Origin: Rossellomorea vietnamensis
Lineage (GTDB): Bacteria; Bacillota; Bacilli; Bacillales; Bacillaceae_B
Direction of reading: 5' to 3'
Assembly (NCBI RefSeq): GCF_025398035.1
Contig: NZ_CP104558.1
Span: 3,142,501 to 3,206,500, forward strand
DNA length: 64,000 bases
The translations under genes and the position numbers were made by a program. Within the stretch, counting starts at the first letter, position 1. Each line of letters begins with the position of its first letter. Shown piece by piece: positions 1 to 64,000 of the stretch. A model generated the notes under the pieces. It was not told the DNA's origin, did not search any database, and worked only from the letters and a program-made list of their open reading frames with translations.

Positions 1-138
1 CTCGCCGGTTCGTTCTCGGCTAACTGGAGATACATCGCGGCAGGATCGATCATCTCGATTCTTCCAATCATCATCATCTTCTCCATCCTGCAGCGCCACT
101 TCATTGCAGGTGCCATGAAAGGGGCGGTGAAAGGATAA
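1..138 (+). CDS. Carbohydrate ABC transporter permease, C-terminal end (partial)
   Basis: Only the last 45 codons are in the window; the frame is open from base 1 to the TAA at 136-138. The translation contains one hydrophobic segment (SIISILPIIIIFSILQRHF) and ends GAMKGAVKG, the usual ending of MalG-type sugar ABC permeases. These inner-membrane subunits form the channel for solute-binding-protein-dependent uptake of oligosaccharides. The stop overlaps the start of the GH38 gene (TAATG), so transport and hydrolysis are probably translationally coupled. The family call rests on the C-terminal signature only. Confidence 0.75.
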   Translation, partial: LAGSFSANWRYIAAGSIISILPIIIIFSILQRHFIAGAMKGAVKG

Positions 139-2678
139 TGAGCAAGAAAATGACGTGTCATATCGTCTTCCAGACCCACTGGGACAGGGAGTGGTACTTA
201 CCATTTGAAGTATTCCGCCACCGGCTCGTACAGGTGATGGACCGGATTGTGTCGGGTCTTGAAAAGGGAGAGTTGGAGCAATTTGTCCTGGATGGCCAGA
301 TGGCTGCCCTGGAGGATTATTTTGAGGTTTGCGAAGAGAGCCTGAAGGAAAAAGTCCTTCATTTCATAGAAGAAAAGAAAATCATCATCGGTCCTTGGTA
401 TGTCTTGGCCGATGAGTTTCTTGTGAGCGGAGAATCCCTGATCCGGAATATGGAGATGGGACTGAAGATCGCCGGTCGATATGGAGAGACCCAGAAGGTC
501 GGGTACTTACCGGATACATTCGGTCACGTAAGTCAGATGCCTCAGCTGTTACAGAGATTTGGGATTGATAACGCCATTTTGTGGCGGGGAATCAAGCCCG
601 AAACGTCTGAGTTTCATTGGGAAGCGCCGAACGGGTCCAGCGTTTTCACGGCCTTTTTGCCAGAAGGGTATTATCAGCCCCTTTTGAATGAAGACCATCC
701 AGAAGAGCAGTTGACGTCCTATGTGGAGAAGGTCACACCGTATGCGACAACGTCTCAGCTGTTGTTGACGAATGGCGGGGATCATCTGATGCCGAAGCAC
801 GGAAATCTGATGAAGCAGATCCATGAGCTTCAAGGGGAAGTGGAGTTTGTGTCCAGCACCTATGAAGCGTTTCTGAAGAGCGTTCAGGCCGAAATCCCGG
901 CTGACTTGCCTGTGTTTGTCGGGGAGATGAGAAGCAATGAGCATATTTATGTTCTTCCCAATGTCCTTTCGGCAAGAAGCTATCTCAAGGTTCAAAATCA
1001 GGAGATGGAGGATGAGTTGACGGGCTACACGGAACCACTGGCGACACTTGCCGGGCAAGAGAAGTATCCTCTTCGTTACCTGGAGGAATCCTGGAAGCTT
1101 CTACTCTTGAATCATCCTCACGACAGTATTTGTGGCTGCAGCATTGATGAGGTCCATAAGGAAATGGAGACGAGAACGATGATGCTCAGGCAGAGGCTTT
1201 CGTCCATACAGAAGGGATCGCTCACTCATCTCGGCGTTCAGGATCCAATGTTTTCAGGAGCAGGACGGAGAAAGCCGTTTGATGATAACAGCGTATTTAC
1301 GGTCTTCAATCCTCATCCAAGGCCGTTCACCGGCTGGATGTCGGGGGAGATTTGGCTCGAGAAAGAAAGATCGTTCCGTTTACAGGACGAGAACGGGAAG
1401 CTTCTTACCCCTGTGATCAAGAATAAGCGGAAGGGTAGACATTTTGCTTCTCCTTTGGACGCGTTCCCGGATTTTAAAGAGGGGACATTTTATGAGCTGG
1501 ACTTTTATGTGGAGGATCTTGCTGCCACTTCACTCGCTGCTTTTACAGTCGTGGAGGGAAGCTATGAAGAAATCCTTGAGTCACAGGACAGCGTGATTGA
1601 AAACGAATATTATTCTATCGAACTGGACGAGGATGGAACCCTTTCACTACTTGAAAAAGAAACGGGCAAGCATCATCAGGGGTTGCATCGGTTCTACAGC
1701 ACCTTAGACGCTGGTGACGAGTATAACTACTCCCCGCCAGTGAACGATGTGAAGACGGTAGCTGAGCTTGAGGGCACAGGAAAGGTCCGGAGAGCGTCAG
1801 GCGTTCAAGAGTTATCGTATGATCTGAAGCTTGTCACACCGTCAGGGTTGAATGGGGATCGAACCGGTCCTTCAGAAGAAACGGTTATAACGACTGTAGA
1901 GATCACTCTTACTGTAAAAGAAAAAGATCGGAAAATCGATGTATCGTATGTGATCGATAATCGCTCGAGGGACCAGCGGTTACGTGTTCAATATCCGTTG
2001 GGAACGTCCGTTGATCACACGTATAGTGATACGGCGTTCGATGTGGTGAAGCGGGAAGCGAAGAAGGATGAAGCGTTTGACGCAGTGAAACAAAAGGAAG
2101 TGCCGGTTGTCGTCGAGCCTTCTCTATCATTTGTGCGTTCGGATAGCGGATTCACTTTTTACCATCGAGGGTTGCAGGAGTACCAGATTACCAGAATGGA
2201 AGAAGAAGATTCCCTTGATGTGACGCTGATCAGGAGCGTCGGCTGGCTGTCCCGTGATGATTTACGGACACGTGGCGGGGGAGCGGGACCAAATATGGAA
2301 ACGCCGGATGCCCAGTGTATCGGCACGTATACCTTCCGCGCATCATTTGAATTCCACCCCCAAAAGAGTATGGGGCGCGTGGCGACGGAAGCCCACTTGT
2401 TCCGTGTTCCCCCACGGATCTATCCCGGTGAAGCGAAGGGAATCGGTCGTTTAGTAGAGATCGATAATGAAGAGGTACAGTGGAGTTCCCTTAGAAGAGT
2501 AGAGGATGGAGTGGAGCTGCGTCTATGGAATCCGACGGAACAGGAACAGCCGTTTAGTTTAACCCCACGTGGTGAGCGAGTGAACTTTCTGCGTGAACCT
2601 GTCCTCAATGGCAGGGATACATTGAAACCGAAGGAAATCGCTACTTACCTCATAAAAGGAGGAAACAAGCATGAATAG
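138..2678 (+). CDS. GH38 alpha-mannosidase (mannosylglycerate hydrolase type)
   Basis: The 846-residue protein lacks a signal peptide and should be cytoplasmic. The N-terminal motif THWDREWY carries the zinc ligands of family 38 (His14 and Asp16), and LPDTFGH holds the probable nucleophile Asp126. Length and architecture (catalytic domain, helical middle, C-terminal beta domains) fit bacterial enzymes of the MngB type, which cleave alpha-mannosides including mannosylglycerate. It overlaps the permease stop upstream and the DUF4127 start downstream by 8 bases, in an apparent operon with a ROK kinase, so it probably releases hexose from an imported mannoside. The exact substrate cannot be told from the sequence. 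Confidence 0.88.
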   Translation: MSKKMTCHIVFQTHWDREWYLPFEVFRHRLVQVMDRIVSGLEKGELEQFVLDGQMAALEDYFEVCEESLKEKVLHFIEEKKIIIGPWYVLADEFLVSGESLIRNMEMGLKIAGRYGETQKVGYLPDTFGHVSQMPQLLQRFGIDNAILWRGIKPETSEFHWEAPNGSSVFTAFLPEGYYQPLLNEDHPEEQLTSYVEKVTPYATTSQLLLTNGGDHLMPKHGNLMKQIHELQGEVEFVSSTYEAFLKSVQAEIPADLPVFVGEMRSNEHIYVLPNVLSARSYLKVQNQEMEDELTGYTEPLATLAGQEKYPLRYLEESWKLLLLNHPHDSICGCSIDEVHKEMETRTMMLRQRLSSIQKGSLTHLGVQDPMFSGAGRRKPFDDNSVFTVFNPHPRPFTGWMSGEIWLEKERSFRLQDENGKLLTPVIKNKRKGRHFASPLDAFPDFKEGTFYELDFYVEDLAATSLAAFTVVEGSYEEILESQDSVIENEYYSIELDEDGTLSLLEKETGKHHQGLHRFYSTLDAGDEYNYSPPVNDVKTVAELEGTGKVRRASGVQELSYDLKLVTPSGLNGDRTGPSEETVITTVEITLTVKEKDRKIDVSYVIDNRSRDQRLRVQYPLGTSVDHTYSDTAFDVVKREAKKDEAFDAVKQKEVPVVVEPSLSFVRSDSGFTFYHRGLQEYQITRMEEEDSLDVTLIRSVGWLSRDDLRTRGGGAGPNMETPDAQCIGTYTFRASFEFHPQKSMGRVATEAHLFRVPPRIYPGEAKGIGRLVEIDNEEVQWSSLRRVEDGVELRLWNPTEQEQPFSLTPRGERVNFLREPVLNGRDTLKPKEIATYLIKGGNKHE

Positions 2679-4191
2679 AAAGATTGCCCTCCTGCCTGTG
2701 GATGGGAGACCGGTAACAAGGGAGCTTCCAAGGCAGATCGCCTCGATCGGCAATTGGGAAGTATTGCTTCCGTCTAAAGATCTCCTGGGCTTTTTGAAGA
2801 ACCCCGGAGATATCGAGGCTTTGAAAAAGTGGATCTGGGAAGTGGCTCCCGATGTGGATGGATTTGTCCTTTCCGTTGACATGCTCGGATATGGAGGACT
2901 GGTTCCTTCCCGTGTTTGTACCGACGGAGAGGAGACCATCAAGCAGCGCATCAGGATCCTTCGCTCATTAAAAGAAAAGTATCCCGGCAAAGCCCTGATG
3001 GCGTTCAGCTCCACCATGAGGATCTCCAATAACTACGTCAATGAGGAAGAGAAGGAATACTGGAGTGATTACGGAGTCGAGCTTTGGGAGTATTCCTTCC
3101 ATATTCACCGGTTTGAGAAAACGGGGTGTGAGGAATCCAATCGAAATGTACAGAATCTCAGGAGTCGGATCCCTTCAGAGGTGCTGGAAGACTACTTATC
3201 AACGAGACTGAAAAACTATCGTGTAAACGTTTCCCTTTTGGATATGGTGGAAGATCGAACACTTGATGTACTGGTATTCCCGCAGGATGATACGTCCGAG
3301 TATGGCTTGAATATCGGGGAGCAGGAAGACCTTTCAAGGAAGGTATTTGAACGGGAGTTATTTCAGGGTGTATTCATTTATCCGGGAGCGGATGAAGTGG
3401 CCAATACCCTTGTGGCAAAGATGATCTATCAGCTTGAAAATGTCCCGTTCCCGACGTTTTTTCCGATATACAGTGGTGAAACGGGTGCGTTATCGACGGC
3501 CATGTATGAAGACCGGCCGATCTGTGAATCGGTGAAGGGACAGATCTTTGCCTTTGGCGGGTACACGGTTAATCACCCGGGGGAAGCGGATATTGTGTTT
3601 GCCGCCAATGTACCGGGGAAGCGACAGGGAGATCTTGCCCTGCAAAAATACCTGGGGGAAGTCGACACCCCTGATCGGAATATAGGGGAGTGGATCAAGC
3701 GCATCTCTCATTATCTTCGTCAGGATAAGCTTGTGGCGGTGGCAGATACAGCCTATGCGAACGGAGTCGATGTTCGTATGCTGCCGGAGTTGCTGTCTGA
3801 GGTCAAGGTGAGTGAGCTTGCCGGATTTGCAGGCTGGAATACAGCGGGCAATACGCTCGGGACGGTCGTGGCACAGGCGGCGATGGTTCACCTTCAGAAG
3901 CAGAAGCCTTCCCTTCCTGAAGCAGAGGTAAAGGAAAGGCTGCAGGCTGAAATCACCCTCAGATTATTGGATGATTATGTGTATCAGTCGATTGTCCGTC
4001 AAGAGGTTAGGGCTGTAGTGGATGAGTCGGCAGTCAGCCGGGAAGAGCTGTTGAGCAGGGTGACGGAACTATTCCGTAAGGAGGCTTCTGACTTCCTGGA
4101 ACGATACCATCTCCATTTTTCATTGAAGGACATTTACCTGCCTTGGGACAGGACGTTCGAAATCGGTATAGGCAGGGGTGGTGAGTCATGA
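2671..4191 (+). CDS. DUF4127 family protein
   Basis: This 506-residue cytoplasmic protein starts MNRKIALLPVDGRPVTRELP, the typical opening of DUF4127 proteins, which have no established activity. Recognisable stretches are FPQDDTSEYG near residue 207 and a later GWNTAGNTLGT motif. It overlaps the mannosidase by 8 bases and the ROK kinase by 4 (ATGA), so the three are almost certainly made from one transcript. The conserved polar motifs and the company of a glycosidase and a sugar kinase suggest an enzyme of glycoside or sugar-acid catabolism. That role is inference from position. Confidence 0.8.
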   Translation: MNRKIALLPVDGRPVTRELPRQIASIGNWEVLLPSKDLLGFLKNPGDIEALKKWIWEVAPDVDGFVLSVDMLGYGGLVPSRVCTDGEETIKQRIRILRSLKEKYPGKALMAFSSTMRISNNYVNEEEKEYWSDYGVELWEYSFHIHRFEKTGCEESNRNVQNLRSRIPSEVLEDYLSTRLKNYRVNVSLLDMVEDRTLDVLVFPQDDTSEYGLNIGEQEDLSRKVFERELFQGVFIYPGADEVANTLVAKMIYQLENVPFPTFFPIYSGETGALSTAMYEDRPICESVKGQIFAFGGYTVNHPGEADIVFAANVPGKRQGDLALQKYLGEVDTPDRNIGEWIKRISHYLRQDKLVAVADTAYANGVDVRMLPELLSEVKVSELAGFAGWNTAGNTLGTVVAQAAMVHLQKQKPSLPEAEVKERLQAEITLRLLDDYVYQSIVRQEVRAVVDESAVSREELLSRVTELFRKEASDFLERYHLHFSLKDIYLPWDRTFEIGIGRGGES

Positions 4192-5072
4192 CCTTACGGA
4201 TCGGGGTGGACTTGGGTGGAACGAATATGCGGGCCGCACTCCTAGATGACAAAGGCAGGATCCTGAAAGAAGCCAAAGAGAAGACGGAGGCTCACGCAGG
4301 GCCGGTGAAGGTCATCGCCAACTTGATTTCACTCATTGAAACGGTGAAAGGGGACGAGAGTGTGCTCGTCATCGGGATCGGTAGCCCTGGTCCCCTGGAT
4401 GCGCGATCCGGCACGATTCTTTCTCCCCCTAACTTACCTGGCTGGGAGCGGATTCCCTTGGCTGCGATTATCGAGGAGCATTTTGAATTACCCGTGAAGG
4501 TGGATAATGATGCGAATGTGGCGGCTGTGGCTGAAGCGAAGCTTGGAGCGGGCGCCGGCTATGAAAGTGTTTATTATCTGACGGTAAGCACGGGTGTCGG
4601 TGGTGGATTTGTCATTAACGGGAAGGTATTTCAAGGTGCAAATGGATATGCCGGAGAGGTTGGCAATATGATTGTGGTGCCGAATGGAAGAAAGCATCCT
4701 TCGTTAAATCCTGGCGCACTTGAAAGTTTGGCAAGCGGAACGGCCATTGGGGCAGCCGGGGAGTCAATTGGGATCCCCGGTGGGTCCGAAGCCGTGTTTA
4801 ACGAAGCTCGTAATGGAAATGAAGCGGCCCAGAGCATTATTGATGAAGCTGTCGTATACCTGGCCATGGCAATCGCCAATCTCACCCATGCCATCAATCC
4901 TGACGTCTTCGTATTGGGTGGGGGCGTGATGAGTTCAGAAGAGCAGATTCTCCATCCATTAAGGGCCAAGGTGAAAGAGTATGTGTATCCGGAATTGAAA
5001 GAACTCGTCAAGATCGTCCCTGCAAAGCTTGGTTCCAACTCAGGGGTGATCGGGGCAGGATTCATCGTTTAG
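4188..5072 (+). CDS. ROK family sugar kinase
   Basis: The 294-residue protein has the ROK fold: ATP-binding LGVDLGGTNMRAAL-like N-terminus (IGVDLGGTNMRAALLD), the GIGSPGPLD loop, catalytic VDNDANVAA (Asp of the DNDAN motif), STGVGGG and the C-terminal NPDVFVLGGG. It would phosphorylate the hexose freed by the neighbouring mannosidase. Unusually, the zinc-binding CxCGxxGCxE motif of classical ROK glucokinases is absent; the equivalent place reads KHPSLNPGALESLASG, with no cysteine. The ATG overlaps the DUF4127 stop by 4 bases. It may be a glucokinase, mannokinase or allose/ManNAc-type kinase; the sequence does not separate these. Confidence 0.88.
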   Translation: MTLRIGVDLGGTNMRAALLDDKGRILKEAKEKTEAHAGPVKVIANLISLIETVKGDESVLVIGIGSPGPLDARSGTILSPPNLPGWERIPLAAIIEEHFELPVKVDNDANVAAVAEAKLGAGAGYESVYYLTVSTGVGGGFVINGKVFQGANGYAGEVGNMIVVPNGRKHPSLNPGALESLASGTAIGAAGESIGIPGGSEAVFNEARNGNEAAQSIIDEAVVYLAMAIANLTHAINPDVFVLGGGVMSSEEQILHPLRAKVKEYVYPELKELVKIVPAKLGSNSGVIGAGFIV

Positions 5073-5098
5073 TTTTTTATGAGAAAGGTGTGAAAGGA

Positions 5099-6658
5099 AT
5101 GGAAACGTTACAAGCAGACATCATCATCATCGGTGGCGGAATCGGGGGATGTACGGCTGCACTCGCTGCATCGAAACGTGGAAAAAAAGTCATCCTGACC
5201 GAAGAGACCGATTGGATAGGGGGACAGCTGACGAGCCAGGCGGTCCCGCCGGATGAGCACCAGTGGATCGAGCAGTTTGGCTGCACGAGGACATACCGTG
5301 AGTTCCGGAACCGTGTGCGGGAGTACTACCGTCGTCACTATCCTCTGAAGGAAGAGGCAAGGCGGGATGAACGGCTGAATCCAGGAAAGGGATGGGTCAG
5401 CAGGCTCTGCCATGAACCGAAAGTGGCCCTAGCCGTCCTTCAGGAGATGCTCATTCCTTATACGAGCAGCGGGAGGTTATCAATTCTTACTGATTATAAA
5501 GTGACCGGTGCGGACGTGGATGGAGACGATGTTCGATCTGTTACCGTTCAGCATAGGGACGGACCTGTCAAAGTCCTGCAGGGGCATTATTATCTGGATG
5601 CGACGGAAACCGGAGAGCTTTTGCCATTGGCAGGAGTGGAATACGTCACAGGGGCAGAAGCCAAAAAGGATACAGGCGAGCTGCATGCCCCGGAAGAAGC
5701 CAGGCCGCAGGACATGCAGTCCTTCACGTATGTGTTCGCAGTGGACTATGTGGAGGGCGGAAATTTTGTCATTGAAAAGCCGGAACAGTATGAGTTCTGG
5801 AAAGACTATCGTGCCCCGTTTTTACAGCATCAGCAGTTAAGCTGGTTCGCCCCCGATGCCCATACGGGTGGTTCGAAGGAATTTGCGATGTTCCATCATG
5901 AAGACCTGTGGGGGCTGTGGGATTACCGGCGGATCGTGGACCCGAGCCTTTTTGTTGAGGGCGCCTATGAAGGGGATATCTCCCTGATCAATTGGCCGCA
6001 GAACGATTATTGGAGTGGTTCGATCATCGATGTCAGTGATGAAGACCGGGCAAAGCATATCCATGAGTCGAAGCAGCTGAGTCTTTCCCTGCTGTACTGG
6101 CTGCAGACGGAAGCGCCTAGGCCGGATGGGGGAAAAGGGTACCCTGGACTGAGGTTGCGGGGGGATGTTCTCGGGACGGAGGATGGTCTCGCCAAATATC
6201 CTTATATTCGTGAATCGAGGAGAATCAAAGCCGTGTCGACGGTAGTCGAAGAAGACATCAATGCCAATACGAGGGACGGCATAAAACAGGTGAATGATTC
6301 TGTGGGGATCGGCTGTTACCGGATCGATTTGCATCCGACGACGGAGACGAATACGTTCTTTTACGCTGAAAGTTATCCGTTTGAGATTCCTTTGGGGGCT
6401 ATGCTGCCGGTGCGGGTGAACAATGTGCTTCCAGCGTGTAAGAATATCGGATCTACCCATATTACGAACGGCTGCTTCAGGGTGCATCCGGTGGAATGGA
6501 ATATCGGGGAATCGGCAGGGTATCTTGCTTCTTTTGCCATGGAGAAAGGCGTGTTGCCCCGTGAAGTGAGGGAGGATCAAGCGTTGTTGCGGAAATTTCA
6601 GGCACTGCTGGTGGTAGAAGGGATTGAATTGAAGTGGCCAGAAGTAGGGCCGATCTAG
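5099..6658 (+). CDS. FAD-dependent oxidoreductase (FAD_oxidored family)
   Basis: The protein of about 519 residues opens with a Rossmann dinucleotide motif, IIIIGGGIGGCTAALAASKR, followed by the WIGGQLTSQ segment typical of the PF12831 FAD-dependent oxidoreductases. There is no signal peptide. A GTG at 5090 is in frame, but the ATG at 5099 is better placed behind AGAAAGGTG. It follows the ROK kinase by 26 bases and probably belongs to the same catabolic operon, where it may oxidise a sugar or sugar derivative. Relatives are often annotated only as FAD oxidoreductases, so substrate and acceptor are unknown. Confidence 0.85.
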   Translation: METLQADIIIIGGGIGGCTAALAASKRGKKVILTEETDWIGGQLTSQAVPPDEHQWIEQFGCTRTYREFRNRVREYYRRHYPLKEEARRDERLNPGKGWVSRLCHEPKVALAVLQEMLIPYTSSGRLSILTDYKVTGADVDGDDVRSVTVQHRDGPVKVLQGHYYLDATETGELLPLAGVEYVTGAEAKKDTGELHAPEEARPQDMQSFTYVFAVDYVEGGNFVIEKPEQYEFWKDYRAPFLQHQQLSWFAPDAHTGGSKEFAMFHHEDLWGLWDYRRIVDPSLFVEGAYEGDISLINWPQNDYWSGSIIDVSDEDRAKHIHESKQLSLSLLYWLQTEAPRPDGGKGYPGLRLRGDVLGTEDGLAKYPYIRESRRIKAVSTVVEEDINANTRDGIKQVNDSVGIGCYRIDLHPTTETNTFFYAESYPFEIPLGAMLPVRVNNVLPACKNIGSTHITNGCFRVHPVEWNIGESAGYLASFAMEKGVLPREVREDQALLRKFQALLVVEGIELKWPEVGPI

Positions 6659-6700
6659 GAGGGCTCCCTGTTAACAGGGGGTCTCTCCGCACGTTTTATA
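6659..6700 (+). terminator. Possible terminator after the glycoside operon
   Basis: A G/C-rich inverted repeat centred on GTTAAC (CCCTG/CAGGG core with wobble extension) lies directly after the FAD oxidoreductase stop. The following T-tract is poor, so termination may be weak. Confidence 0.4.
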
Positions 6701-6868
6701 AGTCGAAAGGTCTAGAGTTGGACGTTCGATTTGTCTAAAAATGAAGAATTTATCCATCTTAATATTCTATTATGAAGAAGTATTCCTTTTATTCAGAAAA
6801 TTATGATAGAATGAAACTGCCACATCATGATAGCGCATACATATAAAACGATTATATGGAGGTACTCT

Positions 6869-9229
6869 ATGAAAAAGTGGTTAATCGGAAAGAAAATGAC
6901 AATGTCAGCCATGGCCCTCGCACTGACAATCCCGGCTCTTCAAGCCCCGGCACTCACAGCGGAAGCGGATGAAGGGGGAGCGACCAAAGTCGTCGATGAG
7001 GATGGAATCAGCATCATCGTCAATGCAGAAAATGATCGCAACAATACGAACAAGCTTGTCGTGTTTGATCCCACGTTCAGTTATTTTACCGAAACAAACG
7101 GGTCATCGTATGAAGTGATCCTCAAGAAGGATGAGGGGAACAGTTATCATGTTGTGTCTTCCGGGCAGGGAGACAGTGCGATTCCTGAAGACGGGGTCGT
7201 CCTGTCAACGGGACCGCAAACGACAGATGAGATCATGCGTTTCCTGAAGAGCCTGGAAAAGGGAGAGAGTGTTTCGATCAATGAACCGGTTGAAAGGACC
7301 TATGCCAATACATTAGATGATATTGACCCAACCGATGAATCAAATCCTGAGGGAGCCCCGTTTCCGGGAAATCGTGGAGCCAACCAACTCTTGCTGTATA
7401 CTCCTGCCTTTGGTTCAAGCACAGGAACAAATCCATATGGATATGAAATTACCGTGACCGATGGAGTCGTCACGAAAATCGGCGGAGGGGACAGTAGCAT
7501 TCCGTCCAACGGATTTGTCGTAAGCGGACACGGAACAGAAGCGGAATACCTGAAAAAAGCAGAGATTGGGATGAAAGTGGAGTATGATGCGGACGGTAAA
7601 ATTGAATTGATCCGCGACGCGTCCACCTATATTTTTAAAAGTGAACAAACCTTGCAGGAAGCGAAGCAAAGCATCGCTCATGCTGAGGAAAATTATATTG
7701 ATGCAGAGTTTAAGAAAGCACATGCTTCTGTAAAGGAAGCGGAGGATTTTTTGAAAAAGGCAGGAGATATCCAGAGTGAAGATCCTCAAAAGGCCTTGGA
7801 ATATACGGAAGAAGCGACTCAGGCCGCCTACGACGCGTACTACTATTCCCTTCCTTCTGAAGTAGGGGAGCAGCGTGCGATCTGGTATCGACCGGAAGAG
7901 AAGGATCTGGATGACGTCATCACGACGTTGGACCGGATGGAAGAGGCAGGCTTCAACTCTCTGTATCTTGAAACGACGTTCTGGGGATATACGATCTTCC
8001 CGAGTGACACGATGGAAGCCTACGGTCTGCCAAAGCAGCACCCGAACTTCGCCAATCAGGACTATGGGAAATACGGTTCGGACATCCTGAAAGCTTTCAT
8101 TGAAGAAGGCAAGAAGCGGGGGATCACGATTCAATCGTGGACGGATGGCTTCATGATCGGCCACAGCAGCCTTGGTCTGCCGTCACAGTTCAAAAAGTAC
8201 CCTGAATGGAGCGCGGTACAGCGAAATGATGAACCGGGCACACCGGGAAGTGATTCCAGCAGCAACTATTACTGGCTGGACATTGCAAACCCTGACGTCC
8301 AGGACTTTATGCTGGATATCTATAAAGAACAGCAAGAGGACTATAAGATCACAGGTGTAAATATCGACTATATGCGTTATCCGCACCATCCGTTTGATAA
8401 GAGCTATGGTTTCAGTGCTTCGAATCGTGAACGTTTCGAAACGGAATTCGGAGTCGATCCAATGGATTTAGAAGAGTCCGATGCGTTATGGGAAGAGTGG
8501 GAGAATTGGCTGCGTGAACAGGAAAACACGTTTGTCGATCAGCTTCATGTACAGAGTAAAGACATATACCCTGCCTTTATGGTCACGGCGACTCCTGAAC
8601 CGGGGGCAGAGGCTGTCCTGATCAGCGACTGGGTAGAGGACATCGATGGTGTCATCCCGCAGGCGTATGGACATGATTTCAATAGCATCCAATCGACGGT
8701 CATCGCCAGTAAAAAGCTGACTCCGCCTTCGATGATGTATTATACGGGGATCTATTCGTTCTTCCATCACCTTGGTGAAAAAGCAGCCGTCAATGATGTA
8801 TTGGCAGCAGGTCATGGAACGTCAGGTGTGAACATGTTCGCCTTCGGTCAGGCCAGTGCCCCTTCTGTGGACGCATTGGGGAAAGGGCCGTGGAGAAATG
8901 CGGCAATTAACCCTGGGGAAGATCCCAAAGCGGCTGTCCATGCTACGGTTAAGCAGTTGAAGGAACAGGTGGCTTCCATTTATATACCAAAGGGAGCGGT
9001 TAACAAGGAAGAAGGAAAAGAGCTGGAGAATAATCTTAGTAAATGGGAGAAAATGATGAAGCGGCCGGATCAGTCTCTCAAAATAGACAAAGTAGAGAAG
9101 GAGTTTGAGAAGACGGTTGAACTGATTAACTCCTTTAAAACACTGAATCCAATAGTGAAGGATAGAGTAGTGGAGAAGATGGATAAAGTGGAGAAGTGGT
9201 TGAATTATTATTATGAGAAACAGCAGTAA
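6869..9229 (+). CDS. Secreted GHL10-type family 10 glycosyl hydrolase-like protein
   Basis: The ATG at 6869 sits behind GGAGG and gives 786 residues with a signal peptide (MKKWLIGKKM then a hydrophobic run ending ALTAEA). Residues about 50-250 hold two copies of a roughly 85-residue domain, each ending in a SAIPEDGVVLS or SSIPSNGFVVS motif. A helical spacer follows. From about residue 310 comes a (beta/alpha)8 domain of the GHL10 (PF02638) type, with IWYRPEEKDL, FNSLYLETTFWG, WTDGFMIG and VNIDYMRYP. The C-terminus is a charged helical tail. Such proteins act outside the cell on envelope or environmental glycans; the substrate is unknown. It is monocistronic. Confidence 0.85.
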   Translation: MKKWLIGKKMTMSAMALALTIPALQAPALTAEADEGGATKVVDEDGISIIVNAENDRNNTNKLVVFDPTFSYFTETNGSSYEVILKKDEGNSYHVVSSGQGDSAIPEDGVVLSTGPQTTDEIMRFLKSLEKGESVSINEPVERTYANTLDDIDPTDESNPEGAPFPGNRGANQLLLYTPAFGSSTGTNPYGYEITVTDGVVTKIGGGDSSIPSNGFVVSGHGTEAEYLKKAEIGMKVEYDADGKIELIRDASTYIFKSEQTLQEAKQSIAHAEENYIDAEFKKAHASVKEAEDFLKKAGDIQSEDPQKALEYTEEATQAAYDAYYYSLPSEVGEQRAIWYRPEEKDLDDVITTLDRMEEAGFNSLYLETTFWGYTIFPSDTMEAYGLPKQHPNFANQDYGKYGSDILKAFIEEGKKRGITIQSWTDGFMIGHSSLGLPSQFKKYPEWSAVQRNDEPGTPGSDSSSNYYWLDIANPDVQDFMLDIYKEQQEDYKITGVNIDYMRYPHHPFDKSYGFSASNRERFETEFGVDPMDLEESDALWEEWENWLREQENTFVDQLHVQSKDIYPAFMVTATPEPGAEAVLISDWVEDIDGVIPQAYGHDFNSIQSTVIASKKLTPPSMMYYTGIYSFFHHLGEKAAVNDVLAAGHGTSGVNMFAFGQASAPSVDALGKGPWRNAAINPGEDPKAAVHATVKQLKEQVASIYIPKGAVNKEEGKELENNLSKWEKMMKRPDQSLKIDKVEKEFEKTVELINSFKTLNPIVKDRVVEKMDKVEKWLNYYYEKQQ

Positions 9230-9231
9230 AT

Positions 9232-9270
9232 AAAAAGGTTTTGGGAGCCCGATTCTCCCAAAACCTTTTT
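9232..9270. terminator. Bidirectional terminator
   Basis: AAAAAGGTTTTGGGAG pairs with CTCCCAAAACCTTTTT across a 7-base loop. The A-tract on one side and T-tract on the other let it serve both convergent genes. Confidence 0.93.
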
Positions 9271-10195
9271 AGCTTGCAGCCAAGTTCTCCCTCAGCATCT
9301 CTGTAACCTTTTCCTGCTCATTATCAGGAACGGTCAAATAATACGTTCCGCCGATCAAACCGCCCTGCCCCTTAATTTCATATTGTTCAATTGTATTCTT
9401 GGTACTTCGATAATTCTTCTGGATATCCATCATATCTTCAAACGTCATGTCGGTTTTCACATTACTTCCTAGCACTTTCAGAATGTCGTCGAATTTCGTT
9501 ACTGCTGTTACGTCGGAAGCTTTGTCGATAATGGCTGTGATGATTTGACGTTGTCGCTCATTCCGTCCAAAGTCCCCATTGGGATCTAAGTGCCTCATTC
9601 GTACATACCCTAACGCTTTAGGGCCATTCAACTTAATATCCCCTTCACGATAATGGTACCCTTTTTTATAATAACCCTCGTCATACCAATCCAGGTCGTT
9701 ATGGACTGTCACCCCACCCATGGCATCGACTAAGGAGCTAAGGGCTTCCATATTTACCTTGATGTAGTAGTCGACAGGGATATCTGTGAAATTCTCAACG
9801 GTTTCGATGGCCATTTTTGCACCGCCAAAGGCATAAGCATGGTTAATTTTATCCGTTGTACCATGCCCGATGATTTCTGTTCGGGTATCCCGGGGGATAC
9901 TGATCATCTGCATTTTTTCTTTTTCTGGATTTAATGTCATGACAATTAAAGTATCTGATCTTCCTCTATCATTTGCTCTCTCGTCTACTCCCATTAGTAA
10001 AATGGAAATGGGCTCAACGGGAACATCATTTTTTTGAGATAACACTGGTTTAGGGGTACTATGTTCCCTCTTAACCTCTTCATGCATCTCGCTGGTAGTG
10101 TTCTTGACTGATTGGTACAGGTAGCCAGCGTAGATTCCCCCACCCAACAGGATGACACCGATAATACTTGAGATGATAATAATTGCTTTTTTCAT
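9269..10195 (-). CDS. LytR-CpsA-Psr (LCP) family protein
   Basis: The ATG at 10195 follows GAGGA at 9 bases and gives about 308 residues; upstream in-frame starts are less well placed. One N-terminal membrane helix (IIIISSIIGVILLGGGIYAG) precedes an extracellular LCP domain with ILLMGVDERANDRGRSDTL, SIPRDTRTEI, DKINHAYAFGG and the Arg-rich LGYVRMRHLDPNGDFGRNERQ. LCP enzymes transfer undecaprenyl-linked anionic polymers to peptidoglycan. It is one of two LCP genes in the window, here without a glycan gene directly beside it. Confidence 0.92.
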   Translation of the reverse strand: MKKAIIIISSIIGVILLGGGIYAGYLYQSVKNTTSEMHEEVKREHSTPKPVLSQKNDVPVEPISILLMGVDERANDRGRSDTLIVMTLNPEKEKMQMISIPRDTRTEIIGHGTTDKINHAYAFGGAKMAIETVENFTDIPVDYYIKVNMEALSSLVDAMGGVTVHNDLDWYDEGYYKKGYHYREGDIKLNGPKALGYVRMRHLDPNGDFGRNERQRQIITAIIDKASDVTAVTKFDDILKVLGSNVKTDMTFEDMMDIQKNYRSTKNTIEQYEIKGQGGLIGGTYYLTVPDNEQEKVTEMLRENLAAS

Positions 10196-10499
10196 TTCAG
10201 GATTTCCTCGCATTCTTCTAATAATATCCAATATATAGTATATCATGTTTGACTCTCAATATATTAACTTTATTGGCAATCGCATACATGCATGGAAACA
10301 ATGTATATCTTCACGTTAGTCAAAGCATCATGAGAGAATATATATGTATAAGGGATGTGTCTGAAAGGTTACAAAGTTTGATGAGTGAATGATTCGGGAA
10401 CTTATTACTTAACAATCATAACAAGCTCTTCGATAAATTATGATAAAAGTTCCTAAGGATTTTACTTTTAATCCGACACTTTTCTAGACTTACACTATA

Positions 10500-10505
10500 T
10501 ATAAT
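10500..10505 (+). promoter_or_regulatory. Possible -10 box for the 37-residue peptide gene
   Basis: TATAAT lies 55 bases upstream of the small gene at 10560. No clear -35 box is seen at normal spacing, so this is weak. Confidence 0.3.
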
Positions 10506-10559
10506 GAATATACACATTTCATGACACCGAATGATTATAACGTAAGGGGTGCTTGAATA

Positions 10560-10673
10560 ATGAAGAGAGAAGGTAACTTTATTGTCGGGATGTACTGGGG
10601 AACTCTGTTAAGTATCCCCCTTTGGGTTTCTTTTTTCGGTTGGGTAAAACTGGTTAAAGGGTTTTTAAATTAA
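10560..10673 (+). CDS. Small membrane peptide, 37 residues
   Basis: A 37-codon frame opens with ATG 8 bases after AAGGGGTG and ends TAA. The peptide begins MKREGNFIVGMYWGTLLSIP and continues with a hydrophobic WVSFFGW stretch and a basic end (KLVKG), so it should be one membrane helix with charged ends. It stands alone in a 600-base gap between two leftward genes. A hairpin (CCTTCTG/CAGAAGG near 10710-10735) follows without a T-tract. I recognise no family. Good translation signals and a plausible helix argue that it is real. Confidence 0.55.
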   Translation: MKREGNFIVGMYWGTLLSIPLWVSFFGWVKLVKGFLN

Positions 10674-10846
10674 TTTACTTTACTTCGATAATGGTTATAT
10701 GTGTGTGTATTCCTTCTGGGCTGTCAGAAGGGATATATCTCACTTTATTAAAAATGCCTCATTACTTCTTTAGGAAATCTGTATGACACCTATTGTTCAA
10801 TTTGATAAAACAATTCCTTTGGCAATATTCAGTAGTCCCTAAGAGT

Positions 10847-12142
10847 TTATTTATTTTCCAAACGCTTAACAATATCCTCTTGAAATTCCTCAATTTTTTT
10901 AAAACTTCCCGGGTTGGGTCTTTGTATCAGCCTGCTCTGGAGTAAACCTTCATATAGGGGGTACACATATTTCTCCTTATTAAATGAATCCGTGATGTCT
11001 TTCTTTTCTGCGATAAGTATATTCATCTTTACTAATCCAGCTAGTTGATTTTCGAACTCAAAAGCGGTTTGTAGGTGAGAAGGGGTATCTCTTTCCAGTA
11101 TGTCATGGAGGAAGATTGTGATTCTTTTCCTGGCGGTCAAAGCTTGATTCATCATCGCTTCCCAGTTCTGTCCTTCATGATTGCCTTGCAACAACTGAAG
11201 TAAATACGTAGATTTTGCCTCATTGTACAAGATGAAACCTTCCCACATAATATCTTTTTCACTAACATCCATCGCTTTGTGAAAACAGGTCTTTGCCTCT
11301 TGCAGGTAAATCTGGATTAGTTCCCTTTCGTCGTCAGAGAATAGTGAAATATGTTGGTGGATTCTCTTGAGTCCTTCTATAGAGAAAACATCCATGCTGT
11401 CTAAAGAGATTGTTCTTCTTAGTACGTGGTTTGCTTTTCGGTAATAATACAATCCTAAGTAGTTATAATAAACAGTTTGAGTCACAGAATTCTTCAACAT
11501 GGTTCCTTTTACTTCTAAGAGAGTAGAGTCCACAATGTCTCGCTCATCTACAAGTTTTTGATAATTGATAATGGCACGAATCAATTTAACGGTTTCCTCT
11601 ATAAGAATTAAATTTCCGGTGCTGATTGAGACTAACGCATTCTTTCGTTTTTCAATCAACTTTACCAACTTCCCCATTCGAATAATATTTTTACTACGAT
11701 AGGTGTCATCTTTAGAGTTGAAGAGATATGGGAAAAATACAATAATATCAATAAAATACTGAAGACTTGAAGCAAACTCAATGGCAGTCTTTGACTGTTT
11801 GGTAAACTTCTTTTCTAAATTCTTGAAGATTTCTTCACCCACTTGATCAGGATCTTCCATATCATATTGCTTCAATAAACTAGTGAAAGACGTGACATAG
11901 TTCTCGTTCTCAAGCACGTTTCCTTCCATTTGAGTAATCACATTTACACTATCAATCGACAAATACGTTTTCATAGCAAAGATAAAAGCAGAAAACGAAA
12001 CAACCAGACTACCCACAGTGGTCACAAATAAGACCAAATCCGCGGTGTTCTTAATGGGATACACTTTTAAACATACATAAACAGATATGACTGCCACAAT
12101 GACAATGGAAATATAGTGATAGGGAAGTCTCGATGTCTTCAT
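10847..12142 (-). CDS. Membrane-anchored protein of unknown function
   Basis: The 431-residue product starts with two hydrophobic segments (YISIVIVAVISVYVC and LVLFVTTVGSLVVSFSAFIF), followed by about 370 mostly helical, charged, presumably cytoplasmic residues. I recognise no domain. Composition is A/T-richer than most neighbours. It is transcribed leftwards with a start behind GGAGTTAGATAG, and no terminator separates it from the PIG-L gene upstream, so co-transcription is possible. Confidence 0.7.
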   Translation of the reverse strand: MKTSRLPYHYISIVIVAVISVYVCLKVYPIKNTADLVLFVTTVGSLVVSFSAFIFAMKTYLSIDSVNVITQMEGNVLENENYVTSFTSLLKQYDMEDPDQVGEEIFKNLEKKFTKQSKTAIEFASSLQYFIDIIVFFPYLFNSKDDTYRSKNIIRMGKLVKLIEKRKNALVSISTGNLILIEETVKLIRAIINYQKLVDERDIVDSTLLEVKGTMLKNSVTQTVYYNYLGLYYYRKANHVLRRTISLDSMDVFSIEGLKRIHQHISLFSDDERELIQIYLQEAKTCFHKAMDVSEKDIMWEGFILYNEAKSTYLLQLLQGNHEGQNWEAMMNQALTARKRITIFLHDILERDTPSHLQTAFEFENQLAGLVKMNILIAEKKDITDSFNKEKYVYPLYEGLLQSRLIQRPNPGSFKKIEEFQEDIVKRLENK

Positions 12143-12196
12143 CTATCTAACTCCTTTATATTGGAATATTGATTTTATATTATCCTAAACTCTGTT

Positions 12197-12931
12197 TCAC
12201 TTATGCCACCGACTCTCCCCATACCTCCCAGCCTCCATAAAATAAGGCTTCACAGAAGTATACCCAATCGAATACAACCCTTCCTCAGGCTTCCAAATCC
12301 GGTAGGCTGCCAAACTCTTTTTGTAATTGTCCTTAAGACTATCTGGCACAGGATAAGTATCATCATAGTCCATATTCTCAAACTCCTGCACAGGCAGATA
12401 AAAGAGTGCAGATGAAATGGTCCCATCATCAGCAAGTTCCTTTAAAGCGGCTCCCGAAGCGGCATGGTCCCTGTGAGGGTCGTTATAGGATAGGGCATGA
12501 TGGCGGGCATCGGGGTAGCGTTTATCCATTTCCTTCATGATTTTCATGACGTCCTCTTTTTGGATGTCCCCGTCGGGAAGGTCATAGATGTAGACGTTCT
12601 CTGGCTTGACTCCCAGCTCTTCGAGGGATTTTTTGAATTCTTTTACCCGGGAGTTGCCGAACTCTTCTTTGGAGATGGCAGGCAGGTCTTTGTCTTTTAA
12701 TTTTTCGTTGACCTTTTTAATCGATTGGCTGGCTTCCCCATGTGAAAGGAGGACCACGGCGACTTCATTTCCTTTATCGATCTGACGCAGGATGGACGGG
12801 CCGAGACTGAGAGTTTCGTCGTCTGCATGAGGGGAGTAGAAGACGGATGTTTCGGGTTCTTTTTCGAAAAGGGAGCATGCCCCGAGTAGTGTTGTGAGTA
12901 ACAATATGAGAGAAACATAGACGATGCGCAT
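12197..12931 (-). CDS. PIG-L family deacetylase, lipoprotein
   Basis: The 244-residue protein has a lipoprotein signal (LLLTTLLGAC, lipobox Cys19) and the PIG-L/LmbE zinc motif SPHADDE, with DPHRDH as the second metal-binding site. PIG-L enzymes deacetylate N-acetylglucosamine-type groups. Here the enzyme would be tethered to the outer face of the membrane, so a surface glycan or wall precursor is a likely substrate (inference). It is divergent from the acyltransferase at 13052. Start is behind GGAGGTC. Confidence 0.88.
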   Translation of the reverse strand: MRIVYVSLILLLTTLLGACSLFEKEPETSVFYSPHADDETLSLGPSILRQIDKGNEVAVVLLSHGEASQSIKKVNEKLKDKDLPAISKEEFGNSRVKEFKKSLEELGVKPENVYIYDLPDGDIQKEDVMKIMKEMDKRYPDARHHALSYNDPHRDHAASGAALKELADDGTISSALFYLPVQEFENMDYDDTYPVPDSLKDNYKKSLAAYRIWKPEEGLYSIGYTSVKPYFMEAGRYGESRWHK

Positions 12932-13051
12932 GATGACCTCCAGGGTGTGAAAATAGTTAAATCTTTACTAATTGATTCTATCAAAGTTTTTTGTGCTGGT
13001 GTATACTTTCATAGTAGGAAAGTATAGAACGTGAAGTGAAAGGATCGAAGT

Positions 13052-14197
13052 ATGGAACAAGTTCAACCATTAGAAGAACCCATTCAAGTGAAAAAGAAAA
13101 AAAGAGTTTACTCCCTTGATATGCTCAGGGGGATCATTGTCGCGTTATCCGTTTTTTTGAGTACGATTCCTTATGGGAAGATTGAGTATCCTTTCTTCCG
13201 GCATGCGGAATGGTACGGGGTCACCTTGATTGATATCATTCTGCCTACGTTCATCACCATCTTTGGGGTGAGTATGGCGATTGCTTACCAACGTGGGGTG
13301 AAATGGGAGAAGATACTGAAGCGGACGGTTCGCCTGATTGTCTATGGGGTCATTTTCACCATTATCGTGGAGTGGACGCTGGATTTCCCTACTCTGCGAT
13401 TGAGCGGTGTGCTTCAGATGTTCGCTCTTCTGGGAATCGTGACCGTGCTGATCACGAAGTTTGTCCAATCTCCTTGGAAGCTGATGCTGATTGCCTTATT
13501 GGTGTCCTCTTTATATGGGGGACTGATCCTTCAATCGGGACAATCATGTGAAGGAGGATTGCCACAGCCCGACTGCAATCCTTTCCATATGATCGACAGC
13601 GCTGTGTTCGGGGAAGCGCATTTGTATCATGAAGGGGAGCGAGGCTATGATCCCGAAGGCCTGGTCACCAGTTTGTCGGCATTATCCAATGTTCTTTTTG
13701 GATATGCATTTGGACGCTTGATCCTCACACGTAAAAAAACCGGTGCATGGAGAGAGCTGTTGGGGATTGGTATTGTACTGATTGTTCTTTCCCTTGTATG
13801 GGATCATTTCCTTCCTTATAACAAAAGGCTCTGGACGCCGGCGTTTGCTTTATTGGCAGCGGGCTTTGCATCCAGCATGCTTTCGGTTTTGTATCTTATA
13901 TTTGATAAGAGGAAAGTGGACGCGAAAGAAACAGCATTGAAGCCGGTCGTATGGTTTTTGGAGGCATATGGACGCAATAGCTTCTTAATCTATTTCGGCA
14001 AGTTCATGCTTGGTTCTGTGTTGATCCATCTATCGGTCATGGATGATGGCATTGAGAAATCATTATCAAGGGTGATCAATGAGTGGATGGGCACCTTTGC
14101 CCCTCATCCCCAACTGGCATACGGACTGCTTAACCTGTTATTCTGGACCATCGTTGCTTTTATCTGTCACAGGAAGAAATGGTACTTGAAGGTGTAG
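13052..14197 (+). CDS. Multi-pass membrane acyltransferase-like protein (HGSNAT/DUF5009 type)
   Basis: The 381-residue protein has about ten hydrophobic segments and the opening VYSLDMLRGIIVALSVFLST, typical of the heparan-alpha-glucosaminide N-acetyltransferase-like and DUF5009 families, which have R-G-hydrophobic in the first helix. These proteins are thought to carry acyl groups across the membrane to glycans. It is divergent from a PIG-L deacetylase, so the pair could add and remove acetyl groups on a surface polymer; that is speculation from position. The ATG lies behind AAAGGATCG. Confidence 0.78.
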   Translation: MEQVQPLEEPIQVKKKKRVYSLDMLRGIIVALSVFLSTIPYGKIEYPFFRHAEWYGVTLIDIILPTFITIFGVSMAIAYQRGVKWEKILKRTVRLIVYGVIFTIIVEWTLDFPTLRLSGVLQMFALLGIVTVLITKFVQSPWKLMLIALLVSSLYGGLILQSGQSCEGGLPQPDCNPFHMIDSAVFGEAHLYHEGERGYDPEGLVTSLSALSNVLFGYAFGRLILTRKKTGAWRELLGIGIVLIVLSLVWDHFLPYNKRLWTPAFALLAAGFASSMLSVLYLIFDKRKVDAKETALKPVVWFLEAYGRNSFLIYFGKFMLGSVLIHLSVMDDGIEKSLSRVINEWMGTFAPHPQLAYGLLNLLFWTIVAFICHRKKWYLKV

Positions 14198-14202
14198 ATA
14201 GT

Positions 14203-14243
14203 AGAAGGTCCGTCCCTCTCACACGAGGGACGGACCTTCTTTA
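14203..14243. terminator. Terminator built from the GGTCCGTCCCTC repeat
   Basis: AGAAGGTCCGTCCCTC pairs perfectly with GAGGGACGGACCTTCT over a 6-base loop and is followed by TTTAG. It lies between convergent genes. The same arm sequence recurs near 60.1-60.3 kb. Confidence 0.85.
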
Positions 14244-14801
14244 GTTTTGTTGACTGAGGGTCTTTTCGAAGAGGAGGCTTGAATAGGTTCTTGAATACTT
14301 TAAGATGGTCTCACCGACTTCCTCTGCTGGGTAAGAAAATAACGGCACAAATAATGCCCGGTTGCTTTCGGTGCCAAACGCATCGATGAACCTATACGTC
14401 AATCGAAGCTCAACCATGGTCGTGGTGAAATATATTTCAAGCTGGGTGACGGCATCATTTGGAATGCCTTCCTTTTCAAGCTGCTCCTTATATAGGGTAA
14501 GAAGTGTATCCATCTCTTTTTCAATCCTGCCCTGTGCAAGATTCCTCAGCTTTGAAACGCCTTCTAGATCAGGATATTTCGAGTTTGATAGAAGAGGGTG
14601 AAGGATCCCGTGAAGCGCTTTGGTTGATTCACCATGAAGAACGATGGCCCTCATCAGGTTTTGTCTATATTCATCTTCTGTAGGTGATTGTTTCATCGTC
14701 TGGAGTAAACGGGTATTTACTTCTTCACGAAGTTCGTCTTGATCAAGGTGGATCATAAGTTTCTTAAAGATGGTTGCGACAGATTGTGTGAGAGATTCCA
14801 T
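14241..14801 (-). CDS. Conserved hypothetical cytoplasmic protein
   Basis: The 186-residue product is helical and charged, without signal peptide or membrane segment. I recognise no domain; the C-terminal half (YFTTTMVELRLTYRFIDAFG) has a pattern of conserved aromatics. The last codons run into the terminator shared with the acyltransferase. A single-gene unit is likely. Confidence 0.65.
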   Translation of the reverse strand: MESLTQSVATIFKKLMIHLDQDELREEVNTRLLQTMKQSPTEDEYRQNLMRAIVLHGESTKALHGILHPLLSNSKYPDLEGVSKLRNLAQGRIEKEMDTLLTLYKEQLEKEGIPNDAVTQLEIYFTTTMVELRLTYRFIDAFGTESNRALFVPLFSYPAEEVGETILKYSRTYSSLLFEKTLSQQN

Positions 14802-14884
14802 TGGTAAGCCTTCTTTCTTATGTATGATCGTTATCCGTTACTATTTTACCATTAAAATACAGAAAATTCTATTAATTATTCCGA

Positions 14885-14914
14885 ATAAAAAAATGCGCCC
14901 TTGTAAGAGCGCAT
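14885..14914 (-). terminator. Terminator of the PPC-CWB2 gene
   Basis: On the minus strand ATGCGC pairs with GCGCAT across an 10-base loop and runs into seven T. Confidence 0.85.
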
Positions 14915-14919
14915 CCTGG

Positions 14920-16293
14920 TTATTCATTTCCAACAATAGTAGACCAAATCTCCTCTTCCACCTTATCAGAGACTGCGTTGGGTCCACCAAGGATCGTTGC
15001 CATATAGGTAGAATCCATCATTAAATCCCTGATCTCAGGATGAAGTTCATTCGGAGGCGTCAGTAATAGTGGCCCTCCCCAATTAGCGGCCAGGACTGAT
15101 CCAGTCAGGGCATCGGCAAACTGAGTACCCGTTGCAACGAAAACATATTGAGTCGACATATCGAACTCATGAATGATGTTCGCATTGGTTTGGTAACGGT
15201 TTTGACCTGCGATTCTTGTTGGCATGTTTAACTTCTTCAGGACAGTATTGCTTACCACTCCTGTACCGCCGATGACATAGTTGGTCTCATATGTCTTGGC
15301 TTGAGTCAGGCTGGAGGCAGGGATGCTGTCTTTATCGGATAGTAGAATCGGATATCCATATTGTGCGGCGATGGATGCAATCGATAAGGCATCCGGATAA
15401 TTCTTTCCGCTCACGACTACGGCTGCGTCATTGTGTGGAAGCTTCTTAGCAATGGCTACGGCCGTTTCATACCGGTCATTTCCGCTGATGCGAGACACAT
15501 TGACGCCAAGTGCTTTCAGTTCTTTCACCACGTTATCAGAAATGACACCGGGTCCACCAAGGATTGTCACTTTCCCGACTTCCAGATCTTTGATGGCTTT
15601 TTTAACAGTTGGATGAAGGGTATTTTTTCCCGTTAACAAGATGGGAGCGTCCCTGTGATAGGCAAGTGGTGCTCCTGCCAGGGCATCCGGGAAGTTGGTG
15701 CCTGTCGCCAGGATGATTTCATCAGCATAATCAAATCCTTGATAGGCGATTTCAAGTGCCGTTTCATACCGGTCATCTCCATACAGTCGGTCTACACCCA
15801 CTTCCATGAGTGCCTGAGTCGCAATGAATGCGTATTCTTCTCCGTTAGCGAGGTTATGTCGATCACGAACAGATATATAATAGATACCTGGAGTGACAGA
15901 GTAGGAGGCCATGGAACCGATCGCCTCATCTGCGCTGGCTTCTTCAGGTGCAAGCTTATTCTTATTCTCATCGTATAAAGTAATGTCTAATAGGATGCTT
16001 GGGTCTTCAGCCCAGCTGCCACCATATATTTCAAGGGGATCTTCTGTCTCGACCTGGATTTTATACATATCCACATCATCTTTCGAGAACGTCCCTGTAA
16101 CGATATCCTCTAAAAGAATGTCATTGGCTCCGGTAAAGCTGTCATTCGGCTCTTCTTCTGTGAAAAAGCCTTCCCCGTCATAAGCTAACAGGTCCATCTT
16201 TTCCTTTACTGGACCTTCAGCTGAAACAGGAGATCCAAGGAAACAGGAAGCTAGTAAAACTGAACTGATTGAAGCAAATAATCCTTTTTTCAT
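14920..16293 (-). CDS. Secreted PPC-domain protein with three CWB2 repeats
   Basis: The 457-residue product has a signal peptide (cleavage near SPVSA-EG). Residues about 45-160 look like a bacterial pre-peptidase C-terminal (PPC) domain: EPNDSFTGANDI, DVDMYKIQV and the closing GIYYISV. Three CWB2 (PF04122) repeats fill residues 165-457, each with DRYETA-type, FPDALAGAPLA-type and ILGGPGVIS-type motifs. CWB2 repeats bind secondary wall polymers, so this is a surface protein with no visible catalytic domain. It is the only leftward member of the seven CWB2 proteins and is divergent from the epimerase. Confidence 0.92.
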   Translation of the reverse strand: MKKGLFASISSVLLASCFLGSPVSAEGPVKEKMDLLAYDGEGFFTEEEPNDSFTGANDILLEDIVTGTFSKDDVDMYKIQVETEDPLEIYGGSWAEDPSILLDITLYDENKNKLAPEEASADEAIGSMASYSVTPGIYYISVRDRHNLANGEEYAFIATQALMEVGVDRLYGDDRYETALEIAYQGFDYADEIILATGTNFPDALAGAPLAYHRDAPILLTGKNTLHPTVKKAIKDLEVGKVTILGGPGVISDNVVKELKALGVNVSRISGNDRYETAVAIAKKLPHNDAAVVVSGKNYPDALSIASIAAQYGYPILLSDKDSIPASSLTQAKTYETNYVIGGTGVVSNTVLKKLNMPTRIAGQNRYQTNANIIHEFDMSTQYVFVATGTQFADALTGSVLAANWGGPLLLTPPNELHPEIRDLMMDSTYMATILGGPNAVSDKVEEEIWSTIVGNE

Positions 16294-16626
16294 CTTTCTT
16301 TCCCCCGATAGTTTTCTTCTGTATGATTTTGTGAATACTGTTCAATAATATTGAACGGAAAATGATGTGCAGAGGCACTCCCATACCAATTGAAACTCAC
16401 ATCTAGAATAGTATAATCGCGTTTTCGAATTTTTTCTAGATGGTTTGAAATAAATATTTTTCGCCTTTTTATGACACGAACGAAGGTGATTGAAATGGTA
16501 ATGAACGGGGTATAATTTAAGGCTTGGTTACATTTCGATGACTGAATAGAAACCCAATGTGTTTTTTGCTATACTTACAGAAGTGAATGAAGATAATCTC
16601 TCCATATTGAAAGGGGAACAACATAC
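16294..16626. other. Divergent promoter region, no gene seen
   Basis: This A/T-rich gap separates the leftward PPC-CWB2 gene from the rightward epimerase. A TATACT at 16570-16575 is a possible -10 box for the epimerase. I see no repeat, small gene with a good ribosome site or RNA gene. Confidence 0.5.
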
Positions 16627-17574
16627 ATGAGCAAGGTCCTTGTCACAGGGGGAGCCGGATTTATAGGCTCACATATTGTAGAAGAATTATTAAATAATAA
16701 CGAGCAAGTAGTCGTGATAGATAATTTCTCCATGGGTTCAATGGATAATCTTCCGAAAAGCAATCAACTGACGGTTGTCGAAGGGGATATTTCCGTAAGA
16801 GAAACGATATCGGATTTATTTCAGCAGAACCAATTCAAAAAAATCTTCCACTTGGGCGCGATTGCAAGTGTGGCTGCCTCGGTTGAAGACCCGCTCCATA
16901 CTCATCAAACGAACTTGGAAGCGACTTTATACTTACTAGAAGAAGCCCGGAAACAAGGTGGTTTGGAACGCTTCGTTTTTGCTTCATCGGCCGCCGTATA
17001 TGGGGATGAACCGACACTTCCGAAGAAAGAAACGTCAGCGATCAGACCACTCACGCCATATGCCATTGATAAATTTGCTTCTGAGCAGTACGTGTTGGCC
17101 TTTAGCCGGTTATACGATATTCCGACTGCAGCCGTCCGTTTCTTCAACGTCTTTGGAAACAGACAAAATCCATCTTCGCCGTATTCAGGAGTCGTATCGA
17201 TCCTGACAGATAAATTTAAACAGCTGATGAAAAAGGAAGAGACAACCTTTACTCTCTTTGGTGATGGGGAACAAACGAGAGATTTCATCTATGTAAAAGA
17301 TGTCGTTCAAGCCGTCTTCCTTGTTTCCGAAACTTCGGATGCGATCGGGAAGGTGTTCAATGTAGGTACGGGTGGATCGACAAGCCTGAATGAACTGATC
17401 GGCTTATATGAAGAAATTACGGAAACGACATTACCAATCGAGAAAAAGAAAGAGCGGTCCGGCGATATTAAAGAATCCTACTCTGATATCTCAGAACTGA
17501 AATCACTTGGATTCGAACCGAAGTTCACGATGAGAGAGGGACTTTTGGAATATTGGAACAAGGAAAACGAATAA
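16627..17574 (+). CDS. NAD-dependent epimerase/dehydratase (UDP-sugar 4-epimerase-like)
   Basis: The 315-residue protein is an extended short-chain dehydrogenase: VLVTGGAGFIGSHIVEEL binds NAD, SSAAVYGD and PYAIDKFASEQY give the Ser and YxxxK catalytic residues, and RFFNVFGNRQNPSSPYSG is the sugar-binding region seen in UDP-Glc/GlcNAc 4-epimerases. It probably makes UDP-Gal or UDP-GalNAc for a surface polymer. The gene ends in its own terminator and sits among wall-protein and glycan genes. Distinguishing 4-epimerase from dehydratase relatives needs an alignment. Confidence 0.88.
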   Translation: MSKVLVTGGAGFIGSHIVEELLNNNEQVVVIDNFSMGSMDNLPKSNQLTVVEGDISVRETISDLFQQNQFKKIFHLGAIASVAASVEDPLHTHQTNLEATLYLLEEARKQGGLERFVFASSAAVYGDEPTLPKKETSAIRPLTPYAIDKFASEQYVLAFSRLYDIPTAAVRFFNVFGNRQNPSSPYSGVVSILTDKFKQLMKKEETTFTLFGDGEQTRDFIYVKDVVQAVFLVSETSDAIGKVFNVGTGGSTSLNELIGLYEEITETTLPIEKKKERSGDIKESYSDISELKSLGFEPKFTMREGLLEYWNKENE

Positions 17575-17577
17575 TAG

Positions 17578-17613
17578 AAAAGGGGCCGTATCCCGGGAGA
17601 TACGGCCCTTTTT
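17578..17613 (+). terminator. Terminator after epimerase
   Basis: AAGGGGCCGTATC pairs with GATACGGCCCTTTT over CCGGGA. Confidence 0.93.
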
Positions 17614-17667
17614 ATGTCGTTTGAAGGAGATAATATTACAGAAAACGGGGAAATATGACGGGCTTTG

Positions 17668-17681
17668 TTACATAAATGTAA
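17668..17681. promoter_or_regulatory. TTACA-N4-TGTAA palindrome upstream of the NlpC/P60 gene
   Basis: TTACATAAATGTAA ends 73 bases before the ATG. The same palindrome form occurs before three other envelope genes in this window. Confidence 0.4.
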
Positions 17682-17754
17682 AATTATTTCGAAAACTTTA
17701 ATGGTAAGATGGGTTTTGTAGAATTATAGAGAAATAGAGAAGGGGAATTGAGAA

Positions 17755-19068
17755 ATGTTGAATAATCACAAACCTGTATCTATTACCTTCGTCACGGTTA
17801 TAAGCTTTTTGTTCCTATTGTTATTTCAGACATCTGCATCGGCTGCAGATACACAAATAAATAGAGTAAGCGGTATAGATCGTTATGAAACGGCGGTCAA
17901 AGTTTCCAAGCAGGGCTGGAGCAGTGCGAACACAGTCGTGATCGCAGTGGGGAATAACTTTCCCGATGCACTGGCTGGAGCACCGTTAGCAGATAAATAT
18001 AATGCGCCGATCCTGTTGGTCACCAAGGACAGCGTACCGAATAGCGTGAAAGAAGAATTAAAACGGTTAAAACCGAGTAAGGCATACATATTAGGTGGAA
18101 GTTCCGTCATTTCACCGTCCGTTGAAAATCAGCTTAAAAGTTTAGGCATCACCAGTACAAGAGTGGCAGGGGAAAACCGATATGAGACAGCGGCAAAAAT
18201 CGCAGACTTAGTTGGTGGGTCCCAGGCGATCGTTACATACGGCAGGGACTTTCCTGACAGCCTGGCCATTGCTCCTGTCGCGGCTAGTAAATCAATCCCG
18301 ATCCTGTTGACCGAGAAAAATCATGTTCCGGCAGAAACGAAAAAGGCTTTAAGCAAGTACAGTTCATCCATCCTTATCGGTGGAACCGGTGTCATCAGCG
18401 ATGGAGTGAAGAACCAATTACCAAGGGCTACACGTATTTCAGGAAAAGACCGATACGATACAGCGACAAAAGTGGCTGAGAAGTATTACTCGGCATCCAA
18501 CAGTACAGTGATCGCAACAGGCGAAAGCTATGCAGATGCACTGACCGGATCTGTTCTGGCAGCAAAAAAAGGATCACCGGTTATGTTGATCCAATCTAAT
18601 AACGTCCCGTCTTCTGTAAAGTCGACCGTGGATAAGTTAGGGATCAATCAGTTCACAATCATCGGTGGGACATCTGTCATATCCGAAAAGGCTCAAAGTC
18701 TATTTTCCTTCGATACAGGTGCTTTGATCAAAACGGCAAAGCAGTATCTAGGAACCCCTTATAAATGGGGAGGTACGACGCCAAGTGGATTTGACTGCAG
18801 CGGTTATCTAAACTATGTATATGATAAATATGATATTGATCTACCCCGGACAACAGCGGATATCTGGAATTTCGGAAGCCGCTCTAAATCTCCGGAAGTA
18901 GGGGATATCGTCATGTTCGAAACATATAAACCAGGTCCATCCCATGGAGGGATCTATATTGGAAATAATGAATTTATCCATGCAGGCGACCGTGGGGTAG
19001 AGATTACAAGTTTGAATAACGTATACTGGAAACCTCGTTATTTAGGCGCTGTAAAGGTAGTAAATTAA
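17755..19068 (+). CDS. Secreted NlpC/P60 peptidase with three N-terminal CWB2 repeats
   Basis: The 437-residue product has a signal peptide ending near ASAADT. Three CWB2 repeats occupy residues about 36-315, starting RVSGIDRYETAVKVSKQG. An NlpC/P60 domain follows (about 318-437): TPYKWGGTTPSGFDCSGY with catalytic Cys348, then SHGGIYIG with His397 and an NEFIHAGD segment. Such D,L-endopeptidases cut stem peptides in peptidoglycan, so this is a wall hydrolase held by its N-terminal repeats. It is the only protein of the set with the repeats at the N-terminus. A good ribosome site (AAGGGGAATTGAGAA) precedes the ATG. Confidence 0.95.
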   Translation: MLNNHKPVSITFVTVISFLFLLLFQTSASAADTQINRVSGIDRYETAVKVSKQGWSSANTVVIAVGNNFPDALAGAPLADKYNAPILLVTKDSVPNSVKEELKRLKPSKAYILGGSSVISPSVENQLKSLGITSTRVAGENRYETAAKIADLVGGSQAIVTYGRDFPDSLAIAPVAASKSIPILLTEKNHVPAETKKALSKYSSSILIGGTGVISDGVKNQLPRATRISGKDRYDTATKVAEKYYSASNSTVIATGESYADALTGSVLAAKKGSPVMLIQSNNVPSSVKSTVDKLGINQFTIIGGTSVISEKAQSLFSFDTGALIKTAKQYLGTPYKWGGTTPSGFDCSGYLNYVYDKYDIDLPRTTADIWNFGSRSKSPEVGDIVMFETYKPGPSHGGIYIGNNEFIHAGDRGVEITSLNNVYWKPRYLGAVKVVN

Positions 19069-19079
19069 TAGATTAGGAG

Positions 19080-19113
19080 AAACTGTTTGCCGGAATTGGC
19101 AAGCAGTTTTTTT
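19080..19113 (+). terminator. Terminator after NlpC/P60 gene
   Basis: AACTGTTTGCC pairs with GGCAAGCAGTT (one G-T) and is followed by seven T. Confidence 0.9.
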
Positions 19114-19351
19114 CTATTTACCCGGCTGTGGATACGATTAAACATTTCTTTTGAATTAGAAAATAGGTAGAAAGCAAAAATGCAATAGTTATAATATATT
19201 ATTTTTTCTGAAAATAACGTCTCCTTTTATTGACTAAAGAAGATAGTGGCCTTAAAATGGGAAATAGAGTTCGAATTTTTCCATAATTATATTTTTTTGG
19301 AAGATACGGAGTATTTCGGACTAATACTAAACTATCAAGGGGGAAAACGGA

Positions 19352-22300
19352 TTGACGTTTAAGAAAAAGGTATTTTCGGTCATGGCTAGTGCAACTTTGG
19401 TAGCCTCTTCTTTCGCTGGTGTAGCAACATTCAATCCTGATAAAGCGGATGCCGCTCTACAGGAAACGAAGAAATTCAAGGTTTCTAATTTCTCGGAAGT
19501 CGTAGCTCTTTCAATGAGTAATCAAGCTGTACAGGAGCTTGTGATCGTAGGGAACGGTAAGGTAGATGCGACAAGTCAATTAGAAAAGCTTGGGGTTAAA
19601 GTGAAACAGAATTACAAGAACTATGTTTACCTTGCAGATGTACCGACGCGCAAAGTGATGGAAGTTCTGGATCTTAAAAGTGTCCGTACTGTAGGGAAAA
19701 ATAGTGAAATCCAATTAGGTGAAGTCAAGGATCCTGAATTGGAAGTCAAAAACCAAAATAAAGTGGATCAGGATGCGGTCGTTAAACCGAATCAGGCAGA
19801 AACTCATGCTCCGACTGGAGTGGATGATTTCCACGATAAGTTCGATGGCAGCGGCGTACGTATCGGAATTATTGACTCAGGTCCGGATCCAGGTCACGAA
19901 TCCTTTACAGAAGGTTTGGAAGAGGGAACCCGTAAATATGGGGATTCTAAAATTGTTGCAGTAAGGGACTACACGATTTCGAATCGCCAACTTGGGTATG
20001 GCATTGAAGATCGTTATAAAGAATACTTAGGCAGCGGTTTGAACTACCTTGCTGAGGGAGACGTACTATTCGATGGCGGGCATGCTGAAGGGGACTCCGT
20101 TACGGTAGGGGAAACTACATATAATACAGCAGGAATTGACGCTTCCGATGATACATTATTCTTTGGAAGGACGGCTTTTGAGCCAAATCCGGAGCCGGAA
20201 GAAAGCCCATATTGGACCAACCAGGATTTAAACGCGGATGGAACAAATGGGAATACAGATAACTTCACTGTTTTACTGGCAGGAGACAAAGTCTATATCG
20301 ATACAGATATGGATAATGATTTCACTGATGAAACGGCTTATGCAAATAACGAAACAGGTACATTCGATGTGAATGTGGAAGATGACAAATACGGAGCGAA
20401 CTTCCGCGTTAATGATATGGAGCTGGACTGGTTCGGTGCCGGCCTGAAGAAGATCAATCTATTCACTGACTTCAACGGTCACGGCTCTCACGTTTCAGGT
20501 ATCTCGGCTGCAAATGGCCCTGCAAGAGCAAATGCATTCGGAGCTGTAGCGGGTGAAGGGGTTGCTCCTGGAGCTGAACTTGTTGGTATGCGTGTATTTA
20601 AAGCTGAAGGTGGTGCGCCTACGTTCAGTATCCAAAAGGCTATGGTTGATGCTGCGCTTCCAGAATCCGAAGGTGGATTCGGCGTCGATGTTGCCAACTT
20701 AAGCTTGGGTTCTTCACCGGATTTAAATGACGGTTTAGGTTCTTATGGGGAATTAATGACCGTTTTAAGTGAAGATACGGACATTGTATTCGTTACATCT
20801 GCCGGAAATGCCGGACCTGGTGTCGATACAGTTGGATCACCTGGAGACGTAGCACCTATCATCTCGGTCGGTGCACATATCACGGCTGACATGTGGGCAA
20901 AGGAATACAATTCATATCCTTATGGTAAAAATGCAGACGGCACTCCGAAAGAAGGACAGGGATTATGGTACTTCTCTTCTGTAGGACCAAACGAAGCTGG
21001 AAATCAAAAGCCTGATATCGTTGGACCGGGATCTGCTTTTGCTGCTCATCCGGTGCAAAATGGACCGTATGTCGTCATGCAGGGTACAAGTATGTCTTCT
21101 CCATATGTAGCTGGTGCAGTGGCACTACTTAAATCTGCAGCAGAGAAAGATCGTATTCCATTTAACTATGAAATTGCCCGTGAAGCATTGATTGCAACGG
21201 CCAATCATCTGGATGGATACAACCGTGCGCAGGAAGGTGGCGGACTGATCGATGTTCCGGCAGCTTATGAGTATCTGCGCAAGAATTTCATTTCTGACAT
21301 TAAAGATGTAGACATAACGGTCTATCATGGAGAGAAAGTCTCCGGTGGTCCGGGTCTATACGTAAGAAATAAAGAAATCCCTGAAAAAGTTGAAGTATTA
21401 GTAGAGAACAAGTCAGATGAAGATAAGAAGCTGGATGTATCTCCAACAGGGGACTGGATCAAGCCATCTGTTTCAACATTGAATCTGAAAGCCGGAGAGA
21501 GCAAAACGATCACGGTTGATTACGATCAGTCTAAGTTAAAAACAGGTGTGAATGCTGAGACGTTAGTATTCGACGATGCCTCTACTCCTTATGTAGAAGC
21601 AAGATCTGCTCAAACTATTGTCACTGGTTATGAATTTAACCAAGATAATCGTTTCCGTTTCCGCGAAGAAGGTGAAGTACAATCTTCTCAAACAAAAGGG
21701 TATACATTTGATGTGAAACCTGGTGTGAGTGAAGTTCGTTTCTCACTGAATGCACTCAGTGAAAACGAAGATTATAAAGGCCGCGTCCGCGCGATTGTCT
21801 TTAATCCTGACGGAGTGGAAGTAAGTGAATTCCAAGGATATGCCGGTTACGGTGGGTTAGGTGTTGAAGACCATGTATTCAAATCACCTAAACCAGGGGT
21901 ATGGGAAGTACATGTATATGGAACTTCCGGACCTCAAGCAGGTAAAGAAGTCAATAAATATCAATTAGAGGCAGTCGTTCAGGACGTAGTTGCTGTACCG
22001 GGTGAAATCGACTTGGGTAATGCTGCAGCTGGTAGTGAAATGACGAAATCTGTCACATTCTCAAACTACTTATCTGAAGCAAGAGATGTGAAGGTTGTGG
22101 GTGCACCGTTCAGTACGCCGAAGATTTCTTCCAAGAAAGTAGAAGTACCAGGCAACAACGATTACTACTTCCAAGATATCAAAGTAAAGAACAATGTATC
22201 TTTAGAAGTCCAAACGTCAAATCCATCACATCCAACTGATGATGTGGATTTATATATCTATGACTCTAAAGGGAACATGGTATCTTACTCTGCTGGTGCC

Positions 22301-23569
22301 ACATCTGATGAAAAGGTTTCCTTGACGTCATTACCGGATGATACGTATACCATTGCCATTGAAGGGTACGCAACGATGGATCCGACAACGACTCTTGATC
22401 TATCAATCAATGAGTTCGGAGTACTTTCTCCTGGTGAAAAAGGAAAAGGTAAAGTAGATGTTAATGCGTCACAAAACCTTAAAGTAGGAAAATCCTTAAA
22501 GGCGGATGTAAACATTACCACTCCATCCGAGTCAGTCAGCTCAATCGGAGCAGTATATTTACTTGACGCCAAAACAGATGAAGTACTATCACTTCTTCCT
22601 ATTAAAGTAGACGGTGACATCATCTCCGAAGTGTCTGGTCTGAACCGTGAAGGTACGGCAATCGAAGTGTCCAAGAAACTTCATGAAGACGGATTTGCAG
22701 ATGACCATAAGTACAAAACGGTTATCCTTTCTACAGGATATAACTTCCCTGATTCCTTATCCGCTGGTCCTTTAGCATCAGCAATCGATGCTCCGATCCT
22801 GCCGGTGGGAAGCAATGGAAAGCTTTCGAAAGACGTGTTGAATGAAATCGAACGACTTGGTGCTGAAAATGTGTACATCCTTGGTGGAGAAGGTGTCGTA
22901 TCTGCCGATGTATTTGCACAATTAAACAGCATTTCAATCAACTCTTCCGATATCGAACGTTTAGAAACAGATGGAATGCCAAACCGTTATGGTACAAATC
23001 TTGCCATCGTTTCGAAGCTTCAAGAGCTTGGATTCAAAGGAAACGGAGTATTCGTTGCCACTGGTAAGAACTTTGCAGATGCCCTAAGTGCTGCAGCTAT
23101 TGCCGGTGCAAATGATATGCCGATCGTGTTAACAGACGGCAAAGGCTTATCCGACGAAGCAAAGGCGATTCTTGAAGACGAGAAGGTCTATGTGCTTGGT
23201 GGTAAATCAGCTGTTCCTGAAAGTGTTGTAGCAGAAGCCAAGAAGGTTGCCGTAGACGTGAAAGTACTTTCTGGTGTGAACCGTTATGGTACTCTTGCAG
23301 CAATCCTCGGTGAGTTCGCTAATAGCACTGACAAATTGTATGTGGCAAGCGGCAAGAACTTCCCTGATGCATTATCCGCTGCTCCTCTTGTAACGGATAA
23401 CTCAGGATTATTATTACTGACAGATCCAAACGGATTACCTAAAGAAGTGGATGCGTTCTTAACGAAGTATCTGTACCAGAACAAAATCTCTTCTGTGACT
23501 GTGCTTGGTGGTAAAGGTGCAGTTGGTGAAGGTGCAAGAGAAGATCTTCAGGAAAAAGTATCAAACTAA
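19352..23569 (+). CDS. Large secreted S8 (Vpr-like) serine protease with CWB2 repeats
   Basis: The TTG start behind AAGGGGG gives 1405 residues with a signal peptide (ending near ADAAL). An inhibitor-like propeptide runs to about residue 150. The subtilase triad is Asp175 (IGIIDSGPDPG), His377 (FNGHGSHVSG) and Ser580 (GTSMSSPYVAG). The Asp-His gap of about 200 residues is far longer than in subtilisin and holds an acidic, EF-hand-like DTDMDNDFTDE loop. Residues about 640-1080 are beta-rich Fn3/PPC-like domains. Three divergent CWB2 repeats fill about 1087-1405. It should be a wall-bound protease that processes surface proteins or degrades exogenous protein. Confidence 0.93.
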   Translation: MTFKKKVFSVMASATLVASSFAGVATFNPDKADAALQETKKFKVSNFSEVVALSMSNQAVQELVIVGNGKVDATSQLEKLGVKVKQNYKNYVYLADVPTRKVMEVLDLKSVRTVGKNSEIQLGEVKDPELEVKNQNKVDQDAVVKPNQAETHAPTGVDDFHDKFDGSGVRIGIIDSGPDPGHESFTEGLEEGTRKYGDSKIVAVRDYTISNRQLGYGIEDRYKEYLGSGLNYLAEGDVLFDGGHAEGDSVTVGETTYNTAGIDASDDTLFFGRTAFEPNPEPEESPYWTNQDLNADGTNGNTDNFTVLLAGDKVYIDTDMDNDFTDETAYANNETGTFDVNVEDDKYGANFRVNDMELDWFGAGLKKINLFTDFNGHGSHVSGISAANGPARANAFGAVAGEGVAPGAELVGMRVFKAEGGAPTFSIQKAMVDAALPESEGGFGVDVANLSLGSSPDLNDGLGSYGELMTVLSEDTDIVFVTSAGNAGPGVDTVGSPGDVAPIISVGAHITADMWAKEYNSYPYGKNADGTPKEGQGLWYFSSVGPNEAGNQKPDIVGPGSAFAAHPVQNGPYVVMQGTSMSSPYVAGAVALLKSAAEKDRIPFNYEIAREALIATANHLDGYNRAQEGGGLIDVPAAYEYLRKNFISDIKDVDITVYHGEKVSGGPGLYVRNKEIPEKVEVLVENKSDEDKKLDVSPTGDWIKPSVSTLNLKAGESKTITVDYDQSKLKTGVNAETLVFDDASTPYVEARSAQTIVTGYEFNQDNRFRFREEGEVQSSQTKGYTFDVKPGVSEVRFSLNALSENEDYKGRVRAIVFNPDGVEVSEFQGYAGYGGLGVEDHVFKSPKPGVWEVHVYGTSGPQAGKEVNKYQLEAVVQDVVAVPGEIDLGNAAAGSEMTKSVTFSNYLSEARDVKVVGAPFSTPKISSKKVEVPGNNDYYFQDIKVKNNVSLEVQTSNPSHPTDDVDLYIYDSKGNMVSYSAGATSDEKVSLTSLPDDTYTIAIEGYATMDPTTTLDLSINEFGVLSPGEKGKGKVDVNASQNLKVGKSLKADVNITTPSESVSSIGAVYLLDAKTDEVLSLLPIKVDGDIISEVSGLNREGTAIEVSKKLHEDGFADDHKYKTVILSTGYNFPDSLSAGPLASAIDAPILPVGSNGKLSKDVLNEIERLGAENVYILGGEGVVSADVFAQLNSISINSSDIERLETDGMPNRYGTNLAIVSKLQELGFKGNGVFVATGKNFADALSAAAIAGANDMPIVLTDGKGLSDEAKAILEDEKVYVLGGKSAVPESVVAEAKKVAVDVKVLSGVNRYGTLAAILGEFANSTDKLYVASGKNFPDALSAAPLVTDNSGLLLLTDPNGLPKEVDAFLTKYLYQNKISSVTVLGGKGAVGEGAREDLQEKVSN

Positions 23570-23587
23570 TAGAGTAAGCCATTGCTC

Positions 23588-23621
23588 AGCCATCCGCTAT
23601 TTATAGCGGGTGGCTTTTTTT
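23588..23621 (+). terminator. Terminator after Vpr-like gene
   Basis: AGCCATCCGCTA pairs with TAGCGGGTGGCT and is followed by seven T. Confidence 0.93.
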
Positions 23622-23738
23622 AAGGTCTTTCAGACTATCATTCTGAAAATTCCCGGAATTCATGGACAGACCTACTACCTTCTTATATACTTTTTACAGA
23701 TGATGTAAATGGCATTCAACTGAGAGGGGAGTCGCTTG

Positions 23739-25790
23739 ATGAAGATGAGGGTCATCGTTTCTATACTATTTTTAATAGGTTGTGTTGTACTTCCAAACGG
23801 ATTTGCTCAGGCAGAAAATGAGAATGACGTTCGGGTTTTGATTGTGCATAAAGACGAAGGGGATGTGTCGACGCAGTCATCGACAACATCAGAGGACAAA
23901 TACGAGGTAGTGTCGGTTCCCAAAGAAGATGTTTCAGATACTTTGTCAAAGCTCAATGGAGATAGAGACATAGAATCGGCAGAAGTCGATCAACTTGTCT
24001 ATACCCAGGCTCTTCCACCGAACGATACGTATTTTGAAAAACAGTCCCGTGACTTCGAGGTAATGAAGGTAGTAGAAGCATGGGAACAGTATGAACCGGA
24101 AGAAGAAGTGACGGTAGCCATTGTGGACTCAGGCATCGACCTGAAACATCCTGAGCTCCGCAGCAGACTAATAGAAGGAAAGAACTTTATACATGAAGAT
24201 GAGCCTCCAATGGATAGTACAGGACACGGAACTCACGTAGCAGGACTTGTGGGGGCTGTGACTAATAATAAAATGGGCATCGCTTCAGCCGCTAAAAACG
24301 TGAAACTTATGCCTGTAAAAGTGTTTGAAGGCAAGACTACATATATGTCTACGGTTATTCAAGGAATTCGATATAGCGTTGACCATGGGGCGGATATCAT
24401 CAATTTAAGCCTTGGAAGCTACAACAATATGGATGCCCTGGAAGACGCCATTGATTACGCCGTGGACAAGGGGGTACTCGTAGTGGGGGCCGCAGGCAAT
24501 GATAATGACCATGCGGTTCTTTATCCGGCAACGTATGCAGATGTTCTGGCCGTTGGGAGTATAGACAGTGCGAAAGGAACGAAATCTGCGTTCTCCAATT
24601 ACGGGGAAACCATAGATGTTTCAGCACCGGGTACAAATATTTTCAGTACATGGATGAGTGGGTATGAAACGTTGGATGGGACGAGCATGTCCACGGCCAT
24701 CGTAAGCTCGGTTTCCTCCATGGTGAAGCAGCAGTATCCTTTCCTGACAGGTTTACAGGTGAAAGATGTAATGGAAAACTCGGCAACACCATTACCCCAA
24801 ATCGAACTATTGGGGAAAGGCTTGATCAATGCAGAGGAAGCATTGAACTACGTTAAAACAAAAAATCGCATCTATGGCCAGACGTCTGTGGAAACGGCCG
24901 TCAATATATCTCAAAATGGCTGGCCGTCTTTAAAGGAGAAAGAATTGAAGATGGATGGGGAAACATTGAATGGCTCGTTTGTGATTCTGGCGAGCGGTAA
25001 CTCCTTCCCTGACAGTCTAGCGGCTTCTCCCCTGGGAGCATATTTGGACAGCCCGATTCTTTTAACGAAAAACGGAAAGTTGAGTGAATCGGTCAAGGAA
25101 GAGTTAAAGAGATTAAACCCAACTCACGTATTGATGATGGGTGGGCAAAATGCTATCTCAAGCGGTGTTGAAAATGAAGTGAAGAATCTGGAAATCGATA
25201 CCCGCAGGATTTATGGGCTGGACCGTTATGAAACAGCGGTAGCAATCAATGAGCTGATTCCGTATACATCCAATAAAGCGTTTGTCGTTTCAGGGCAAAA
25301 TTATCCTGATGCTCTTTCAATCGCTTCGTATAGTGGAAGGCTGCAATACCCCGTCCTCTTTGTCCAAAAAGAGAATATTCCACTGACCGTTCGCAGTTAT
25401 ATGGAAGAGAACGATATTTCCAAGACGTACGTCATCGGCGGTCAAGGAATCATCTCTTCTAAAGTGGAGGATAACCTGCCGGGGCACTTCCGTATTTACG
25501 GACTTGATCGGTATGAGACCAATATGAAAGTTCATCAGACGTTCGCATCAAAAGGAGCAGAGTCCCTGTACTTTGCCACGGGTAAAAAGTTTCCCGATGC
25601 CCTCAGCATCAGTCCGTTGGCATCAAGAACCGACAGCCCGATCGTTCTGGTGGATAACAAGGAAAACCCGGAATTACAGAAATCCATCAACGTATTTACG
25701 AATCGAAAGTCGTATCATATCCTGGGGGGACCAGGCGCCATACCGGTTCAAAAGGCGTGGCAAATCGATCAGTATATGAAGAGCAAGTAA
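23739..25790 (+). CDS. Secreted subtilisin-like S8 protease with three CWB2 repeats
   Basis: The ATG at 23739 lies 7-8 bases behind GAGGGGAG; a TTG one codon earlier is also in frame. The 683-residue product has a signal peptide (ending near FAQAEN), an I9-type propeptide to about residue 110, and a compact subtilase domain: Asp130 (AIVDSGIDLKHPEL), His163 (STGHGTHVAG) and Ser316 (DGTSMSTAIVSS). Three CWB2 repeats span about 376-683. In contrast to the neighbouring Vpr-like enzyme it has no large insertion between Asp and His. Placed directly after that gene but behind a terminator, it is a separate unit. Confidence 0.94.
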   Translation: MKMRVIVSILFLIGCVVLPNGFAQAENENDVRVLIVHKDEGDVSTQSSTTSEDKYEVVSVPKEDVSDTLSKLNGDRDIESAEVDQLVYTQALPPNDTYFEKQSRDFEVMKVVEAWEQYEPEEEVTVAIVDSGIDLKHPELRSRLIEGKNFIHEDEPPMDSTGHGTHVAGLVGAVTNNKMGIASAAKNVKLMPVKVFEGKTTYMSTVIQGIRYSVDHGADIINLSLGSYNNMDALEDAIDYAVDKGVLVVGAAGNDNDHAVLYPATYADVLAVGSIDSAKGTKSAFSNYGETIDVSAPGTNIFSTWMSGYETLDGTSMSTAIVSSVSSMVKQQYPFLTGLQVKDVMENSATPLPQIELLGKGLINAEEALNYVKTKNRIYGQTSVETAVNISQNGWPSLKEKELKMDGETLNGSFVILASGNSFPDSLAASPLGAYLDSPILLTKNGKLSESVKEELKRLNPTHVLMMGGQNAISSGVENEVKNLEIDTRRIYGLDRYETAVAINELIPYTSNKAFVVSGQNYPDALSIASYSGRLQYPVLFVQKENIPLTVRSYMEENDISKTYVIGGQGIISSKVEDNLPGHFRIYGLDRYETNMKVHQTFASKGAESLYFATGKKFPDALSISPLASRTDSPIVLVDNKENPELQKSINVFTNRKSYHILGGPGAIPVQKAWQIDQYMKSK

Positions 25791-25820
25791 GATAGGGAGA
25801 ATACCTCTCTATCTTTTTTT
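25791..25820 (+). terminator. Terminator after subtilisin-like gene
   Basis: GATAGGGAG pairs with CTCTCTATC (one G-T) over AATAC, followed by seven T. Confidence 0.88.
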
Positions 25821-25891
25821 GCCCTCGAAGTATTAAAGTTTACTAGATACTATGATAAGATGGAATAAAATAACATTAAAAGGGGAATATA

Positions 25892-27727
25892 ATGAACTTT
25901 AATATGAAGAAACTGGTTTCTGGAATCGCGGCTGTGGCTCTTACTGCAACATTGGCAAATCCGATCACATCTAAAGCGGCAGGGTACGAGAACCCTTCAA
26001 AATATGAAATCAATAAACTACTGACGGAAGCGGCAATGAAATACGACGTACCGGCGGAAGTCGTGAAGGCACTGGCTGCCGAGGAAAGCGGCTGGAAGCA
26101 ATTCACGGCTGACGGTGAACCGAACATATCCGGTGATGGCGGTATCGGGATCATGCAGGTGACGAATACTGCCGGCTACGATGTTGAGCGGTTAAAAAGC
26201 GATATAGCCTTCAATATTGAAGCAGGAATCAAGATTCTCAACAAAAAATGGGAGCTTGGTGAAAAAGGTCTGACAGACTGGGATCGATCCACGAGCATCC
26301 CGACGATCGGTGACAATGAGCGGAACATCATTGAAAATTGGTATTTTGCTATTTTGGCTTACAACGGACAGGTCCAATCCAATAGTCCGATTATAATGGC
26401 AACGGGAGAAAGAAACTTCGGCAGCTATCAGGATCGTGTATACGCCGAGCTTTCAAGTGGGAATCCAGGGATATTCCCGAGTGATGCAGTCGAAATCCCG
26501 TTTGCGAAAGAAGATTTCACTTATACGGGAGACCCGAACTTCTATCTTCTATTTAATAAGAAGCAATATGAGGTGGATGGCCTTTCCCATACCACGAGAC
26601 ACGCTTATCAGCCGGGGGATTTAGTCATCTCTGCCCATGGATCGAAGTTCAGGGAAGGCCCGAGTTCTGATACGAAAGAGGTTTCTACTAAACTTCCAGC
26701 AGAGGAAACGGAAGTCCTTGAAATCCTTAAAGGATTCGAGTACGACACATCCAAAAATCCGAATCACTTCGTCTGGTACGATGTGGAACGGGAAGATAAT
26801 AAGCAGGAAGCCTATGTGGCTTCAAGTGAACTGAATAAAATCGGGGAGAGGCTCTCCGGGATCGATCGGATCAAGACGGCGGTGGACATTTCTCAAGCTG
26901 GATGGAACCAGGCGGATACCGTGGTCCTTGCTCAAGGATATAATTTCCCGGACGCACTCACGGGTGGACCGCTTGCCTATAAAAAGGATGCGCCGCTTCT
27001 TTTAACAGACAAAGCGAAACTGACGGAATCAACAAAGAACGAAATCCAACGCCTGAAAGCATCCAAGGTCATCATACTCGGAGGGGAAGGCGCAGTTGGC
27101 AAGGGCGTCCAGGACACCCTCACAGGAATGGGATTGACGGTGGACCGCATCGGTGGAATCGACCGTTACGAGACGGCTCAGCTGATTTCCGAACAGGTAG
27201 CGGCCAATCCGGATAAAGCGATCATTGCTTCAGGTAAGAACTTCCCGGACGCTCTTTCCGTTGCTCCTTATGCGTCAGTTAAAGGGTACCCGATTCTTCT
27301 GACAGCGAAAGATTCTGTTTCAGAATACACAACGGAAGCTCTGAACGGAGTGGACGGTACGATTGTTGTTGGAGGAGAAGGTGTTATTACCAACGGAGTC
27401 ATGAAGAAGGTAAAAGGAGAACAGAGGGTCAGCGGTATCGATCGTTATGAAACATCCCTTGAAATTGCGAGAAAGCTGCCACTGTCCAACCCAGGGGAGA
27501 ACGTACTTGTAGCAAGCGGGAAGAATTACCCCGATGCGCTCTCTGGTTCAGTTTTAGCGGCGAAACAGCAAGCTCCACTGCTGTTATCGAATCCGGAGCA
27601 GCTGCCGACAAGCGTCAATAATTTCATCCTTTCTGAAAGATACAAAGAGTTCTTCCTCCTTGGAGGTCCAGGCGCGATCAATGTGGAAGATGAGCTTGGA
27701 GATTTATACAAAAAGCTGTATTATTAA
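25892..27727 (+). CDS. Secreted SLT-type lytic transglycosylase with SH3-like and CWB2 domains
   Basis: The 611-residue product has a signal peptide (cut near TSKAAG). Residues about 35-190 form a lysozyme-like SLT domain with ALAAEESGWKQF (catalytic Glu in AAEESG) and GIGIMQVTN. A bacterial SH3-like domain follows at about 235-315 (GSKFREGPSSDTKEV). Three CWB2 repeats span about 316-611, starting RLSGIDRIKTAVDISQAGW. The protein should cut glycan strands and be held in the wall by its C-terminus. The ribosome site is AAAAGGGGAAT. Confidence 0.93.
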   Translation: MNFNMKKLVSGIAAVALTATLANPITSKAAGYENPSKYEINKLLTEAAMKYDVPAEVVKALAAEESGWKQFTADGEPNISGDGGIGIMQVTNTAGYDVERLKSDIAFNIEAGIKILNKKWELGEKGLTDWDRSTSIPTIGDNERNIIENWYFAILAYNGQVQSNSPIIMATGERNFGSYQDRVYAELSSGNPGIFPSDAVEIPFAKEDFTYTGDPNFYLLFNKKQYEVDGLSHTTRHAYQPGDLVISAHGSKFREGPSSDTKEVSTKLPAEETEVLEILKGFEYDTSKNPNHFVWYDVEREDNKQEAYVASSELNKIGERLSGIDRIKTAVDISQAGWNQADTVVLAQGYNFPDALTGGPLAYKKDAPLLLTDKAKLTESTKNEIQRLKASKVIILGGEGAVGKGVQDTLTGMGLTVDRIGGIDRYETAQLISEQVAANPDKAIIASGKNFPDALSVAPYASVKGYPILLTAKDSVSEYTTEALNGVDGTIVVGGEGVITNGVMKKVKGEQRVSGIDRYETSLEIARKLPLSNPGENVLVASGKNYPDALSGSVLAAKQQAPLLLSNPEQLPTSVNNFILSERYKEFFLLGGPGAINVEDELGDLYKKLYY

Positions 27728-27738
27728 GATATAAAGCT

Positions 27739-27770
27739 AAGACTCTATCGATCATCGATAGAGTCTTTTT
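27739..27770 (+). terminator. Terminator after SLT gene
   Basis: GACTCTATCGAT pairs with ATCGATAGAGTC and is followed by five T. Confidence 0.93.
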
Positions 27771-27791
27771 CATAGGTTTATTAAACAGAGA

Positions 27792-27805
27792 TTACATTTA
27801 TGTAA
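27792..27805. promoter_or_regulatory. TTACA-N4-TGTAA palindrome upstream of the LCP gene
   Basis: TTACATTTATGTAA ends 77 bases before the ATG of the LCP gene. Confidence 0.4.
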
Positions 27806-27882
27806 GATTCTATTTTTTTACTCTATTTCATGATAAAATTATTTTTCGTATTGATCTTCGACTTGAAAGGTGAAAAACATAC

Positions 27883-28974
27883 ATGAAGACTCGAAATGAC
27901 TATAGACAGCGGATGAGAAGAAGGAAGAGATTCTTCCGGATATTTCTCGTATTATCTTTTTTAGGGGCAAGTATTGTCACAGCCTATTTTCTCTATCAAT
28001 ACCAAAGGGGAATCATGCAGGCAGGGAAGCCACAGGCGGCTTCTGAAGAAGTTCCCGAATTTCATGGAAAAAAAGATGAACACGGTAAAGTGAATGTACT
28101 ATTGCTGGGATCTGATACAAGGGGTGAAGAGAAGGCCCGTACAGATACCATCATGATCGCTCAGTACGATCCAGAAAAAGGGGACGCCAAATTGGTTTCC
28201 TTGATGAGAGATATGTATGTGAACGTTCCGGAATACGGAATGTATAAATTGAACACTTCCTATTTCCTTGGTGGCCCTGAGCTGCTCCGTCAAACGCTGA
28301 AAGAGAACTTCGATATCGATGTTCAATATTATGCGTTAATGGACTTTAAAGGATTCCAAAAAGTAGTCGATGTTCTGGCACCGAATGGAATTGAAATGAA
28401 TGTTGAAAAAGCAATGTCCACGAATATAAATGTGAGCCTCGAACCCGGCTTGCAGAAGTTGAACGGTAAAGAACTACTAGGTTACGCACGATTCAGGCAC
28501 GATGCAGAAGGAGACTTCGGGCGGGTGAAACGCCAGCAGGAAGTCATCAATGCATTGAAGGATGAAATGCTGTCCTTGAACGGGGTTTCCAAGATCCCTA
28601 AACTCATGGGGACGGTGTCACCTTATATCGAAACGAATATCGGAGCCATGGACCGGATCAGCCTTGCGAAGGAATTCGTCCTGAATCCCGCCGATAAAAT
28701 CGAAACGATGAGGGTACCAATCGACAATTCGTTTGAAAACGCCCGCTATGAAGGGGCCGGCGCCGTGTTGGACGTAGACCTTGAAGCCAATACGGAAGCG
28801 ATAAAAGACTTTTTGAACGGTGAAGAACCTAAGTCGTACGAAGAATATGCAGAGGAAGAAACGATGAGTGAAGATGGTGCCGCCGAAGATACCGGTAGTT
28901 ACGATGAAACCGGGGAGAGCGGTGCTTATGAGGACTCGACTGGAATCGAGGAGTCGGGTAGTTACGAGGAATAG
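27883..28974 (+). CDS. LytR-CpsA-Psr (LCP) family protein with acidic tail
   Basis: The 363-residue product has a basic N-terminus, one membrane helix (IFLVLSFLGASIVTAYFLY) and an LCP domain: NVLLLGSDTRGEEKARTDTI, SLMRDMYVNVP, YKLNTSYFLGG and LLGYARFRHDAEGDFGRVKR. After about residue 310 an acidic tail repeats SYEE, SYDE and AYED blocks (GSYDETGESGAYED). LCP enzymes attach phosphate-linked polymers to peptidoglycan. It lies between CWB2 protein genes and the flippase/GT genes, so it may attach the polymer those genes make. The acidic tail is not part of the usual family domain. Confidence 0.93.
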   Translation: MKTRNDYRQRMRRRKRFFRIFLVLSFLGASIVTAYFLYQYQRGIMQAGKPQAASEEVPEFHGKKDEHGKVNVLLLGSDTRGEEKARTDTIMIAQYDPEKGDAKLVSLMRDMYVNVPEYGMYKLNTSYFLGGPELLRQTLKENFDIDVQYYALMDFKGFQKVVDVLAPNGIEMNVEKAMSTNINVSLEPGLQKLNGKELLGYARFRHDAEGDFGRVKRQQEVINALKDEMLSLNGVSKIPKLMGTVSPYIETNIGAMDRISLAKEFVLNPADKIETMRVPIDNSFENARYEGAGAVLDVDLEANTEAIKDFLNGEEPKSYEEYAEEETMSEDGAAEDTGSYDETGESGAYEDSTGIEESGSYEE

Positions 28975-28989
28975 GAAAGATGATAGATG

Positions 28990-29022
28990 GAACCCACGGG
29001 GCGGATGCTCTGTGGGTTTTTT
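28990..29022 (+). terminator. Terminator after LCP gene
   Basis: AACCCAC pairs with GTGGGTT, followed by T-rich sequence. Confidence 0.85.
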
Positions 29023-29060
29023 GGTTGTTTTTGAGTTGGGGGGGTATAGAAGTTGGGAGG

Positions 29061-29198
29061 TGTACCTGGTACAGGAGTGGTGAGTTGTACTTTGTACAAG
29101 ACCTGTGAATTGTACCTGGTACAAAAACGTTAAGTTGTACCTGGCACAAAAAACCTGAATGGTGCCAGGCACAAAAGCCACAAATAGTGCCAGGCACC
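29061..29198. repeat. Array of six 13-bp palindromes at exact 25-bp period
   Basis: Palindromic units begin at 29061, 29086, 29111, 29136, 29161 and 29186, every interval exactly 25 bases. Units are TGTACCTGGTACA (two exact copies), TGTACTTTGTACA, TGTACCTGGCACA, GGTGCCAGGCACA and AGTGCCAGGCACC. The 12-base spacers differ. The array lies between the terminators of two convergent genes. I see no coding function. Confidence 0.9.
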
Positions 29199-29229
29199 CA
29201 CCGCCATCCACTCACAACCCCAAAAACAA

Positions 29230-29260
29230 AAAAATCCCCTCAATCACTGAGGAGATTTCT
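29230..29260 (-). terminator. Terminator of the flippase gene
   Basis: On the minus strand ATCTCCTCAGTG pairs with the ATTGAGGGGAT arm and runs into seven T. The stem overlaps the last codons of the gene. Confidence 0.8.
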
Positions 29261-30677
29261 TCACTCGACGCATAATAAGCCGTCGAATTCCATTGATATC
29301 AAGTGCCAATACGACAGCCCCGTAGGCCGCAATGCCGACAACGATTTGGACGATGAAGCCGGGGATCCCGCCGATCCCGAGTGCCGGCCAGACGCAAAGG
29401 GCCATGATGCCCGTCGCGATAAAGATTTTACCCACTTCCTTGAATGGAAAAGTGAGGGGGAAAATCTTCTTCCCGATCAAAGCACTCAATAGAACAGATA
29501 CAACGTATGAAATGATGGTTGCATAAGCCGATCCGAAAATCCCGTACTTCGGGATGAGCAGCAGATTCAGGATGACATTGAGAACGGCTGCTGCCAAAAC
29601 CGGCCAGATTTGAAGCTTCGTATTTTTACCAAGCTGGAAGGCAAGGTCGAAGTAGTACATCTTAAATCCCTGGATGAAGATCGCCAGGGAGATCAGTGAA
29701 AAGATGACCGCTGCTTTTCCTTGATAGGATTCCCCCAGGAAGATATCTGTAAAGGATTCGCTCAATAGAATCATGCCGGTTGTGGCCGGAACGGAAACAA
29801 GTAAAAGCAGGGACGTATTTTCGTTCAGCTGCTTCTGGCATTCCTTGATGCCGCCTGTTTCAAGTGCCTTCACCACCAACGGATAGGCGGCGAGGTTAAT
29901 GATCATCATCAACAGGAACAGAATCTGTTTGGCGAGGTCATACGAAACGGCATAAATACCGACAGACGCTGTATCCATTAACCAGCCGATCAAATAACGG
30001 TCCGTATTCAGGATGATGGCTTCCATTGAAAGGGCCGCAATGAACGGAACGGAATACTTCACGACTTCCTTGATCATATCCCGGTCGATCATTTTGATTG
30101 AAACCAAATGCATATACTTTGGAATGAAGAAGACGAGGGATAAGAAAATCCCGATGATCAGCCCAAGGACGATCCCTTCCGCACCGAATCCGAAGAACTT
30201 AATTAAAATGACGGCAACGATCAGTGACAGCACCACTTTTAAAGCGGTGACCACACCGAACAGTTTAGATGAAAGCTCTGAACGTAAGTATTCCGTGAAC
30301 AGGTCGAACATGCTTTGCATCGTCAGCAATCCGATCCCCAGGAACCAGAGCAGAGCCATGGAGTGGAAAGGAGTATAGACGATGAATGCCCCTGTACCAA
30401 GGAAAATCGTCAAGATCGTCATGGAGATGAACGTCGCTGTGATCGAGCTGATGAACATCGCTTTCTGATTGCCTTCGTACTTAGGGTTATAGCGGAGCAG
30501 TCCTAAGCGGAGCCAGTGGAATAGAGTCGTATTCACAAAGGTGACCGCTGCAATCACCAGGGCGTATTCCCCGTATTCACTTGGTGAGAGAAGACGGGTA
30601 TAAAGGGCGATGGCCACAAAGTTGATGATTCCGGGTACACCTTTTGATAGAAAATATATGAATGTATGCTTAAACAT
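29244..30677 (-). CDS. Polysaccharide flippase (MOP superfamily, Wzx-like)
   Basis: The 477-residue protein has about 12-14 hydrophobic segments and opens FIYFLSKGVPGIINFVAIAL, with LYTRLLSPSEYGEYAL at residue 28, the usual N-terminus of PF01943/PF13440 oligosaccharide exporters. It should flip undecaprenyl-linked repeat units across the membrane. It is divergent from the GT4 gene at 30927 and together with the O-antigen ligase/polymerase-like gene could form a Wzx/Wzy system. Start is behind GAGAGGG. Confidence 0.92.
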   Translation of the reverse strand: MFKHTFIYFLSKGVPGIINFVAIALYTRLLSPSEYGEYALVIAAVTFVNTTLFHWLRLGLLRYNPKYEGNQKAMFISSITATFISMTILTIFLGTGAFIVYTPFHSMALLWFLGIGLLTMQSMFDLFTEYLRSELSSKLFGVVTALKVVLSLIVAVILIKFFGFGAEGIVLGLIIGIFLSLVFFIPKYMHLVSIKMIDRDMIKEVVKYSVPFIAALSMEAIILNTDRYLIGWLMDTASVGIYAVSYDLAKQILFLLMMIINLAAYPLVVKALETGGIKECQKQLNENTSLLLLVSVPATTGMILLSESFTDIFLGESYQGKAAVIFSLISLAIFIQGFKMYYFDLAFQLGKNTKLQIWPVLAAAVLNVILNLLLIPKYGIFGSAYATIISYVVSVLLSALIGKKIFPLTFPFKEVGKIFIATGIMALCVWPALGIGGIPGFIVQIVVGIAAYGAVVLALDINGIRRLIMRRVKKSPQ

Positions 30678-30926
30678 GAAAATCCCTCTCTGAACGTACG
30701 ATTTTTAACTGGTGGATTAACAAAATTGTTGTAGATTTTACAAATAAATTCAATTTCTTCGCATTTTATATTATGATAAGAAGTATCAAATCAATTAGTA
30801 TATTATATCACAAACGATATTGTTGAATATATTTCTTTTGTTGAACGGATTTTTACAACAGCTTGAAACAAATGACCAGGCATGACAGCTAGGCAGTAGT
30901 AAAAAAGAGAGTGTGGTACCCGAGTT

Positions 30927-32024
30927 ATGAAAGTTTTATTATTAGCACCAGCGAATAATGTGCATACGAAGAAATGGCTTGATTACTATAATTCGATTGG
31001 TATCGAGGTCATGAATATTAGTTTAGAGAACCACAAAGACTCTACTGAAACAATCCCATGGGAGAATGTAAGCAGAGTCTATTTAAATTTGAAATTGAAT
31101 CATAAGATTTCCTATTTATTTACGGTATCGAGACTAAAGAAGATCATCCGGAACTGGCATCCGGACCTGATTCATTCTCATTATGCGTCAAGCTATGGGC
31201 TGATCGGGGCACTTACAGGATTCAACCCTTACATTTTATCCGTCTGGGGTTCGGATATTTATGATTTTCCCAATAAGAATATGATGAATCGGATCATCCT
31301 TCAGTATGCATTGAAAAAGGCGGATTATATTTGTTCTACGAGTCCTGCCCTGGAGCTTGAAACGAAAAAGTACATCGATGCAAACAAGCCGCTTTCCATC
31401 ACGCCTTTTGGGGTTGATATTGACCAATTCAAGCCGAATCCGGAAGAGAAGGTGGAAGGTCAATTCAGGATCGGGATTGCGAAAGGGATGGAACCGAAGT
31501 ACGGGATCGAATACCTCCTGAAAGGCTTCAAGCTCTTTTTGGATGAACTGGGCCCTGAACGCCAATACGTCCGCCTGCAACTGGCCGGGGACGGACCTTA
31601 CTTTGCGAAATACAGGAAATTGGCAGAGGAGCTGGAGATTGTTGGGAACGTGGACTTCCTGGGCAGGATCGCTCATGAGGATGTGCCTGCATTCATCTCG
31701 TCCCTCCAAATTTTCGTCATCTCATCTTTAATTGAAAGCTTCGGTGTTTCGGCCGTAGAGGCACAAGCATGCGGGGTACCGGTTGTCGCCACGAATGTGG
31801 GAGGGCTTCCGGAAGTAGTCCTGGACGGGAAAACCGGATATTTGATCCCGGCAAAGGACCCACAAGCTTTGGCAGAAAAATTACTATTCCTCTATAAGGA
31901 TTCGTCTGAACGGGAAAAATTGGGGAGAAACGGCAGGGAACATGTTCTCCATCATTATGACTGGGAAGAGAATTCCAAACGGATGATAGACCTTTATAAT
32001 AAAATAGTAAAAAAAGAGAAATAA
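30927..32024 (+). CDS. Family 4 glycosyltransferase
   Basis: The 365-residue protein has the GT-B fold: N-terminal VLLLAPANNVHTKKWLDYY, IHSHYASSYG, and a C-terminal domain with GRIAHEDVPAF and SLIESFGVSAVEAQACGVPV, which carries the ExFGxxxxEAxAxGxPV donor-binding motif of GT4, then VATNVGGLPEVV. There is no membrane helix, so it acts at the cytoplasmic face. It probably adds one sugar to a lipid-linked surface polymer unit. Donor and acceptor cannot be predicted. Confidence 0.92.
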   Translation: MKVLLLAPANNVHTKKWLDYYNSIGIEVMNISLENHKDSTETIPWENVSRVYLNLKLNHKISYLFTVSRLKKIIRNWHPDLIHSHYASSYGLIGALTGFNPYILSVWGSDIYDFPNKNMMNRIILQYALKKADYICSTSPALELETKKYIDANKPLSITPFGVDIDQFKPNPEEKVEGQFRIGIAKGMEPKYGIEYLLKGFKLFLDELGPERQYVRLQLAGDGPYFAKYRKLAEELEIVGNVDFLGRIAHEDVPAFISSLQIFVISSLIESFGVSAVEAQACGVPVVATNVGGLPEVVLDGKTGYLIPAKDPQALAEKLLFLYKDSSEREKLGRNGREHVLHHYDWEENSKRMIDLYNKIVKKEK

Positions 32025-32050
32025 GATCCTCACTACCTATAAAATTAGTA

Positions 32051-32096
32051 GACACTCATGCGTCCTGTATCCCAGGCGTATGGGTGTCTTTTTTTA
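32051..32096 (+). terminator. Terminator after GT4 gene
   Basis: GACACTCATGCG pairs with CGTATGGGTGTC and is followed by seven T. Confidence 0.9.
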
Positions 32097-32107
32097 CAAT
32101 TATGTAA
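32094..32107. promoter_or_regulatory. TTACA-N4-TGTAA palindrome upstream of the amidase operon
   Basis: TTACAATTATGTAA partly overlaps the T-tract of the preceding terminator and ends 96 bases before the amidase ATG. Confidence 0.4.
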
Positions 32108-32125
32108 AACTTTGCGAAAACATGT

Positions 32126-32152
32126 CAAAAGTATGTCATATGTTGCCGATAA
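32126..32152 (+). promoter_or_regulatory. Sigma-D-like promoter of the amidase operon
   Basis: CAAA at 32126-32129, 15 bases, then GCCGATAA at 32145-32152 is close to the Bacillus sigma-D consensus (TAAA, 14-16, GCCGATAT). The B. subtilis lytABC operon also uses sigma D. TGTCAA-N5-TGTCAT at 32123-32139 overlaps it and resembles a WalR box. Confidence 0.5.
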
Positions 32153-32203
32153 TAATGGTAGAATAAAGGAAAATTTTAATATTATGGAGGAGAATGCAAA
32201 AAA

Positions 32204-34264
32204 ATGAAGAAAAAGATTGCGATGCTTGTTGTTACAATGGCGATGGTACTTGTCGTTCCTATGCTGGCATCAGCAGAGAAGAATGTCGTCATTGACCCAG
32301 GTCACGGAGGTTGGGATTCAGGAACATCAGGATTTTCTGGGAATTCAACTGGTTTTTATGAAAAGCATGCCAATCTGGCAATCTCGGAGAAATTAAGAGA
32401 TAAGTTGAAAGCTGCAGGGTTTAATGTTTACATGACGCGTACGGACAATACAAACTATTTGAGTTTGCAGGAACGTACAGATTTAGCCAATGCATTTGCC
32501 AAAGGGAAAAATGATCAAACCGTATTCGTATCCGTCCACCACAATGCGGCACCTACCAATCCGTATGTAAGTGGATTCGAATCGTATCATTATGATAATA
32601 AATATGCGTGGGAAGCGGAATATCCGCCAGATCCCATCCAGGTGGCCTATGGAAGTGAGTCCAGGAGATTAGCACAAAGGGTCCATCCAAGTACTGTGAA
32701 CGCAATCGGAACTGAGGATAATGGAATGAGGAATAATCAGGCATTCTATGTGATCCGTAATACGCAAATGCCTTCTGTTCTACTGGAAATGGGCTATATG
32801 TCCAACCCCGCGGAAGAAGGTCTGATCAAAACATGGTCATTCCAGAATAATGCCGCAGAAGGAATTAAAAACGGAATCATTTCGTTCTTCAAAGTGTTCG
32901 AGGTCTACAATGCAGAAGGAAAACGCCTGAAGATCTATGACACGCAGAATGAAGCCATAGAATATTCGAAATCTCAAGCAAATACATATGTATTTGATAA
33001 ATATCAGCAAAAGAAAGTGTATGAGAATCTGAATGAATACGGTGTCTATCAAAAAGGGAAGGACAAGCTTAAAACCTACCCGATTAAAGATGACGCCATA
33101 AAGTATGCCGGAACACTTGCAAATACGAGAGTGATAGATGAACACACTGAAAAGATCCTTTGGTCTAATTATTTACCCAAAAAATACAGTGTTCAAACCA
33201 AAGATGGAAAGAGCTTATGGTCGTATTATGACTTGAACAGTGCAATCGATTACGCAAAATGGAAAGCGACGCCTCTTAAAGTGGTGGATATTGATTCCAA
33301 AGGCGTCATCTGGTCCAGCATCGACGGCGTGAAGATCAATCGCTTCATCAACGATACAAACTTAATCGGCCTCGATCGAATCGAGACGTCCATCAAGGTT
33401 TCCAAAGATCTTTATCCGAACGGTTTCGCAAGCTCAAAAGCGAAAAAAGCCGTCGTATTGGCGACAGCCTTCGATTTTGCAGACGCACTGTCTGTTGGAC
33501 CGCTCGCAGCCCAATTGGATAATGCCCCTATTCTATTAACGGACAAAGGCTATCTGCCAGCCGAAGTAGAAAAAGAGCTTGCAAGATTGAATGCTGACGA
33601 AGTATTCATGATCGGTGGCAAAGGAGCCGTTTCGAACGCGGTTCAGGATCGCTTGGCCAAGCTTGGAATGAAAGTGACACGATTAGGTGGAGCCGACCGT
33701 TATGAAACGAACCTGCTCATCAATAAGCAGCTGACGAATGTGAAAGGTGTATTCGCAGCATCCGGTAAGAACTATGCGGATGCCTTGGGAGCGGCACCGA
33801 TTGCTTCAGCGAATCAGTGGGCGATCGTGTTAACAGGGAAGGACAGCATCAATTCTTCCGCTCTTACCTATTTAAAAGGAAAACAAGTGAAGGTACTGGG
33901 TGGAGGAAATGCGATTTCTTCAACCGTCGAACAATCGATCAAGAAATATTCAACGAACGTGGAAAGACTTTCAGGAGCCGACCGGTACAAAACCCTTGCA
34001 AGAGTGCTGACTGAATTCAAATCAGTCATGGGTTCAGACAAGTTCATCGTGTCGACTGGAACGAATTACCCTGATGCCCTGACAGCTTCTGCCCTTTCCG
34101 TGAAAACAAAGGCACCGATCATCTTGGTAGGCGGTTCATTGGATGGCCGACTCGAAGACTTCATTCTTGAATACCAGCCATCCGGTGGAGTGAAGGAAGT
34201 CATCAAAGTCGGCGGTAAGGTCGATGATTCCATTATCGAAAAAATGAAAAATGTCTTGTATTAA
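32204..34264 (+). CDS. lytC: N-acetylmuramoyl-L-alanine amidase with CWB2 repeats (LytC-like)
   Basis: The 686-residue product has a signal peptide (ending ASAEK), then an Amidase_3 domain at about 28-225: VVIDPGHGGWDSG (zinc His), EKHANLAI (zinc Glu), VSVHHNAAP (zinc His) and VLLEMGYMSN (catalytic Glu). Residues about 228-370 hold three copies of a 45-residue unit. Three CWB2 repeats span about 382-686. The enzyme cuts the muramoyl-alanine bond. B. subtilis LytC has the opposite order (CWB2 first), so this is a functional analogue with a different layout. It leads an operon with a lipoprotein and a LytB-like protein. Confidence 0.9.
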   Translation: MKKKIAMLVVTMAMVLVVPMLASAEKNVVIDPGHGGWDSGTSGFSGNSTGFYEKHANLAISEKLRDKLKAAGFNVYMTRTDNTNYLSLQERTDLANAFAKGKNDQTVFVSVHHNAAPTNPYVSGFESYHYDNKYAWEAEYPPDPIQVAYGSESRRLAQRVHPSTVNAIGTEDNGMRNNQAFYVIRNTQMPSVLLEMGYMSNPAEEGLIKTWSFQNNAAEGIKNGIISFFKVFEVYNAEGKRLKIYDTQNEAIEYSKSQANTYVFDKYQQKKVYENLNEYGVYQKGKDKLKTYPIKDDAIKYAGTLANTRVIDEHTEKILWSNYLPKKYSVQTKDGKSLWSYYDLNSAIDYAKWKATPLKVVDIDSKGVIWSSIDGVKINRFINDTNLIGLDRIETSIKVSKDLYPNGFASSKAKKAVVLATAFDFADALSVGPLAAQLDNAPILLTDKGYLPAEVEKELARLNADEVFMIGGKGAVSNAVQDRLAKLGMKVTRLGGADRYETNLLINKQLTNVKGVFAASGKNYADALGAAPIASANQWAIVLTGKDSINSSALTYLKGKQVKVLGGGNAISSTVEQSIKKYSTNVERLSGADRYKTLARVLTEFKSVMGSDKFIVSTGTNYPDALTASALSVKTKAPIILVGGSLDGRLEDFILEYQPSGGVKEVIKVGGKVDDSIIEKMKNVLY

Positions 34265-34275
34265 GGAGGACAACC

Positions 34276-35085
34276 ATGTCTAACAGTCGTAAAAATATCT
34301 TTCTGACGTACCTACTCATCTTGTCTATGACTGTTTTTTCTGCTTGCAGCGCTTCCTCACCAAGTGAGAAAGCGGAGAAGAAGGAGCCTGAGAATACAAG
34401 TGTAGAAAAAGAAACACCGTCTGAAGAAGACGCTGCATTAAATGAAGGAACCGTGGAGGCTCCTGCCGACCAAGAAGAGAGCAGTGAAGAAGCGGAAGAA
34501 GAAAACACAGATTCAGAAGAACCCGCAGCAGAAGAAGATCAGGATTCTTCCTCTGAAAAAGAAGAAGTGAATCTGCTGCTTCAACAGCTGAAGCCTGAAA
34601 AGAATATGATCAAGACTTTTGAAAACAAAGATTTCAGCCTGACAGAGACAATCGTGGATCACAACGATACACATGTTCAACGTGTATTCAAAGTAGGGGA
34701 AATGGTCACTCTTCAAATCCTTAAATGGGATCAGGATGCCATCCAGGTGGTGTATGAAGAAAGCAGCCCGAAGGATCCGAAAGAAAGCAAGCTGAGTAAC
34801 TTCAAACCGAATAAAGAAATGCAGCCGATGGCGGATATCAGCCGGAAGGGAAAAGGGGACACCCCTCAATGGGAAATCATCAGCGAGAACGAAACGCTGG
34901 AAGTCCCATATGACACATTCGAACATGTCGTCATTGTCCGCAACACGGTGAAAGCCGGAAACAAGGAAACCATCAATACCATCTACTATGCTCCGGGAAT
35001 CGGTATGATCAAGGAAGTATATGAAGACACCGGTAAAAACGGCAAGAAAATAGAATCCGTATTGAAAAAAGTAGAAGAACTTTAA
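34276..35085 (+). CDS. Acidic lipoprotein of the autolysin operon
   Basis: The 269-residue product has a lipoprotein signal (LILSMTVFSAC, Cys near 23). A long Glu/Ser-rich low-complexity linker (to about residue 95) precedes a compact C-terminal domain of mixed beta structure ending YYAPGIGMIKEVYED, a pattern seen in several Bacillus lipoproteins of unknown role. It sits between the amidase and the SpoIID-like gene, 11 bases after the former, as LytA does in the B. subtilis lytABC operon. It is much longer than LytA and I see no clear homology. Ribosome site TAAGGAGG. Confidence 0.85.
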   Translation: MSNSRKNIFLTYLLILSMTVFSACSASSPSEKAEKKEPENTSVEKETPSEEDAALNEGTVEAPADQEESSEEAEEENTDSEEPAAEEDQDSSSEKEEVNLLLQQLKPEKNMIKTFENKDFSLTETIVDHNDTHVQRVFKVGEMVTLQILKWDQDAIQVVYEESSPKDPKESKLSNFKPNKEMQPMADISRKGKGDTPQWEIISENETLEVPYDTFEHVVIVRNTVKAGNKETINTIYYAPGIGMIKEVYEDTGKNGKKIESVLKKVEEL

Positions 35086-35146
35086 TACTTGGAGGTGTCC
35101 TCAACCAGGGCACCTTCCCTACTACATATTGCAAGGAGGAAAACTC

Positions 35147-37411
35147 TTGAAGAAAGCACTATCCATGTTGTTCCTTTCCACGGCCCTGGTCGCAGCCCCT
35201 CTAAGCACCCAGGCAGCAGGTCAGCCAATCGAGGTCAAACTGCAAAACTATATCGGAAGCAAGACCGCACTACCTTTTACAACAAATGGTGACTATCAGG
35301 TGAAGGGAACGTCCATTTTCATCCAGCCCGGTGCCTCTTATACCATGAAAGTGGAGTCAGGGGACCTATCCCTTTATAAAGGCAGTTCTTTAGTGAAAAA
35401 GTTCAGTGGCAATGTAACCATCATTCCGACCATCACAGAATCGATGGACCGAGCCATGACGATCAAAGGAAATTCCGAGAAGCAATACTTAGGCGAAGTG
35501 GAATTTACCGTGGAATCCGGTAAATACGTCCGTCCCGTCAACCATATTAATCTCGAAGACTATTTAAAAGGGGTCGTTCCGGCTGAAATGCCTTCTTCAT
35601 GGGGCGCAAATGGCGGATTGGATGCCCTTAAAGCACAGGCCGTAGCAGCAAGGACCTTCGTACTGAAAAAAGGAAACTGGTCCATCTATGATGGTCAAAG
35701 CGACCAAGTCTATAAGGGATACGATTGGGATTCCCATACGACAAAAGCCGTTAATGAAACTCAAGGGGAAGTCCTGAAGAACGGCGATAAGTATGCGGAA
35801 GCATTCTACTCCTCATCCAATGGTGGAAGAGTCTTTTCAAATCAAAATGTCTGGGGATCGGCATTGGTTCCGTATCTGCAAACCAAAAAGGACATCTATG
35901 ATGCCAAATTCTCTCCACACAGCGATTGGAAGGTCGCTCTTTCCAAGTCGCAGTTTGACAATAGCGAACTGGATCTCAAGAAACCCGAATCATGGTGGAC
36001 AGATGTAAAGGAAACAGATCAAACTATCATCTCTAACATGAAAACGTGGCTGAAAAGTAAAAAGATGATCGACGGAAAAAGCGACATCAAAATCGTAGAA
36101 ATCAAAGATATGTTTTTTGATATCCCGGATGATTCCTTCACGTCAACAGATGTGTTAAAAGGAAAAGTATCATTTACGTATTATGAAAAAACCGACGATG
36201 GCTTCGTGAAAAATGAAGACGAGACCATCAAGCTTCAAACCAAAACGGTTGAAGATCGTTCGTATAATATCCGTTTCATGCTGGGGACTTCCATCATGAA
36301 GAGCCCTTATGTAAAAAGCCTGGATAAAAATGATGAGTCCTACACTATCAACGGCGGCGGCTTCGGTCATGGAATCGGTATGAGCCAATACGGTGCCTAC
36401 CAAATGTCCAAAGAAGGCAACAATTTCAGGACGATTCTTGGTTATTACTACCCGACAACCAGTGTGAACAGAGAACTTGACTTAGGCGCTTATTCCCACG
36501 AACTTGAAGGGATCGACCGCTACGAAACAAGCGTAAGCGTTTCTGACTACGGTTGGGAAAATCGATCAAAGGCCGTCGTCATCGGACGCGGGGATTTATC
36601 GATTGATGCACTGACAGGAAGTGTCCTTGCGAAGAAGCTGGATTCTCCGTTATTGCTGACTACGTCCAAATCACTTCCGGACACGGTCCTGAATGAAATT
36701 AAACGCCTGCAGCCTGAAAAGGTTTACTTACTGGGCGGAAGCAATGCCATCGGTACCAATGTGGAAACACAGTTAAAAGGTCTATCTTTTATCAACGATG
36801 GTGACATTACCCGCATCAGCGGAAAAGAACGTTATGAGACAGCCGTCAAAGTGGCAGACGAAGTAAACAATAAGGATGAAATTTTTGTGGTGACGAAAGA
36901 CGAGAAATCTCCGGATGCCCTGTCGATCGCTTCATATGCGAGCATGATGCAGATTCCGATTCTGTACACAACGAAAGATACCCTGCATGAAAGTGTAGAA
37001 GCATATATGAAGGAACATGACATCAAGAACGTAACCATCATCGGTGGACAATCAGCCGTCTCAACCGGAGTGGAGCGAGAACTTTCCAACCTGGCGCCGA
37101 ATGTCACACGGGTCTACGGCCTGGATCGTTACCAGACAAGCTTGACGATTGCAGAGAAATACAGTGATCAATTCGAAGAAAAGACATTATTCTTTGCCCG
37201 CGGTGACGTCTTCATCGATGCCCTGCCAGCTTCTGCCCTTGCAGCAGCCATGAAATCCCCACTTGTCCTGACGCGTAAAGATGCGCTACCGGATCATGTA
37301 GGGGACTGGCTCGATAAACGCACCGTCCTAGCCGACACGTACTTCCTTGGAGGGAACGGAGCGATAAACGAAACTGTTCGACGCGATATTCAAGAAGCAT
37401 TTGCGGATTGA
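35147..37411 (+). CDS. lytB: SpoIID/LytB-domain protein with three CWB2 repeats
   Basis: A TTG at 35147 lies 7 bases behind AAGGAGG and gives 754 residues with a signal peptide (ending STQAAG); an earlier TTG at 35129 overlaps the ribosome site. Residues about 125-445 form a SpoIID/LytB domain: LEDYLKGVVPAEMPSSW, LKAQAVAARTF and GGGFGHGIGMSQYGAY. Three CWB2 repeats span about 455-754. B. subtilis LytB combines the same two modules and enhances LytC amidase activity, while SpoIID itself is a lytic transglycosylase. This is the last gene of the amidase operon. Confidence 0.92.
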   Translation: MKKALSMLFLSTALVAAPLSTQAAGQPIEVKLQNYIGSKTALPFTTNGDYQVKGTSIFIQPGASYTMKVESGDLSLYKGSSLVKKFSGNVTIIPTITESMDRAMTIKGNSEKQYLGEVEFTVESGKYVRPVNHINLEDYLKGVVPAEMPSSWGANGGLDALKAQAVAARTFVLKKGNWSIYDGQSDQVYKGYDWDSHTTKAVNETQGEVLKNGDKYAEAFYSSSNGGRVFSNQNVWGSALVPYLQTKKDIYDAKFSPHSDWKVALSKSQFDNSELDLKKPESWWTDVKETDQTIISNMKTWLKSKKMIDGKSDIKIVEIKDMFFDIPDDSFTSTDVLKGKVSFTYYEKTDDGFVKNEDETIKLQTKTVEDRSYNIRFMLGTSIMKSPYVKSLDKNDESYTINGGGFGHGIGMSQYGAYQMSKEGNNFRTILGYYYPTTSVNRELDLGAYSHELEGIDRYETSVSVSDYGWENRSKAVVIGRGDLSIDALTGSVLAKKLDSPLLLTTSKSLPDTVLNEIKRLQPEKVYLLGGSNAIGTNVETQLKGLSFINDGDITRISGKERYETAVKVADEVNNKDEIFVVTKDEKSPDALSIASYASMMQIPILYTTKDTLHESVEAYMKEHDIKNVTIIGGQSAVSTGVERELSNLAPNVTRVYGLDRYQTSLTIAEKYSDQFEEKTLFFARGDVFIDALPASALAAAMKSPLVLTRKDALPDHVGDWLDKRTVLADTYFLGGNGAINETVRRDIQEAFAD

Positions 37412-37451
37412 TTTGAATTTTGAATACAAAAACTAAGTAAACACACAAATG

Positions 37452-37492
37452 AGCAGTTTTATTCGTAACTGAATGAGGCTGCTTTTTTTTGT
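37452..37492 (+). terminator. Terminator of the amidase operon
   Basis: AGCAG and ATTC pair with GAAT and CTGCT in an interrupted stem followed by eight T. Confidence 0.65.
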
Positions 37493-37518
37493 TCATTATG
37501 AGTGTCTTCGGATTGTTT

Positions 37519-37708
37519 AAATAAGCGGAATATTTCCGGTTATCCTGCATAATAGGGCTGGAATGGGTGCATATAAGCGGAGTTTTTCCGGTTAAGGCAA
37601 GATAAAGGTGCTCTATTTTCATGCTTTTGAGGAAATAGCCGGAATAATTCCTTCTATTTCTCAATATTTCGTGCATCAATCCTAAATAAGCGGAATTTTT
37701 CCTGTTAT
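37519..37708. repeat. Four copies of a 25-bp AAGCGGAA-TTCCGGTT repeat
   Basis: Copies start near 37519, 37571, 37633 and 37684. The form is AAATAAGCGGAATATTTCCGG followed by TTAT. Each has an internal GGAA/TTCC inverted repeat. Intervals are about 52, 62 and 51 bases. They lie between the terminator of the amidase operon and the first 134-bp element. Confidence 0.8.
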
Positions 37709-37746
37709 TGTTAGGGGTGGGGTGACCTCAAGGGGGCAGCTTGGTC

Positions 37747-37880
37747 GAAATCATGCGGGGATTGAAGAGGATCATGCCGGATTTAGGATATTCGTGAGGC
37801 AGGTGAGTTTTTCAAGCAGCCTCCTGATTAATCATGCGAAATTCCAAATAATCATGCCACCGTGTCGAAATTTCTTAACC
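37747..37880 (+). repeat. 134-bp six-unit intergenic element, copy 1
   Basis: Units (TCATGC or close) start at 37751, 37772, 37792, 37812, 37832 and 37852: one interval of 21, then four of 20. The conserved flank GTGTCGAAATTTCTTAAC ends 27 bases after the last unit start. Strand given is the one reading ATCATGCGGG. See copies at 40973, 47779 and 52842. Confidence 0.9.
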
Positions 37881-38188
37881 CGAATCCCGTCATCTTTATC
37901 ACGCCAATCCAAACAAAATGGAACACTATCCCATAATTATGACTACAAAACATGTTTGTAACACATATTTAACATATAGGGATGTATGAAGCTCTGTCCT
38001 TTTTACAGTGTTCCCAACGCCGAGACAGCCTTAGGGACGCATGGAACAAAGCATTTTCAAATGACCGGTTTTCCTGTATAATTTTTTATTGTTGTTCAAT
38101 TATCAATACTTAACAGGGTGCGTCCCTTTTACTATAAAGAATAGCTGACATGGAAGAGACGATAGTCCTCACAGGGAAGGAGTTTGTA

Positions 38189-38542
38189 ATGAAGAAACAG
38201 TTTGCTGCTCTATTGATGCTGACCACGATCCTGATTAGTGGATGCGGGGAACAGCCGTTGAAATTCAGAAACCTATTGGAAGCCGATCAATATATCCGCA
38301 ATAATATTGAGAATACGGATTGGGGTACCTTCAAGCTTATGCTGAGTCCGGATAATTCGGTGACGGAAACGGATTTCAATTATCTTAAAGAGAAACTTAC
38401 TTCTCAGCACAAGAGTTATTTTCACACCGAAGCCGTCGATAAATTCTATCGTTTTAATAAGCAGAATGAGCTCGTGTATATGACAGAGTGGGAGAAGAAA
38501 GACGGAGTTCTCCTGTTAAAAGATATAGATTATATTCAATAA
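38189..38542 (+). CDS. Small lipoprotein of unknown function
   Basis: The ATG at 38189 lies 7 bases behind GGAAGGAG and gives 117 residues with a lipoprotein signal (LLMLTTILISGC, Cys18). The mature part (about 100 residues, with ADQYIRNNIENTDWG) looks like a small alpha/beta domain of the kind found in many Bacillus lipoproteins; I do not recognise a named family. It is 27 bases upstream of the O-antigen ligase-like gene and may be co-transcribed with it. Confidence 0.7.
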   Translation: MKKQFAALLMLTTILISGCGEQPLKFRNLLEADQYIRNNIENTDWGTFKLMLSPDNSVTETDFNYLKEKLTSQHKSYFHTEAVDKFYRFNKQNELVYMTEWEKKDGVLLLKDIDYIQ

Positions 38543-38568
38543 ACTAAAAAGACAATGAGGAGTTTAGT

Positions 38569-39936
38569 ATGAATTTTTCCACACTCATGAACAAGTATGA
38601 GCCCAGGCTGAAGCAGATCATCTTGATTTTAGTGGCCGGATATTTGTTCTTCGCGCAATTCTCTACTCAAGCAAAATACATTAAGCTGCTACCTGTACCG
38701 GTTCCGGCGGTATTGACATTGGGAGTCGGGGGATTATTATTTCTCTACTACTTGCTCAATCGAAAAAAATTAACGCAAACTTCTGAGTTTGATAAGTATT
38801 TGAAACGTTTCCTGATCCTGTTCCTGATTTCATTGGGACTGGCCGTACTATCTGCTTTTTACACGGCTACCGTGTTGAATAGTGTAGAATATGTGAACTA
38901 TCTGAAAAGCTCCATGGTCACTCGAATCGCTTACTATATCAGCTTTTTCATGTTTGTCTATTTCGGTTACCGCCTGCTCGTGAATGAGCCGAAGGACAGT
39001 AAGAGCATCATCAACGTTTATGCGTTGTCGATCACTCTTCTAGTGGCGGTGGCATTTTGGCAGCTGGCATACTTCATATTTAATATTCCATTCCTGAATT
39101 TGAACACGCGATCGTTCGTTCACAGCGTGGAAGGGGTGACCCTGTTCGATTTCAGGATTACGTCCTTCACCAATGAACCGAGTTATATGGGACCATTCCT
39201 GATCGACCTGATCATTCTCGGTTATCTTGTCGTGAAGCGTAAATGGGTCTATGCAGTCGCATTGCTTCTGCCGACTCTTTTCATCCTGGCTTTCACTTTC
39301 TCAGTGAGTGCTTACTTTAATCTTGTTATTGTCATCGGATTCCTGATGGTCTATCTCATGTTCCATCCAAGATTCCCGAAAAAGATCCTCTGGATGATTC
39401 CATTGGTCGGGGTCATCGGAATTGCAGGTCTATATCTCGTGAATCCGGATCTATTGGCCAAATTCTTCTCGCCTATCTGGGGGAGAAGGGATAATCTGTT
39501 CGATCCGACACAATCGAGCCGGATTTATATGTACGTCATGCCTTTCAAATGGCTGTTCGATCATTCCATCGTGTCAGGATTGTTTGGATACGGTCCAGGA
39601 GCCTATGAATTCCTGGCAGGAACGAAGATCGTCCCACATACCCAGATGAGCCTGGCGATATCCGCCAATAATATGTTCATCGACGTTCTCTTCGAACAAG
39701 GAGTGGTAGGACTTCTCCTTTTACTCGCAGGTCTTTTATCCATCGCCGTTTTCCTATTAAAGAACGGGATGAAAAATATGTACTACTTCATTGCATTAAC
39801 AGAGTACTTTCACCTGATGGTCACATCCTTATACAGAGCCGATTATGTGACACCAAGGTTCTGGGCAGTCCTATTAGTCATCGCCGTGCTGGTGAAACTC
39901 GGTGAAATGAAGCACAAGCAAAATGTAACGGAGTGA
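38569..39936 (+). CDS. O-antigen ligase/polymerase (Wzy/WaaL-like) membrane protein
   Basis: The 455-residue protein has about 11-12 hydrophobic segments and one long extracellular loop with the features of PF04932 proteins: SRIYMYVMPFKWLFDHSIVSG followed by GYGPGAYEF and, further on, NNMFIDVLFEQGVVG, the usual RxxxW and NxxLxxxxExGxxG-type motifs. It should polymerise or ligate lipid-linked glycan units outside the membrane. With the flippase at 29244 and several glycosyltransferases it suggests a Wzx/Wzy-dependent polymer. Start behind GAGGAG. Confidence 0.88.
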   Translation: MNFSTLMNKYEPRLKQIILILVAGYLFFAQFSTQAKYIKLLPVPVPAVLTLGVGGLLFLYYLLNRKKLTQTSEFDKYLKRFLILFLISLGLAVLSAFYTATVLNSVEYVNYLKSSMVTRIAYYISFFMFVYFGYRLLVNEPKDSKSIINVYALSITLLVAVAFWQLAYFIFNIPFLNLNTRSFVHSVEGVTLFDFRITSFTNEPSYMGPFLIDLIILGYLVVKRKWVYAVALLLPTLFILAFTFSVSAYFNLVIVIGFLMVYLMFHPRFPKKILWMIPLVGVIGIAGLYLVNPDLLAKFFSPIWGRRDNLFDPTQSSRIYMYVMPFKWLFDHSIVSGLFGYGPGAYEFLAGTKIVPHTQMSLAISANNMFIDVLFEQGVVGLLLLLAGLLSIAVFLLKNGMKNMYYFIALTEYFHLMVTSLYRADYVTPRFWAVLLVIAVLVKLGEMKHKQNVTE

Positions 39937-39941
39937 TACAA

Positions 39942-40910
39942 TTGAGTTCATATAAAATCTTTCTATCCTATTTGATCTTTGTGGTTCTTTTGTTCGGCAT
40001 TGTCGTTGGCGTGAAAACAAAAGAGGTGCAAAAAAGTGAATATAAATCGGTCGGAAATGAATATTCACTCCTGAACTTTGGCCTGGGGGAAAGATACCAG
40101 GAAGTGTCCAAGGTCATGAAAAATCCCGAATCCAAGGATGAAGTACTGGATGATGAGAAACAGAAGCTCCGTGTCCATTTTACCGGCGGCGAAGCGGACT
40201 ATTTGATCACATCCAATAAGAAATTCAAGATTGAAAAGACGATCAACGTAGGGGATGATCTCGAAAAGGTCATCGATAACCATCTGGACTTGGACCTTTT
40301 TGAATACAAAGCAGATGAAACCGATGAACAGTCCTATGTCTATATGATCGTGGACGAGCAAACCGTCGTACTTGAAGTGAAAGAAGGTAAAATCTCGAAA
40401 ATCCTTCTCGCCCAGGAGGAAATCCCGGTTGTTGAACTGATCGGTGCCTTCAATGAAGATCTGGCAACCGATGAATTTCTGGAGATGACCGACGAAGAGC
40501 TCCTGGATGAATCCAAAAAGCTCAGCTTCCGGATCGACTACGAGAAAAACAATCGAAAAGTACTTTCTGATGAGTTCCAGCAATATCTCGATGCAGGTCT
40601 TTTACCGGAAACCCCACTGCCAATCGGGTATTCAGAAAAGAACCTATTCAATAAATACGGCGAACCCGTATACATCTTCGAAGGCAAAGGCGATGTCCAA
40701 TTCTTCTATTACTACAAACAATTCAACGCATTTGTAGGATATAACGAAGATAAAAGACTCATCGAAATCAAGTTCCCGGTCAATATCCCGGCAGACGAAT
40801 TTGAAAAGATCCATGGAGATCTTGAAAATGACATGGATCTCGGTGATAACGAACTGAAACTGACTGAAGAGAATGGAACCATTACGGAAATCATTTTAAA
40901 AGAGAAGTAA
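39942..40910 (+). CDS. Membrane-anchored protein of unknown function
   Basis: A TTG at 39942, 8 bases after GGAG, is the likely start; a GTG at 39933 overlaps the previous gene. The product of about 322 residues has one N-terminal helix (IFLSYLIFVVLLFGIVVGV) and an acidic, mixed alpha/beta extracellular part. Two sections look alike (YSLLNFGLGERYQEVSKVM and NLFNKYGEPVYIFEGKG), suggesting a repeated small beta domain. It is translationally coupled to the ligase/polymerase gene, so it may assist polymer export or length control (inference). No family recognised. Confidence 0.75.
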   Translation: MSSYKIFLSYLIFVVLLFGIVVGVKTKEVQKSEYKSVGNEYSLLNFGLGERYQEVSKVMKNPESKDEVLDDEKQKLRVHFTGGEADYLITSNKKFKIEKTINVGDDLEKVIDNHLDLDLFEYKADETDEQSYVYMIVDEQTVVLEVKEGKISKILLAQEEIPVVELIGAFNEDLATDEFLEMTDEELLDESKKLSFRIDYEKNNRKVLSDEFQQYLDAGLLPETPLPIGYSEKNLFNKYGEPVYIFEGKGDVQFFYYYKQFNAFVGYNEDKRLIEIKFPVNIPADEFEKIHGDLENDMDLGDNELKLTEENGTITEIILKEK

Positions 40911-40913
40911 TGG

Positions 40914-40948
40914 AAAAGGTGCAGCCTGTGTGGGCTGCACCTTTTTTT
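40914..40948 (+). terminator. Terminator after the ligase operon
   Basis: AAAAGGTGCAGCC pairs with GGGCTGCACCTTTT over TGTGT, then T-tract. Confidence 0.95.
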
Positions 40949-40972
40949 AGCTTTAACTGGGGAGGGGGTCGC

Positions 40973-41106
40973 GTAAAGAAAATTCGACACGGCGGCACGA
41001 TTATTTGAAATCTCGCATGAATAATCCGCATCCCGCATGAAAAATTTATAACCCGCACGATAATCTTATATCCGGCACGATCCCCTTCAAAACCCGCATG
41101 ATTCCG
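40973..41106 (-). repeat. 134-bp six-unit intergenic element, copy 2
   Basis: On the plus strand the flank GTAAAGAAAATTCGACACG starts at 40973, and units (GCACGA or GCATGA) end at 41000, 41020, 41040, 41060, 41080 and 41101: intervals 20, 20, 20, 20, 21. The element begins 24 bases after a terminator. From 41107 to 41277 I see nothing else. Confidence 0.9.
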
Positions 41107-41280
41107 AAGCGAGGGTACCCCAATGAGGAGAAACCGCCTACTCATACGGCCATAAATCCCCGTCCAGGCTCACACTCCCACCAAAACAGACAAACTTCAG
41201 CTAAAAACCAGTCTAGTGAGAACGAAAACCTCCCATCGAGTGAAATACTCGTAGAGAATCGATCAGCGTAAACCACAAAA

Positions 41281-41317
41281 AAAGAAGCAGACACCCCTAC
41301 CAGGCATCTGCTTCTCT
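41281..41317 (-). terminator. Terminator of the GT2 gene at 41334
   Basis: On the minus strand GAAGCAGATGCC pairs with GGTGTCTGCTTC (one mismatch region) and runs into seven T. Confidence 0.88.
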
Positions 41318-41333
41318 TAAAACCATTCAATCC

Positions 41334-42134
41334 TTACTTCTTCTCATACCGGAATATCTCTCTGAATGCCTTACTGTAATACCCGAACGGCTCCTCCAGA
41401 TGACGATATTTCTTCAACGTAAATAGAGTCAGGAGTACAACAGCTGTCGGCGTATTATACATTCTCTTAAACAAAGGCCCTTTCCCGATAAATGATTTTT
41501 CATATAAGCGGGTCTGCATATCGGGTTTCTCGTGGTTCACGACAACCTTTGGGAAATAGCTGATCGACTTGTTATGCCGTGCTAAATCGAATAAAAAGAT
41601 ATTTTCTTCCCCTGAAGGGTAGATTGCGCCCAATCCGAACTTCTCGTCGAATTGAATGAGGGAGCGTTCGATGTTCGCCGTTTGGATGAAAATTTCAATA
41701 GAAGATTTCTTTAACAGCTTACCGGTTGTAACCTGTTTCTGCTCTTCTTCGTCATATTCTTTGTAGTAGACATTTTTGATCGGGTCATAGATTTGGAAGC
41801 AGGCAACATCCGTTTCCAGGTTCTCGTGAAAATAGTCCACGACCACTTGGAATGAATCATCATTATACCAGCAGTCGTCATCAGAGAACGTCAGGATACT
41901 TCCCGTGGCATGCTCTATGCCAACATTGCGAGCGAGTGATAAGCCTTTGCGATCTATTTCAATATGATTGTATTTAAAGTTAACATCTTTTAAAACGGAT
42001 GTAATATAATTGTGATTGTCTTGTGATACAATAATGACTTCGAAGTCTTTATATACTTGATTATTAAGACTTTCAAACAATCGTTTCAATTCCTCTGGTT
42101 TCGTTCCAAGAGTTGGTACGATTACACTAATCAT
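41334..42134 (-). CDS. Family 2 glycosyltransferase
   Basis: The ATG at 42134 lies 8 bases after GAGGA and gives about 266 residues. The GT-A fold is clear: ISVIVPTLGTKPEELKRLFE, EVIIVSQDN, GLSLARNVGIEHATG and the metal-binding FSDDDCWY. There is no membrane helix. It is a single leftward gene with its own terminator among rightward glycan genes, and probably adds a sugar to a surface glycan. The acceptor is unknown. Confidence 0.9.
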   Translation of the reverse strand: MISVIVPTLGTKPEELKRLFESLNNQVYKDFEVIIVSQDNHNYITSVLKDVNFKYNHIEIDRKGLSLARNVGIEHATGSILTFSDDDCWYNDDSFQVVVDYFHENLETDVACFQIYDPIKNVYYKEYDEEEQKQVTTGKLLKKSSIEIFIQTANIERSLIQFDEKFGLGAIYPSGEENIFLFDLARHNKSISYFPKVVVNHEKPDMQTRLYEKSFIGKGPLFKRMYNTPTAVVLLTLFTLKKYRHLEEPFGYYSKAFREIFRYEKK

Positions 42135-42350
42135 TTTCTTCATCCTCACATCTGAAATTACTCGCTATATTATAGCACATTAAACCTGTGAGATTAAGAA
42201 ATCAATAACATATGGTATAATACTCGTGAAATTTAATGAATTTGGCTCATCAAGAGCGTAAATGGGCCACATTATGCAGAAACTATTTAAAAGACTTCGA
42301 ACCGGTAGAATAAGAACAATGGATTTATACAAAACTAAGAGGTGAGTTCT

Positions 42351-43223
42351 TTGAGAGTGAAAAAAGCGATTATCCCGGCAGCGGGGTTGGGAACACGATT
42401 CCTGCCGGCAACAAAGGCACAACCGAAGGAAATGTTACCAATTGTAGATAAACCTACAATCCAATATATTATTGAAGAAGCCGTCAACTCAGGCATTGAA
42501 GATATCCTGATCGTGACAGGCCGCGGAAAACGTGCCATCGAGGACCACTTCGATAAATCGTTGGAACTGGAAGAAATGCTTGCGATGAAAGAGAAGTATG
42601 ATGAGCTTGAGGAGATCAAGCAAATCTCTCATTTGGCAGACATTCACTATATCCGTCAGAAAGAACCGAAAGGACTTGGACATGCGATCTGGTGTGCGAG
42701 AAAATTCATCGGCGACGATCCTTTCGCTGTCTTACTTGGGGATGACATCGTGATTTCCGAGAAACCTTGTCTGAAACAATTGATCGATGAATTCGAAGAG
42801 AAGGAGTCGAGCATCATCGGTGTACAGGAAGTTTCCGACGAGGACGTATCCAAGTATGGTGTCATCGACGTAGAAGACCCGACGAACGATGGTCCGCTTT
42901 TCAAAGTCAAGGGACTTGTTGAAAAACCGAACCTGGAAGATGCCCCTTCGAACATGGCCATCATGGGACGTTATGTACTGACACCTGATGTCCTGGATAT
43001 CCTCGGGGACCTGGAGCCTGGTCAAGGAAACGAAATTCAATTGACGGACGCCCTTCAAAAACTGAACGAGCAGCAAAATGTTTACGGATATTCTTTTGAA
43101 GGTAAAAGGTATGATATTGGAAACAAGTACGGCTTTGTTCAAGCAACAGTCGAGTTTGCTCTAATGAGAGATGACCTGAAAGGTCCATTGAAAGATTGGT
43201 TAAAAGACATCATTTCAGAATGA
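42351..43223 (+). CDS. gtaB: UTP-glucose-1-phosphate uridylyltransferase
   Basis: The TTG at 42351 is the likely start, behind AGAGGTGA; a GTG at 42342 is too close. The 290-residue product has the GtaB/GalU signature [20 protein letters not shown], then [28 protein letters not shown] and the GEIQLTD-type [10 protein letters not shown]. It makes UDP-glucose, used for teichoic acid glucosylation, glycolipids and, through the next gene, UDP-glucuronate. The residue pattern follows B. subtilis GtaB closely. It forms an operon with ugd. Confidence 0.96.
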
Positions 43224-43239
43224 ACAAGGAGAAATTAAG

Positions 43240-44544
43240 ATGAACATATGTGTAATTGGTACAGGTTATGTAGGACTTGTTTCGGGTGTTTGCTTCAGTG
43301 ACGCCGGGAACAAAGTGACTTGTTTAGATATAGACGCCCAAAAGGTGGAGAACCTGAAAAACGGGATCATTCCCATCTATGAGCCGGGCTTGACGGAATT
43401 AGTGGAGAAGAATATCAATGAAGGCCGCCTATTCTTCACGACGGATTATGCCGAGGGGATGAGTGACGCGGATCTTGTCATCATCGCAGTCGGTACACCG
43501 CCTAAAGAAAACGGCGAGGCGAACCTGCAGTATATCGAAGCGGCTGCCCGTTCGATTGCCGAACACCTGAACGATTACAAAGTGATTGTCACGAAGAGCA
43601 CCGTGCCGGTCGGGACAGGTGCCATGATCAAAGGTGTCATCAAAGAAGTAGTCGGACATGACGAATTCGATGTCGCGTCCAACCCTGAGTTCCTTCGCGA
43701 AGGTTCAGCGATTCACGATACGGTGAATATGGAAAGAGCGGTCATCGGTGTGGAATCAGAGAAAGCGGAAGCGATCCTGAAGGAATTACATGCCCCTTTC
43801 ACTAAAAATATCGTCGTGACGAATATCGAAACATCTGAAATGATCAAATACGCATCCAACGCGTTCCTTGCAACGAAGATCAGCTTCATCAACGAAGTGG
43901 CCAACGTGTGCGAGCTTGTAGGTGCGGACGTAACGAAAGTGGCAGAGGGAATGGGATATGATCCACGGATCGGCCCGCAGTTCCTGAATGCCGGCATCGG
44001 ATATGGTGGTTCCTGCTTCCCTAAAGATACAAGCGCCCTTGTAAAGATTGCCGATCAAGTAGGATACGACTTCAAGATCGTGAAAGACGTAGAAGCAGTG
44101 AACGGGCTTCAGCGCTTCAAAGTGGTCGACAAGCTCGTGGAAGCCTTCAACGGCGACCTGAAAGATAAGAAGATTGCCGTCCTCGGTCTTGCGTTTAAAC
44201 CGAATACGGACGACATGAGGGACGCACCTTCTGTCGACGTCATTCCGAAACTGCAGGAGCTCGGAGCGGACATACTCGCGTATGACCGCATTGCAGAAAA
44301 GAATGCAAAGGCATTGATCCCAAATCTTCGTACGGGTGATGATTTATATGAAGTCATCCAGAATTCAGATGCGATCCTGATCCTGACGGAGTGGGATGAA
44401 GTGAGAGAGCTTGACCTTGAGAAAGTGTCTAAGCTTGTTGAAAGCAAAGTGATCGTGGATGGTCGTAACATCTTCGACCCTGCCCATATGGAAGAGAACG
44501 GATTCTATTATGCATCCATCGGCAGAAAAACCGTTACATCATAA
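43240..44544 (+). CDS. ugd: UDP-glucose 6-dehydrogenase
   Basis: The 434-residue protein has the NAD motif ICVIGTGYVGLVSGVCFSD, the NPEFLREGSA segment, and the catalytic GGSCFPKDTSALV with Cys259, as in TuaD/Ugd. It oxidises UDP-glucose to UDP-glucuronate in two steps. Located 16 bases after gtaB, it gives the cell a direct route from glucose-1-phosphate to the precursor of teichuronic acid or another acidic polymer. A stem (GGTGGATCC/GGGTCCACC) follows without a T-tract. Confidence 0.96.
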   Translation: MNICVIGTGYVGLVSGVCFSDAGNKVTCLDIDAQKVENLKNGIIPIYEPGLTELVEKNINEGRLFFTTDYAEGMSDADLVIIAVGTPPKENGEANLQYIEAAARSIAEHLNDYKVIVTKSTVPVGTGAMIKGVIKEVVGHDEFDVASNPEFLREGSAIHDTVNMERAVIGVESEKAEAILKELHAPFTKNIVVTNIETSEMIKYASNAFLATKISFINEVANVCELVGADVTKVAEGMGYDPRIGPQFLNAGIGYGGSCFPKDTSALVKIADQVGYDFKIVKDVEAVNGLQRFKVVDKLVEAFNGDLKDKKIAVLGLAFKPNTDDMRDAPSVDVIPKLQELGADILAYDRIAEKNAKALIPNLRTGDDLYEVIQNSDAILILTEWDEVRELDLEKVSKLVESKVIVDGRNIFDPAHMEENGFYYASIGRKTVTS

Positions 44545-44550
44545 TAACAA

Positions 44551-44580
44551 AGGTGGATCCTTCACAGGGGTCCACCTTCA
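44551..44580 (+). other. Hairpin between ugd and the GT2 gene
   Basis: AAGGTGGATCC pairs with GGGTCCACCTT over a short loop. No T-run follows, so it may act as an RNA processing or stability stem inside the operon rather than as a terminator. Confidence 0.5.
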
Positions 44581-44604
44581 ATCGGTATGAGAGGAAGTCA
44601 TGAT

Positions 44605-45741
44605 ATGATACTAGAAATAATCTTTTGGCTGCTGATCGTTCTTTCGGTTTATATCTACGCCGGTTATCCGATTCTCTTGAAACTCATAAGTGGAGTAGTA
44701 AAAAAGGATCGAATGACGGAAACGGGCTATGAACCAAAGGTAACGCTCTTCATCGCAGCATACAACGAAGAGAAAGTCATCGCTGAAAAAGTCCAAAACT
44801 CCGTGGAACTTGATTATCCACAGGACAAGCTTGAAATCATCGTTGTCTCAGATGATTCATCAGACAGAACGAATGACATCGTCAATGAGTTTGTGGCGAA
44901 ATACCCGAACGTAAAATTGAATGTCGTGAAAGGCCGGAAAGGGAAGACGGCAGCCCTTAACAAGTCCGTCCCTCTAGCAACTGGTGAGGTCCTCGTATTC
45001 TCTGATGCGAACTCCCTTTACCAGAAGGACGCCGTCCATCATTTAGTGAAGCACTTTAAAGATGAGGAAATCGGCGGGGTTTGCGGAGAGCTTCGATTGA
45101 CGAACCCAACCAATTCATCTATCGGAGAATCAGAGGGCGCTTATTGGAAGTATGAAAAGCTCCTGAAGATGCTTGAGACGGCAACAGGTACGACCATCGT
45201 AGCGAACGGTTCCATCTATGCCCTTCGCAAAGAGTTGTTCAAAGAAATGAATCCGAATGTCGGGGATGATATGCAGAACCCGTTGATCATCATCAGCCAG
45301 CAAAAGCGATTCGTCTATGAGCCAAATGCCATCACGATGGAAGAAACGTCACCAAAGTCTTCAGAAGAATTTGGCCGGAAGGTACGGATCGTCACACGAA
45401 GCTTCACGGGCATCATGAGCTATAAAAATGTCTTGAATCCGTTCAAGAATTTCGATTTCTTCTATAAATACATGTCACATAAATTCCTGAGATGGTTAGT
45501 CCCTTATTATATGATTGCGATCTTCATCATCAATCTATTCTTATTGGATCAACCGTTATATCAAGTCATGTTCGGTTTACAGTTATTATTCTATATCCTC
45601 GCATTGCTAGGAAAAGTGACAAGCAATAAGATTACCTATATTCCATATTACTTCTGCCTGGTGAACTATGCAGCCCTCCTCGGTACCTTGAGAGCGATCT
45701 CCGGTAAGAGGCAGGCCACTTGGACGCCGACTAGTAGATAA
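44605..45741 (+). CDS. Membrane family 2 glycosyltransferase (HasA/IcaA-like)
   Basis: The ATG at 44605 lies 8 bases behind GAGGAA and gives 378 residues. One N-terminal helix (IIFWLLIVLSVYIYAGYPIL), a GT2 catalytic domain (VTLFIAAYNEEKVI, VVSDDSSDRT, VFSDANSLY, GDDMQNPL) and three C-terminal helices make the layout of processive beta-glycan synthases such as HasA or IcaA. The QxxRW motif of processive enzymes is not evident; KVRIVTRSFTG stands there. It follows ugd, so UDP-glucuronate or UDP-glucose may be the donor. Confidence 0.88.
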   Translation: MILEIIFWLLIVLSVYIYAGYPILLKLISGVVKKDRMTETGYEPKVTLFIAAYNEEKVIAEKVQNSVELDYPQDKLEIIVVSDDSSDRTNDIVNEFVAKYPNVKLNVVKGRKGKTAALNKSVPLATGEVLVFSDANSLYQKDAVHHLVKHFKDEEIGGVCGELRLTNPTNSSIGESEGAYWKYEKLLKMLETATGTTIVANGSIYALRKELFKEMNPNVGDDMQNPLIIISQQKRFVYEPNAITMEETSPKSSEEFGRKVRIVTRSFTGIMSYKNVLNPFKNFDFFYKYMSHKFLRWLVPYYMIAIFIINLFLLDQPLYQVMFGLQLLFYILALLGKVTSNKITYIPYYFCLVNYAALLGTLRAISGKRQATWTPTSR

Positions 45742-45750
45742 TGGAAGTGA

Positions 45751-45786
45751 AACCCGATTTGAGTCGACTCAAATCGGGTTTTTTCT
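45751..45786 (+). terminator. Terminator after the gtaB-ugd-GT2 unit
   Basis: A perfect 15+15 palindrome (AACCCGATTTGAGTC and its complement) is followed by T-tract. Confidence 0.95.
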
Positions 45787-45862
45787 GTTCCAGCATGTCG
45801 GAGGATACAATAAAATGTCACTTCTTCGCTTTATAAGTAAGAGGAAAAGTGTTAAAATTTTA

Positions 45863-45876
45863 TTACAATTATGTAA
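45863..45876. promoter_or_regulatory. TTACA-N4-TGTAA palindrome upstream of LTA-synthase-like gene
   Basis: TTACAATTATGTAA is identical to the copy before the amidase operon, but lies only 17 bases from the ATG. Confidence 0.35.
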
Positions 45877-45893
45877 ACGGGGTATAAAAAACT

Positions 45894-47708
45894 ATGAATC
45901 TGGTAAACAAGCTGAAACAAGGATTATTATCCATATGGCAGGACAAACTTTTATTGATTTCTGCCATTGGACTGTCCATTAAAGTTGTCTTATTTTATTT
46001 ATTTTTAGGCAAAGGGTTATTCGAAGTAAAGAGCTTATTCGTTACCCTCCCAGGGACAATCTTGATGTTATTCTCCTTTGTGTTCTTATTCAAGACATGG
46101 TCAAGGAAAACAGTGATCATCCTCATCAATGTGGTGGCCACGTTCCTGCTTCTCGCTCAAATGTGGTATATCCGCTACTTTGGAACACCGCTGTCATTCT
46201 TTGCTGTCCTGCAGACATCGAATCTTTCAGGACTCGGACCGAGCATCCGGGAGCTTATGAACGGACTTGATATCTTATTCGTCGTGGATATCATCCTTCT
46301 ATTCGTCTTAGTGAAAAAGAAATCATTCTCCATCCCGAAGATACACTGGAGAACCTTCATCATCGTGTTCCTGGCAGGTTTCTGTATCCTTGCCGTTAAA
46401 CCGATGAAGAATCACTACATCGATGGAGCTCCATTTGCACAAATCTTCAAGATCTATGATCGATATGATTACATGATGAAATTCAATCCACTTCAATACA
46501 GCGCGCTGGATCTGTACCTGTTCTATCAAAATAACCGGTATATGAATTTAAGTGACGAAGAAAGACAGCTGGTGGAAGATTGGTACAAACAGAAAGATGA
46601 GTTCCGGAAAGAAGATAAGGATCTCCATCCGGAATATAAGGGGATTGCAGAAGGCAAGAACCTGATCCTGATCCAAGCCGAATCCCTTGAAAACTGGGTG
46701 ATCGGACAGAAGATCAACGGCAAGGAAATCACGCCGAACCTGAATCGCCTGCTGGAGCACAGCATCTATGCTTCCAACTTCTACCCTCAAACAAAAGGGG
46801 GCAGGAGCTCGGATGCCGAGTTCATCCTGAACACATCCATGCTTCCGGTGGCAGAGGGAAGTACCTTCTTCAGGTATCCAACCAATCATTACACAACCCT
46901 TCCAGGACTGTTGAAGGAAAAAGGGTATTCCACATTGGCCTTCCATGGTGACGAAGGAACCTACTGGAACCGAAGAGAAGCGTATCCTCATATCGGGATC
47001 GATAAATATTATGACATAGAGGATCTCGAAGAAGGGGAACACATCGGCATGGGTCTGAGCGATGTGGAATTCTTCAAACAATCCGTCGACATCCTGAGCA
47101 AAAAGGAAGATCCGTTTTACGGCCTGATGATCACGCTCACAAGCCATACGCCGTTCATCCTGCCGGACACATACAGAGAACTGGAATTTGAATCTCAATA
47201 TAGTGAAACGTCCGCGGCTAATTATCTGCAGACCATTCACTACCTGGATATGGCGATCGGTAAAATGATAGCTGACCTGGAAGAGCGGGGCATGATGGAC
47301 GACACCATCGTAGCCATTTACGGAGATCACGCCGGATTTGAAAACAGCTACAAAGAAAAAATGATGAAGGAAAATCCGAAAGTCGAGGGAATCGATGAAT
47401 TAGGAAGAGTACCATTCATCATTTACAATCCTGAATTTGAGAAACTTGAAATCACGAAAGCCGTAGGTCAGATTGACATGTACCCGACTCTGGCTTACAT
47501 GCTTGGAATCCCTGAAGAAAAATATGACCAGTCCATCACAGGCCGAAACATCCTCACGACAAAAGAAAGTTTCGCTGTGATTCCGCTGGAAAACAAAATC
47601 ATCATGGAAAACGAAGCAGACCAGGCACACAAAGAGTTCGAACTACGTGCACAGCAAGTATCTGATCTGGTCATCCGCAGTAATTTCTTTGAAGAAGAAG
47701 AGGAATAA
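45894..47708 (+). CDS. LTA synthase family protein (sulfatase domain)
   Basis: The 604-residue protein has five N-terminal membrane helices and an extracellular sulfatase-fold domain with NLILIQAESLENW (metal Glu), TKGGRSSDAEF (nucleophile site), FHGDEGTYWNR, LTSHTPF and VAIYGDHAGF (metal Asp-His). LtaS enzymes polymerise glycerol-phosphate from phosphatidylglycerol. At the nucleophile position Ser305 replaces the Thr found in LtaS (GKTSD to GRSSD). It may be a paralogue such as a primase or a synthase of another polymer. The ribosome site is weak (GGGG 12 bases from ATG). Confidence 0.9.
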   Translation: MNLVNKLKQGLLSIWQDKLLLISAIGLSIKVVLFYLFLGKGLFEVKSLFVTLPGTILMLFSFVFLFKTWSRKTVIILINVVATFLLLAQMWYIRYFGTPLSFFAVLQTSNLSGLGPSIRELMNGLDILFVVDIILLFVLVKKKSFSIPKIHWRTFIIVFLAGFCILAVKPMKNHYIDGAPFAQIFKIYDRYDYMMKFNPLQYSALDLYLFYQNNRYMNLSDEERQLVEDWYKQKDEFRKEDKDLHPEYKGIAEGKNLILIQAESLENWVIGQKINGKEITPNLNRLLEHSIYASNFYPQTKGGRSSDAEFILNTSMLPVAEGSTFFRYPTNHYTTLPGLLKEKGYSTLAFHGDEGTYWNRREAYPHIGIDKYYDIEDLEEGEHIGMGLSDVEFFKQSVDILSKKEDPFYGLMITLTSHTPFILPDTYRELEFESQYSETSAANYLQTIHYLDMAIGKMIADLEERGMMDDTIVAIYGDHAGFENSYKEKMMKENPKVEGIDELGRVPFIIYNPEFEKLEITKAVGQIDMYPTLAYMLGIPEEKYDQSITGRNILTTKESFAVIPLENKIIMENEADQAHKEFELRAQQVSDLVIRSNFFEEEEE

Positions 47709-47714
47709 AGAGTG

Positions 47715-47746
47715 AACGCCTGTCTCCTTGGGGGATGGGCGTTTTT
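47715..47746 (+). terminator. Terminator after LTA-synthase-like gene
   Basis: AACGCCTGTCTCC pairs with GGATGGGCGTT and is followed by T-tract. Confidence 0.85.
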
Positions 47747-47778
47747 TTGGCTGGAGTGTGGCGTGGCTCGTGAACAGG

Positions 47779-47912
47779 GTAAAGAAAATTCGACATGCCG
47801 GCATGATTATTGCGAAATGTCGCATGAAAATCTAGAATTCCGCATGAAAAACCCATAACCCGCACGATTATCCTATATCCCGCATGATCATGGTCCATTC
47901 CCGCATGATTAT
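47779..47912 (-). repeat. 134-bp six-unit intergenic element, copy 3
   Basis: The plus strand shows GTAAAGAAAATTCGACATG from 47779 and units ending at 47806, 47827, 47847, 47867, 47887 and 47908 (intervals 21, 20, 20, 20, 21). It has one extra base between the first two units relative to copies 1, 2 and 4. The rest of the gap up to 48170 shows no gene or repeat. Confidence 0.9.
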
Positions 47913-48170
47913 CCTGCGCCGACGTTCCGAGCAAAGAATAATCCACCTGATCCGGCCCATTGGCTGCATTCAGGAGCACACTCTCAGCTAAAACATACAA
48001 ATTAAAGGTAAAATACACAGGTTCAAGCACGATATAACGTTAAAATGCTTTCTAAGGCCTTCTCCTGCGATCTGAGTCGTAGACAGGCTATAGTGACTAT
48101 CCGTATCCAAACGAACGCAATTTAACGCATTTCCTGTCGAATGCGACACAAACCATTCCAATCATAAAAA

Positions 48171-48202
48171 AGAAAACCTTGGATATCCATCCAAGGTTTT
48201 CT
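48171..48202 (-). terminator. Terminator of tagO
   Basis: AGAAAACCTTGGAT pairs with ATCCAAGGTTTTCT; the minus strand runs into T-tract. Confidence 0.93.
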
Positions 48203-48239
48203 AGTAAACTAGCATTTCCGTCAAATAAACGGGTGCGTA

Positions 48240-49301
48240 TTAACGTTCACGCAGTTTCTTCATCGTATTAAGAAGCGGTTTGTGCTGACCGATCAGTCCG
48301 ACCACTTCTGCAGTCAGTTGAATCAATATGACAAGCACTGCAGAGAAAAGAATGGCTCCCCATAGGGTAGATCGTGTGAAAAGAATGGCACATAGTCCGA
48401 AAAATGCTCCGATCGCATAGATGATCAGTACGGTTTCTTTATGAGAGAAGCCCATGTCCAGTAAGCGATGGTGCAGATGCGATTTATCTGGTGCTGAAAT
48501 CTTTTGTTTATTAAGGATACGTCGGATGATGGCAAAGAACGTATCGAAGATCGGTATAGCCAGGATGATAATTGGAACAACTAAACTGAAGATCGTCACA
48601 CTCTTGAATAATCCAAGCAATGAGATGATCGATATACAATAGCCAAGGAACAGGGCTCCAGTGTCACCCATAAAGATCTTGGCAGGGTTAAAGTTGAAGA
48701 ACAGGAATCCGATGGTCCCACCGATTAAGATTACCGTAAGGGCAACCACCATGTATTGGCCATTCATGGCTGCGAGAGCCATGATGGACGTCATGGCGAT
48801 GACGGATACTCCGCCTGCCAGTCCATCTAAACCATCAATCAGGTTGATGGCATTGGTGATACCGACAATCCATAAAATCCCGAACACATAACTGAAATTC
48901 CCTAAATATATACGCTCTGCCACAAACGGCAATGTGATAAAGTCAATTTTAAAATCCGCAAACACGACGATGCATGCTGCCAGGATTTGTCCAACAAGTT
49001 TTGCTTTTGGTGATAGGGTGAAGCGGTCATCAAGGATCCCGACGATCAGGATGATTCCTCCCCCAAGAATGACGGGCCATAGTGGTAAGATCAAATCATT
49101 CAAGTACAACAGGCCGGCTGATGCACCGATGACGATCGATAATCCACCTACACGGGGCATTAGCCCTTTATGGACCTTTCGATGATCCGGTTTATCGACA
49201 AAGCCAAATCGTTTGGCGAATTTGATCACTAATGGAGTCACTGCTACGGAAACAACTAAAGAAATAGCAAAAGCAATTACAAAATCAATTAGAGAGTACA
49301 T
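48240..49301 (-). CDS. tagO: Undecaprenyl-phosphate GlcNAc-1-phosphate transferase
   Basis: The ATG at 49301 follows AGAGGTGAACGA and gives 353 residues with about ten membrane helices. MraY/WecA family motifs are clear: HRKVHKGLMPRVGG, GILDDR, NAINLIDGLDGLAGG, KIFMGDTGALFLG and DKSHLHHRLLDMG (the HxHH motif). It starts wall teichoic acid and related polymers by placing GlcNAc-phosphate on the lipid carrier. It is a single leftward gene. In B. subtilis tagO also lies near yvyE and degSU. Confidence 0.94.
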   Translation of the reverse strand: MYSLIDFVIAFAISLVVSVAVTPLVIKFAKRFGFVDKPDHRKVHKGLMPRVGGLSIVIGASAGLLYLNDLILPLWPVILGGGIILIVGILDDRFTLSPKAKLVGQILAACIVVFADFKIDFITLPFVAERIYLGNFSYVFGILWIVGITNAINLIDGLDGLAGGVSVIAMTSIMALAAMNGQYMVVALTVILIGGTIGFLFFNFNPAKIFMGDTGALFLGYCISIISLLGLFKSVTIFSLVVPIIILAIPIFDTFFAIIRRILNKQKISAPDKSHLHHRLLDMGFSHKETVLIIYAIGAFFGLCAILFTRSTLWGAILFSAVLVILIQLTAEVVGLIGQHKPLLNTMKKLRER

Positions 49302-49675
49302 TCGTTCACCTCTTTTTCTTCTATAGGCACTCCAATTGTAAGAATAACACATATTTGATGATGTGCAACACTTTTTTAAAGGCAAGAATTACTAAAATGC
49401 GTAGTGGGTTCATTTGTCAAAAAATGAATTGAATTTACTTACTTAGACGTCGAAATACAAGTAAAAGTTTCAAAAAGTAACAAGTTATTTACTACTACCC
49501 CATAACCAGATCATCTTAAACGTCAGTTTGTCCGATTAATTTCACCATTGTAGGCGAAAATAATGGAGAGCACTATCCGTCAAAAGAGTCATTTTTTCGA
49601 GGGTACTCTCTATACAATTAGTATGAGTTTAATGATGGCGTTGTAAGAAAAAAGATTTTTCCAATCTAAACATTT
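49302..49675. other. Gap between tagO and yvyE
   Basis: A/T-rich sequence that must hold the tagO promoter. I see no convincing small gene, repeat or strong hairpin. Confidence 0.5.
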
Positions 49676-50320
49676 TTAGGAGTCGGTTACTAAAGGGGAT
49701 TCAAGGTATTCCACATCACCCTCCGTTATGACGGCCTGCCCATTTGTCAGCTCAGTCATCCATTCCGTGAATGCAGATGTATTTGCTTCTTCCACATAGA
49801 CCTCAACCTCTACAGACTCCAGGTAATGAATGTCCTTCAGTTGATAAGGGGAGGATCTCACTTCATTCTCCACTTTCCCGAGCCACGTATAATCAATCGT
49901 GGACTTCATGATGCGCATCAATCTTCTTTCGACGATCCCTGTCGCGTTCAAGCCTTCAGACGTGGCCCGTCCATACGCGCGGATCAGTCCGCCAGCCCCA
50001 AGCTTGATCCCGCCAAAATAACGTGTCACCACAACGACAGTGTCCTTCAAGTCCCGCTTTTTCAACACTTCCAGCATCGGAACCCCGGCTGTCCCACTCG
50101 GTTCTCCGTCATCATTCGCTTTCTGGGTCATATTCTGCTCGCCGATCATATAGGCAGAGCAGTTATGATTGGCATCATGGTGCTTCTTTTTGATCGATGC
50201 AATGAATTCCTGAGCATCTTCCTCGGTCTCGACCCGATTCACATAAGTGATGAATCGTGAGCGTTCGATATTGATTTCATTTTCTCCAAAACCCTTGACG
50301 GTATTATACTGATGTAGCAA
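49676..50320 (-). CDS. yvyE: YigZ/IMPACT family protein YvyE
   Basis: A TTG at 50320 lies 8 bases behind AAAGGAG and gives 214 residues starting LLHQYNTVKG; ATGs further upstream are badly spaced. Motifs HWDATHNCSAY-like (HHDANHNCSAYMIG), KANDDGEPSGTAGVPMLEVL and VVTRYFGGIKLGAGGLIRAY are the family signature. The role is unsettled; IMPACT-like proteins are linked to translation control. The gene is divergent from degS, as part of the B. subtilis-like tagO, yvyE, degSU neighbourhood. Confidence 0.93.
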   Translation of the reverse strand: MLHQYNTVKGFGENEINIERSRFITYVNRVETEEDAQEFIASIKKKHHDANHNCSAYMIGEQNMTQKANDDGEPSGTAGVPMLEVLKKRDLKDTVVVVTRYFGGIKLGAGGLIRAYGRATSEGLNATGIVERRLMRIMKSTIDYTWLGKVENEVRSSPYQLKDIHYLESVEVEVYVEEANTSAFTEWMTELTNGQAVITEGDVEYLESPLVTDS

Positions 50321-50827
50321 AATCATTTCTCCTTTCATGATTGCCGCAGCTTACGACAAAGTCCGCGCTTATATCCTAATTCTACTATATAGAAAAATGG
50401 TGAAGAATGCACAATTCTGGATGCTTTCCACGGCAAAAACTGGTTCTGCATGAAATAATGGTAATACAATGTAATCAAACTTTAATCTCCGACAATATGT
50501 GACATGGTATAATGGACGCTGATAGTAATACTTCAGTTGTTCCAACGCTTCATTAGGGAAGCCGAATGGTCTAGATAATTGCCATAGTTTCTCTATTATT
50601 CCTGGAGCGAATAATCCCTTGGTAGAAGTATTACATAGGAATATGCCTAGATGAATAAAGGAGTTTAGTGACTTTCCATTGAAATGATAATAGGTACGAT
50701 CTAGTATAGATGAACAGTAGGTCTATGGACATGATGTCCTGAACGAATAAAACCGATTATTACTATGCAAGGATAGTTTCCATGAAGCTAGGCGGACGAC
50801 TATTGTGGAACAAAAGAGGGGTGTACC
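50321..50827. other. Divergent yvyE/degS control region
   Basis: This gap of about 500 bases holds the degSU promoter. The last part (50782-50838) contains an 18-codon frame starting ATG 9 bases behind AAGGAT, whose stop (TAA 50836-50838) overlaps the degS start, so it could be a leader peptide. Nothing else is evident. Confidence 0.45.
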
Positions 50828-51970
50828 GTGTCACTTAAAAAAATAGACACCAAGATGTTGGATAGCATCCTGAAAAAGATGGTCGATACGGTTGACGAAA
50901 GTAAGGATGAGATCTTCCAGATTGGCGAGCAATGTCGAACTGATTATGAAGAATTGATGAGAGAATTACTGGAAGTGAAAGAAATGGTCCTGAGGGTGAT
51001 TGATGAAGGAGATGAACTCCAGCAGAAATCAAAGTTTGCCCGGCTCAGACTATCTGAAGTCAGCAAGCATTTCCAAACCTATTCAGAAGACCAGGTAAGA
51101 GAAGCGTACGAGAAGGCTCATGACCTGCAGATGAAGCTATCCATGAACCGACAGCAGGAAAAGCAGCTTCGGAACCGCAGGGATGAACTGGAAAGACGCT
51201 TGCAGGCACTCGGGGACACGATTGAAAAGGCAGAGAATCTCTGCTCACAGATATCCGTCGTTCTCAATTATTTGAATAGTGACTTAAGGCAAGTGGGCGA
51301 GGCGCTTGAGGACGCGAAGCAGCGGCAGGATTTCGGGCTACGGATCATCGAGGCCCAGGAGGACGAGCGGAAGCGCTTATCCCGGGAGATCCATGACGGC
51401 CCTGCTCAAATGATGGCCAATGTGATGATTCGCTCGGATCTGATTGAACGAGTATTCAGGGAAAAGAGTACAGAGCATGCCATCACGGAAATCCGCGATT
51501 TGAAACGGATGGTCCGATCAGCCCTTTATGAGGTCCGCCGCATCATCTATGACCTCAGACCGATGGCGCTTGATGACCTCGGGTTGATACCGACCCTCAA
51601 AAAATACTTGAGTACAATCGAAGAGTATAACCAGGAGACCTCCATACAGTTTGTGAATATGGGGCTCGATATCAGACTTCCTTCCAAATTCGAAGTCGCT
51701 CTGTTCCGGTTGGTACAAGAAAGTGTCCAGAATGCCCTTAAGCACGCAGAAGCCACGCATATCCAAGTTAAAGTAGAAGTAAAGAAAGACCAAATAATAG
51801 TTGTCATCAAAGACAACGGCAAGGGATTCGATAAAGACAAACAAAAAACAGGATCCTTTGGAATCATGGGGATGAAAGAACGTGTCGACCTTCTCGAAGG
51901 AGACATCACGATTGACTCAAAAGTAGGAGCAGGGACGGTCATACTGATCCAGGTTCCGCTTAATACGTAA
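50828..51970 (+). CDS. degS: Sensor histidine kinase DegS
   Basis: The GTG start lies behind AGAGGGGTG and gives 380 residues. An N-terminal coiled coil (about 1-170) replaces membrane segments, as in cytoplasmic DegS. The HisKA_3 phospho-acceptor is His189 ([16 protein letters not shown]), and the ATPase domain has [14 protein letters not shown] and [11 protein letters not shown]. DegS phosphorylates DegU and so controls exoenzymes, competence, motility and biofilm formation. Followed at 29 bases by degU. Confidence 0.97.
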
Positions 51971-51999
51971 ATTTTCGAAGGTTTAGGGAGGCGAAAGAC

Positions 52000-52677
52000 A
52001 TGGCAACAAATATTGTTATCATTGACGATCATCAGCTTTTCAGGGAAGGGGTTAAACGAATCCTCGAATTCGAACCTTCTTTCAACGTAGTAGCAGAAGG
52101 TGATGACGGTTCAGAAGCAATGAACCTCGTCGAAGCACATGAACCCGACGTAGTCCTCATGGATATCAACATGCCTGAGACAAACGGCGTGGAAGCGACT
52201 CGTGAACTAATGGACAAGTACCCGGATACGAAAGTCATCATCCTGTCCATCCACGATGACGAGAACTATGTGAACCATGCACTGAAAACGGGTGCACTTG
52301 GTTACCTATTAAAAGAAATGGACTCAGACGCACTGGTTGACGCTGTGAAAATCGTCGCTGAAGGCGGTTCATACGTCCATCCTAAAGTGACGCATAATCT
52401 GGTTGCAGAATACAAGCGCCTGGCAAACGCCCAAAATTCAGGCGGGTTCCAGCAATCCGAAGTTCGCCGCCCGCTTCACCTGTTAACACGCCGCGAATGT
52501 GAAGTCCTGCAAATGCTTGCAGACGGTAAGAGCAACCGTGGCATCGGTGAAGGATTATATATCAGTGAAAAGACTGTTAAAAATCATGTAAGTAATATAC
52601 TACAAAAAATGAACGTAAACGACCGTACCCAGGCAGTAGTCACTGCCATCAAGAACGGTTGGGTGGAAGTACGATAA
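52000..52677 (+). CDS. degU: Response regulator DegU
   Basis: The 225-residue protein has a receiver domain ([18 protein letters not shown], phospho-acceptor Asp55 in LMDINMP, conserved Lys in LKEMDSD) and a NarL-type LuxR helix-turn-helix: [38 protein letters not shown]. DegU is highly conserved and this copy follows the B. subtilis sequence through the DNA-binding region. Its targets in that species include exported proteases and wall enzymes, so genes in this window may be regulated by it (inference). Confidence 0.97.
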
Positions 52678-52718
52678 GGTCCGGTTGATAGATAGAGTAT
52701 TGTGAATTTGTTGTTGAG

Positions 52719-52752
52719 AGAGCGGCCCTTCCTGGTGGAGGGTCGCTTTTTG
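52719..52752 (+). terminator. Terminator of degSU
   Basis: GAGCGGCCCT pairs with AGGGTCGCT (one mismatch) and is followed by T-tract. Confidence 0.75.
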
Positions 52753-52841
52753 ATTGTCTGTTTTGGGTGGGAGTGTGGTCCGGGAAGGGGATTGTTGGCC
52801 GTATTAGAGGCGGGATCTCCTTAGTTGGGTTCTTTTCACGG

Positions 52842-52974
52842 GGAATCGTGCGAGTTTTCGGGGGGATCATGCGGGATTAGAGATAATCGTGCGGGAGATG
52901 GAATTTTCATGCGGGGTTGTGATTAATCAAGCGAGATTTCAAATAATCGTGCCGACGTGTCGAATTTTCTTTAC
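52842..52974 (+). repeat. 134-bp six-unit intergenic element, copy 4
   Basis: Units start at 52846, 52867, 52887, 52907, 52927 and 52947 (intervals 21, 20, 20, 20, 20), and the flank GTGTCGAATTTTCTTTAC ends at 52974, 27 bases after the last unit start. It lies between degU and the convergent treR. Confidence 0.9.
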
Positions 52975-53062
52975 CAGTCCCCATCATGATGCTCCCCCGG
53001 CTTCAGATCCAGTCTTCGTCAACAAGCAGATACTCGGTTCCTAAAACAGCTTCAAATAAAAA

Positions 53063-53092
53063 AATCCACTCCCCAATCCAGGAAGTGGACCA
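53063..53092 (-). terminator. Terminator of treR
   Basis: On the minus strand TCCACTTCC pairs with GGGGAGTGGA and runs into seven T. Confidence 0.88.
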
Positions 53093-53099
53093 AACTCAA

Positions 53100-53822
53100 T
53101 CAATGCTTTCTCCGTGCAAAATCCACAAACCGGAACATGTCCAGCCTGTGCCGCGATTCTGTGTACTCAAACAACGTCGCATCTTTCAAATGGACATAGT
53201 TCTTCACAACTACTACATGATCATATTCATTCAGATCCAGATACTCCCGGTCTTCATCCGTACACTCTTCCACAACAATTTCTTTTTTGGCAAAATCGAT
53301 GGGCAGTCTGAGCTCTCCCTCGAGATATTCATAGATGGAGTTCTCACATATTTCTTTTGTCAGGAGAGGGACTTGATCTTTAAGAAAATAGGACTTGTCC
53401 AAAATGATCCTTTCGCCGCCGATTTTACGGGAACGGACGACTTTCCAAATTTCAGCGTCACGGGACGTTTCTAGTTGAGTAGCGATCCCTTCATCGGCAG
53501 AAATCAATCCGAAGTCGTGGACAAACGTCTCGATCTGATCGCGACCCATGGAGGTCTGCAGCTCTTTAAAGCTTACCAGTCCTGAGATGGGAAAGCTCAT
53601 GCGGGACACGTCGAGGACGAGGGAGCCTTTTCCGCGCAGTTTCTGTATCAGCCCTTTTTGAGCAAGTAATGTAAGCGCTTTACGAATAGTCTCACGTGAA
53701 GTGGCATAAATCACCGAGAGCTCGTTTTCCGATGGCAGGATCGAGTTCGCTGTGTACGTGCCGTTCTGTATTTTTTCAGAGAGATCCTCGAAGATTTGTT
53801 GGTATTTATTGCTTTTCGTCAT
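53100..53822 (-). CDS. treR: Trehalose operon repressor TreR (GntR/UTRA)
   Basis: The 240-residue product has a GntR winged helix (LPSENELSVIYATSRETIRKAL, LRGKGSLV) and a UTRA effector domain ending ESRHRLDMFRFVDFARRKH, which is close to the B. subtilis TreR C-terminus. TreR represses tre genes until trehalose-6-phosphate binds. Its operators are visible at treP and treA about 7-8 kb away. In B. subtilis treR follows treA directly; here an LXG operon and two other genes lie between. No operator is seen at its own start. Confidence 0.95.
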   Translation of the reverse strand: MTKSNKYQQIFEDLSEKIQNGTYTANSILPSENELSVIYATSRETIRKALTLLAQKGLIQKLRGKGSLVLDVSRMSFPISGLVSFKELQTSMGRDQIETFVHDFGLISADEGIATQLETSRDAEIWKVVRSRKIGGERIILDKSYFLKDQVPLLTKEICENSIYEYLEGELRLPIDFAKKEIVVEECTDEDREYLDLNEYDHVVVVKNYVHLKDATLFEYTESRHRLDMFRFVDFARRKH

Positions 53823-53940
53823 AATATCACCTGCTATTATTTTACCATAATTAATAGGAAGAAATGAGATTGAACTTGAGTGTTGTGAATATTTTCAATA
53901 GAATGGAGATAGTGCAAATTTTAGAAAAGGGTGAAGAGCA

Positions 53941-54549
53941 TTGTCGAAACAGCATTGGAAGAAAATCATGTTGGGAATTGGCATGAGCACGTTATTATTG
54001 GGTGCTTGTGGGGCAGACGAAGAGAAGAAGGAAGACAAAGAGACGGCAAAGAAGACGGAAGAGGTCAGCCCGAAAGATGATCCTGCGACTGATGAAGCGG
54101 CATCCCTGACCCAAATGACGCAGATCGTGGAGGATGCAAGTGAGCTGAAGGAAGCGGAAGGGATCCCGGCAGAAGAAAAATCGGCGATCGACGCTGCCTT
54201 TAATCAATATATCAATGCCTTTAACGAAGAAGATTTCGAATCATATATGAGTGTCATCTCGAAGACACCGGTGAACTTCAAGTACGAAGATGAAGAGCGC
54301 TATGTGAAGCAGATCTTTGATAGTGTCGATTCGAAGCGTACGGTGGATAATGTGAAGATCATCAACTATGCCGGCAAGAAAGCGGATGTGTATGCAGAAA
54401 TTAAAGCGACGACGAAAGATCCGAACAGTGATAAGGAAGTGACCCGTTCAGGGAAGCAGGTAACCGTCTTCCATAAGAAAGAAGATGGATGGAAGGTTGC
54501 AGCGATTTTCTTCTTGGCAAGTGAGGGAGAAGAGGAAGCGACGGAATAA
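53941..54549 (+). CDS. Lipoprotein with NTF2-like domain
   Basis: The TTG start lies behind GGGTGAAGAG. The 202-residue product has a lipoprotein signal (GMSTLLLGAC, Cys near 23), a charged Glu/Lys linker to about residue 75, and a C-terminal domain (INAFNEEDFESYMSVIS, VTVFHKKEDGWKVAAIFF) with the cone-like NTF2/SnoaL pattern. Function is unknown. It is a single gene with its own strong terminator, convergent with the spo0E-like gene. Confidence 0.8.
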   Translation: MSKQHWKKIMLGIGMSTLLLGACGADEEKKEDKETAKKTEEVSPKDDPATDEAASLTQMTQIVEDASELKEAEGIPAEEKSAIDAAFNQYINAFNEEDFESYMSVISKTPVNFKYEDEERYVKQIFDSVDSKRTVDNVKIINYAGKKADVYAEIKATTKDPNSDKEVTRSGKQVTVFHKKEDGWKVAAIFFLASEGEEEATE

Positions 54550-54554
54550 TGAAG

Positions 54555-54582
54555 AAAGGCTGTGCCCGGGCACAGCCTTTTA
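54555..54582. terminator. Bidirectional terminator
   Basis: AAAGGCTGTGCC pairs with GGCACAGCCTTT over a 3-base loop (the full stem reads CCCGGG at the tip). T-tract follows on the plus strand; the end of the spo0E-like gene abuts it. Confidence 0.92.
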
Positions 54583-54747
54583 TTTTTGATTCAATTGGTG
54601 ATAGAGGTTAAAGAGTTCATCAAGTTCCTGGCTGAGTTTCACCGTCGCGGGATGTGAGAAACCATGGTATTGGGCAAAGTATTTTAGTTCCAGACGTTTT
54701 GATTCCATTTCTTGCTTGAGGGTTTGAACCATTGGAGCAGCATTCAT
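54580..54747 (-). CDS. Spo0E-like aspartyl-phosphatase, 55 residues
   Basis: A 55-codon frame runs from ATG 54747, 8 bases behind AAAGGAG, to TAA. The product is MNAAPMVQTLKQEMESKRLE then a second helix with HPATVKLSQELDELFNLY. SQELD is the signature of Spo0E-family phosphatases, which form a helical hairpin and dephosphorylate Spo0A-P or, for some members, other response regulators. The position, 70 bases from the LXG operon end, suggests an independent unit. Its presence supports a spore-forming host. Confidence 0.85.
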   Translation of the reverse strand: MNAAPMVQTLKQEMESKRLELKYFAQYHGFSHPATVKLSQELDELFNLYHQLNQK

Positions 54748-54816
54748 GGCAGGAACTCCTTTTTCCTTTATTATCCCATATAAGTGTTTAAATGTTAACT
54801 CGAAAACGGGTTAAGT

Positions 54817-55044
54817 TTACTTTTTAAAAAATTTAGAACGGACAACAAGCAAAAGGATGGCAAAGCCATAGTTGACCACGGCAATGACCGTAAATGCAGG
54901 AAGCTGTTCAGGCATGGAAGTGCCGGTGAAAATGGCAGGGCTGATGATGGCCAGTGGCAAGGTTCCGCTGATGAAGCCCATGATGGCAAATACAAGGAGT
55001 CCGGTCCGGATGATTTTTCTTAGGGATGGATTGTCTGAAAACAT
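54817..55044 (-). CDS. Two-helix membrane protein, putative LXG immunity protein B
   Basis: The 75-residue product has two hydrophobic segments (LLVFAIMGFISGTLPLAIIS and FTVIAVVNYGFAILLLVV) and a basic end (RSKFFKK). It is similar over most of its length to the 81-residue product at 55781: RKIIR versus RKLIR at the front, IFFKK versus KFFKK at the end, and QLPAF versus QLPAI in the middle. Last gene of the LXG operon. The immunity role is inferred from position and membrane location. Start behind AGGAGGTG. Confidence 0.75.
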   Translation of the reverse strand: MFSDNPSLRKIIRTGLLVFAIMGFISGTLPLAIISPAIFTGTSMPEQLPAFTVIAVVNYGFAILLLVVRSKFFKK

Positions 55045-55055
55045 CGGTACACCTC

Positions 55056-55439
55056 CTAGTAAGTATTTTCCTCACGGTCGGCTTCTTCACGAATCTTCTT
55101 ATCTTCATCGGTCACGTAGCCGTTATGTAAAACCTCTTCGATCAGGTTCCTGTTAAAGAAAACATTGTAGTCTGGCGAAATATTGCCTTCCGGGTAAGGA
55201 ACCCCGATATAGTCGTATTGTTTATTCGTACTCACCTGGATTTGATTGTAGCCATAAATCATGACCGATTTATCCACTTTAGACAGCTTTACGACGGTTC
55301 CAATGGGAAGAAGCTTAGTCGGATCCAGGCTTTCTTCTTTTACTTCCTCTTTCTTATCAGGTTTATCGGCAGTTGTCTGGCTGCAGCCAAGTAAAGTGAA
55401 TGTGATACATATAAGCATAAATAGAAATTTAATTTTCAT
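55056..55439 (-). CDS. DUF4176 lipoprotein (LXG operon)
   Basis: The ATG at 55439 lies 6 bases after AAGGA and gives 127 residues with a lipoprotein signal (LICITFTLLGC). The mature domain (LLPIGTVVKLSKVDKSVMIYG, VPYPEGN, VFFNRNLIEEV) closely matches the cytoplasmic DUF4176 product encoded just upstream. Its start overlaps that gene's end by 11 bases. DUF4176 proteins accompany LXG toxins; some have been described as targeting factors. A lipid-anchored version is unusual. Confidence 0.85.
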   Translation of the reverse strand: MKIKFLFMLICITFTLLGCSQTTADKPDKKEEVKEESLDPTKLLPIGTVVKLSKVDKSVMIYGYNQIQVSTNKQYDYIGVPYPEGNISPDYNVFFNRNLIEEVLHNGYVTDEDKKIREEADREENTY

Positions 55440-55737
55440 CTTGGTTCCTTTCATTCTTACGATTCTTCTCCATATCCTCTTCTACTTTTTCCCTCATCAG
55501 TTCTTCTGCAGGAGAAACGAGTCCCGGATGGATGACGCCTTCGATAAGCTCACGATTGAAGAAGACGTTGAATTCTTCTGTCAGGTTTCCCTCTGGATAA
55601 GGGACCGCTATGTAATCGAAGATGTTTTCGGTCTTTTTTTGAATTTGGTGACGGCCGTAGATCATAACCGGTTTGTCTACCTTTTTTAACTTCACGACCG
55701 TTCCGATGGGGAGGAGGGTGGTGTCTTTTTTACTCAT
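55429..55737 (-). CDS. DUF4176 protein (LXG operon)
   Basis: The 102-residue product lacks a signal. It reads TLLPIGTVVKLKKVDKPVMI, then YDYIAVPYPEGNLTEEF-like FDYIAVPYPEGN and VFFNRELIEGV. It is a DUF4176 protein of the kind found beside LXG toxins and probably cytoplasmic. With the membrane protein upstream it makes the first of two gene pairs; the second pair (55056 and 54817) looks like a duplication in which this protein gained a lipoprotein signal. Confidence 0.85.
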   Translation of the reverse strand: MSKKDTTLLPIGTVVKLKKVDKPVMIYGRHQIQKKTENIFDYIAVPYPEGNLTEEFNVFFNRELIEGVIHPGLVSPAEELMREKVEEDMEKNRKNERNQDEN

Positions 55738-55780
55738 CGTATATCCCTACTTTCCTGAAGAATAGTGAGCAGGGGATGAC

Positions 55781-56026
55781 CTACTCTTGAGAAATCTTTT
55801 CCTTTTTAAAAAAAATGGCACGGATGGCGATGGAAGCTGCACACGTTCCGTAAATGACCAGGGCCAAGATCAAGATGGCCGGCAGCTGGGATTGCAAGTC
55901 TTCCTGTGGTATTCCCCATGTGACGAGGACAATCAAGCTAATGGTCCCCATGAGGCCCATAAAGATGGGATAAATAAGCAGGAGCAATCGAATTAATTTT
56001 CTGGATTTGTCTTTGGTGGTTGGCAT
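55781..56026 (-). CDS. Two-helix membrane protein, putative LXG immunity protein A
   Basis: The ATG at 56026 lies 6 bases after AAGGAGG, giving 81 residues starting MPTTKDKSRKLIRL; in-frame starts further up lie inside the toxin gene. Two hydrophobic segments (LLLLIYPIFMGLMGTISLIV and LPAILILALVIYGTCAASI) and a basic tail (FFKKEK) match the layout of the 54817 product. It follows the LXG toxin gene by 19 bases, the usual site of an immunity gene. The immunity role is inferred. Confidence 0.78.
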   Translation of the reverse strand: MPTTKDKSRKLIRLLLLIYPIFMGLMGTISLIVLVTWGIPQEDLQSQLPAILILALVIYGTCAASIAIRAIFFKKEKISQE

Positions 56027-56045
56027 GTGATCCTCCTTGATCTGG

Positions 56046-57521
56046 TTATTTCTTATCTTCTTCAAGTCCGCCTTTGACTCCTACGCCAATTCCGTAGGCG
56101 GCATAAACCCCGGTTTCCATCCCGACTGAACCACTGACACCTGCGCTGCCTAAGGATACATCGACAGCGATGTATGGATCATAATCGAAACCAAACCACT
56201 CTTCCAGGGGTTCGTAGCCAAACCAATTCAGGGGTTCAAGTTTTAGTTCCGTTTTGGCGGCGGCAACTCCTATACCTGCACTTGCCGTGTAGTTTTCGAC
56301 GTTTGCTTTCGCTTCTGCCTGACCAAATGCCAGGTCAAGGGCAGCAGGTGAATTGTCGTGGGCAAAGGTCGTTTTCGATACGTTTGCTTCAGTTTTCAAC
56401 CCGATATTTTGACCGTAGAGAAGCGCTTCACCTGTGGATTTGAATGAATAAGGAATGTCGGCGTCCATCTCTCCGAATAAAACCTTTTGCTCCACAAAGG
56501 AGGGAACGTCGTCCATATTATTGGTATTTACGACAGAGCCGTCTAAATTAAATGCAAGGTGACCCTCATCATAGTCATTCGTAAAGTTCAGACCTGCGTT
56601 CCCGACACCGTCAGAACCAAATCCATCTTCTACTTTTTTATCTATGACATATTCATTTTTCTCCGGAGGGTAGCATACCCTGTAAGAAGTTTGGGCTTTA
56701 CCAACACTTGACATAGCAAGATCATCTGAATAATAAGAGATGAATGAACTGGTATTCCCCTGCCCGTTCAGCATCAGCAATTGCTTCAGGGAATCGTATT
56801 CACTCGAAATGGTCATTCTGGATACTAGCAGACTTTCAAACTCCAACTTGTCTGAGAGCGTACTCATGAAAGGCTGGCGGTGAAAGGATTGATTCAATTC
56901 TGTACCGGAGTAGCTATCGACTGTGATCTTCCCATTCTTAAACATTCCCTCTATTTCATAAATATAACGTTTCATCAGCTGAATGTCATGGTCCACAGTA
57001 TCCAGGGCTTTCGTTTGGTCCGTGTCAAAAGAAGTTAAATCCTCCAGGGTCTGTGTGATTTTCTGTTCGGCTCGTTTCGTATTACTGAGGAACGTCTGGT
57101 CCTGGATGGAAGGGACATGAATGATATCCCGGATGGCGTCCAATGCCTGATTCGTCTCATCTACGAGATCCAGGGTGGTGTTTTCCGTTTTGTTCAGGCC
57201 ATCCCTCAGCTCCCCATCGAGGAATGGTTGACGAATAAATCCTGAAGTGTCGGATTCCAGTTGAATGGAGGCCGACTTCAAAGCGGTCAGGACCCTTTCA
57301 TAGTTTAGCAGGGTAAGGCTGTAGAACGTCAGAAAAGGGGTGTGAAGATCCTGGTAGAAAGACCTGACGGCGTCACCACCCTGCCCGCTGAAGGCATCAT
57401 GGGAACCGGAGAACTGCTCGACGGCTTGCCTGAGCCCCGTCAATTGTTCTTTCTGGGTTTCCAGCTTGCTTCGTAAATCTTCTATACCGCTATGTAATGA
57501 TTGGTTATCAAGAGTTTTCAT
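56046..57521 (-). CDS. LXG-domain type VII secretion toxin
   Basis: The 491-residue product has an N-terminal LXG domain (about 1-205): DLRSKLETQKEQLTGLRQAV, FSGQGGDAVRSFYQDLHTPF and a long helical run to DIQLMKRYIYEIEG. A middle region (about 215-360) has a beta-rich pattern. The C-terminal 130 residues are Gly/Ala/Val-rich with alternating small residues (ASAGIGVAAAK, SLGSAGVSGSVG, YGIGVGVKGG). No known catalytic motif (deaminase, nuclease) is seen. Together with adjacent membrane proteins, a membrane-active C-terminus is possible. The first two operon genes would be its Lap/WXG-like partners. Confidence 0.88.
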   Translation of the reverse strand: MKTLDNQSLHSGIEDLRSKLETQKEQLTGLRQAVEQFSGSHDAFSGQGGDAVRSFYQDLHTPFLTFYSLTLLNYERVLTALKSASIQLESDTSGFIRQPFLDGELRDGLNKTENTTLDLVDETNQALDAIRDIIHVPSIQDQTFLSNTKRAEQKITQTLEDLTSFDTDQTKALDTVDHDIQLMKRYIYEIEGMFKNGKITVDSYSGTELNQSFHRQPFMSTLSDKLEFESLLVSRMTISSEYDSLKQLLMLNGQGNTSSFISYYSDDLAMSSVGKAQTSYRVCYPPEKNEYVIDKKVEDGFGSDGVGNAGLNFTNDYDEGHLAFNLDGSVVNTNNMDDVPSFVEQKVLFGEMDADIPYSFKSTGEALLYGQNIGLKTEANVSKTTFAHDNSPAALDLAFGQAEAKANVENYTASAGIGVAAAKTELKLEPLNWFGYEPLEEWFGFDYDPYIAVDVSLGSAGVSGSVGMETGVYAAYGIGVGVKGGLEEDKK

Positions 57522-57537
57522 TTTCCTCTATTTCCTC

Positions 57538-57822
57538 CTAACGCGACCGGATGGAAGCGGAAATGGTGTCGTCGACTTCTTTAAAGTCCTGGATGGCGTT
57601 GGCCGCAGATGCATTATTCGCTGTCAGGAGGTTCTTATATACCCGGGCGACATCCTCCAGCTGCGTATTCAATTCGTTCAATCTCGTCACAACGTCCAGG
57701 TTATTGGAGGACGCCATGTCCTTTACTAGGGTTGGTTCAAAAGATTCCGTGGCAGCCTGGATGTTCTTCAAGGATTCATTGATTTCACCCATGCGCAGGA
57801 TAATGTTTTGGTTCATGGTCAT
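57538..57822 (-). CDS. Small WXG100-like partner protein (YwqI/DUF5344-like)
   Basis: The 94-residue product is almost all helix (INESLKNIQAATESFEPTLV, VVTRLNELNTQLEDVARVYK) with no signal peptide. Size, position between the YwqH-like gene and the LXG gene, and pattern match the YwqI-type proteins of Bacillus LXG operons, which probably pair with the LXG domain for type VII export. Its ATG overlaps the upstream stop by 4 bases. Confidence 0.82.
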   Translation of the reverse strand: MTMNQNIILRMGEINESLKNIQAATESFEPTLVKDMASSNNLDVVTRLNELNTQLEDVARVYKNLLTANNASAANAIQDFKEVDDTISASIRSR

Positions 57823-58187
57823 CTTTCCTTTCGCTGTTCTTGCTCTATACGGGCACGTTCATTGGCGATGCTCGTTTCGAGGGACTGGATCTCTGTCCGG
57901 AGTGAGGCGATTTTGTCTTCGATGGTGGTGATGGCTGTATCCAATTGGTTATGAGATAGATCTTTATAGGAAAGCAACATATCTTCCCGTATTTCCGAGA
58001 AAGCTTTGGCTAATGTACCCTGCCAGGTAGTGGGGGTAAGGTCCGGTGCTGTAACGGAAGATTGATGCTGAAGAAATTCTCCCTGAAGGGCATTGAGGCT
58101 GGAGAGGGAATTTCTCAAGCGTACAAGCTGCTCTTTTTTTTCATGTAGTTGGGAAGTTAAATATGATAAATAGGACAAGACTTTCAT
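57819..58187 (-). CDS. Small helical partner protein (YwqH/DUF5082-like)
   Basis: The 122-residue product is a helical hairpin with QLHEKKEQLVRLRNSLSSLN, a TPTTWQGTLAKAF segment at the turn (the W-x-G motif) and a long second coiled coil ending in RARIEQEQRKER. This matches the YwqH-type first gene of LXG operons. The ATG at 58187 is very close to GGGGG; a TTG at 58178 is 9 bases away and could be the true start. First gene of the operon. Confidence 0.82.
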   Translation of the reverse strand: MKVLSYLSYLTSQLHEKKEQLVRLRNSLSSLNALQGEFLQHQSSVTAPDLTPTTWQGTLAKAFSEIREDMLLSYKDLSHNQLDTAITTIEDKIASLRTEIQSLETSIANERARIEQEQRKER

Positions 58188-58326
58188 CCCCCTTTTTAAT
58201 AGTAAACATACAGATATAATGGTATCAAATGGAAATAGTAGTTGGGTATGGGTGATTTGTACTGAAGTTGACTTCGTGACTTAACTACCATATACCCATA
58301 TTATGGGTTTTTAATCGTCTTTACGT

Positions 58327-58360
58327 GAAAAAAGGCATTGCTCAAATGAACAATGCCTCA
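58327..58360 (-). terminator. Terminator of treA
   Basis: On the minus strand AGGCATTG pairs with CAATGCCT and runs into six T. Confidence 0.92.
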
Positions 58361-58366
58361 TCTTCT

Positions 58367-60052
58367 TTATTTAGTCAATCGGAACACCACAGACTCATAA
58401 GGACGAAGCGAAATTTGAGAATACACATTCTTCGCATCATCATAATTCGAAATCAGAATCTCACTCGACCAGCCTGCAACATCCACCTCATCCGGAAGCG
58501 TGAACTCCGTCTCTCGACCGTAGAAGTTATTCACCACAAGCAGTTTTTCGCCGTCACCATTCCGTACATAAGCAAAAATGTCCGGGTGATCTTCCAGAAT
58601 CAGCTGGTAGTCACCATCCACGATGATGTCATATTCCTTACGGAGGCGGTTCAGCTTCTGGTAGTGATAGAAGACAGAATTTTCGTCATCCAGTGCCTGT
58701 TCCGCATTGATTTCCTGGTAGTTCTTCGCCACAGGGATCCAAGGGGTACCGCTTGTGAACCCGGCATTCTCGTTACTGTTCCACTGCACCGGTGTCCGTG
58801 AGTTGTCACGGGATTTATGCCGCAGGATCTCGAGGATCTCTTCTTCCGTTTTTCCTTGTTCCTTCAATATATTGAACGTATTGAGGGACTCTACATCTCG
58901 ATACTCCTCGATGCTCGTGAACTTTGGATTTGTCATTCCGAACTCTTCCCCCTGATAGATATAAGGGGTACCCTGCATCATATGGATCGTTGTCGCGAGC
59001 ATCTTAGCCGATTCGTTACGGTACTCACTGTCATCACCGTAGCGGGACACAATCCTAGGCTGATCATGGTTGCACCAGAAGAGGGCGTTCCAACCGCCGC
59101 CTTTGTTCATTTCACGCTGCCAGGTAGACAGGATGTCCTTCAATTTCAGGAAGTCGAAGTCAGCCACCGACCATTTCTCCCCGTTCGGGTAATCCACTTT
59201 CAAGTGATGGAAATTGAACGTCATGCTGAGCTCATTGCGTTCCGGGTTGGAATACTTGATACAGTTGTCGATCGTGGTCGAAGACATTTCCCCGACGGTC
59301 ATGATGTCGTATTGGGAGAAGACTTCCTTGTTCATTTCCTGCATATACTCATGAACCTTGGGACCGTCCGTGTAAAACTTGCGTCCGTCCCCGGGAGCAA
59401 CCGAACCGTCATCATCAGGGAAATCCTGATCTTTGGAGATGAGGTTGATGACGTCAAGACGGAAGCCGTCGACACCTTTCTTCAGCCAGAAGTGCATCAT
59501 GTCATACAATTTCTTTCGCACCTCATCGTTCTCCCAATTCAAATCAGCCTGAGTGACGTCAAAGAGATGAAGGTAGTACTGACCTGTTTCCTCATCATAC
59601 TGCCATGCGTTCCCTCCGAACTTCGACTGCCAGTTGGTCGGTTCGGATCCGTCCGGCTTGCCGTCTTTCCAAATATAGAAGTCACGGTACTCATTGTCCT
59701 TCGACTTCCGGGACTCAATGAACCACTGATTCTCTGTCGACGTATGATTGATCACGATGTCCATGATGATCTTGATGCCGCGGGAGTGAGCTTCCTCCAG
59801 AAGCTCATCGAAATCCTCCATCGTCCCGTACTCTTCATGAATATTGAAATAGTCGCTGATATCATAGCCGTTATCGTTCTGAGGAGACTTATAAATCGGC
59901 GTGATCCACACCACATCAATCCCAAGCTCCTTCAAATAATCCAGCTTCGCCGTAATCCCCTTAATATCCCCAACGCCATTCCCCGACGTATCATAAAAAC
60001 TCTTCGGATAAATCTGATACACAACCGACCTCTTCCACCAAGCCTGCTTCAT
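58367..60052 (-). CDS. treA: Trehalose-6-phosphate hydrolase (GH13)
   Basis: The ATG at 60052 gives 561 residues starting MKQAWWKRSVVYQIYPKSFY; an in-frame TTG at 60097 adds 15 residues not expected for the family. GH13 motifs are complete: MDIVINHTS, GFRLDVINL (nucleophile Asp), MTVGEMSS (acid Glu) and FWCNHDQPR (stabilising Asp). It splits trehalose-6-phosphate into glucose and glucose-6-phosphate. It lies downstream of treP and has its own TreR-operator promoter at 60339-60368. Confidence 0.95.
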   Translation of the reverse strand: MKQAWWKRSVVYQIYPKSFYDTSGNGVGDIKGITAKLDYLKELGIDVVWITPIYKSPQNDNGYDISDYFNIHEEYGTMEDFDELLEEAHSRGIKIIMDIVINHTSTENQWFIESRKSKDNEYRDFYIWKDGKPDGSEPTNWQSKFGGNAWQYDEETGQYYLHLFDVTQADLNWENDEVRKKLYDMMHFWLKKGVDGFRLDVINLISKDQDFPDDDGSVAPGDGRKFYTDGPKVHEYMQEMNKEVFSQYDIMTVGEMSSTTIDNCIKYSNPERNELSMTFNFHHLKVDYPNGEKWSVADFDFLKLKDILSTWQREMNKGGGWNALFWCNHDQPRIVSRYGDDSEYRNESAKMLATTIHMMQGTPYIYQGEEFGMTNPKFTSIEEYRDVESLNTFNILKEQGKTEEEILEILRHKSRDNSRTPVQWNSNENAGFTSGTPWIPVAKNYQEINAEQALDDENSVFYHYQKLNRLRKEYDIIVDGDYQLILEDHPDIFAYVRNGDGEKLLVVNNFYGRETEFTLPDEVDVAGWSSEILISNYDDAKNVYSQISLRPYESVVFRLTK

Positions 60053-60081
60053 ACCACATGCACCATCCTTCACATATTTTT

Positions 60082-60264
60082 GAGGGACGGACCTCAACTT
60101 TTTAGCTCATCCGCCTCATTTATTTCATATCATCATTGATTTAATGCGATTTGTTCTTGAAAGGTCTGCCTGTTTAGAGGGACGGACCTTCCATTCTTCG
60201 TCACAAACCCTTATCTAATAGGAAAAGACGCTCCAAAACAAGCAGATTTGAAGGTCCGTCCCTC
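60082..60264. repeat. Three copies of the GGTCCGTCCCTC repeat between treA and treP
   Basis: GAGGGACGGACCT occurs at 60082-60094 and, with a further T, at 60177-60190; AAGGTCCGTCCCTC at 60251-60264 is its inverse. The last two face each other 60 bases apart. The same sequence forms the terminator stem at 14203. Confidence 0.8.
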
Positions 60265-60338
60265 CCAAGAAAAAGGGAGACAAACATCCCCGTCACTATC
60301 CCTTACAGATAAGTGCTAAGAATTGATTTGTCCCCCTA

Positions 60339-60368
60339 AGTTTAACTTGTATATACAAGTTGTTGCAA
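60339..60368 (-). promoter_or_regulatory. treA promoter with embedded TreR operator
   Basis: On the minus strand TTGCAA (60363-60368), 18 bases, then TAAACT (60339-60344). The spacer holds the perfect 18-bp palindrome AACTTGTATATACAAGTT (60344-60361), which contains the TTGTATATACAA core of the B. subtilis TreR operator. Confidence 0.75.
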
Positions 60369-60386
60369 CTGTTTTCTCTCTATTGT

Positions 60387-61802
60387 TTAGGCTGGTTCAT
60401 TTTTGCTGAATTTGGACCAGACGATTGTCAGTACGAACGGTACGACGATACAGATGGCCATTCCGATGAAGAACGGAAGCCAGTATTCAGGAATGATGGA
60501 TAGGAATCCAGGCAATCCACCTACACCGATGGAGAATGCTTTCGTTCCTGTCATCGCTAAGAGTACACCACCGATGGCAGATCCGATCAAGGCACTGATG
60601 AACGGATAGCGGTAGCGCAGGTTGACCCCGAACATCGCCGGTTCCGTAATACCTAAATAAGCCGAGATGGCTGACGTACCTGCCAGGCCGCGAAGCTTTT
60701 CGTTTTCCTTTTTCGCTACCACCATCATGGCAAGCGCTGCTGAACCTTGTGCAATATTCGATAGGGCAAGGATCGGCCATAGGAATGTTCCACCTTCACT
60801 ACCGACCAGCTGTAAGTCCACTGCAAGGAACGTATGGTGCATCCCCGTGATAACCATGACGGCGTATAAACCACCATACAGGAGACCACCTAACCATGAT
60901 ACGTGATCGAACACCCATACGACGCTATCCGTCAGCATGTTCCCGATAAAGAAGGTAACAGGTCCGATGAGGATGAAAGCGGCGAATCCAGTAATCAGAA
61001 GGGCTACCGGGGCCACGACCAATAGCTTGATGGAGTCATGAACTCTCTTATCCAGGAACATTTCAATCTTCGCTAATAGATAGGAAGCGAAAAGAATCGG
61101 GAGAACTTGTCCTTGATACCCGATCTTGTCGACTTCAAATCCGAATAAGTTCCATGTAGGAATCTTCTCTGCACTTGCATAGGACCAAGCGTTCAGTAAG
61201 TCCGGATGAACAAGCATAAGACCTAATACGATACCGAGTAATGGACTTCCGCCAAAACGCTTGACTGCTGACCAACCGATCAACCCTGGCAGGAACACAA
61301 AGGCCGTGTTAGCAATCAAGTTAATGATCGAGGCAAAGTCTGCCCACTGCTTATGAACATCGATGACCGATTTCTCATCATAGAAAATCCCCGGTCCGGT
61401 CAGAATATTATTCAGACCCATCAACAAACCGGCCGTTACAATCGCAGGCAGGATCGGAATGAAGATATCCGCCAGTACCTTGATCGCGCGCTGCAGGGGA
61501 TTCAGGTTCTGGGTAGCCGCATCCTTTACATCCTGTTTCGATGCATGCTCGATCCCTGTTTCCTCTGCCAAAATTTGATACGCTTTATTCACAAGACCTT
61601 GTCCGATGACAACCTGGAACTGACCGTTGGAGGAGAAGGAACCCTTCACCAGATCAATTGCCTCTAATCTTTCTTTATCCACTTTCTTCTCATCATTCAG
61701 CACAAGCCTCAGACGAGTCACACAGTGCGTGGCTGTACGGATATTATCCTTGCCGCCAATCGCTTCAATGATTTCGAGAACGTCCTCACGTTTCACGCTC
61801 AT
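60387..61802 (-). CDS. treP: Trehalose PTS EIIBC component
   Basis: The 471-residue protein has an EIIB domain (about 1-85) with the phosphorylation site Cys27 in TATHCVTRLRLVL, then a ten-helix EIIC domain with GHHTFLAVD-like GMHHTFLAVDLQL and GITEPAMFGVNLRYRYPF. The match to Bacillus TreP is close. There is no EIIA domain, so the phosphate must come from another EIIA. It imports and phosphorylates trehalose for treA. Start behind AAGGGAGGG. Confidence 0.95.
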   Translation of the reverse strand: MSVKREDVLEIIEAIGGKDNIRTATHCVTRLRLVLNDEKKVDKERLEAIDLVKGSFSSNGQFQVVIGQGLVNKAYQILAEETGIEHASKQDVKDAATQNLNPLQRAIKVLADIFIPILPAIVTAGLLMGLNNILTGPGIFYDEKSVIDVHKQWADFASIINLIANTAFVFLPGLIGWSAVKRFGGSPLLGIVLGLMLVHPDLLNAWSYASAEKIPTWNLFGFEVDKIGYQGQVLPILFASYLLAKIEMFLDKRVHDSIKLLVVAPVALLITGFAAFILIGPVTFFIGNMLTDSVVWVFDHVSWLGGLLYGGLYAVMVITGMHHTFLAVDLQLVGSEGGTFLWPILALSNIAQGSAALAMMVVAKKENEKLRGLAGTSAISAYLGITEPAMFGVNLRYRYPFISALIGSAIGGVLLAMTGTKAFSIGVGGLPGFLSIIPEYWLPFFIGMAICIVVPFVLTIVWSKFSKNEPA

Positions 61803-61920
61803 GAAATTCCCTCCCTTGGAATGGTGAAAGCTGCCGGCCGCCTAACTTGTACCCGCTTTCATTTCTATTAATGGAATTCCCCTAAATAGTATGTGAAAAA
61901 CGCTTTAAACCATGCTTTTG

Positions 61921-61934
61921 TCAAAACGCTTTCA
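61921..61934. promoter_or_regulatory. cre site upstream of treP
   Basis: TCAAAACGCTTTCA matches the CcpA consensus TGWAANCGNTNWCA at every defined base except the second. It lies between the treP promoter and the ribosome site, which fits roadblock repression by CcpA. A weaker related sequence sits at 61895-61908. Confidence 0.65.
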
Positions 61935-61948
61935 TTTTGTGGGGAGTG

Positions 61949-61960
61949 TTGTATATACAA
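61949..61960. promoter_or_regulatory. TreR operator, downstream site at treP
   Basis: TTGTATATACAA, a perfect palindrome, lies 12 bases downstream of the treP -10 box. Confidence 0.8.
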
Positions 61961-61971
61961 GATATACTCTT

Positions 61972-62000
61972 ATTGTATTCATGTATATACAAGTTGTCAA
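61972..62000 (-). promoter_or_regulatory. treP promoter with embedded TreR operator
   Basis: On the minus strand TTGACA (61995-62000), exactly 17 bases, then TACAAT (61972-61977). The spacer holds TTGTATATACAT (61981-61992), a second TreR site with one base off symmetry. Confidence 0.85.
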
Positions 62001-62046
62001 CGAAAAAGTGTAGCCGTTTACATTTAAGTTGGTAGTGATCATAAAA

Positions 62047-62076
62047 AACCTTGAGGCAACTGAATGCCTCAAGGTT
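62047..62076 (-). terminator. Terminator of the 62088 gene
   Basis: AACCTTGAGGCA pairs with TGCCTCAAGGTT; the minus strand runs into T-tract. Confidence 0.93.
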
Positions 62077-62087
62077 TAATAGAGTCC

Positions 62088-62963
62088 TTAAAATGTTCTC
62101 CCATTTGTAAGTATCCCAGTCCTCACACCAACAAAGAACTTGACCATTTTATTATTGTCCCACTTCACAACAAATTTGATCGCTTGTTCAGGAATATCAT
62201 TTGAGATGTTTATTTTGTTTCCTGCTGCTTCTATTTCTTTGAAACCCTTTCCATCATGATAGTAAGCATAAATAGTGGGCTCACCCTCACTATTCTCAAA
62301 TGAAAAATCGAGTGTAGCGGGTGAAGTCATCGTTATTTCCTTCACATTCTTCACTTTTTCCTCAGGAAGGGGAAAAGGGTCTGTGCCATAGACACAACCA
62401 TCACCGTCTGAAATCCAGCAATAGCTGCTGTTGATGGGAATCTCTTCTCCTTGGAAAATTAGGGCAACCTCAGGCGAGCCCTTTTCCTTAATCTGTGTGG
62501 CCGTTAGGTGGGATGAAAATCCAGTGAAAAGAGAAGGGCCGACAAACAGCAAAAAGACAGCGACCGGAATCAAAAAGATTCCTTTCGCAAGCCGGCCCTT
62601 TAAGTCAATCTTTTGATAAATCACTTCATCCACAACATAGAAAACAGTTGAAGCGAAAATCGGCAGACCTGCATAAGGCATAGAAAATAGGGTAGAGACA
62701 GGGGTGAACATCTTTATGCTGACAAGAAGGGCAGGGAGAACATGAATAATGAAATTGACTAAATGAATCGCTCTCTTAATTTTTTTTGTGACCACTCCCG
62801 CCAGGAACGTAGCGGGGACGCCAACCAAAAGCATGAGTGCCCCACCGATTAATGCATAAATGACCATTGCCTGAAAGTAGGACTCCATCGGGAACAGGAT
62901 AGGGGCTAGTAATAGGACGAGTAGAATGGAGATGAAGCTTACTTTTAACTTATCTTTTATCAT
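62088..62963 (-). CDS. Multi-pass membrane protein of unknown function
   Basis: The ATG at 62963 lies behind AAGGTG and gives 291 residues; longer in-frame extensions overlap the upstream gene. Five or so hydrophobic segments (to about residue 145) are followed by an extracellular domain with two cysteines (SSYCWISDGDGCVYG) and a beta-rich pattern. I recognise no family. Probably in an operon with the two small membrane proteins upstream, although a terminator lies before the first. Confidence 0.7.
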   Translation of the reverse strand: MIKDKLKVSFISILLVLLLAPILFPMESYFQAMVIYALIGGALMLLVGVPATFLAGVVTKKIKRAIHLVNFIIHVLPALLVSIKMFTPVSTLFSMPYAGLPIFASTVFYVVDEVIYQKIDLKGRLAKGIFLIPVAVFLLFVGPSLFTGFSSHLTATQIKEKGSPEVALIFQGEEIPINSSYCWISDGDGCVYGTDPFPLPEEKVKNVKEITMTSPATLDFSFENSEGEPTIYAYYHDGKGFKEIEAAGNKINISNDIPEQAIKFVVKWDNNKMVKFFVGVRTGILTNGRTF

Positions 62964-63024
62964 GGGATCACCTTCTTCGTTTGCTGTAAAAAGTATATCA
63001 ATAGATGAAGGTGAATTCATTACG

Positions 63025-63276
63025 TCATGAAATATTCCTCTCGTATTTGTTCCACATATGATAGTTATACGCAAGTTGAAGGATGTGACTTAACAGCCCG
63101 ACCCCTACAAAGATGAGCGTATACATAAGATCCAAACCGATAAATCGTAGTAGAAAATACAAAACAAGGACGAGCGGTGTCATCCATAATGTACGGATCA
63201 TCTTCCTTCTATAAGTGAGGTTGAAGTAATACCATTCAAATCCTTTGTCTGTTCGTTGAGTATGATCGTCCCACAT
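63025..63276 (-). CDS. Small membrane protein
   Basis: The ATG at 63276 lies 8 bases behind AAAGGAG and gives 83 residues. A hydrophilic start (MWDDHTQRTDKGFEWYYFNL) precedes two hydrophobic segments and a polar C-terminus. No family recognised. Confidence 0.7.
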   Translation of the reverse strand: MWDDHTQRTDKGFEWYYFNLTYRRKMIRTLWMTPLVLVLYFLLRFIGLDLMYTLIFVGVGLLSHILQLAYNYHMWNKYERNIS

Positions 63277-63296
63277 GAGAATTCTCCTTTCATTCC

Positions 63297-63337
63297 TAAA
63301 AAAAGGACGCCTGCGATCCAAAAGCAGACATCCTCTC
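63297..63337 (-). terminator. Terminator of the 63341 gene
   Basis: On the minus strand GGATGTCTGC pairs with GCAGGCGTCC (one G-T) and runs into seven T. Confidence 0.88.
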
Positions 63338-63340
63338 TTA

Positions 63341-63595
63341 TCATTGATTCAGGCCATTAAACACACCAACCGTCACCACTCCAATAAGCCCTAAAATAAC
63401 CCAGATGATATAGGCAATCAGGACAATCCAACCCAACAGTTTCCTGCCAGTCAGTATCCAGTAGATTCCCAGTGCGATAAAACTAAAAAATAGTCCAAGA
63501 ATCCCCCATAACCATCTATTTTTATTATGTTTTGGGGCATCCACAAACAAATAAACGGCAATCAGAATATTGAGTATAAACATTAAGGCGTCCAA
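63341..63595 (-). CDS. Small membrane protein
   Basis: The TTG start lies 5 bases behind AGGGAGGG. The 84-residue product has three hydrophobic segments (FILNILIAVYLFVDAP, WLWGILGLFFSFIALGIYWI, LGWIVLIAYIIWVILGLIGV). It resembles the PLDc_N-like or DUF-type small proteins common in Bacillaceae but I cannot name a family. Just upstream is an inverted repeat TTACATTTATATGTAA (63611-63626). Confidence 0.7.
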   Translation of the reverse strand: MDALMFILNILIAVYLFVDAPKHNKNRWLWGILGLFFSFIALGIYWILTGRKLLGWIVLIAYIIWVILGLIGVVTVGVFNGLNQ

Positions 63596-63671
63596 AGTAT
63601 CCCTCCCTATTTACATTTATATGTAAAATTACCTAATTATTCTAGAGTTAAACCTCTTTTGGAAAGATAGC

Positions 63672-63703
63672 AATAAAAAAACCAGCTGATTCCCAGCTGG
63701 CGC
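63672..63703 (-). terminator. Terminator of the acyltransferase gene
   Basis: On the minus strand CCAGCTG pairs with CAGCTGG over GGAAT and runs into seven T. Confidence 0.93.
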
Positions 63704-63710
63704 AGTAGAG

Positions 63711-64000
63711 TCAACCAGCCATCTTCACTTTCCCGGCCGGCTTCTTTCTTTTAATAAACGTTTTATAGTTAATGAGGGAATACACCACATAAGAGATTCC
63801 CAGGCAAACGCCAAAGATGATCACAGCATACACGAGATATTGCAGAATCAGGAGAGACTCGCTCCTGACATTCATCCATTCCATTACATTGCCCCATAAT
63901 CGCTGCCTGATCAGGGGATGCTCATGTATCAGGTAGACGCCAAGTACATAGCCTGATATGGCATTTATGGGTCTCGAGACAAAGCTGAGCTTCGAGAAGA
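63711..64000 (-). CDS. Acyltransferase 3 family protein, C-terminal end (partial)
   Basis: The frame is open from the window edge to TGA at 63711-63713. The visible 96 residues include ISGYVLGVYLIHEHPLIRQR, then a helix (SLLILQYLVYAVIIFGVCLG) and another hydrophobic segment, with a basic end (KRKKPAGKVKMAG). GVYLIH followed by a proline is a recurrent motif in membrane acyltransferases of surface polysaccharides (OatA/WcjG type). It probably O-acylates a glycan. The N-terminal part lies outside the window. Confidence 0.75.
   Translation of the reverse strand, partial: FSKLSFVSRPINAISGYVLGVYLIHEHPLIRQRLWGNVMEWMNVRSESLLILQYLVYAVIIFGVCLGISYVVYSLINYKTFIKRKKPAGKVKMAG

Follow-up and report, generated by a model that had tools for sequence, protein, structure and literature searches.

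Phased six-unit arrays with a Spo0A-box tail behind gene ends in Rossellomorea: candidate protein-binding sites

This study focused on an intergenic element that occurs four times in a 64,000-nucleotide stretch of the Rossellomorea vietnamensis chromosome (the window), and on its relatives elsewhere. The elements are arrays of short units with a 20-bp pitch and a 21-bp first step, constrained unit cores and a constrained tail, usually lying behind a gene or rRNA operon with the tail pointing to its 3' end, and the unit word differs between lineages while the frame is kept. They look like a putative protein-docking site of an undescribed kind. Our preferred reading, to which we would give slightly less than an even chance, is that they are phased candidate protein-binding sites with a Spo0A-box tail, which may act as a directional boundary behind terminators.

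Results

Direct reading of the sequence confirmed the positions and strands of the four copies in the original prediction, as well as the end of the tail 27 bases past the start of the last unit. The claimed spacing also held (21,20,20,20,20 in three copies and 21,20,20,20,21 in copy 3), giving unit offsets within the element of 4,25,45,65,85,105 in three copies and 3,24,44,64,84,105 in copy 3. Each copy has six TCRWGC-like units followed by the tail TGTCGAATTTTCTTTA, and the unit words vary (for example, unit 3 of copy 1 is TCGTGA). The features are as follows.

37747..37880 (+): copy 1, six-unit array and tail (sequence and profile match); units start at 37751, 37772, 37792, 37812, 37832 and 37852, and the tail TGTCGAAATTTCTTAAC begins at 37863
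about 40973..41106 (-): copy 2, six units; tail at 40973-40989
47714..47744 (+): hairpin resembling a terminator, located between copy 3 and the ltaS-like gene (consensus match)
about 47779..47912 (-): copy 3, six units (21,20,20,20,21); tail at 47779-47795
52717..52751 (+): terminator-like hairpin behind the degU-like gene, directly adjoining copy 4's head flank (consensus match)
52752..52841 (+): 'long form' head flank (GATTGTCTGTTTTGGGTGGGAGTGTG...GGCCGTATTAG...) of copy 4, starting where the degU terminator ends
52842..52974 (+): copy 4, six units starting at 52846, 52867, 52887, 52907, 52927 and 52947; tail at 52958-52974
53063..53091 (-): terminator-like hairpin of the GntR-family gene, adjoining the copy 4 tail (consensus match)

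The tail of copy 2 is directed at the 3' end of ORF 39933-40910 (+), that of copy 3 at the 3' end of a sulfatase-family ORF (45894-47708, +), which we take to be ltaS, and that of copy 4 at the 3' end of a GntR/UTRA ORF (53100-53822, -). Copy 4 also lies 3' of a response-regulator ORF (52000-52677, +), named degU here because a DegS ORF precedes it. Copy 1 has its head, not its tail, towards the 3' end of ORF 35129-37411 (SpoIID/CWB2). Each window copy does lie 3' of a rightward gene, as had been proposed, but the general rule is that the tail points towards the 3' end of a transcription unit; this explains the two orientations among the window copies, with copy 1 as the exception. Terminator-like hairpins were sought in the window region, where consensus matches (18) were not clearly above those in shuffled sequence (13.7, sd 3.7). 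Head flanks like that of copy 4 were also present at copies 2 and 3, and in genomes G017 and G031.

Of the 22 copies in the genome, 19 had the tail directed at a gene or rRNA-operon 3' end and three had it directed away; none sat between divergent genes. In a wider set, copies between co-directional genes had the tail towards the 3' end 51 times and the head 19 times. An automatic call scored 17 of 112 copies in this wider set between two 5' ends, four of them being gene-call artefacts of the rRNA group and the other 13 taken as called. A 5S rRNA gene lay directly 5' of copies in G000, G003, G004, G007, G022 and G031.

The profile search and copy count suggested with the original prediction gave 22 copies in the 4.52 Mb genome (sequence-only profile, E<1e-14), well beyond chance, with seven of the 22 falling within 3.13-3.21 Mb. 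In the window the profile, which had the four copies among the sequences used to build it, found these four and no further match at E up to 10. Its alignment was made without L007 (misaligned) and L009 (five units). Matches were found in 23 of 36 genomes of the genus, and a strict pattern run against 84,980 species genomes returned 39 stretches, every one from a record titled Rossellomorea or Bacillus sp. One profile match outside the genus (L059) resembled a different repeat and was set aside.

A profile-free search for five or more chained 8-mers at 20/21-bp intervals, with 6/8 positions matching (looser settings add other hits), detected 18 arrays in 363 kb of the genome, all of them known copies (18 of the 22), and none in three shuffles. 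At 20/21 bp it recovered three of the four window copies, and in 125.6 kb around ackA it found 23 arrays; six other periods gave none in either sequence. Some loci of other Bacillales genera carried 20/21-bp arrays with other, unrelated words, which suggests that the array class may be wider than Rossellomorea; random stretches of 14 other genera had no excess of such arrays.

Within the arrays around ackA, eight phases of the repeat were 85% identical, compared with 39% in the other 12, the eight being enriched by the search procedure itself; with only some phases conserved, the arrays are not plain tandem repeats. Unit steps and words were taken from fetched loci assigned to a genome (leaving out L159-L197, L332-L342 and L357-L365), with ties in step length resolved towards 20. 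Among type I arrays the first step was 21 bp in 55 of 80, with corresponding counts of 19 of 26 for type V and five of six for type II; in type I arrays the next two were 20 bp in 80 of 84 (units 2-3) and 83 of 84 (units 3-4). Six was the commonest unit number, both among arrays found without profile or tail (14 of 23) and in the tail-anchored set of type I arrays (68 of 87). The last unit lay 11 bp from the tail in 119 of 120 arrays, a figure largely set by the anchoring of the units and not evidence.

Same-pitch arrays in the genus bear other words, including TTGATCC, TATGAGCC, ATTGCGCC and TTCAAGCC, and several can occur within one genome, which one regulator does not explain. At sites orthologous to the ltaS copy the same word was present in G003 and another in G018 and G035, and the site in G017 orthologous to the degU copy had a different word. 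Spacers of type I and type V arrays (102 and 11, respectively) matched position by position, their own order being the best of 120 permutations, but in single ortholog pairs with different words spacer identity was 0.33-0.50, no better than in random pairs (0.41). The suggestion that selection acts on spacing was supported in that the 20-bp pitch and 21-bp first step persist across differing words, but the unit word is constrained too.

Many copies were orthologous in place and orientation across several species. At 13 orthologous loci mean identity was 89% in unit cores, 86% in the tail, 70% in spacers and 54-57% in flanks, and cores exceeded spacers at all 13, although the copies compared were found by profile, which favours conserved cores. 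At loci 3327 and 1872 the head flank was kept better than the spacers. Ortholog linking had given 17 components, of which a first test took 11, omitting four large components of mixed or tandem make-up, the 1823 group and the L117/L133 pair, as well as some mostly partial members (two of eight for ack, two of six for 1849, one of five for 4107, and one of three each for X108 and 1872). Since such omissions might favour the result, the repeat test used 13 components with all members except one 48-base ack fragment, and changed identities from 0.905 to 0.889 (core), 0.89 to 0.855 (tail) and 0.716 to 0.700 (spacer), leaving their order the same. Arrays are also easily lost: in 12 relatives, the neighbourhood of degU (within about 520 bp) had no array in seven and only a remnant in one.

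The core of the tail, TGTCGAA, is exactly that of the Spo0A (0A) box, as the 0A-box core is given in the relevant part of one report (PMC3485338). When 103 copies from relatives were aligned to the profile, each of the seven tail columns had an information content of 1.61-1.92 bits out of 2. Among 26 arrays found without profile or tail, 15 had an exact TGTCGAA just past one end and pointing away, none had the reversed word, and 11, with TATCGACC-type arrays among them, lacked the exact word. The presence of TGTCGAA at 127 of 135 sites is partly circular, these sites having been chosen by a tail-like expression. The tail 16-mer recurs upstream of abrB, whose promoter is a known Spo0A target, in G000, G003 and G007, the identity of AbrB being confirmed by Pfam in G000, and a Spo0A roadblock at abrB is reported in the discussion of one paper (PMC12090719). 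Tail conservation spans 16 bp, beyond the 0A box, so a factor other than Spo0A may read it. In other genera, loci with the tail pattern (L366, L370, L372, L378-L384, L386-L391) had no six-unit array evident by eye, and L385 and L392 (other genera) and L393 (same genus) did not match the expression used on these loci. A second tail pattern, TTTGTCGAAAAATCT, is not specific, as it matches many non-array sites too.

Discussion

The element can be pictured as a directional set of about six putative binding sites, two helical turns apart, with the conserved 16-bp tail and its perfect Spo0A box at the gene-proximal end. A putative sequence-specific DNA-binding protein, or a small set of paralogs, would bind the units on one face of the DNA, and as its specificity drifts the arrays would follow. 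The resulting nucleoprotein block would mark a boundary downstream of terminators. Its likeliest role would be that of a fail-safe against transcription reading through, and Spo0A, acting at the tail, might set it in stationary phase or during sporulation. Function is deduced here, and the passage from a binding array to a boundary is the weakest part of this scheme. A more elaborate version is somewhat less likely: paralogous proteins of changing specificity would dock on the six phased sites of a fixed frame behind terminators, arrays at conserved loci would be rewritten to follow them, Spo0A would license the boundary, and related arrays with other words would serve across the Bacillales. 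If true, such a system would parallel, in bacteria, the terminator and replication-barrier arrays of eukaryotic rDNA.

If the units are protein sites, the genus marks many gene ends, rRNA operons included, with a docking array that has repeatedly switched its recognised word within a constant frame. This would offer a natural series for the co-change of a DNA-binding specificity and its dispersed sites, while the Spo0A box at one end would link the arrays to the sporulation decision.

The foremost alternative, which we consider unlikely, is a non-autonomous mobile element, with units and tail as transposase or recombinase sites and oriented insertion behind terminators; terminator-side, oriented placement is typical of some mobile elements, such as group IIC introns. 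Copies are both dispersed and clustered, some are in tandem at distances of about 345 or 196 bp, distinct words within a genome could stand for distinct element families, and presence differs among close species. One genome copy lies between two Mutator-family transposase ORFs; otherwise no transposase was recognised by eye among the neighbour ORFs of genome copies. Against this, orthologous copies persist in place and orientation, with cores kept better than spacers. Empty sites were looked for by eye at two loci, ackA and degU, and while absences do occur, replacements were seen rather than a clean empty site, the 'empty' degU site of G003 being a deletion remnant. No terminal inverted repeats were seen by eye in alignments of 16 and 14 copies, in which the ends of a mobile unit are uncertain. 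The strict pattern had no match in viral contigs, nor did one copy used as query against plasmids and phages, and a phage or plasmid element was rejected on these results. Recent spread of a mobile miniature element, put forward in the original prediction, finds no support as the main story, but some amplification is real, since local tandem copies occur.

It is improbable that the array works instead as RNA after transcription from the adjacent gene, whether as a Rho-use site, as a sponge or as an RNA-binding target with several sites. Arrays are oriented with respect to the transcription unit beside them, and in type I the RNA transcribed from the gene side is rich in C and unstructured. However, the gene-side strand is C-rich in type I only (skew +0.15); it is G-rich in types V, VI and the unclassed (-0.21 to -0.48) and mildly so in II and IV (-0.09 and -0.11). 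A Rho site therefore does not generalise, and a Rho utilisation site, with its C-rich, G-poor transcript, was rejected. The pitch, moreover, suits the DNA helix. None of eight folds (both strands of the four window copies) went beyond shuffled sequence (z -1.24 to +2.35), so a structured RNA was also rejected, as was a known RNA family: Rfam gave no matches in the window at gathering score, and around 33 further loci only rRNA and purine riboswitch neighbours. Coding sequence was excluded because a 20-bp pitch is not a multiple of three and shifts the frame at every unit; the ORFs overlapping the copies differ from copy to copy.

A similarly low probability attaches to a topology element, in which some 130 bp that wrap or bend well would retain gyrase or a nucleoid protein behind heavily used transcription units. 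A length of about 134 bp with a two-turn period, placement behind genes and rRNA operons, and the recurrence of this pitch, with unrelated words, at certain loci in other genera would all fit, but the conservation of the word across eight phases exceeds what a bending signal needs, GC content alternates by eye once per 20 bp and not per 10, and gyrase preference is not expected to differ between sister species. Neutral minisatellites, born by slippage and kept by chance, are very improbable despite the tandem copies and the long 20-bp arrays (27-37 units) of another genus, given the eight conserved phases (themselves search-enriched) beside 12 near background, the commonest unit number and first step that recur across words, and the better-kept orthologous cores.

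The view that no named family matches was upheld: there was no Rfam match in the window, and the open-licence papers searched yielded nothing on such arrays or the unit string. REP/BIME elements of enterobacteria are likewise dispersed and intergenic, often at 3' ends of transcription units, but their units are palindromes that fold, whereas here the repeats are direct, fold no better than shuffled sequence and keep a fixed two-turn pitch. BOX and RUP of pneumococcus, and bcr1 and its relatives of the Bacillus cereus group, are small, dispersed non-coding repeats of low-GC Gram-positives, some of them modular, in which we know of neither a six-unit 20-bp frame nor word switching. Iterons are direct repeats of about 20 bp in helical phase at plasmid origins and centromeres; the Rossellomorea arrays, in contrast, are dispersed over the chromosome behind gene ends, and no replication or partition genes were recognised by eye beside the genome copies. 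Sal-box arrays, bound by TTF-I behind mammalian rRNA genes, are also repeated directional sites behind transcription units with species-specific words, but they belong to a eukaryotic Pol I system, while the Rossellomorea arrays have only a putative binder and also lie behind many protein genes. Spo0A boxes share the exact 0A core with the tail of the arrays, which differs in being conserved over 16 bp and in sitting behind genes, not at promoters.

Architecture of the element

All four copies of the intergenic element described in the original prediction were recovered at the positions assigned to them:

37747-37880, + strand, copy 1
40973-41106, - strand, copy 2
47779-47912, - strand, copy 3, following ltaS
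52842-52974, + strand, copy 4, following degU

The proposed six-unit spacing also held, with unit starts at 4, 25, 45, 65, 85 and 105 of the element in three of the four copies, and the one additional base of copy 3 lies between units 5 and 6. Each unit is a TCRWGC-like word followed by a looser GGGATT, spacers separate the unit cores, and one end carries a conserved 16-bp tail, TGTCGAATTTTCTTTAC, the opposite end being termed the head. A sequence-only profile (R1), for which 14 of the 16 copies found initially were used, matched exactly these four in the window and 22 copies in the whole 4.52 Mb genome (G000) at E<1e-14, together with three further weak matches (E 0.01-0.74). All 22, type I by their unit word, lie between 1.80 and 4.11 Mb; the probability of an empty first 1.8 Mb is ~1e-5 under uniform placement, a value that overstates the case, being post hoc and involving clustered copies. 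At 29054-29153, the window also contains 25-bp units in tandem whose halves, TGTACC/GGTACA, are inverted; the three overlapping 50-nt copies are 70-72% alike.

Conservation of cores, tail and pitch

By comparison of their flanks, copies of several species were linked as orthologs, alike in place and orientation. In 13 linked groups, with every member used except one fragment, mean identity was 0.889 for cores, 0.855 for the tail, 0.700 for spacers and 0.54-0.57 for flanks, and cores exceeded spacers in 13/13 groups, the copies being profile-found and so biased towards conserved cores. The corresponding values were 0.905, 0.89, 0.72 and 0.53-0.58 in an earlier calculation on 11 groups, which included fewer of the members. 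At loci 3327 and 1872, head flank identity was above that of the spacers.

A profile-free check, searching for 8-mer chains in 125.6 kb around the acetate kinase gene (ackA) from 30 of the 36 genus genomes, found 23 arrays with a pitch of 20/21 bp; at 14/15, 17/18, 23/24, 26/27, 29/30 and 32/33 bp there were none. Six units were present in 14 of these arrays, five in 6 and seven in 3. Eight phases, enriched by the search itself, were 85% identical, and the other 12, not so enriched, 39%. When three window arrays were added, TGTCGAA pointing away was found just past one end in 15/26 arrays, in the opposite sense in one, and as the reversed control in none. The same search in 280 kb from 14 other genera gave one array at 20/21 bp, one at 17/18 and two at 26/27, so the 20/21-bp pitch shows no excess in random stretches of those genera.

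Different words in one frame

One frame carries different words. A scripted census gave 199 distinct tail-like sites in those fetched genus loci that it covered, at 135 of which the six upstream units were more alike than 99.5% of shuffles, about one being expected by chance.

Unit words of the 135 arrays; type I is over-represented, since its profile was used to fetch most of the loci
Type I, TCATGC: 87
Type V, TTGATCC/TTAATCC: 26
Type II, TATGAGCC: 6
Type IV, ATTGYGCC: 4
Type VI, TTCAAGCC: 3
Other words: 9

Units of the same array agreed at 79%, and units of different arrays at 80% where the arrays shared a type and at 35% where they did not, types being defined by the word. Several words occur within one genome in the compared genomes G007 and G032.

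Words also differ at orthologous loci. The 3' end of ltaS has type I in G000 and G003, four type V copies in tandem in G035, and one type V copy plus the start of another at the contig end in G018; in G017 a type V array lies ~600 bp away. At degU, type I with a long head flank is present in G000 and G031, type V with a head flank resembling theirs in G017, a worn type V-like array in G007, five type I units without the tail in G013, and an array remnant in G003; the degU stretch read in G020, G022, G023, G015, G014, G035 and G018 had no array, G014 perhaps retaining a trace. At ackA, arrays are type I in G000, G004, G013, G015, G020, G022 and G032, and type II in G007. When spacers of types I and V were compared, their actual order matched better than any other of the 120 permutations, which points, weakly but positively, to descent of the arrays from one another. 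Anchored spacer identity between direct ortholog pairs was 0.33-0.50 and did not improve on random pairs (0.41); for single loci, the case for homology therefore depends on position, tail and head flank. Tandem array duplicates (L099, L139, L307) are separated by ~345 bp close to a LysM/NlpC gene and by ~196 bp behind ltaS in G035.

Position relative to genes

By gene calls, the tail points towards a 3' end in 19/22 G000 copies, including three directly after 5S rRNA that ORF calls alone misread; the exceptions (3180248, 3327389 and 3900333, named by genome position) have the head towards the 3' end. Between co-directional neighbours, the tail faced the 3' end in 12/15 G000 copies (p = 0.035) and in 51/70 of a multi-genome set (p = 0.0002, orthologs not being independent). 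That set held 125 copies, 112 with genes on both sides, and 17 of the 112 were scored between two 5' ends, four being rRNA artefacts and 13 so placed by automatic score alone. Some copies qualify this pattern: 1805841 and 1872324 are 391-451 bp from the 3' end, 3209070 is the tandem partner of 3208725, and 4017658 (L073) is flanked by two convergent transposase ORFs of 392 aa, one of the Mutator family by Pfam. At copies 3 and 4, terminator-like hairpins separate the gene from the array, but the overall scan gave 18 such hairpins, compared with 13.7 (sd 3.7) in shuffles.

Distribution

R1 matched 23/36 genus genomes (G000 included) at E<=0.001, compared with 1/25 others. A strict pattern found 39 stretches among 84,980 species genomes, a floor given that it recovers 57/125 known copies, with titles naming Rossellomorea (vietnamensis, aquimaris, arthrocnemi, sp.) or Bacillus sp.; it had no match in viral contigs. 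The tail 16-mer (<=1 mismatch) occurred 266 times in the 36 genus genomes and its reversed control 21 times. With stricter filters, 25 of 299 genomes of the order matched, 17 of them outside the genus; these 17 matches are weak and mostly span the unit array without the tail. Weak R1 matches in other genera led to arrays with other words at 20- or 21-bp pitch, among them six TCGCCGGAAT units spaced 21,20,20,20,20 (L223, G312) and, in G136 and G282, very long arrays with 27-37 units. Words of the ATCGAGCA type, repeated every 20 bp, make up very long arrays (27-37 units) at L228, L229, L234 and L235 in another genus. By eye, no tail was evident in the arrays of other genera, which may be either relatives of the Rossellomorea arrays or convergent.

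Possible function and the tail

Judged from sequence, the data are compatible with phased putative protein-binding sites on one face of the DNA. The array would offer such sites to a protein of changed specificity, the tail would be a second putative site at the gene-proximal end, and the placement of arrays behind gene ends suggests that the element may serve as a boundary or fail-safe stop.

A roadblock action of Spo0A at abrB is mentioned in a discussion passage of PMC12090719. The tail core, TGTCGAA, is identical to the 0A-box core of Spo0A, as given in PMC3485338. Among the 14 tail 16-mers in G000 (<=1 mismatch), 12 are part of element copies; of the remaining two, one is upstream of abrB and one beside spoVG. 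The former has further 0A-like boxes beside it, abrB being a known Spo0A target; this region (L374 11640-12240, ~2.792 Mb in G000) contains six TGNCGAA boxes in 360 bp, one of which falls in the 16-mer shared with the array tail. The latter adjoins the spoVG 3' end (L374 ~562) with no evident array, and L375 (G003) and L376 (G007) each contain a site that matches it.
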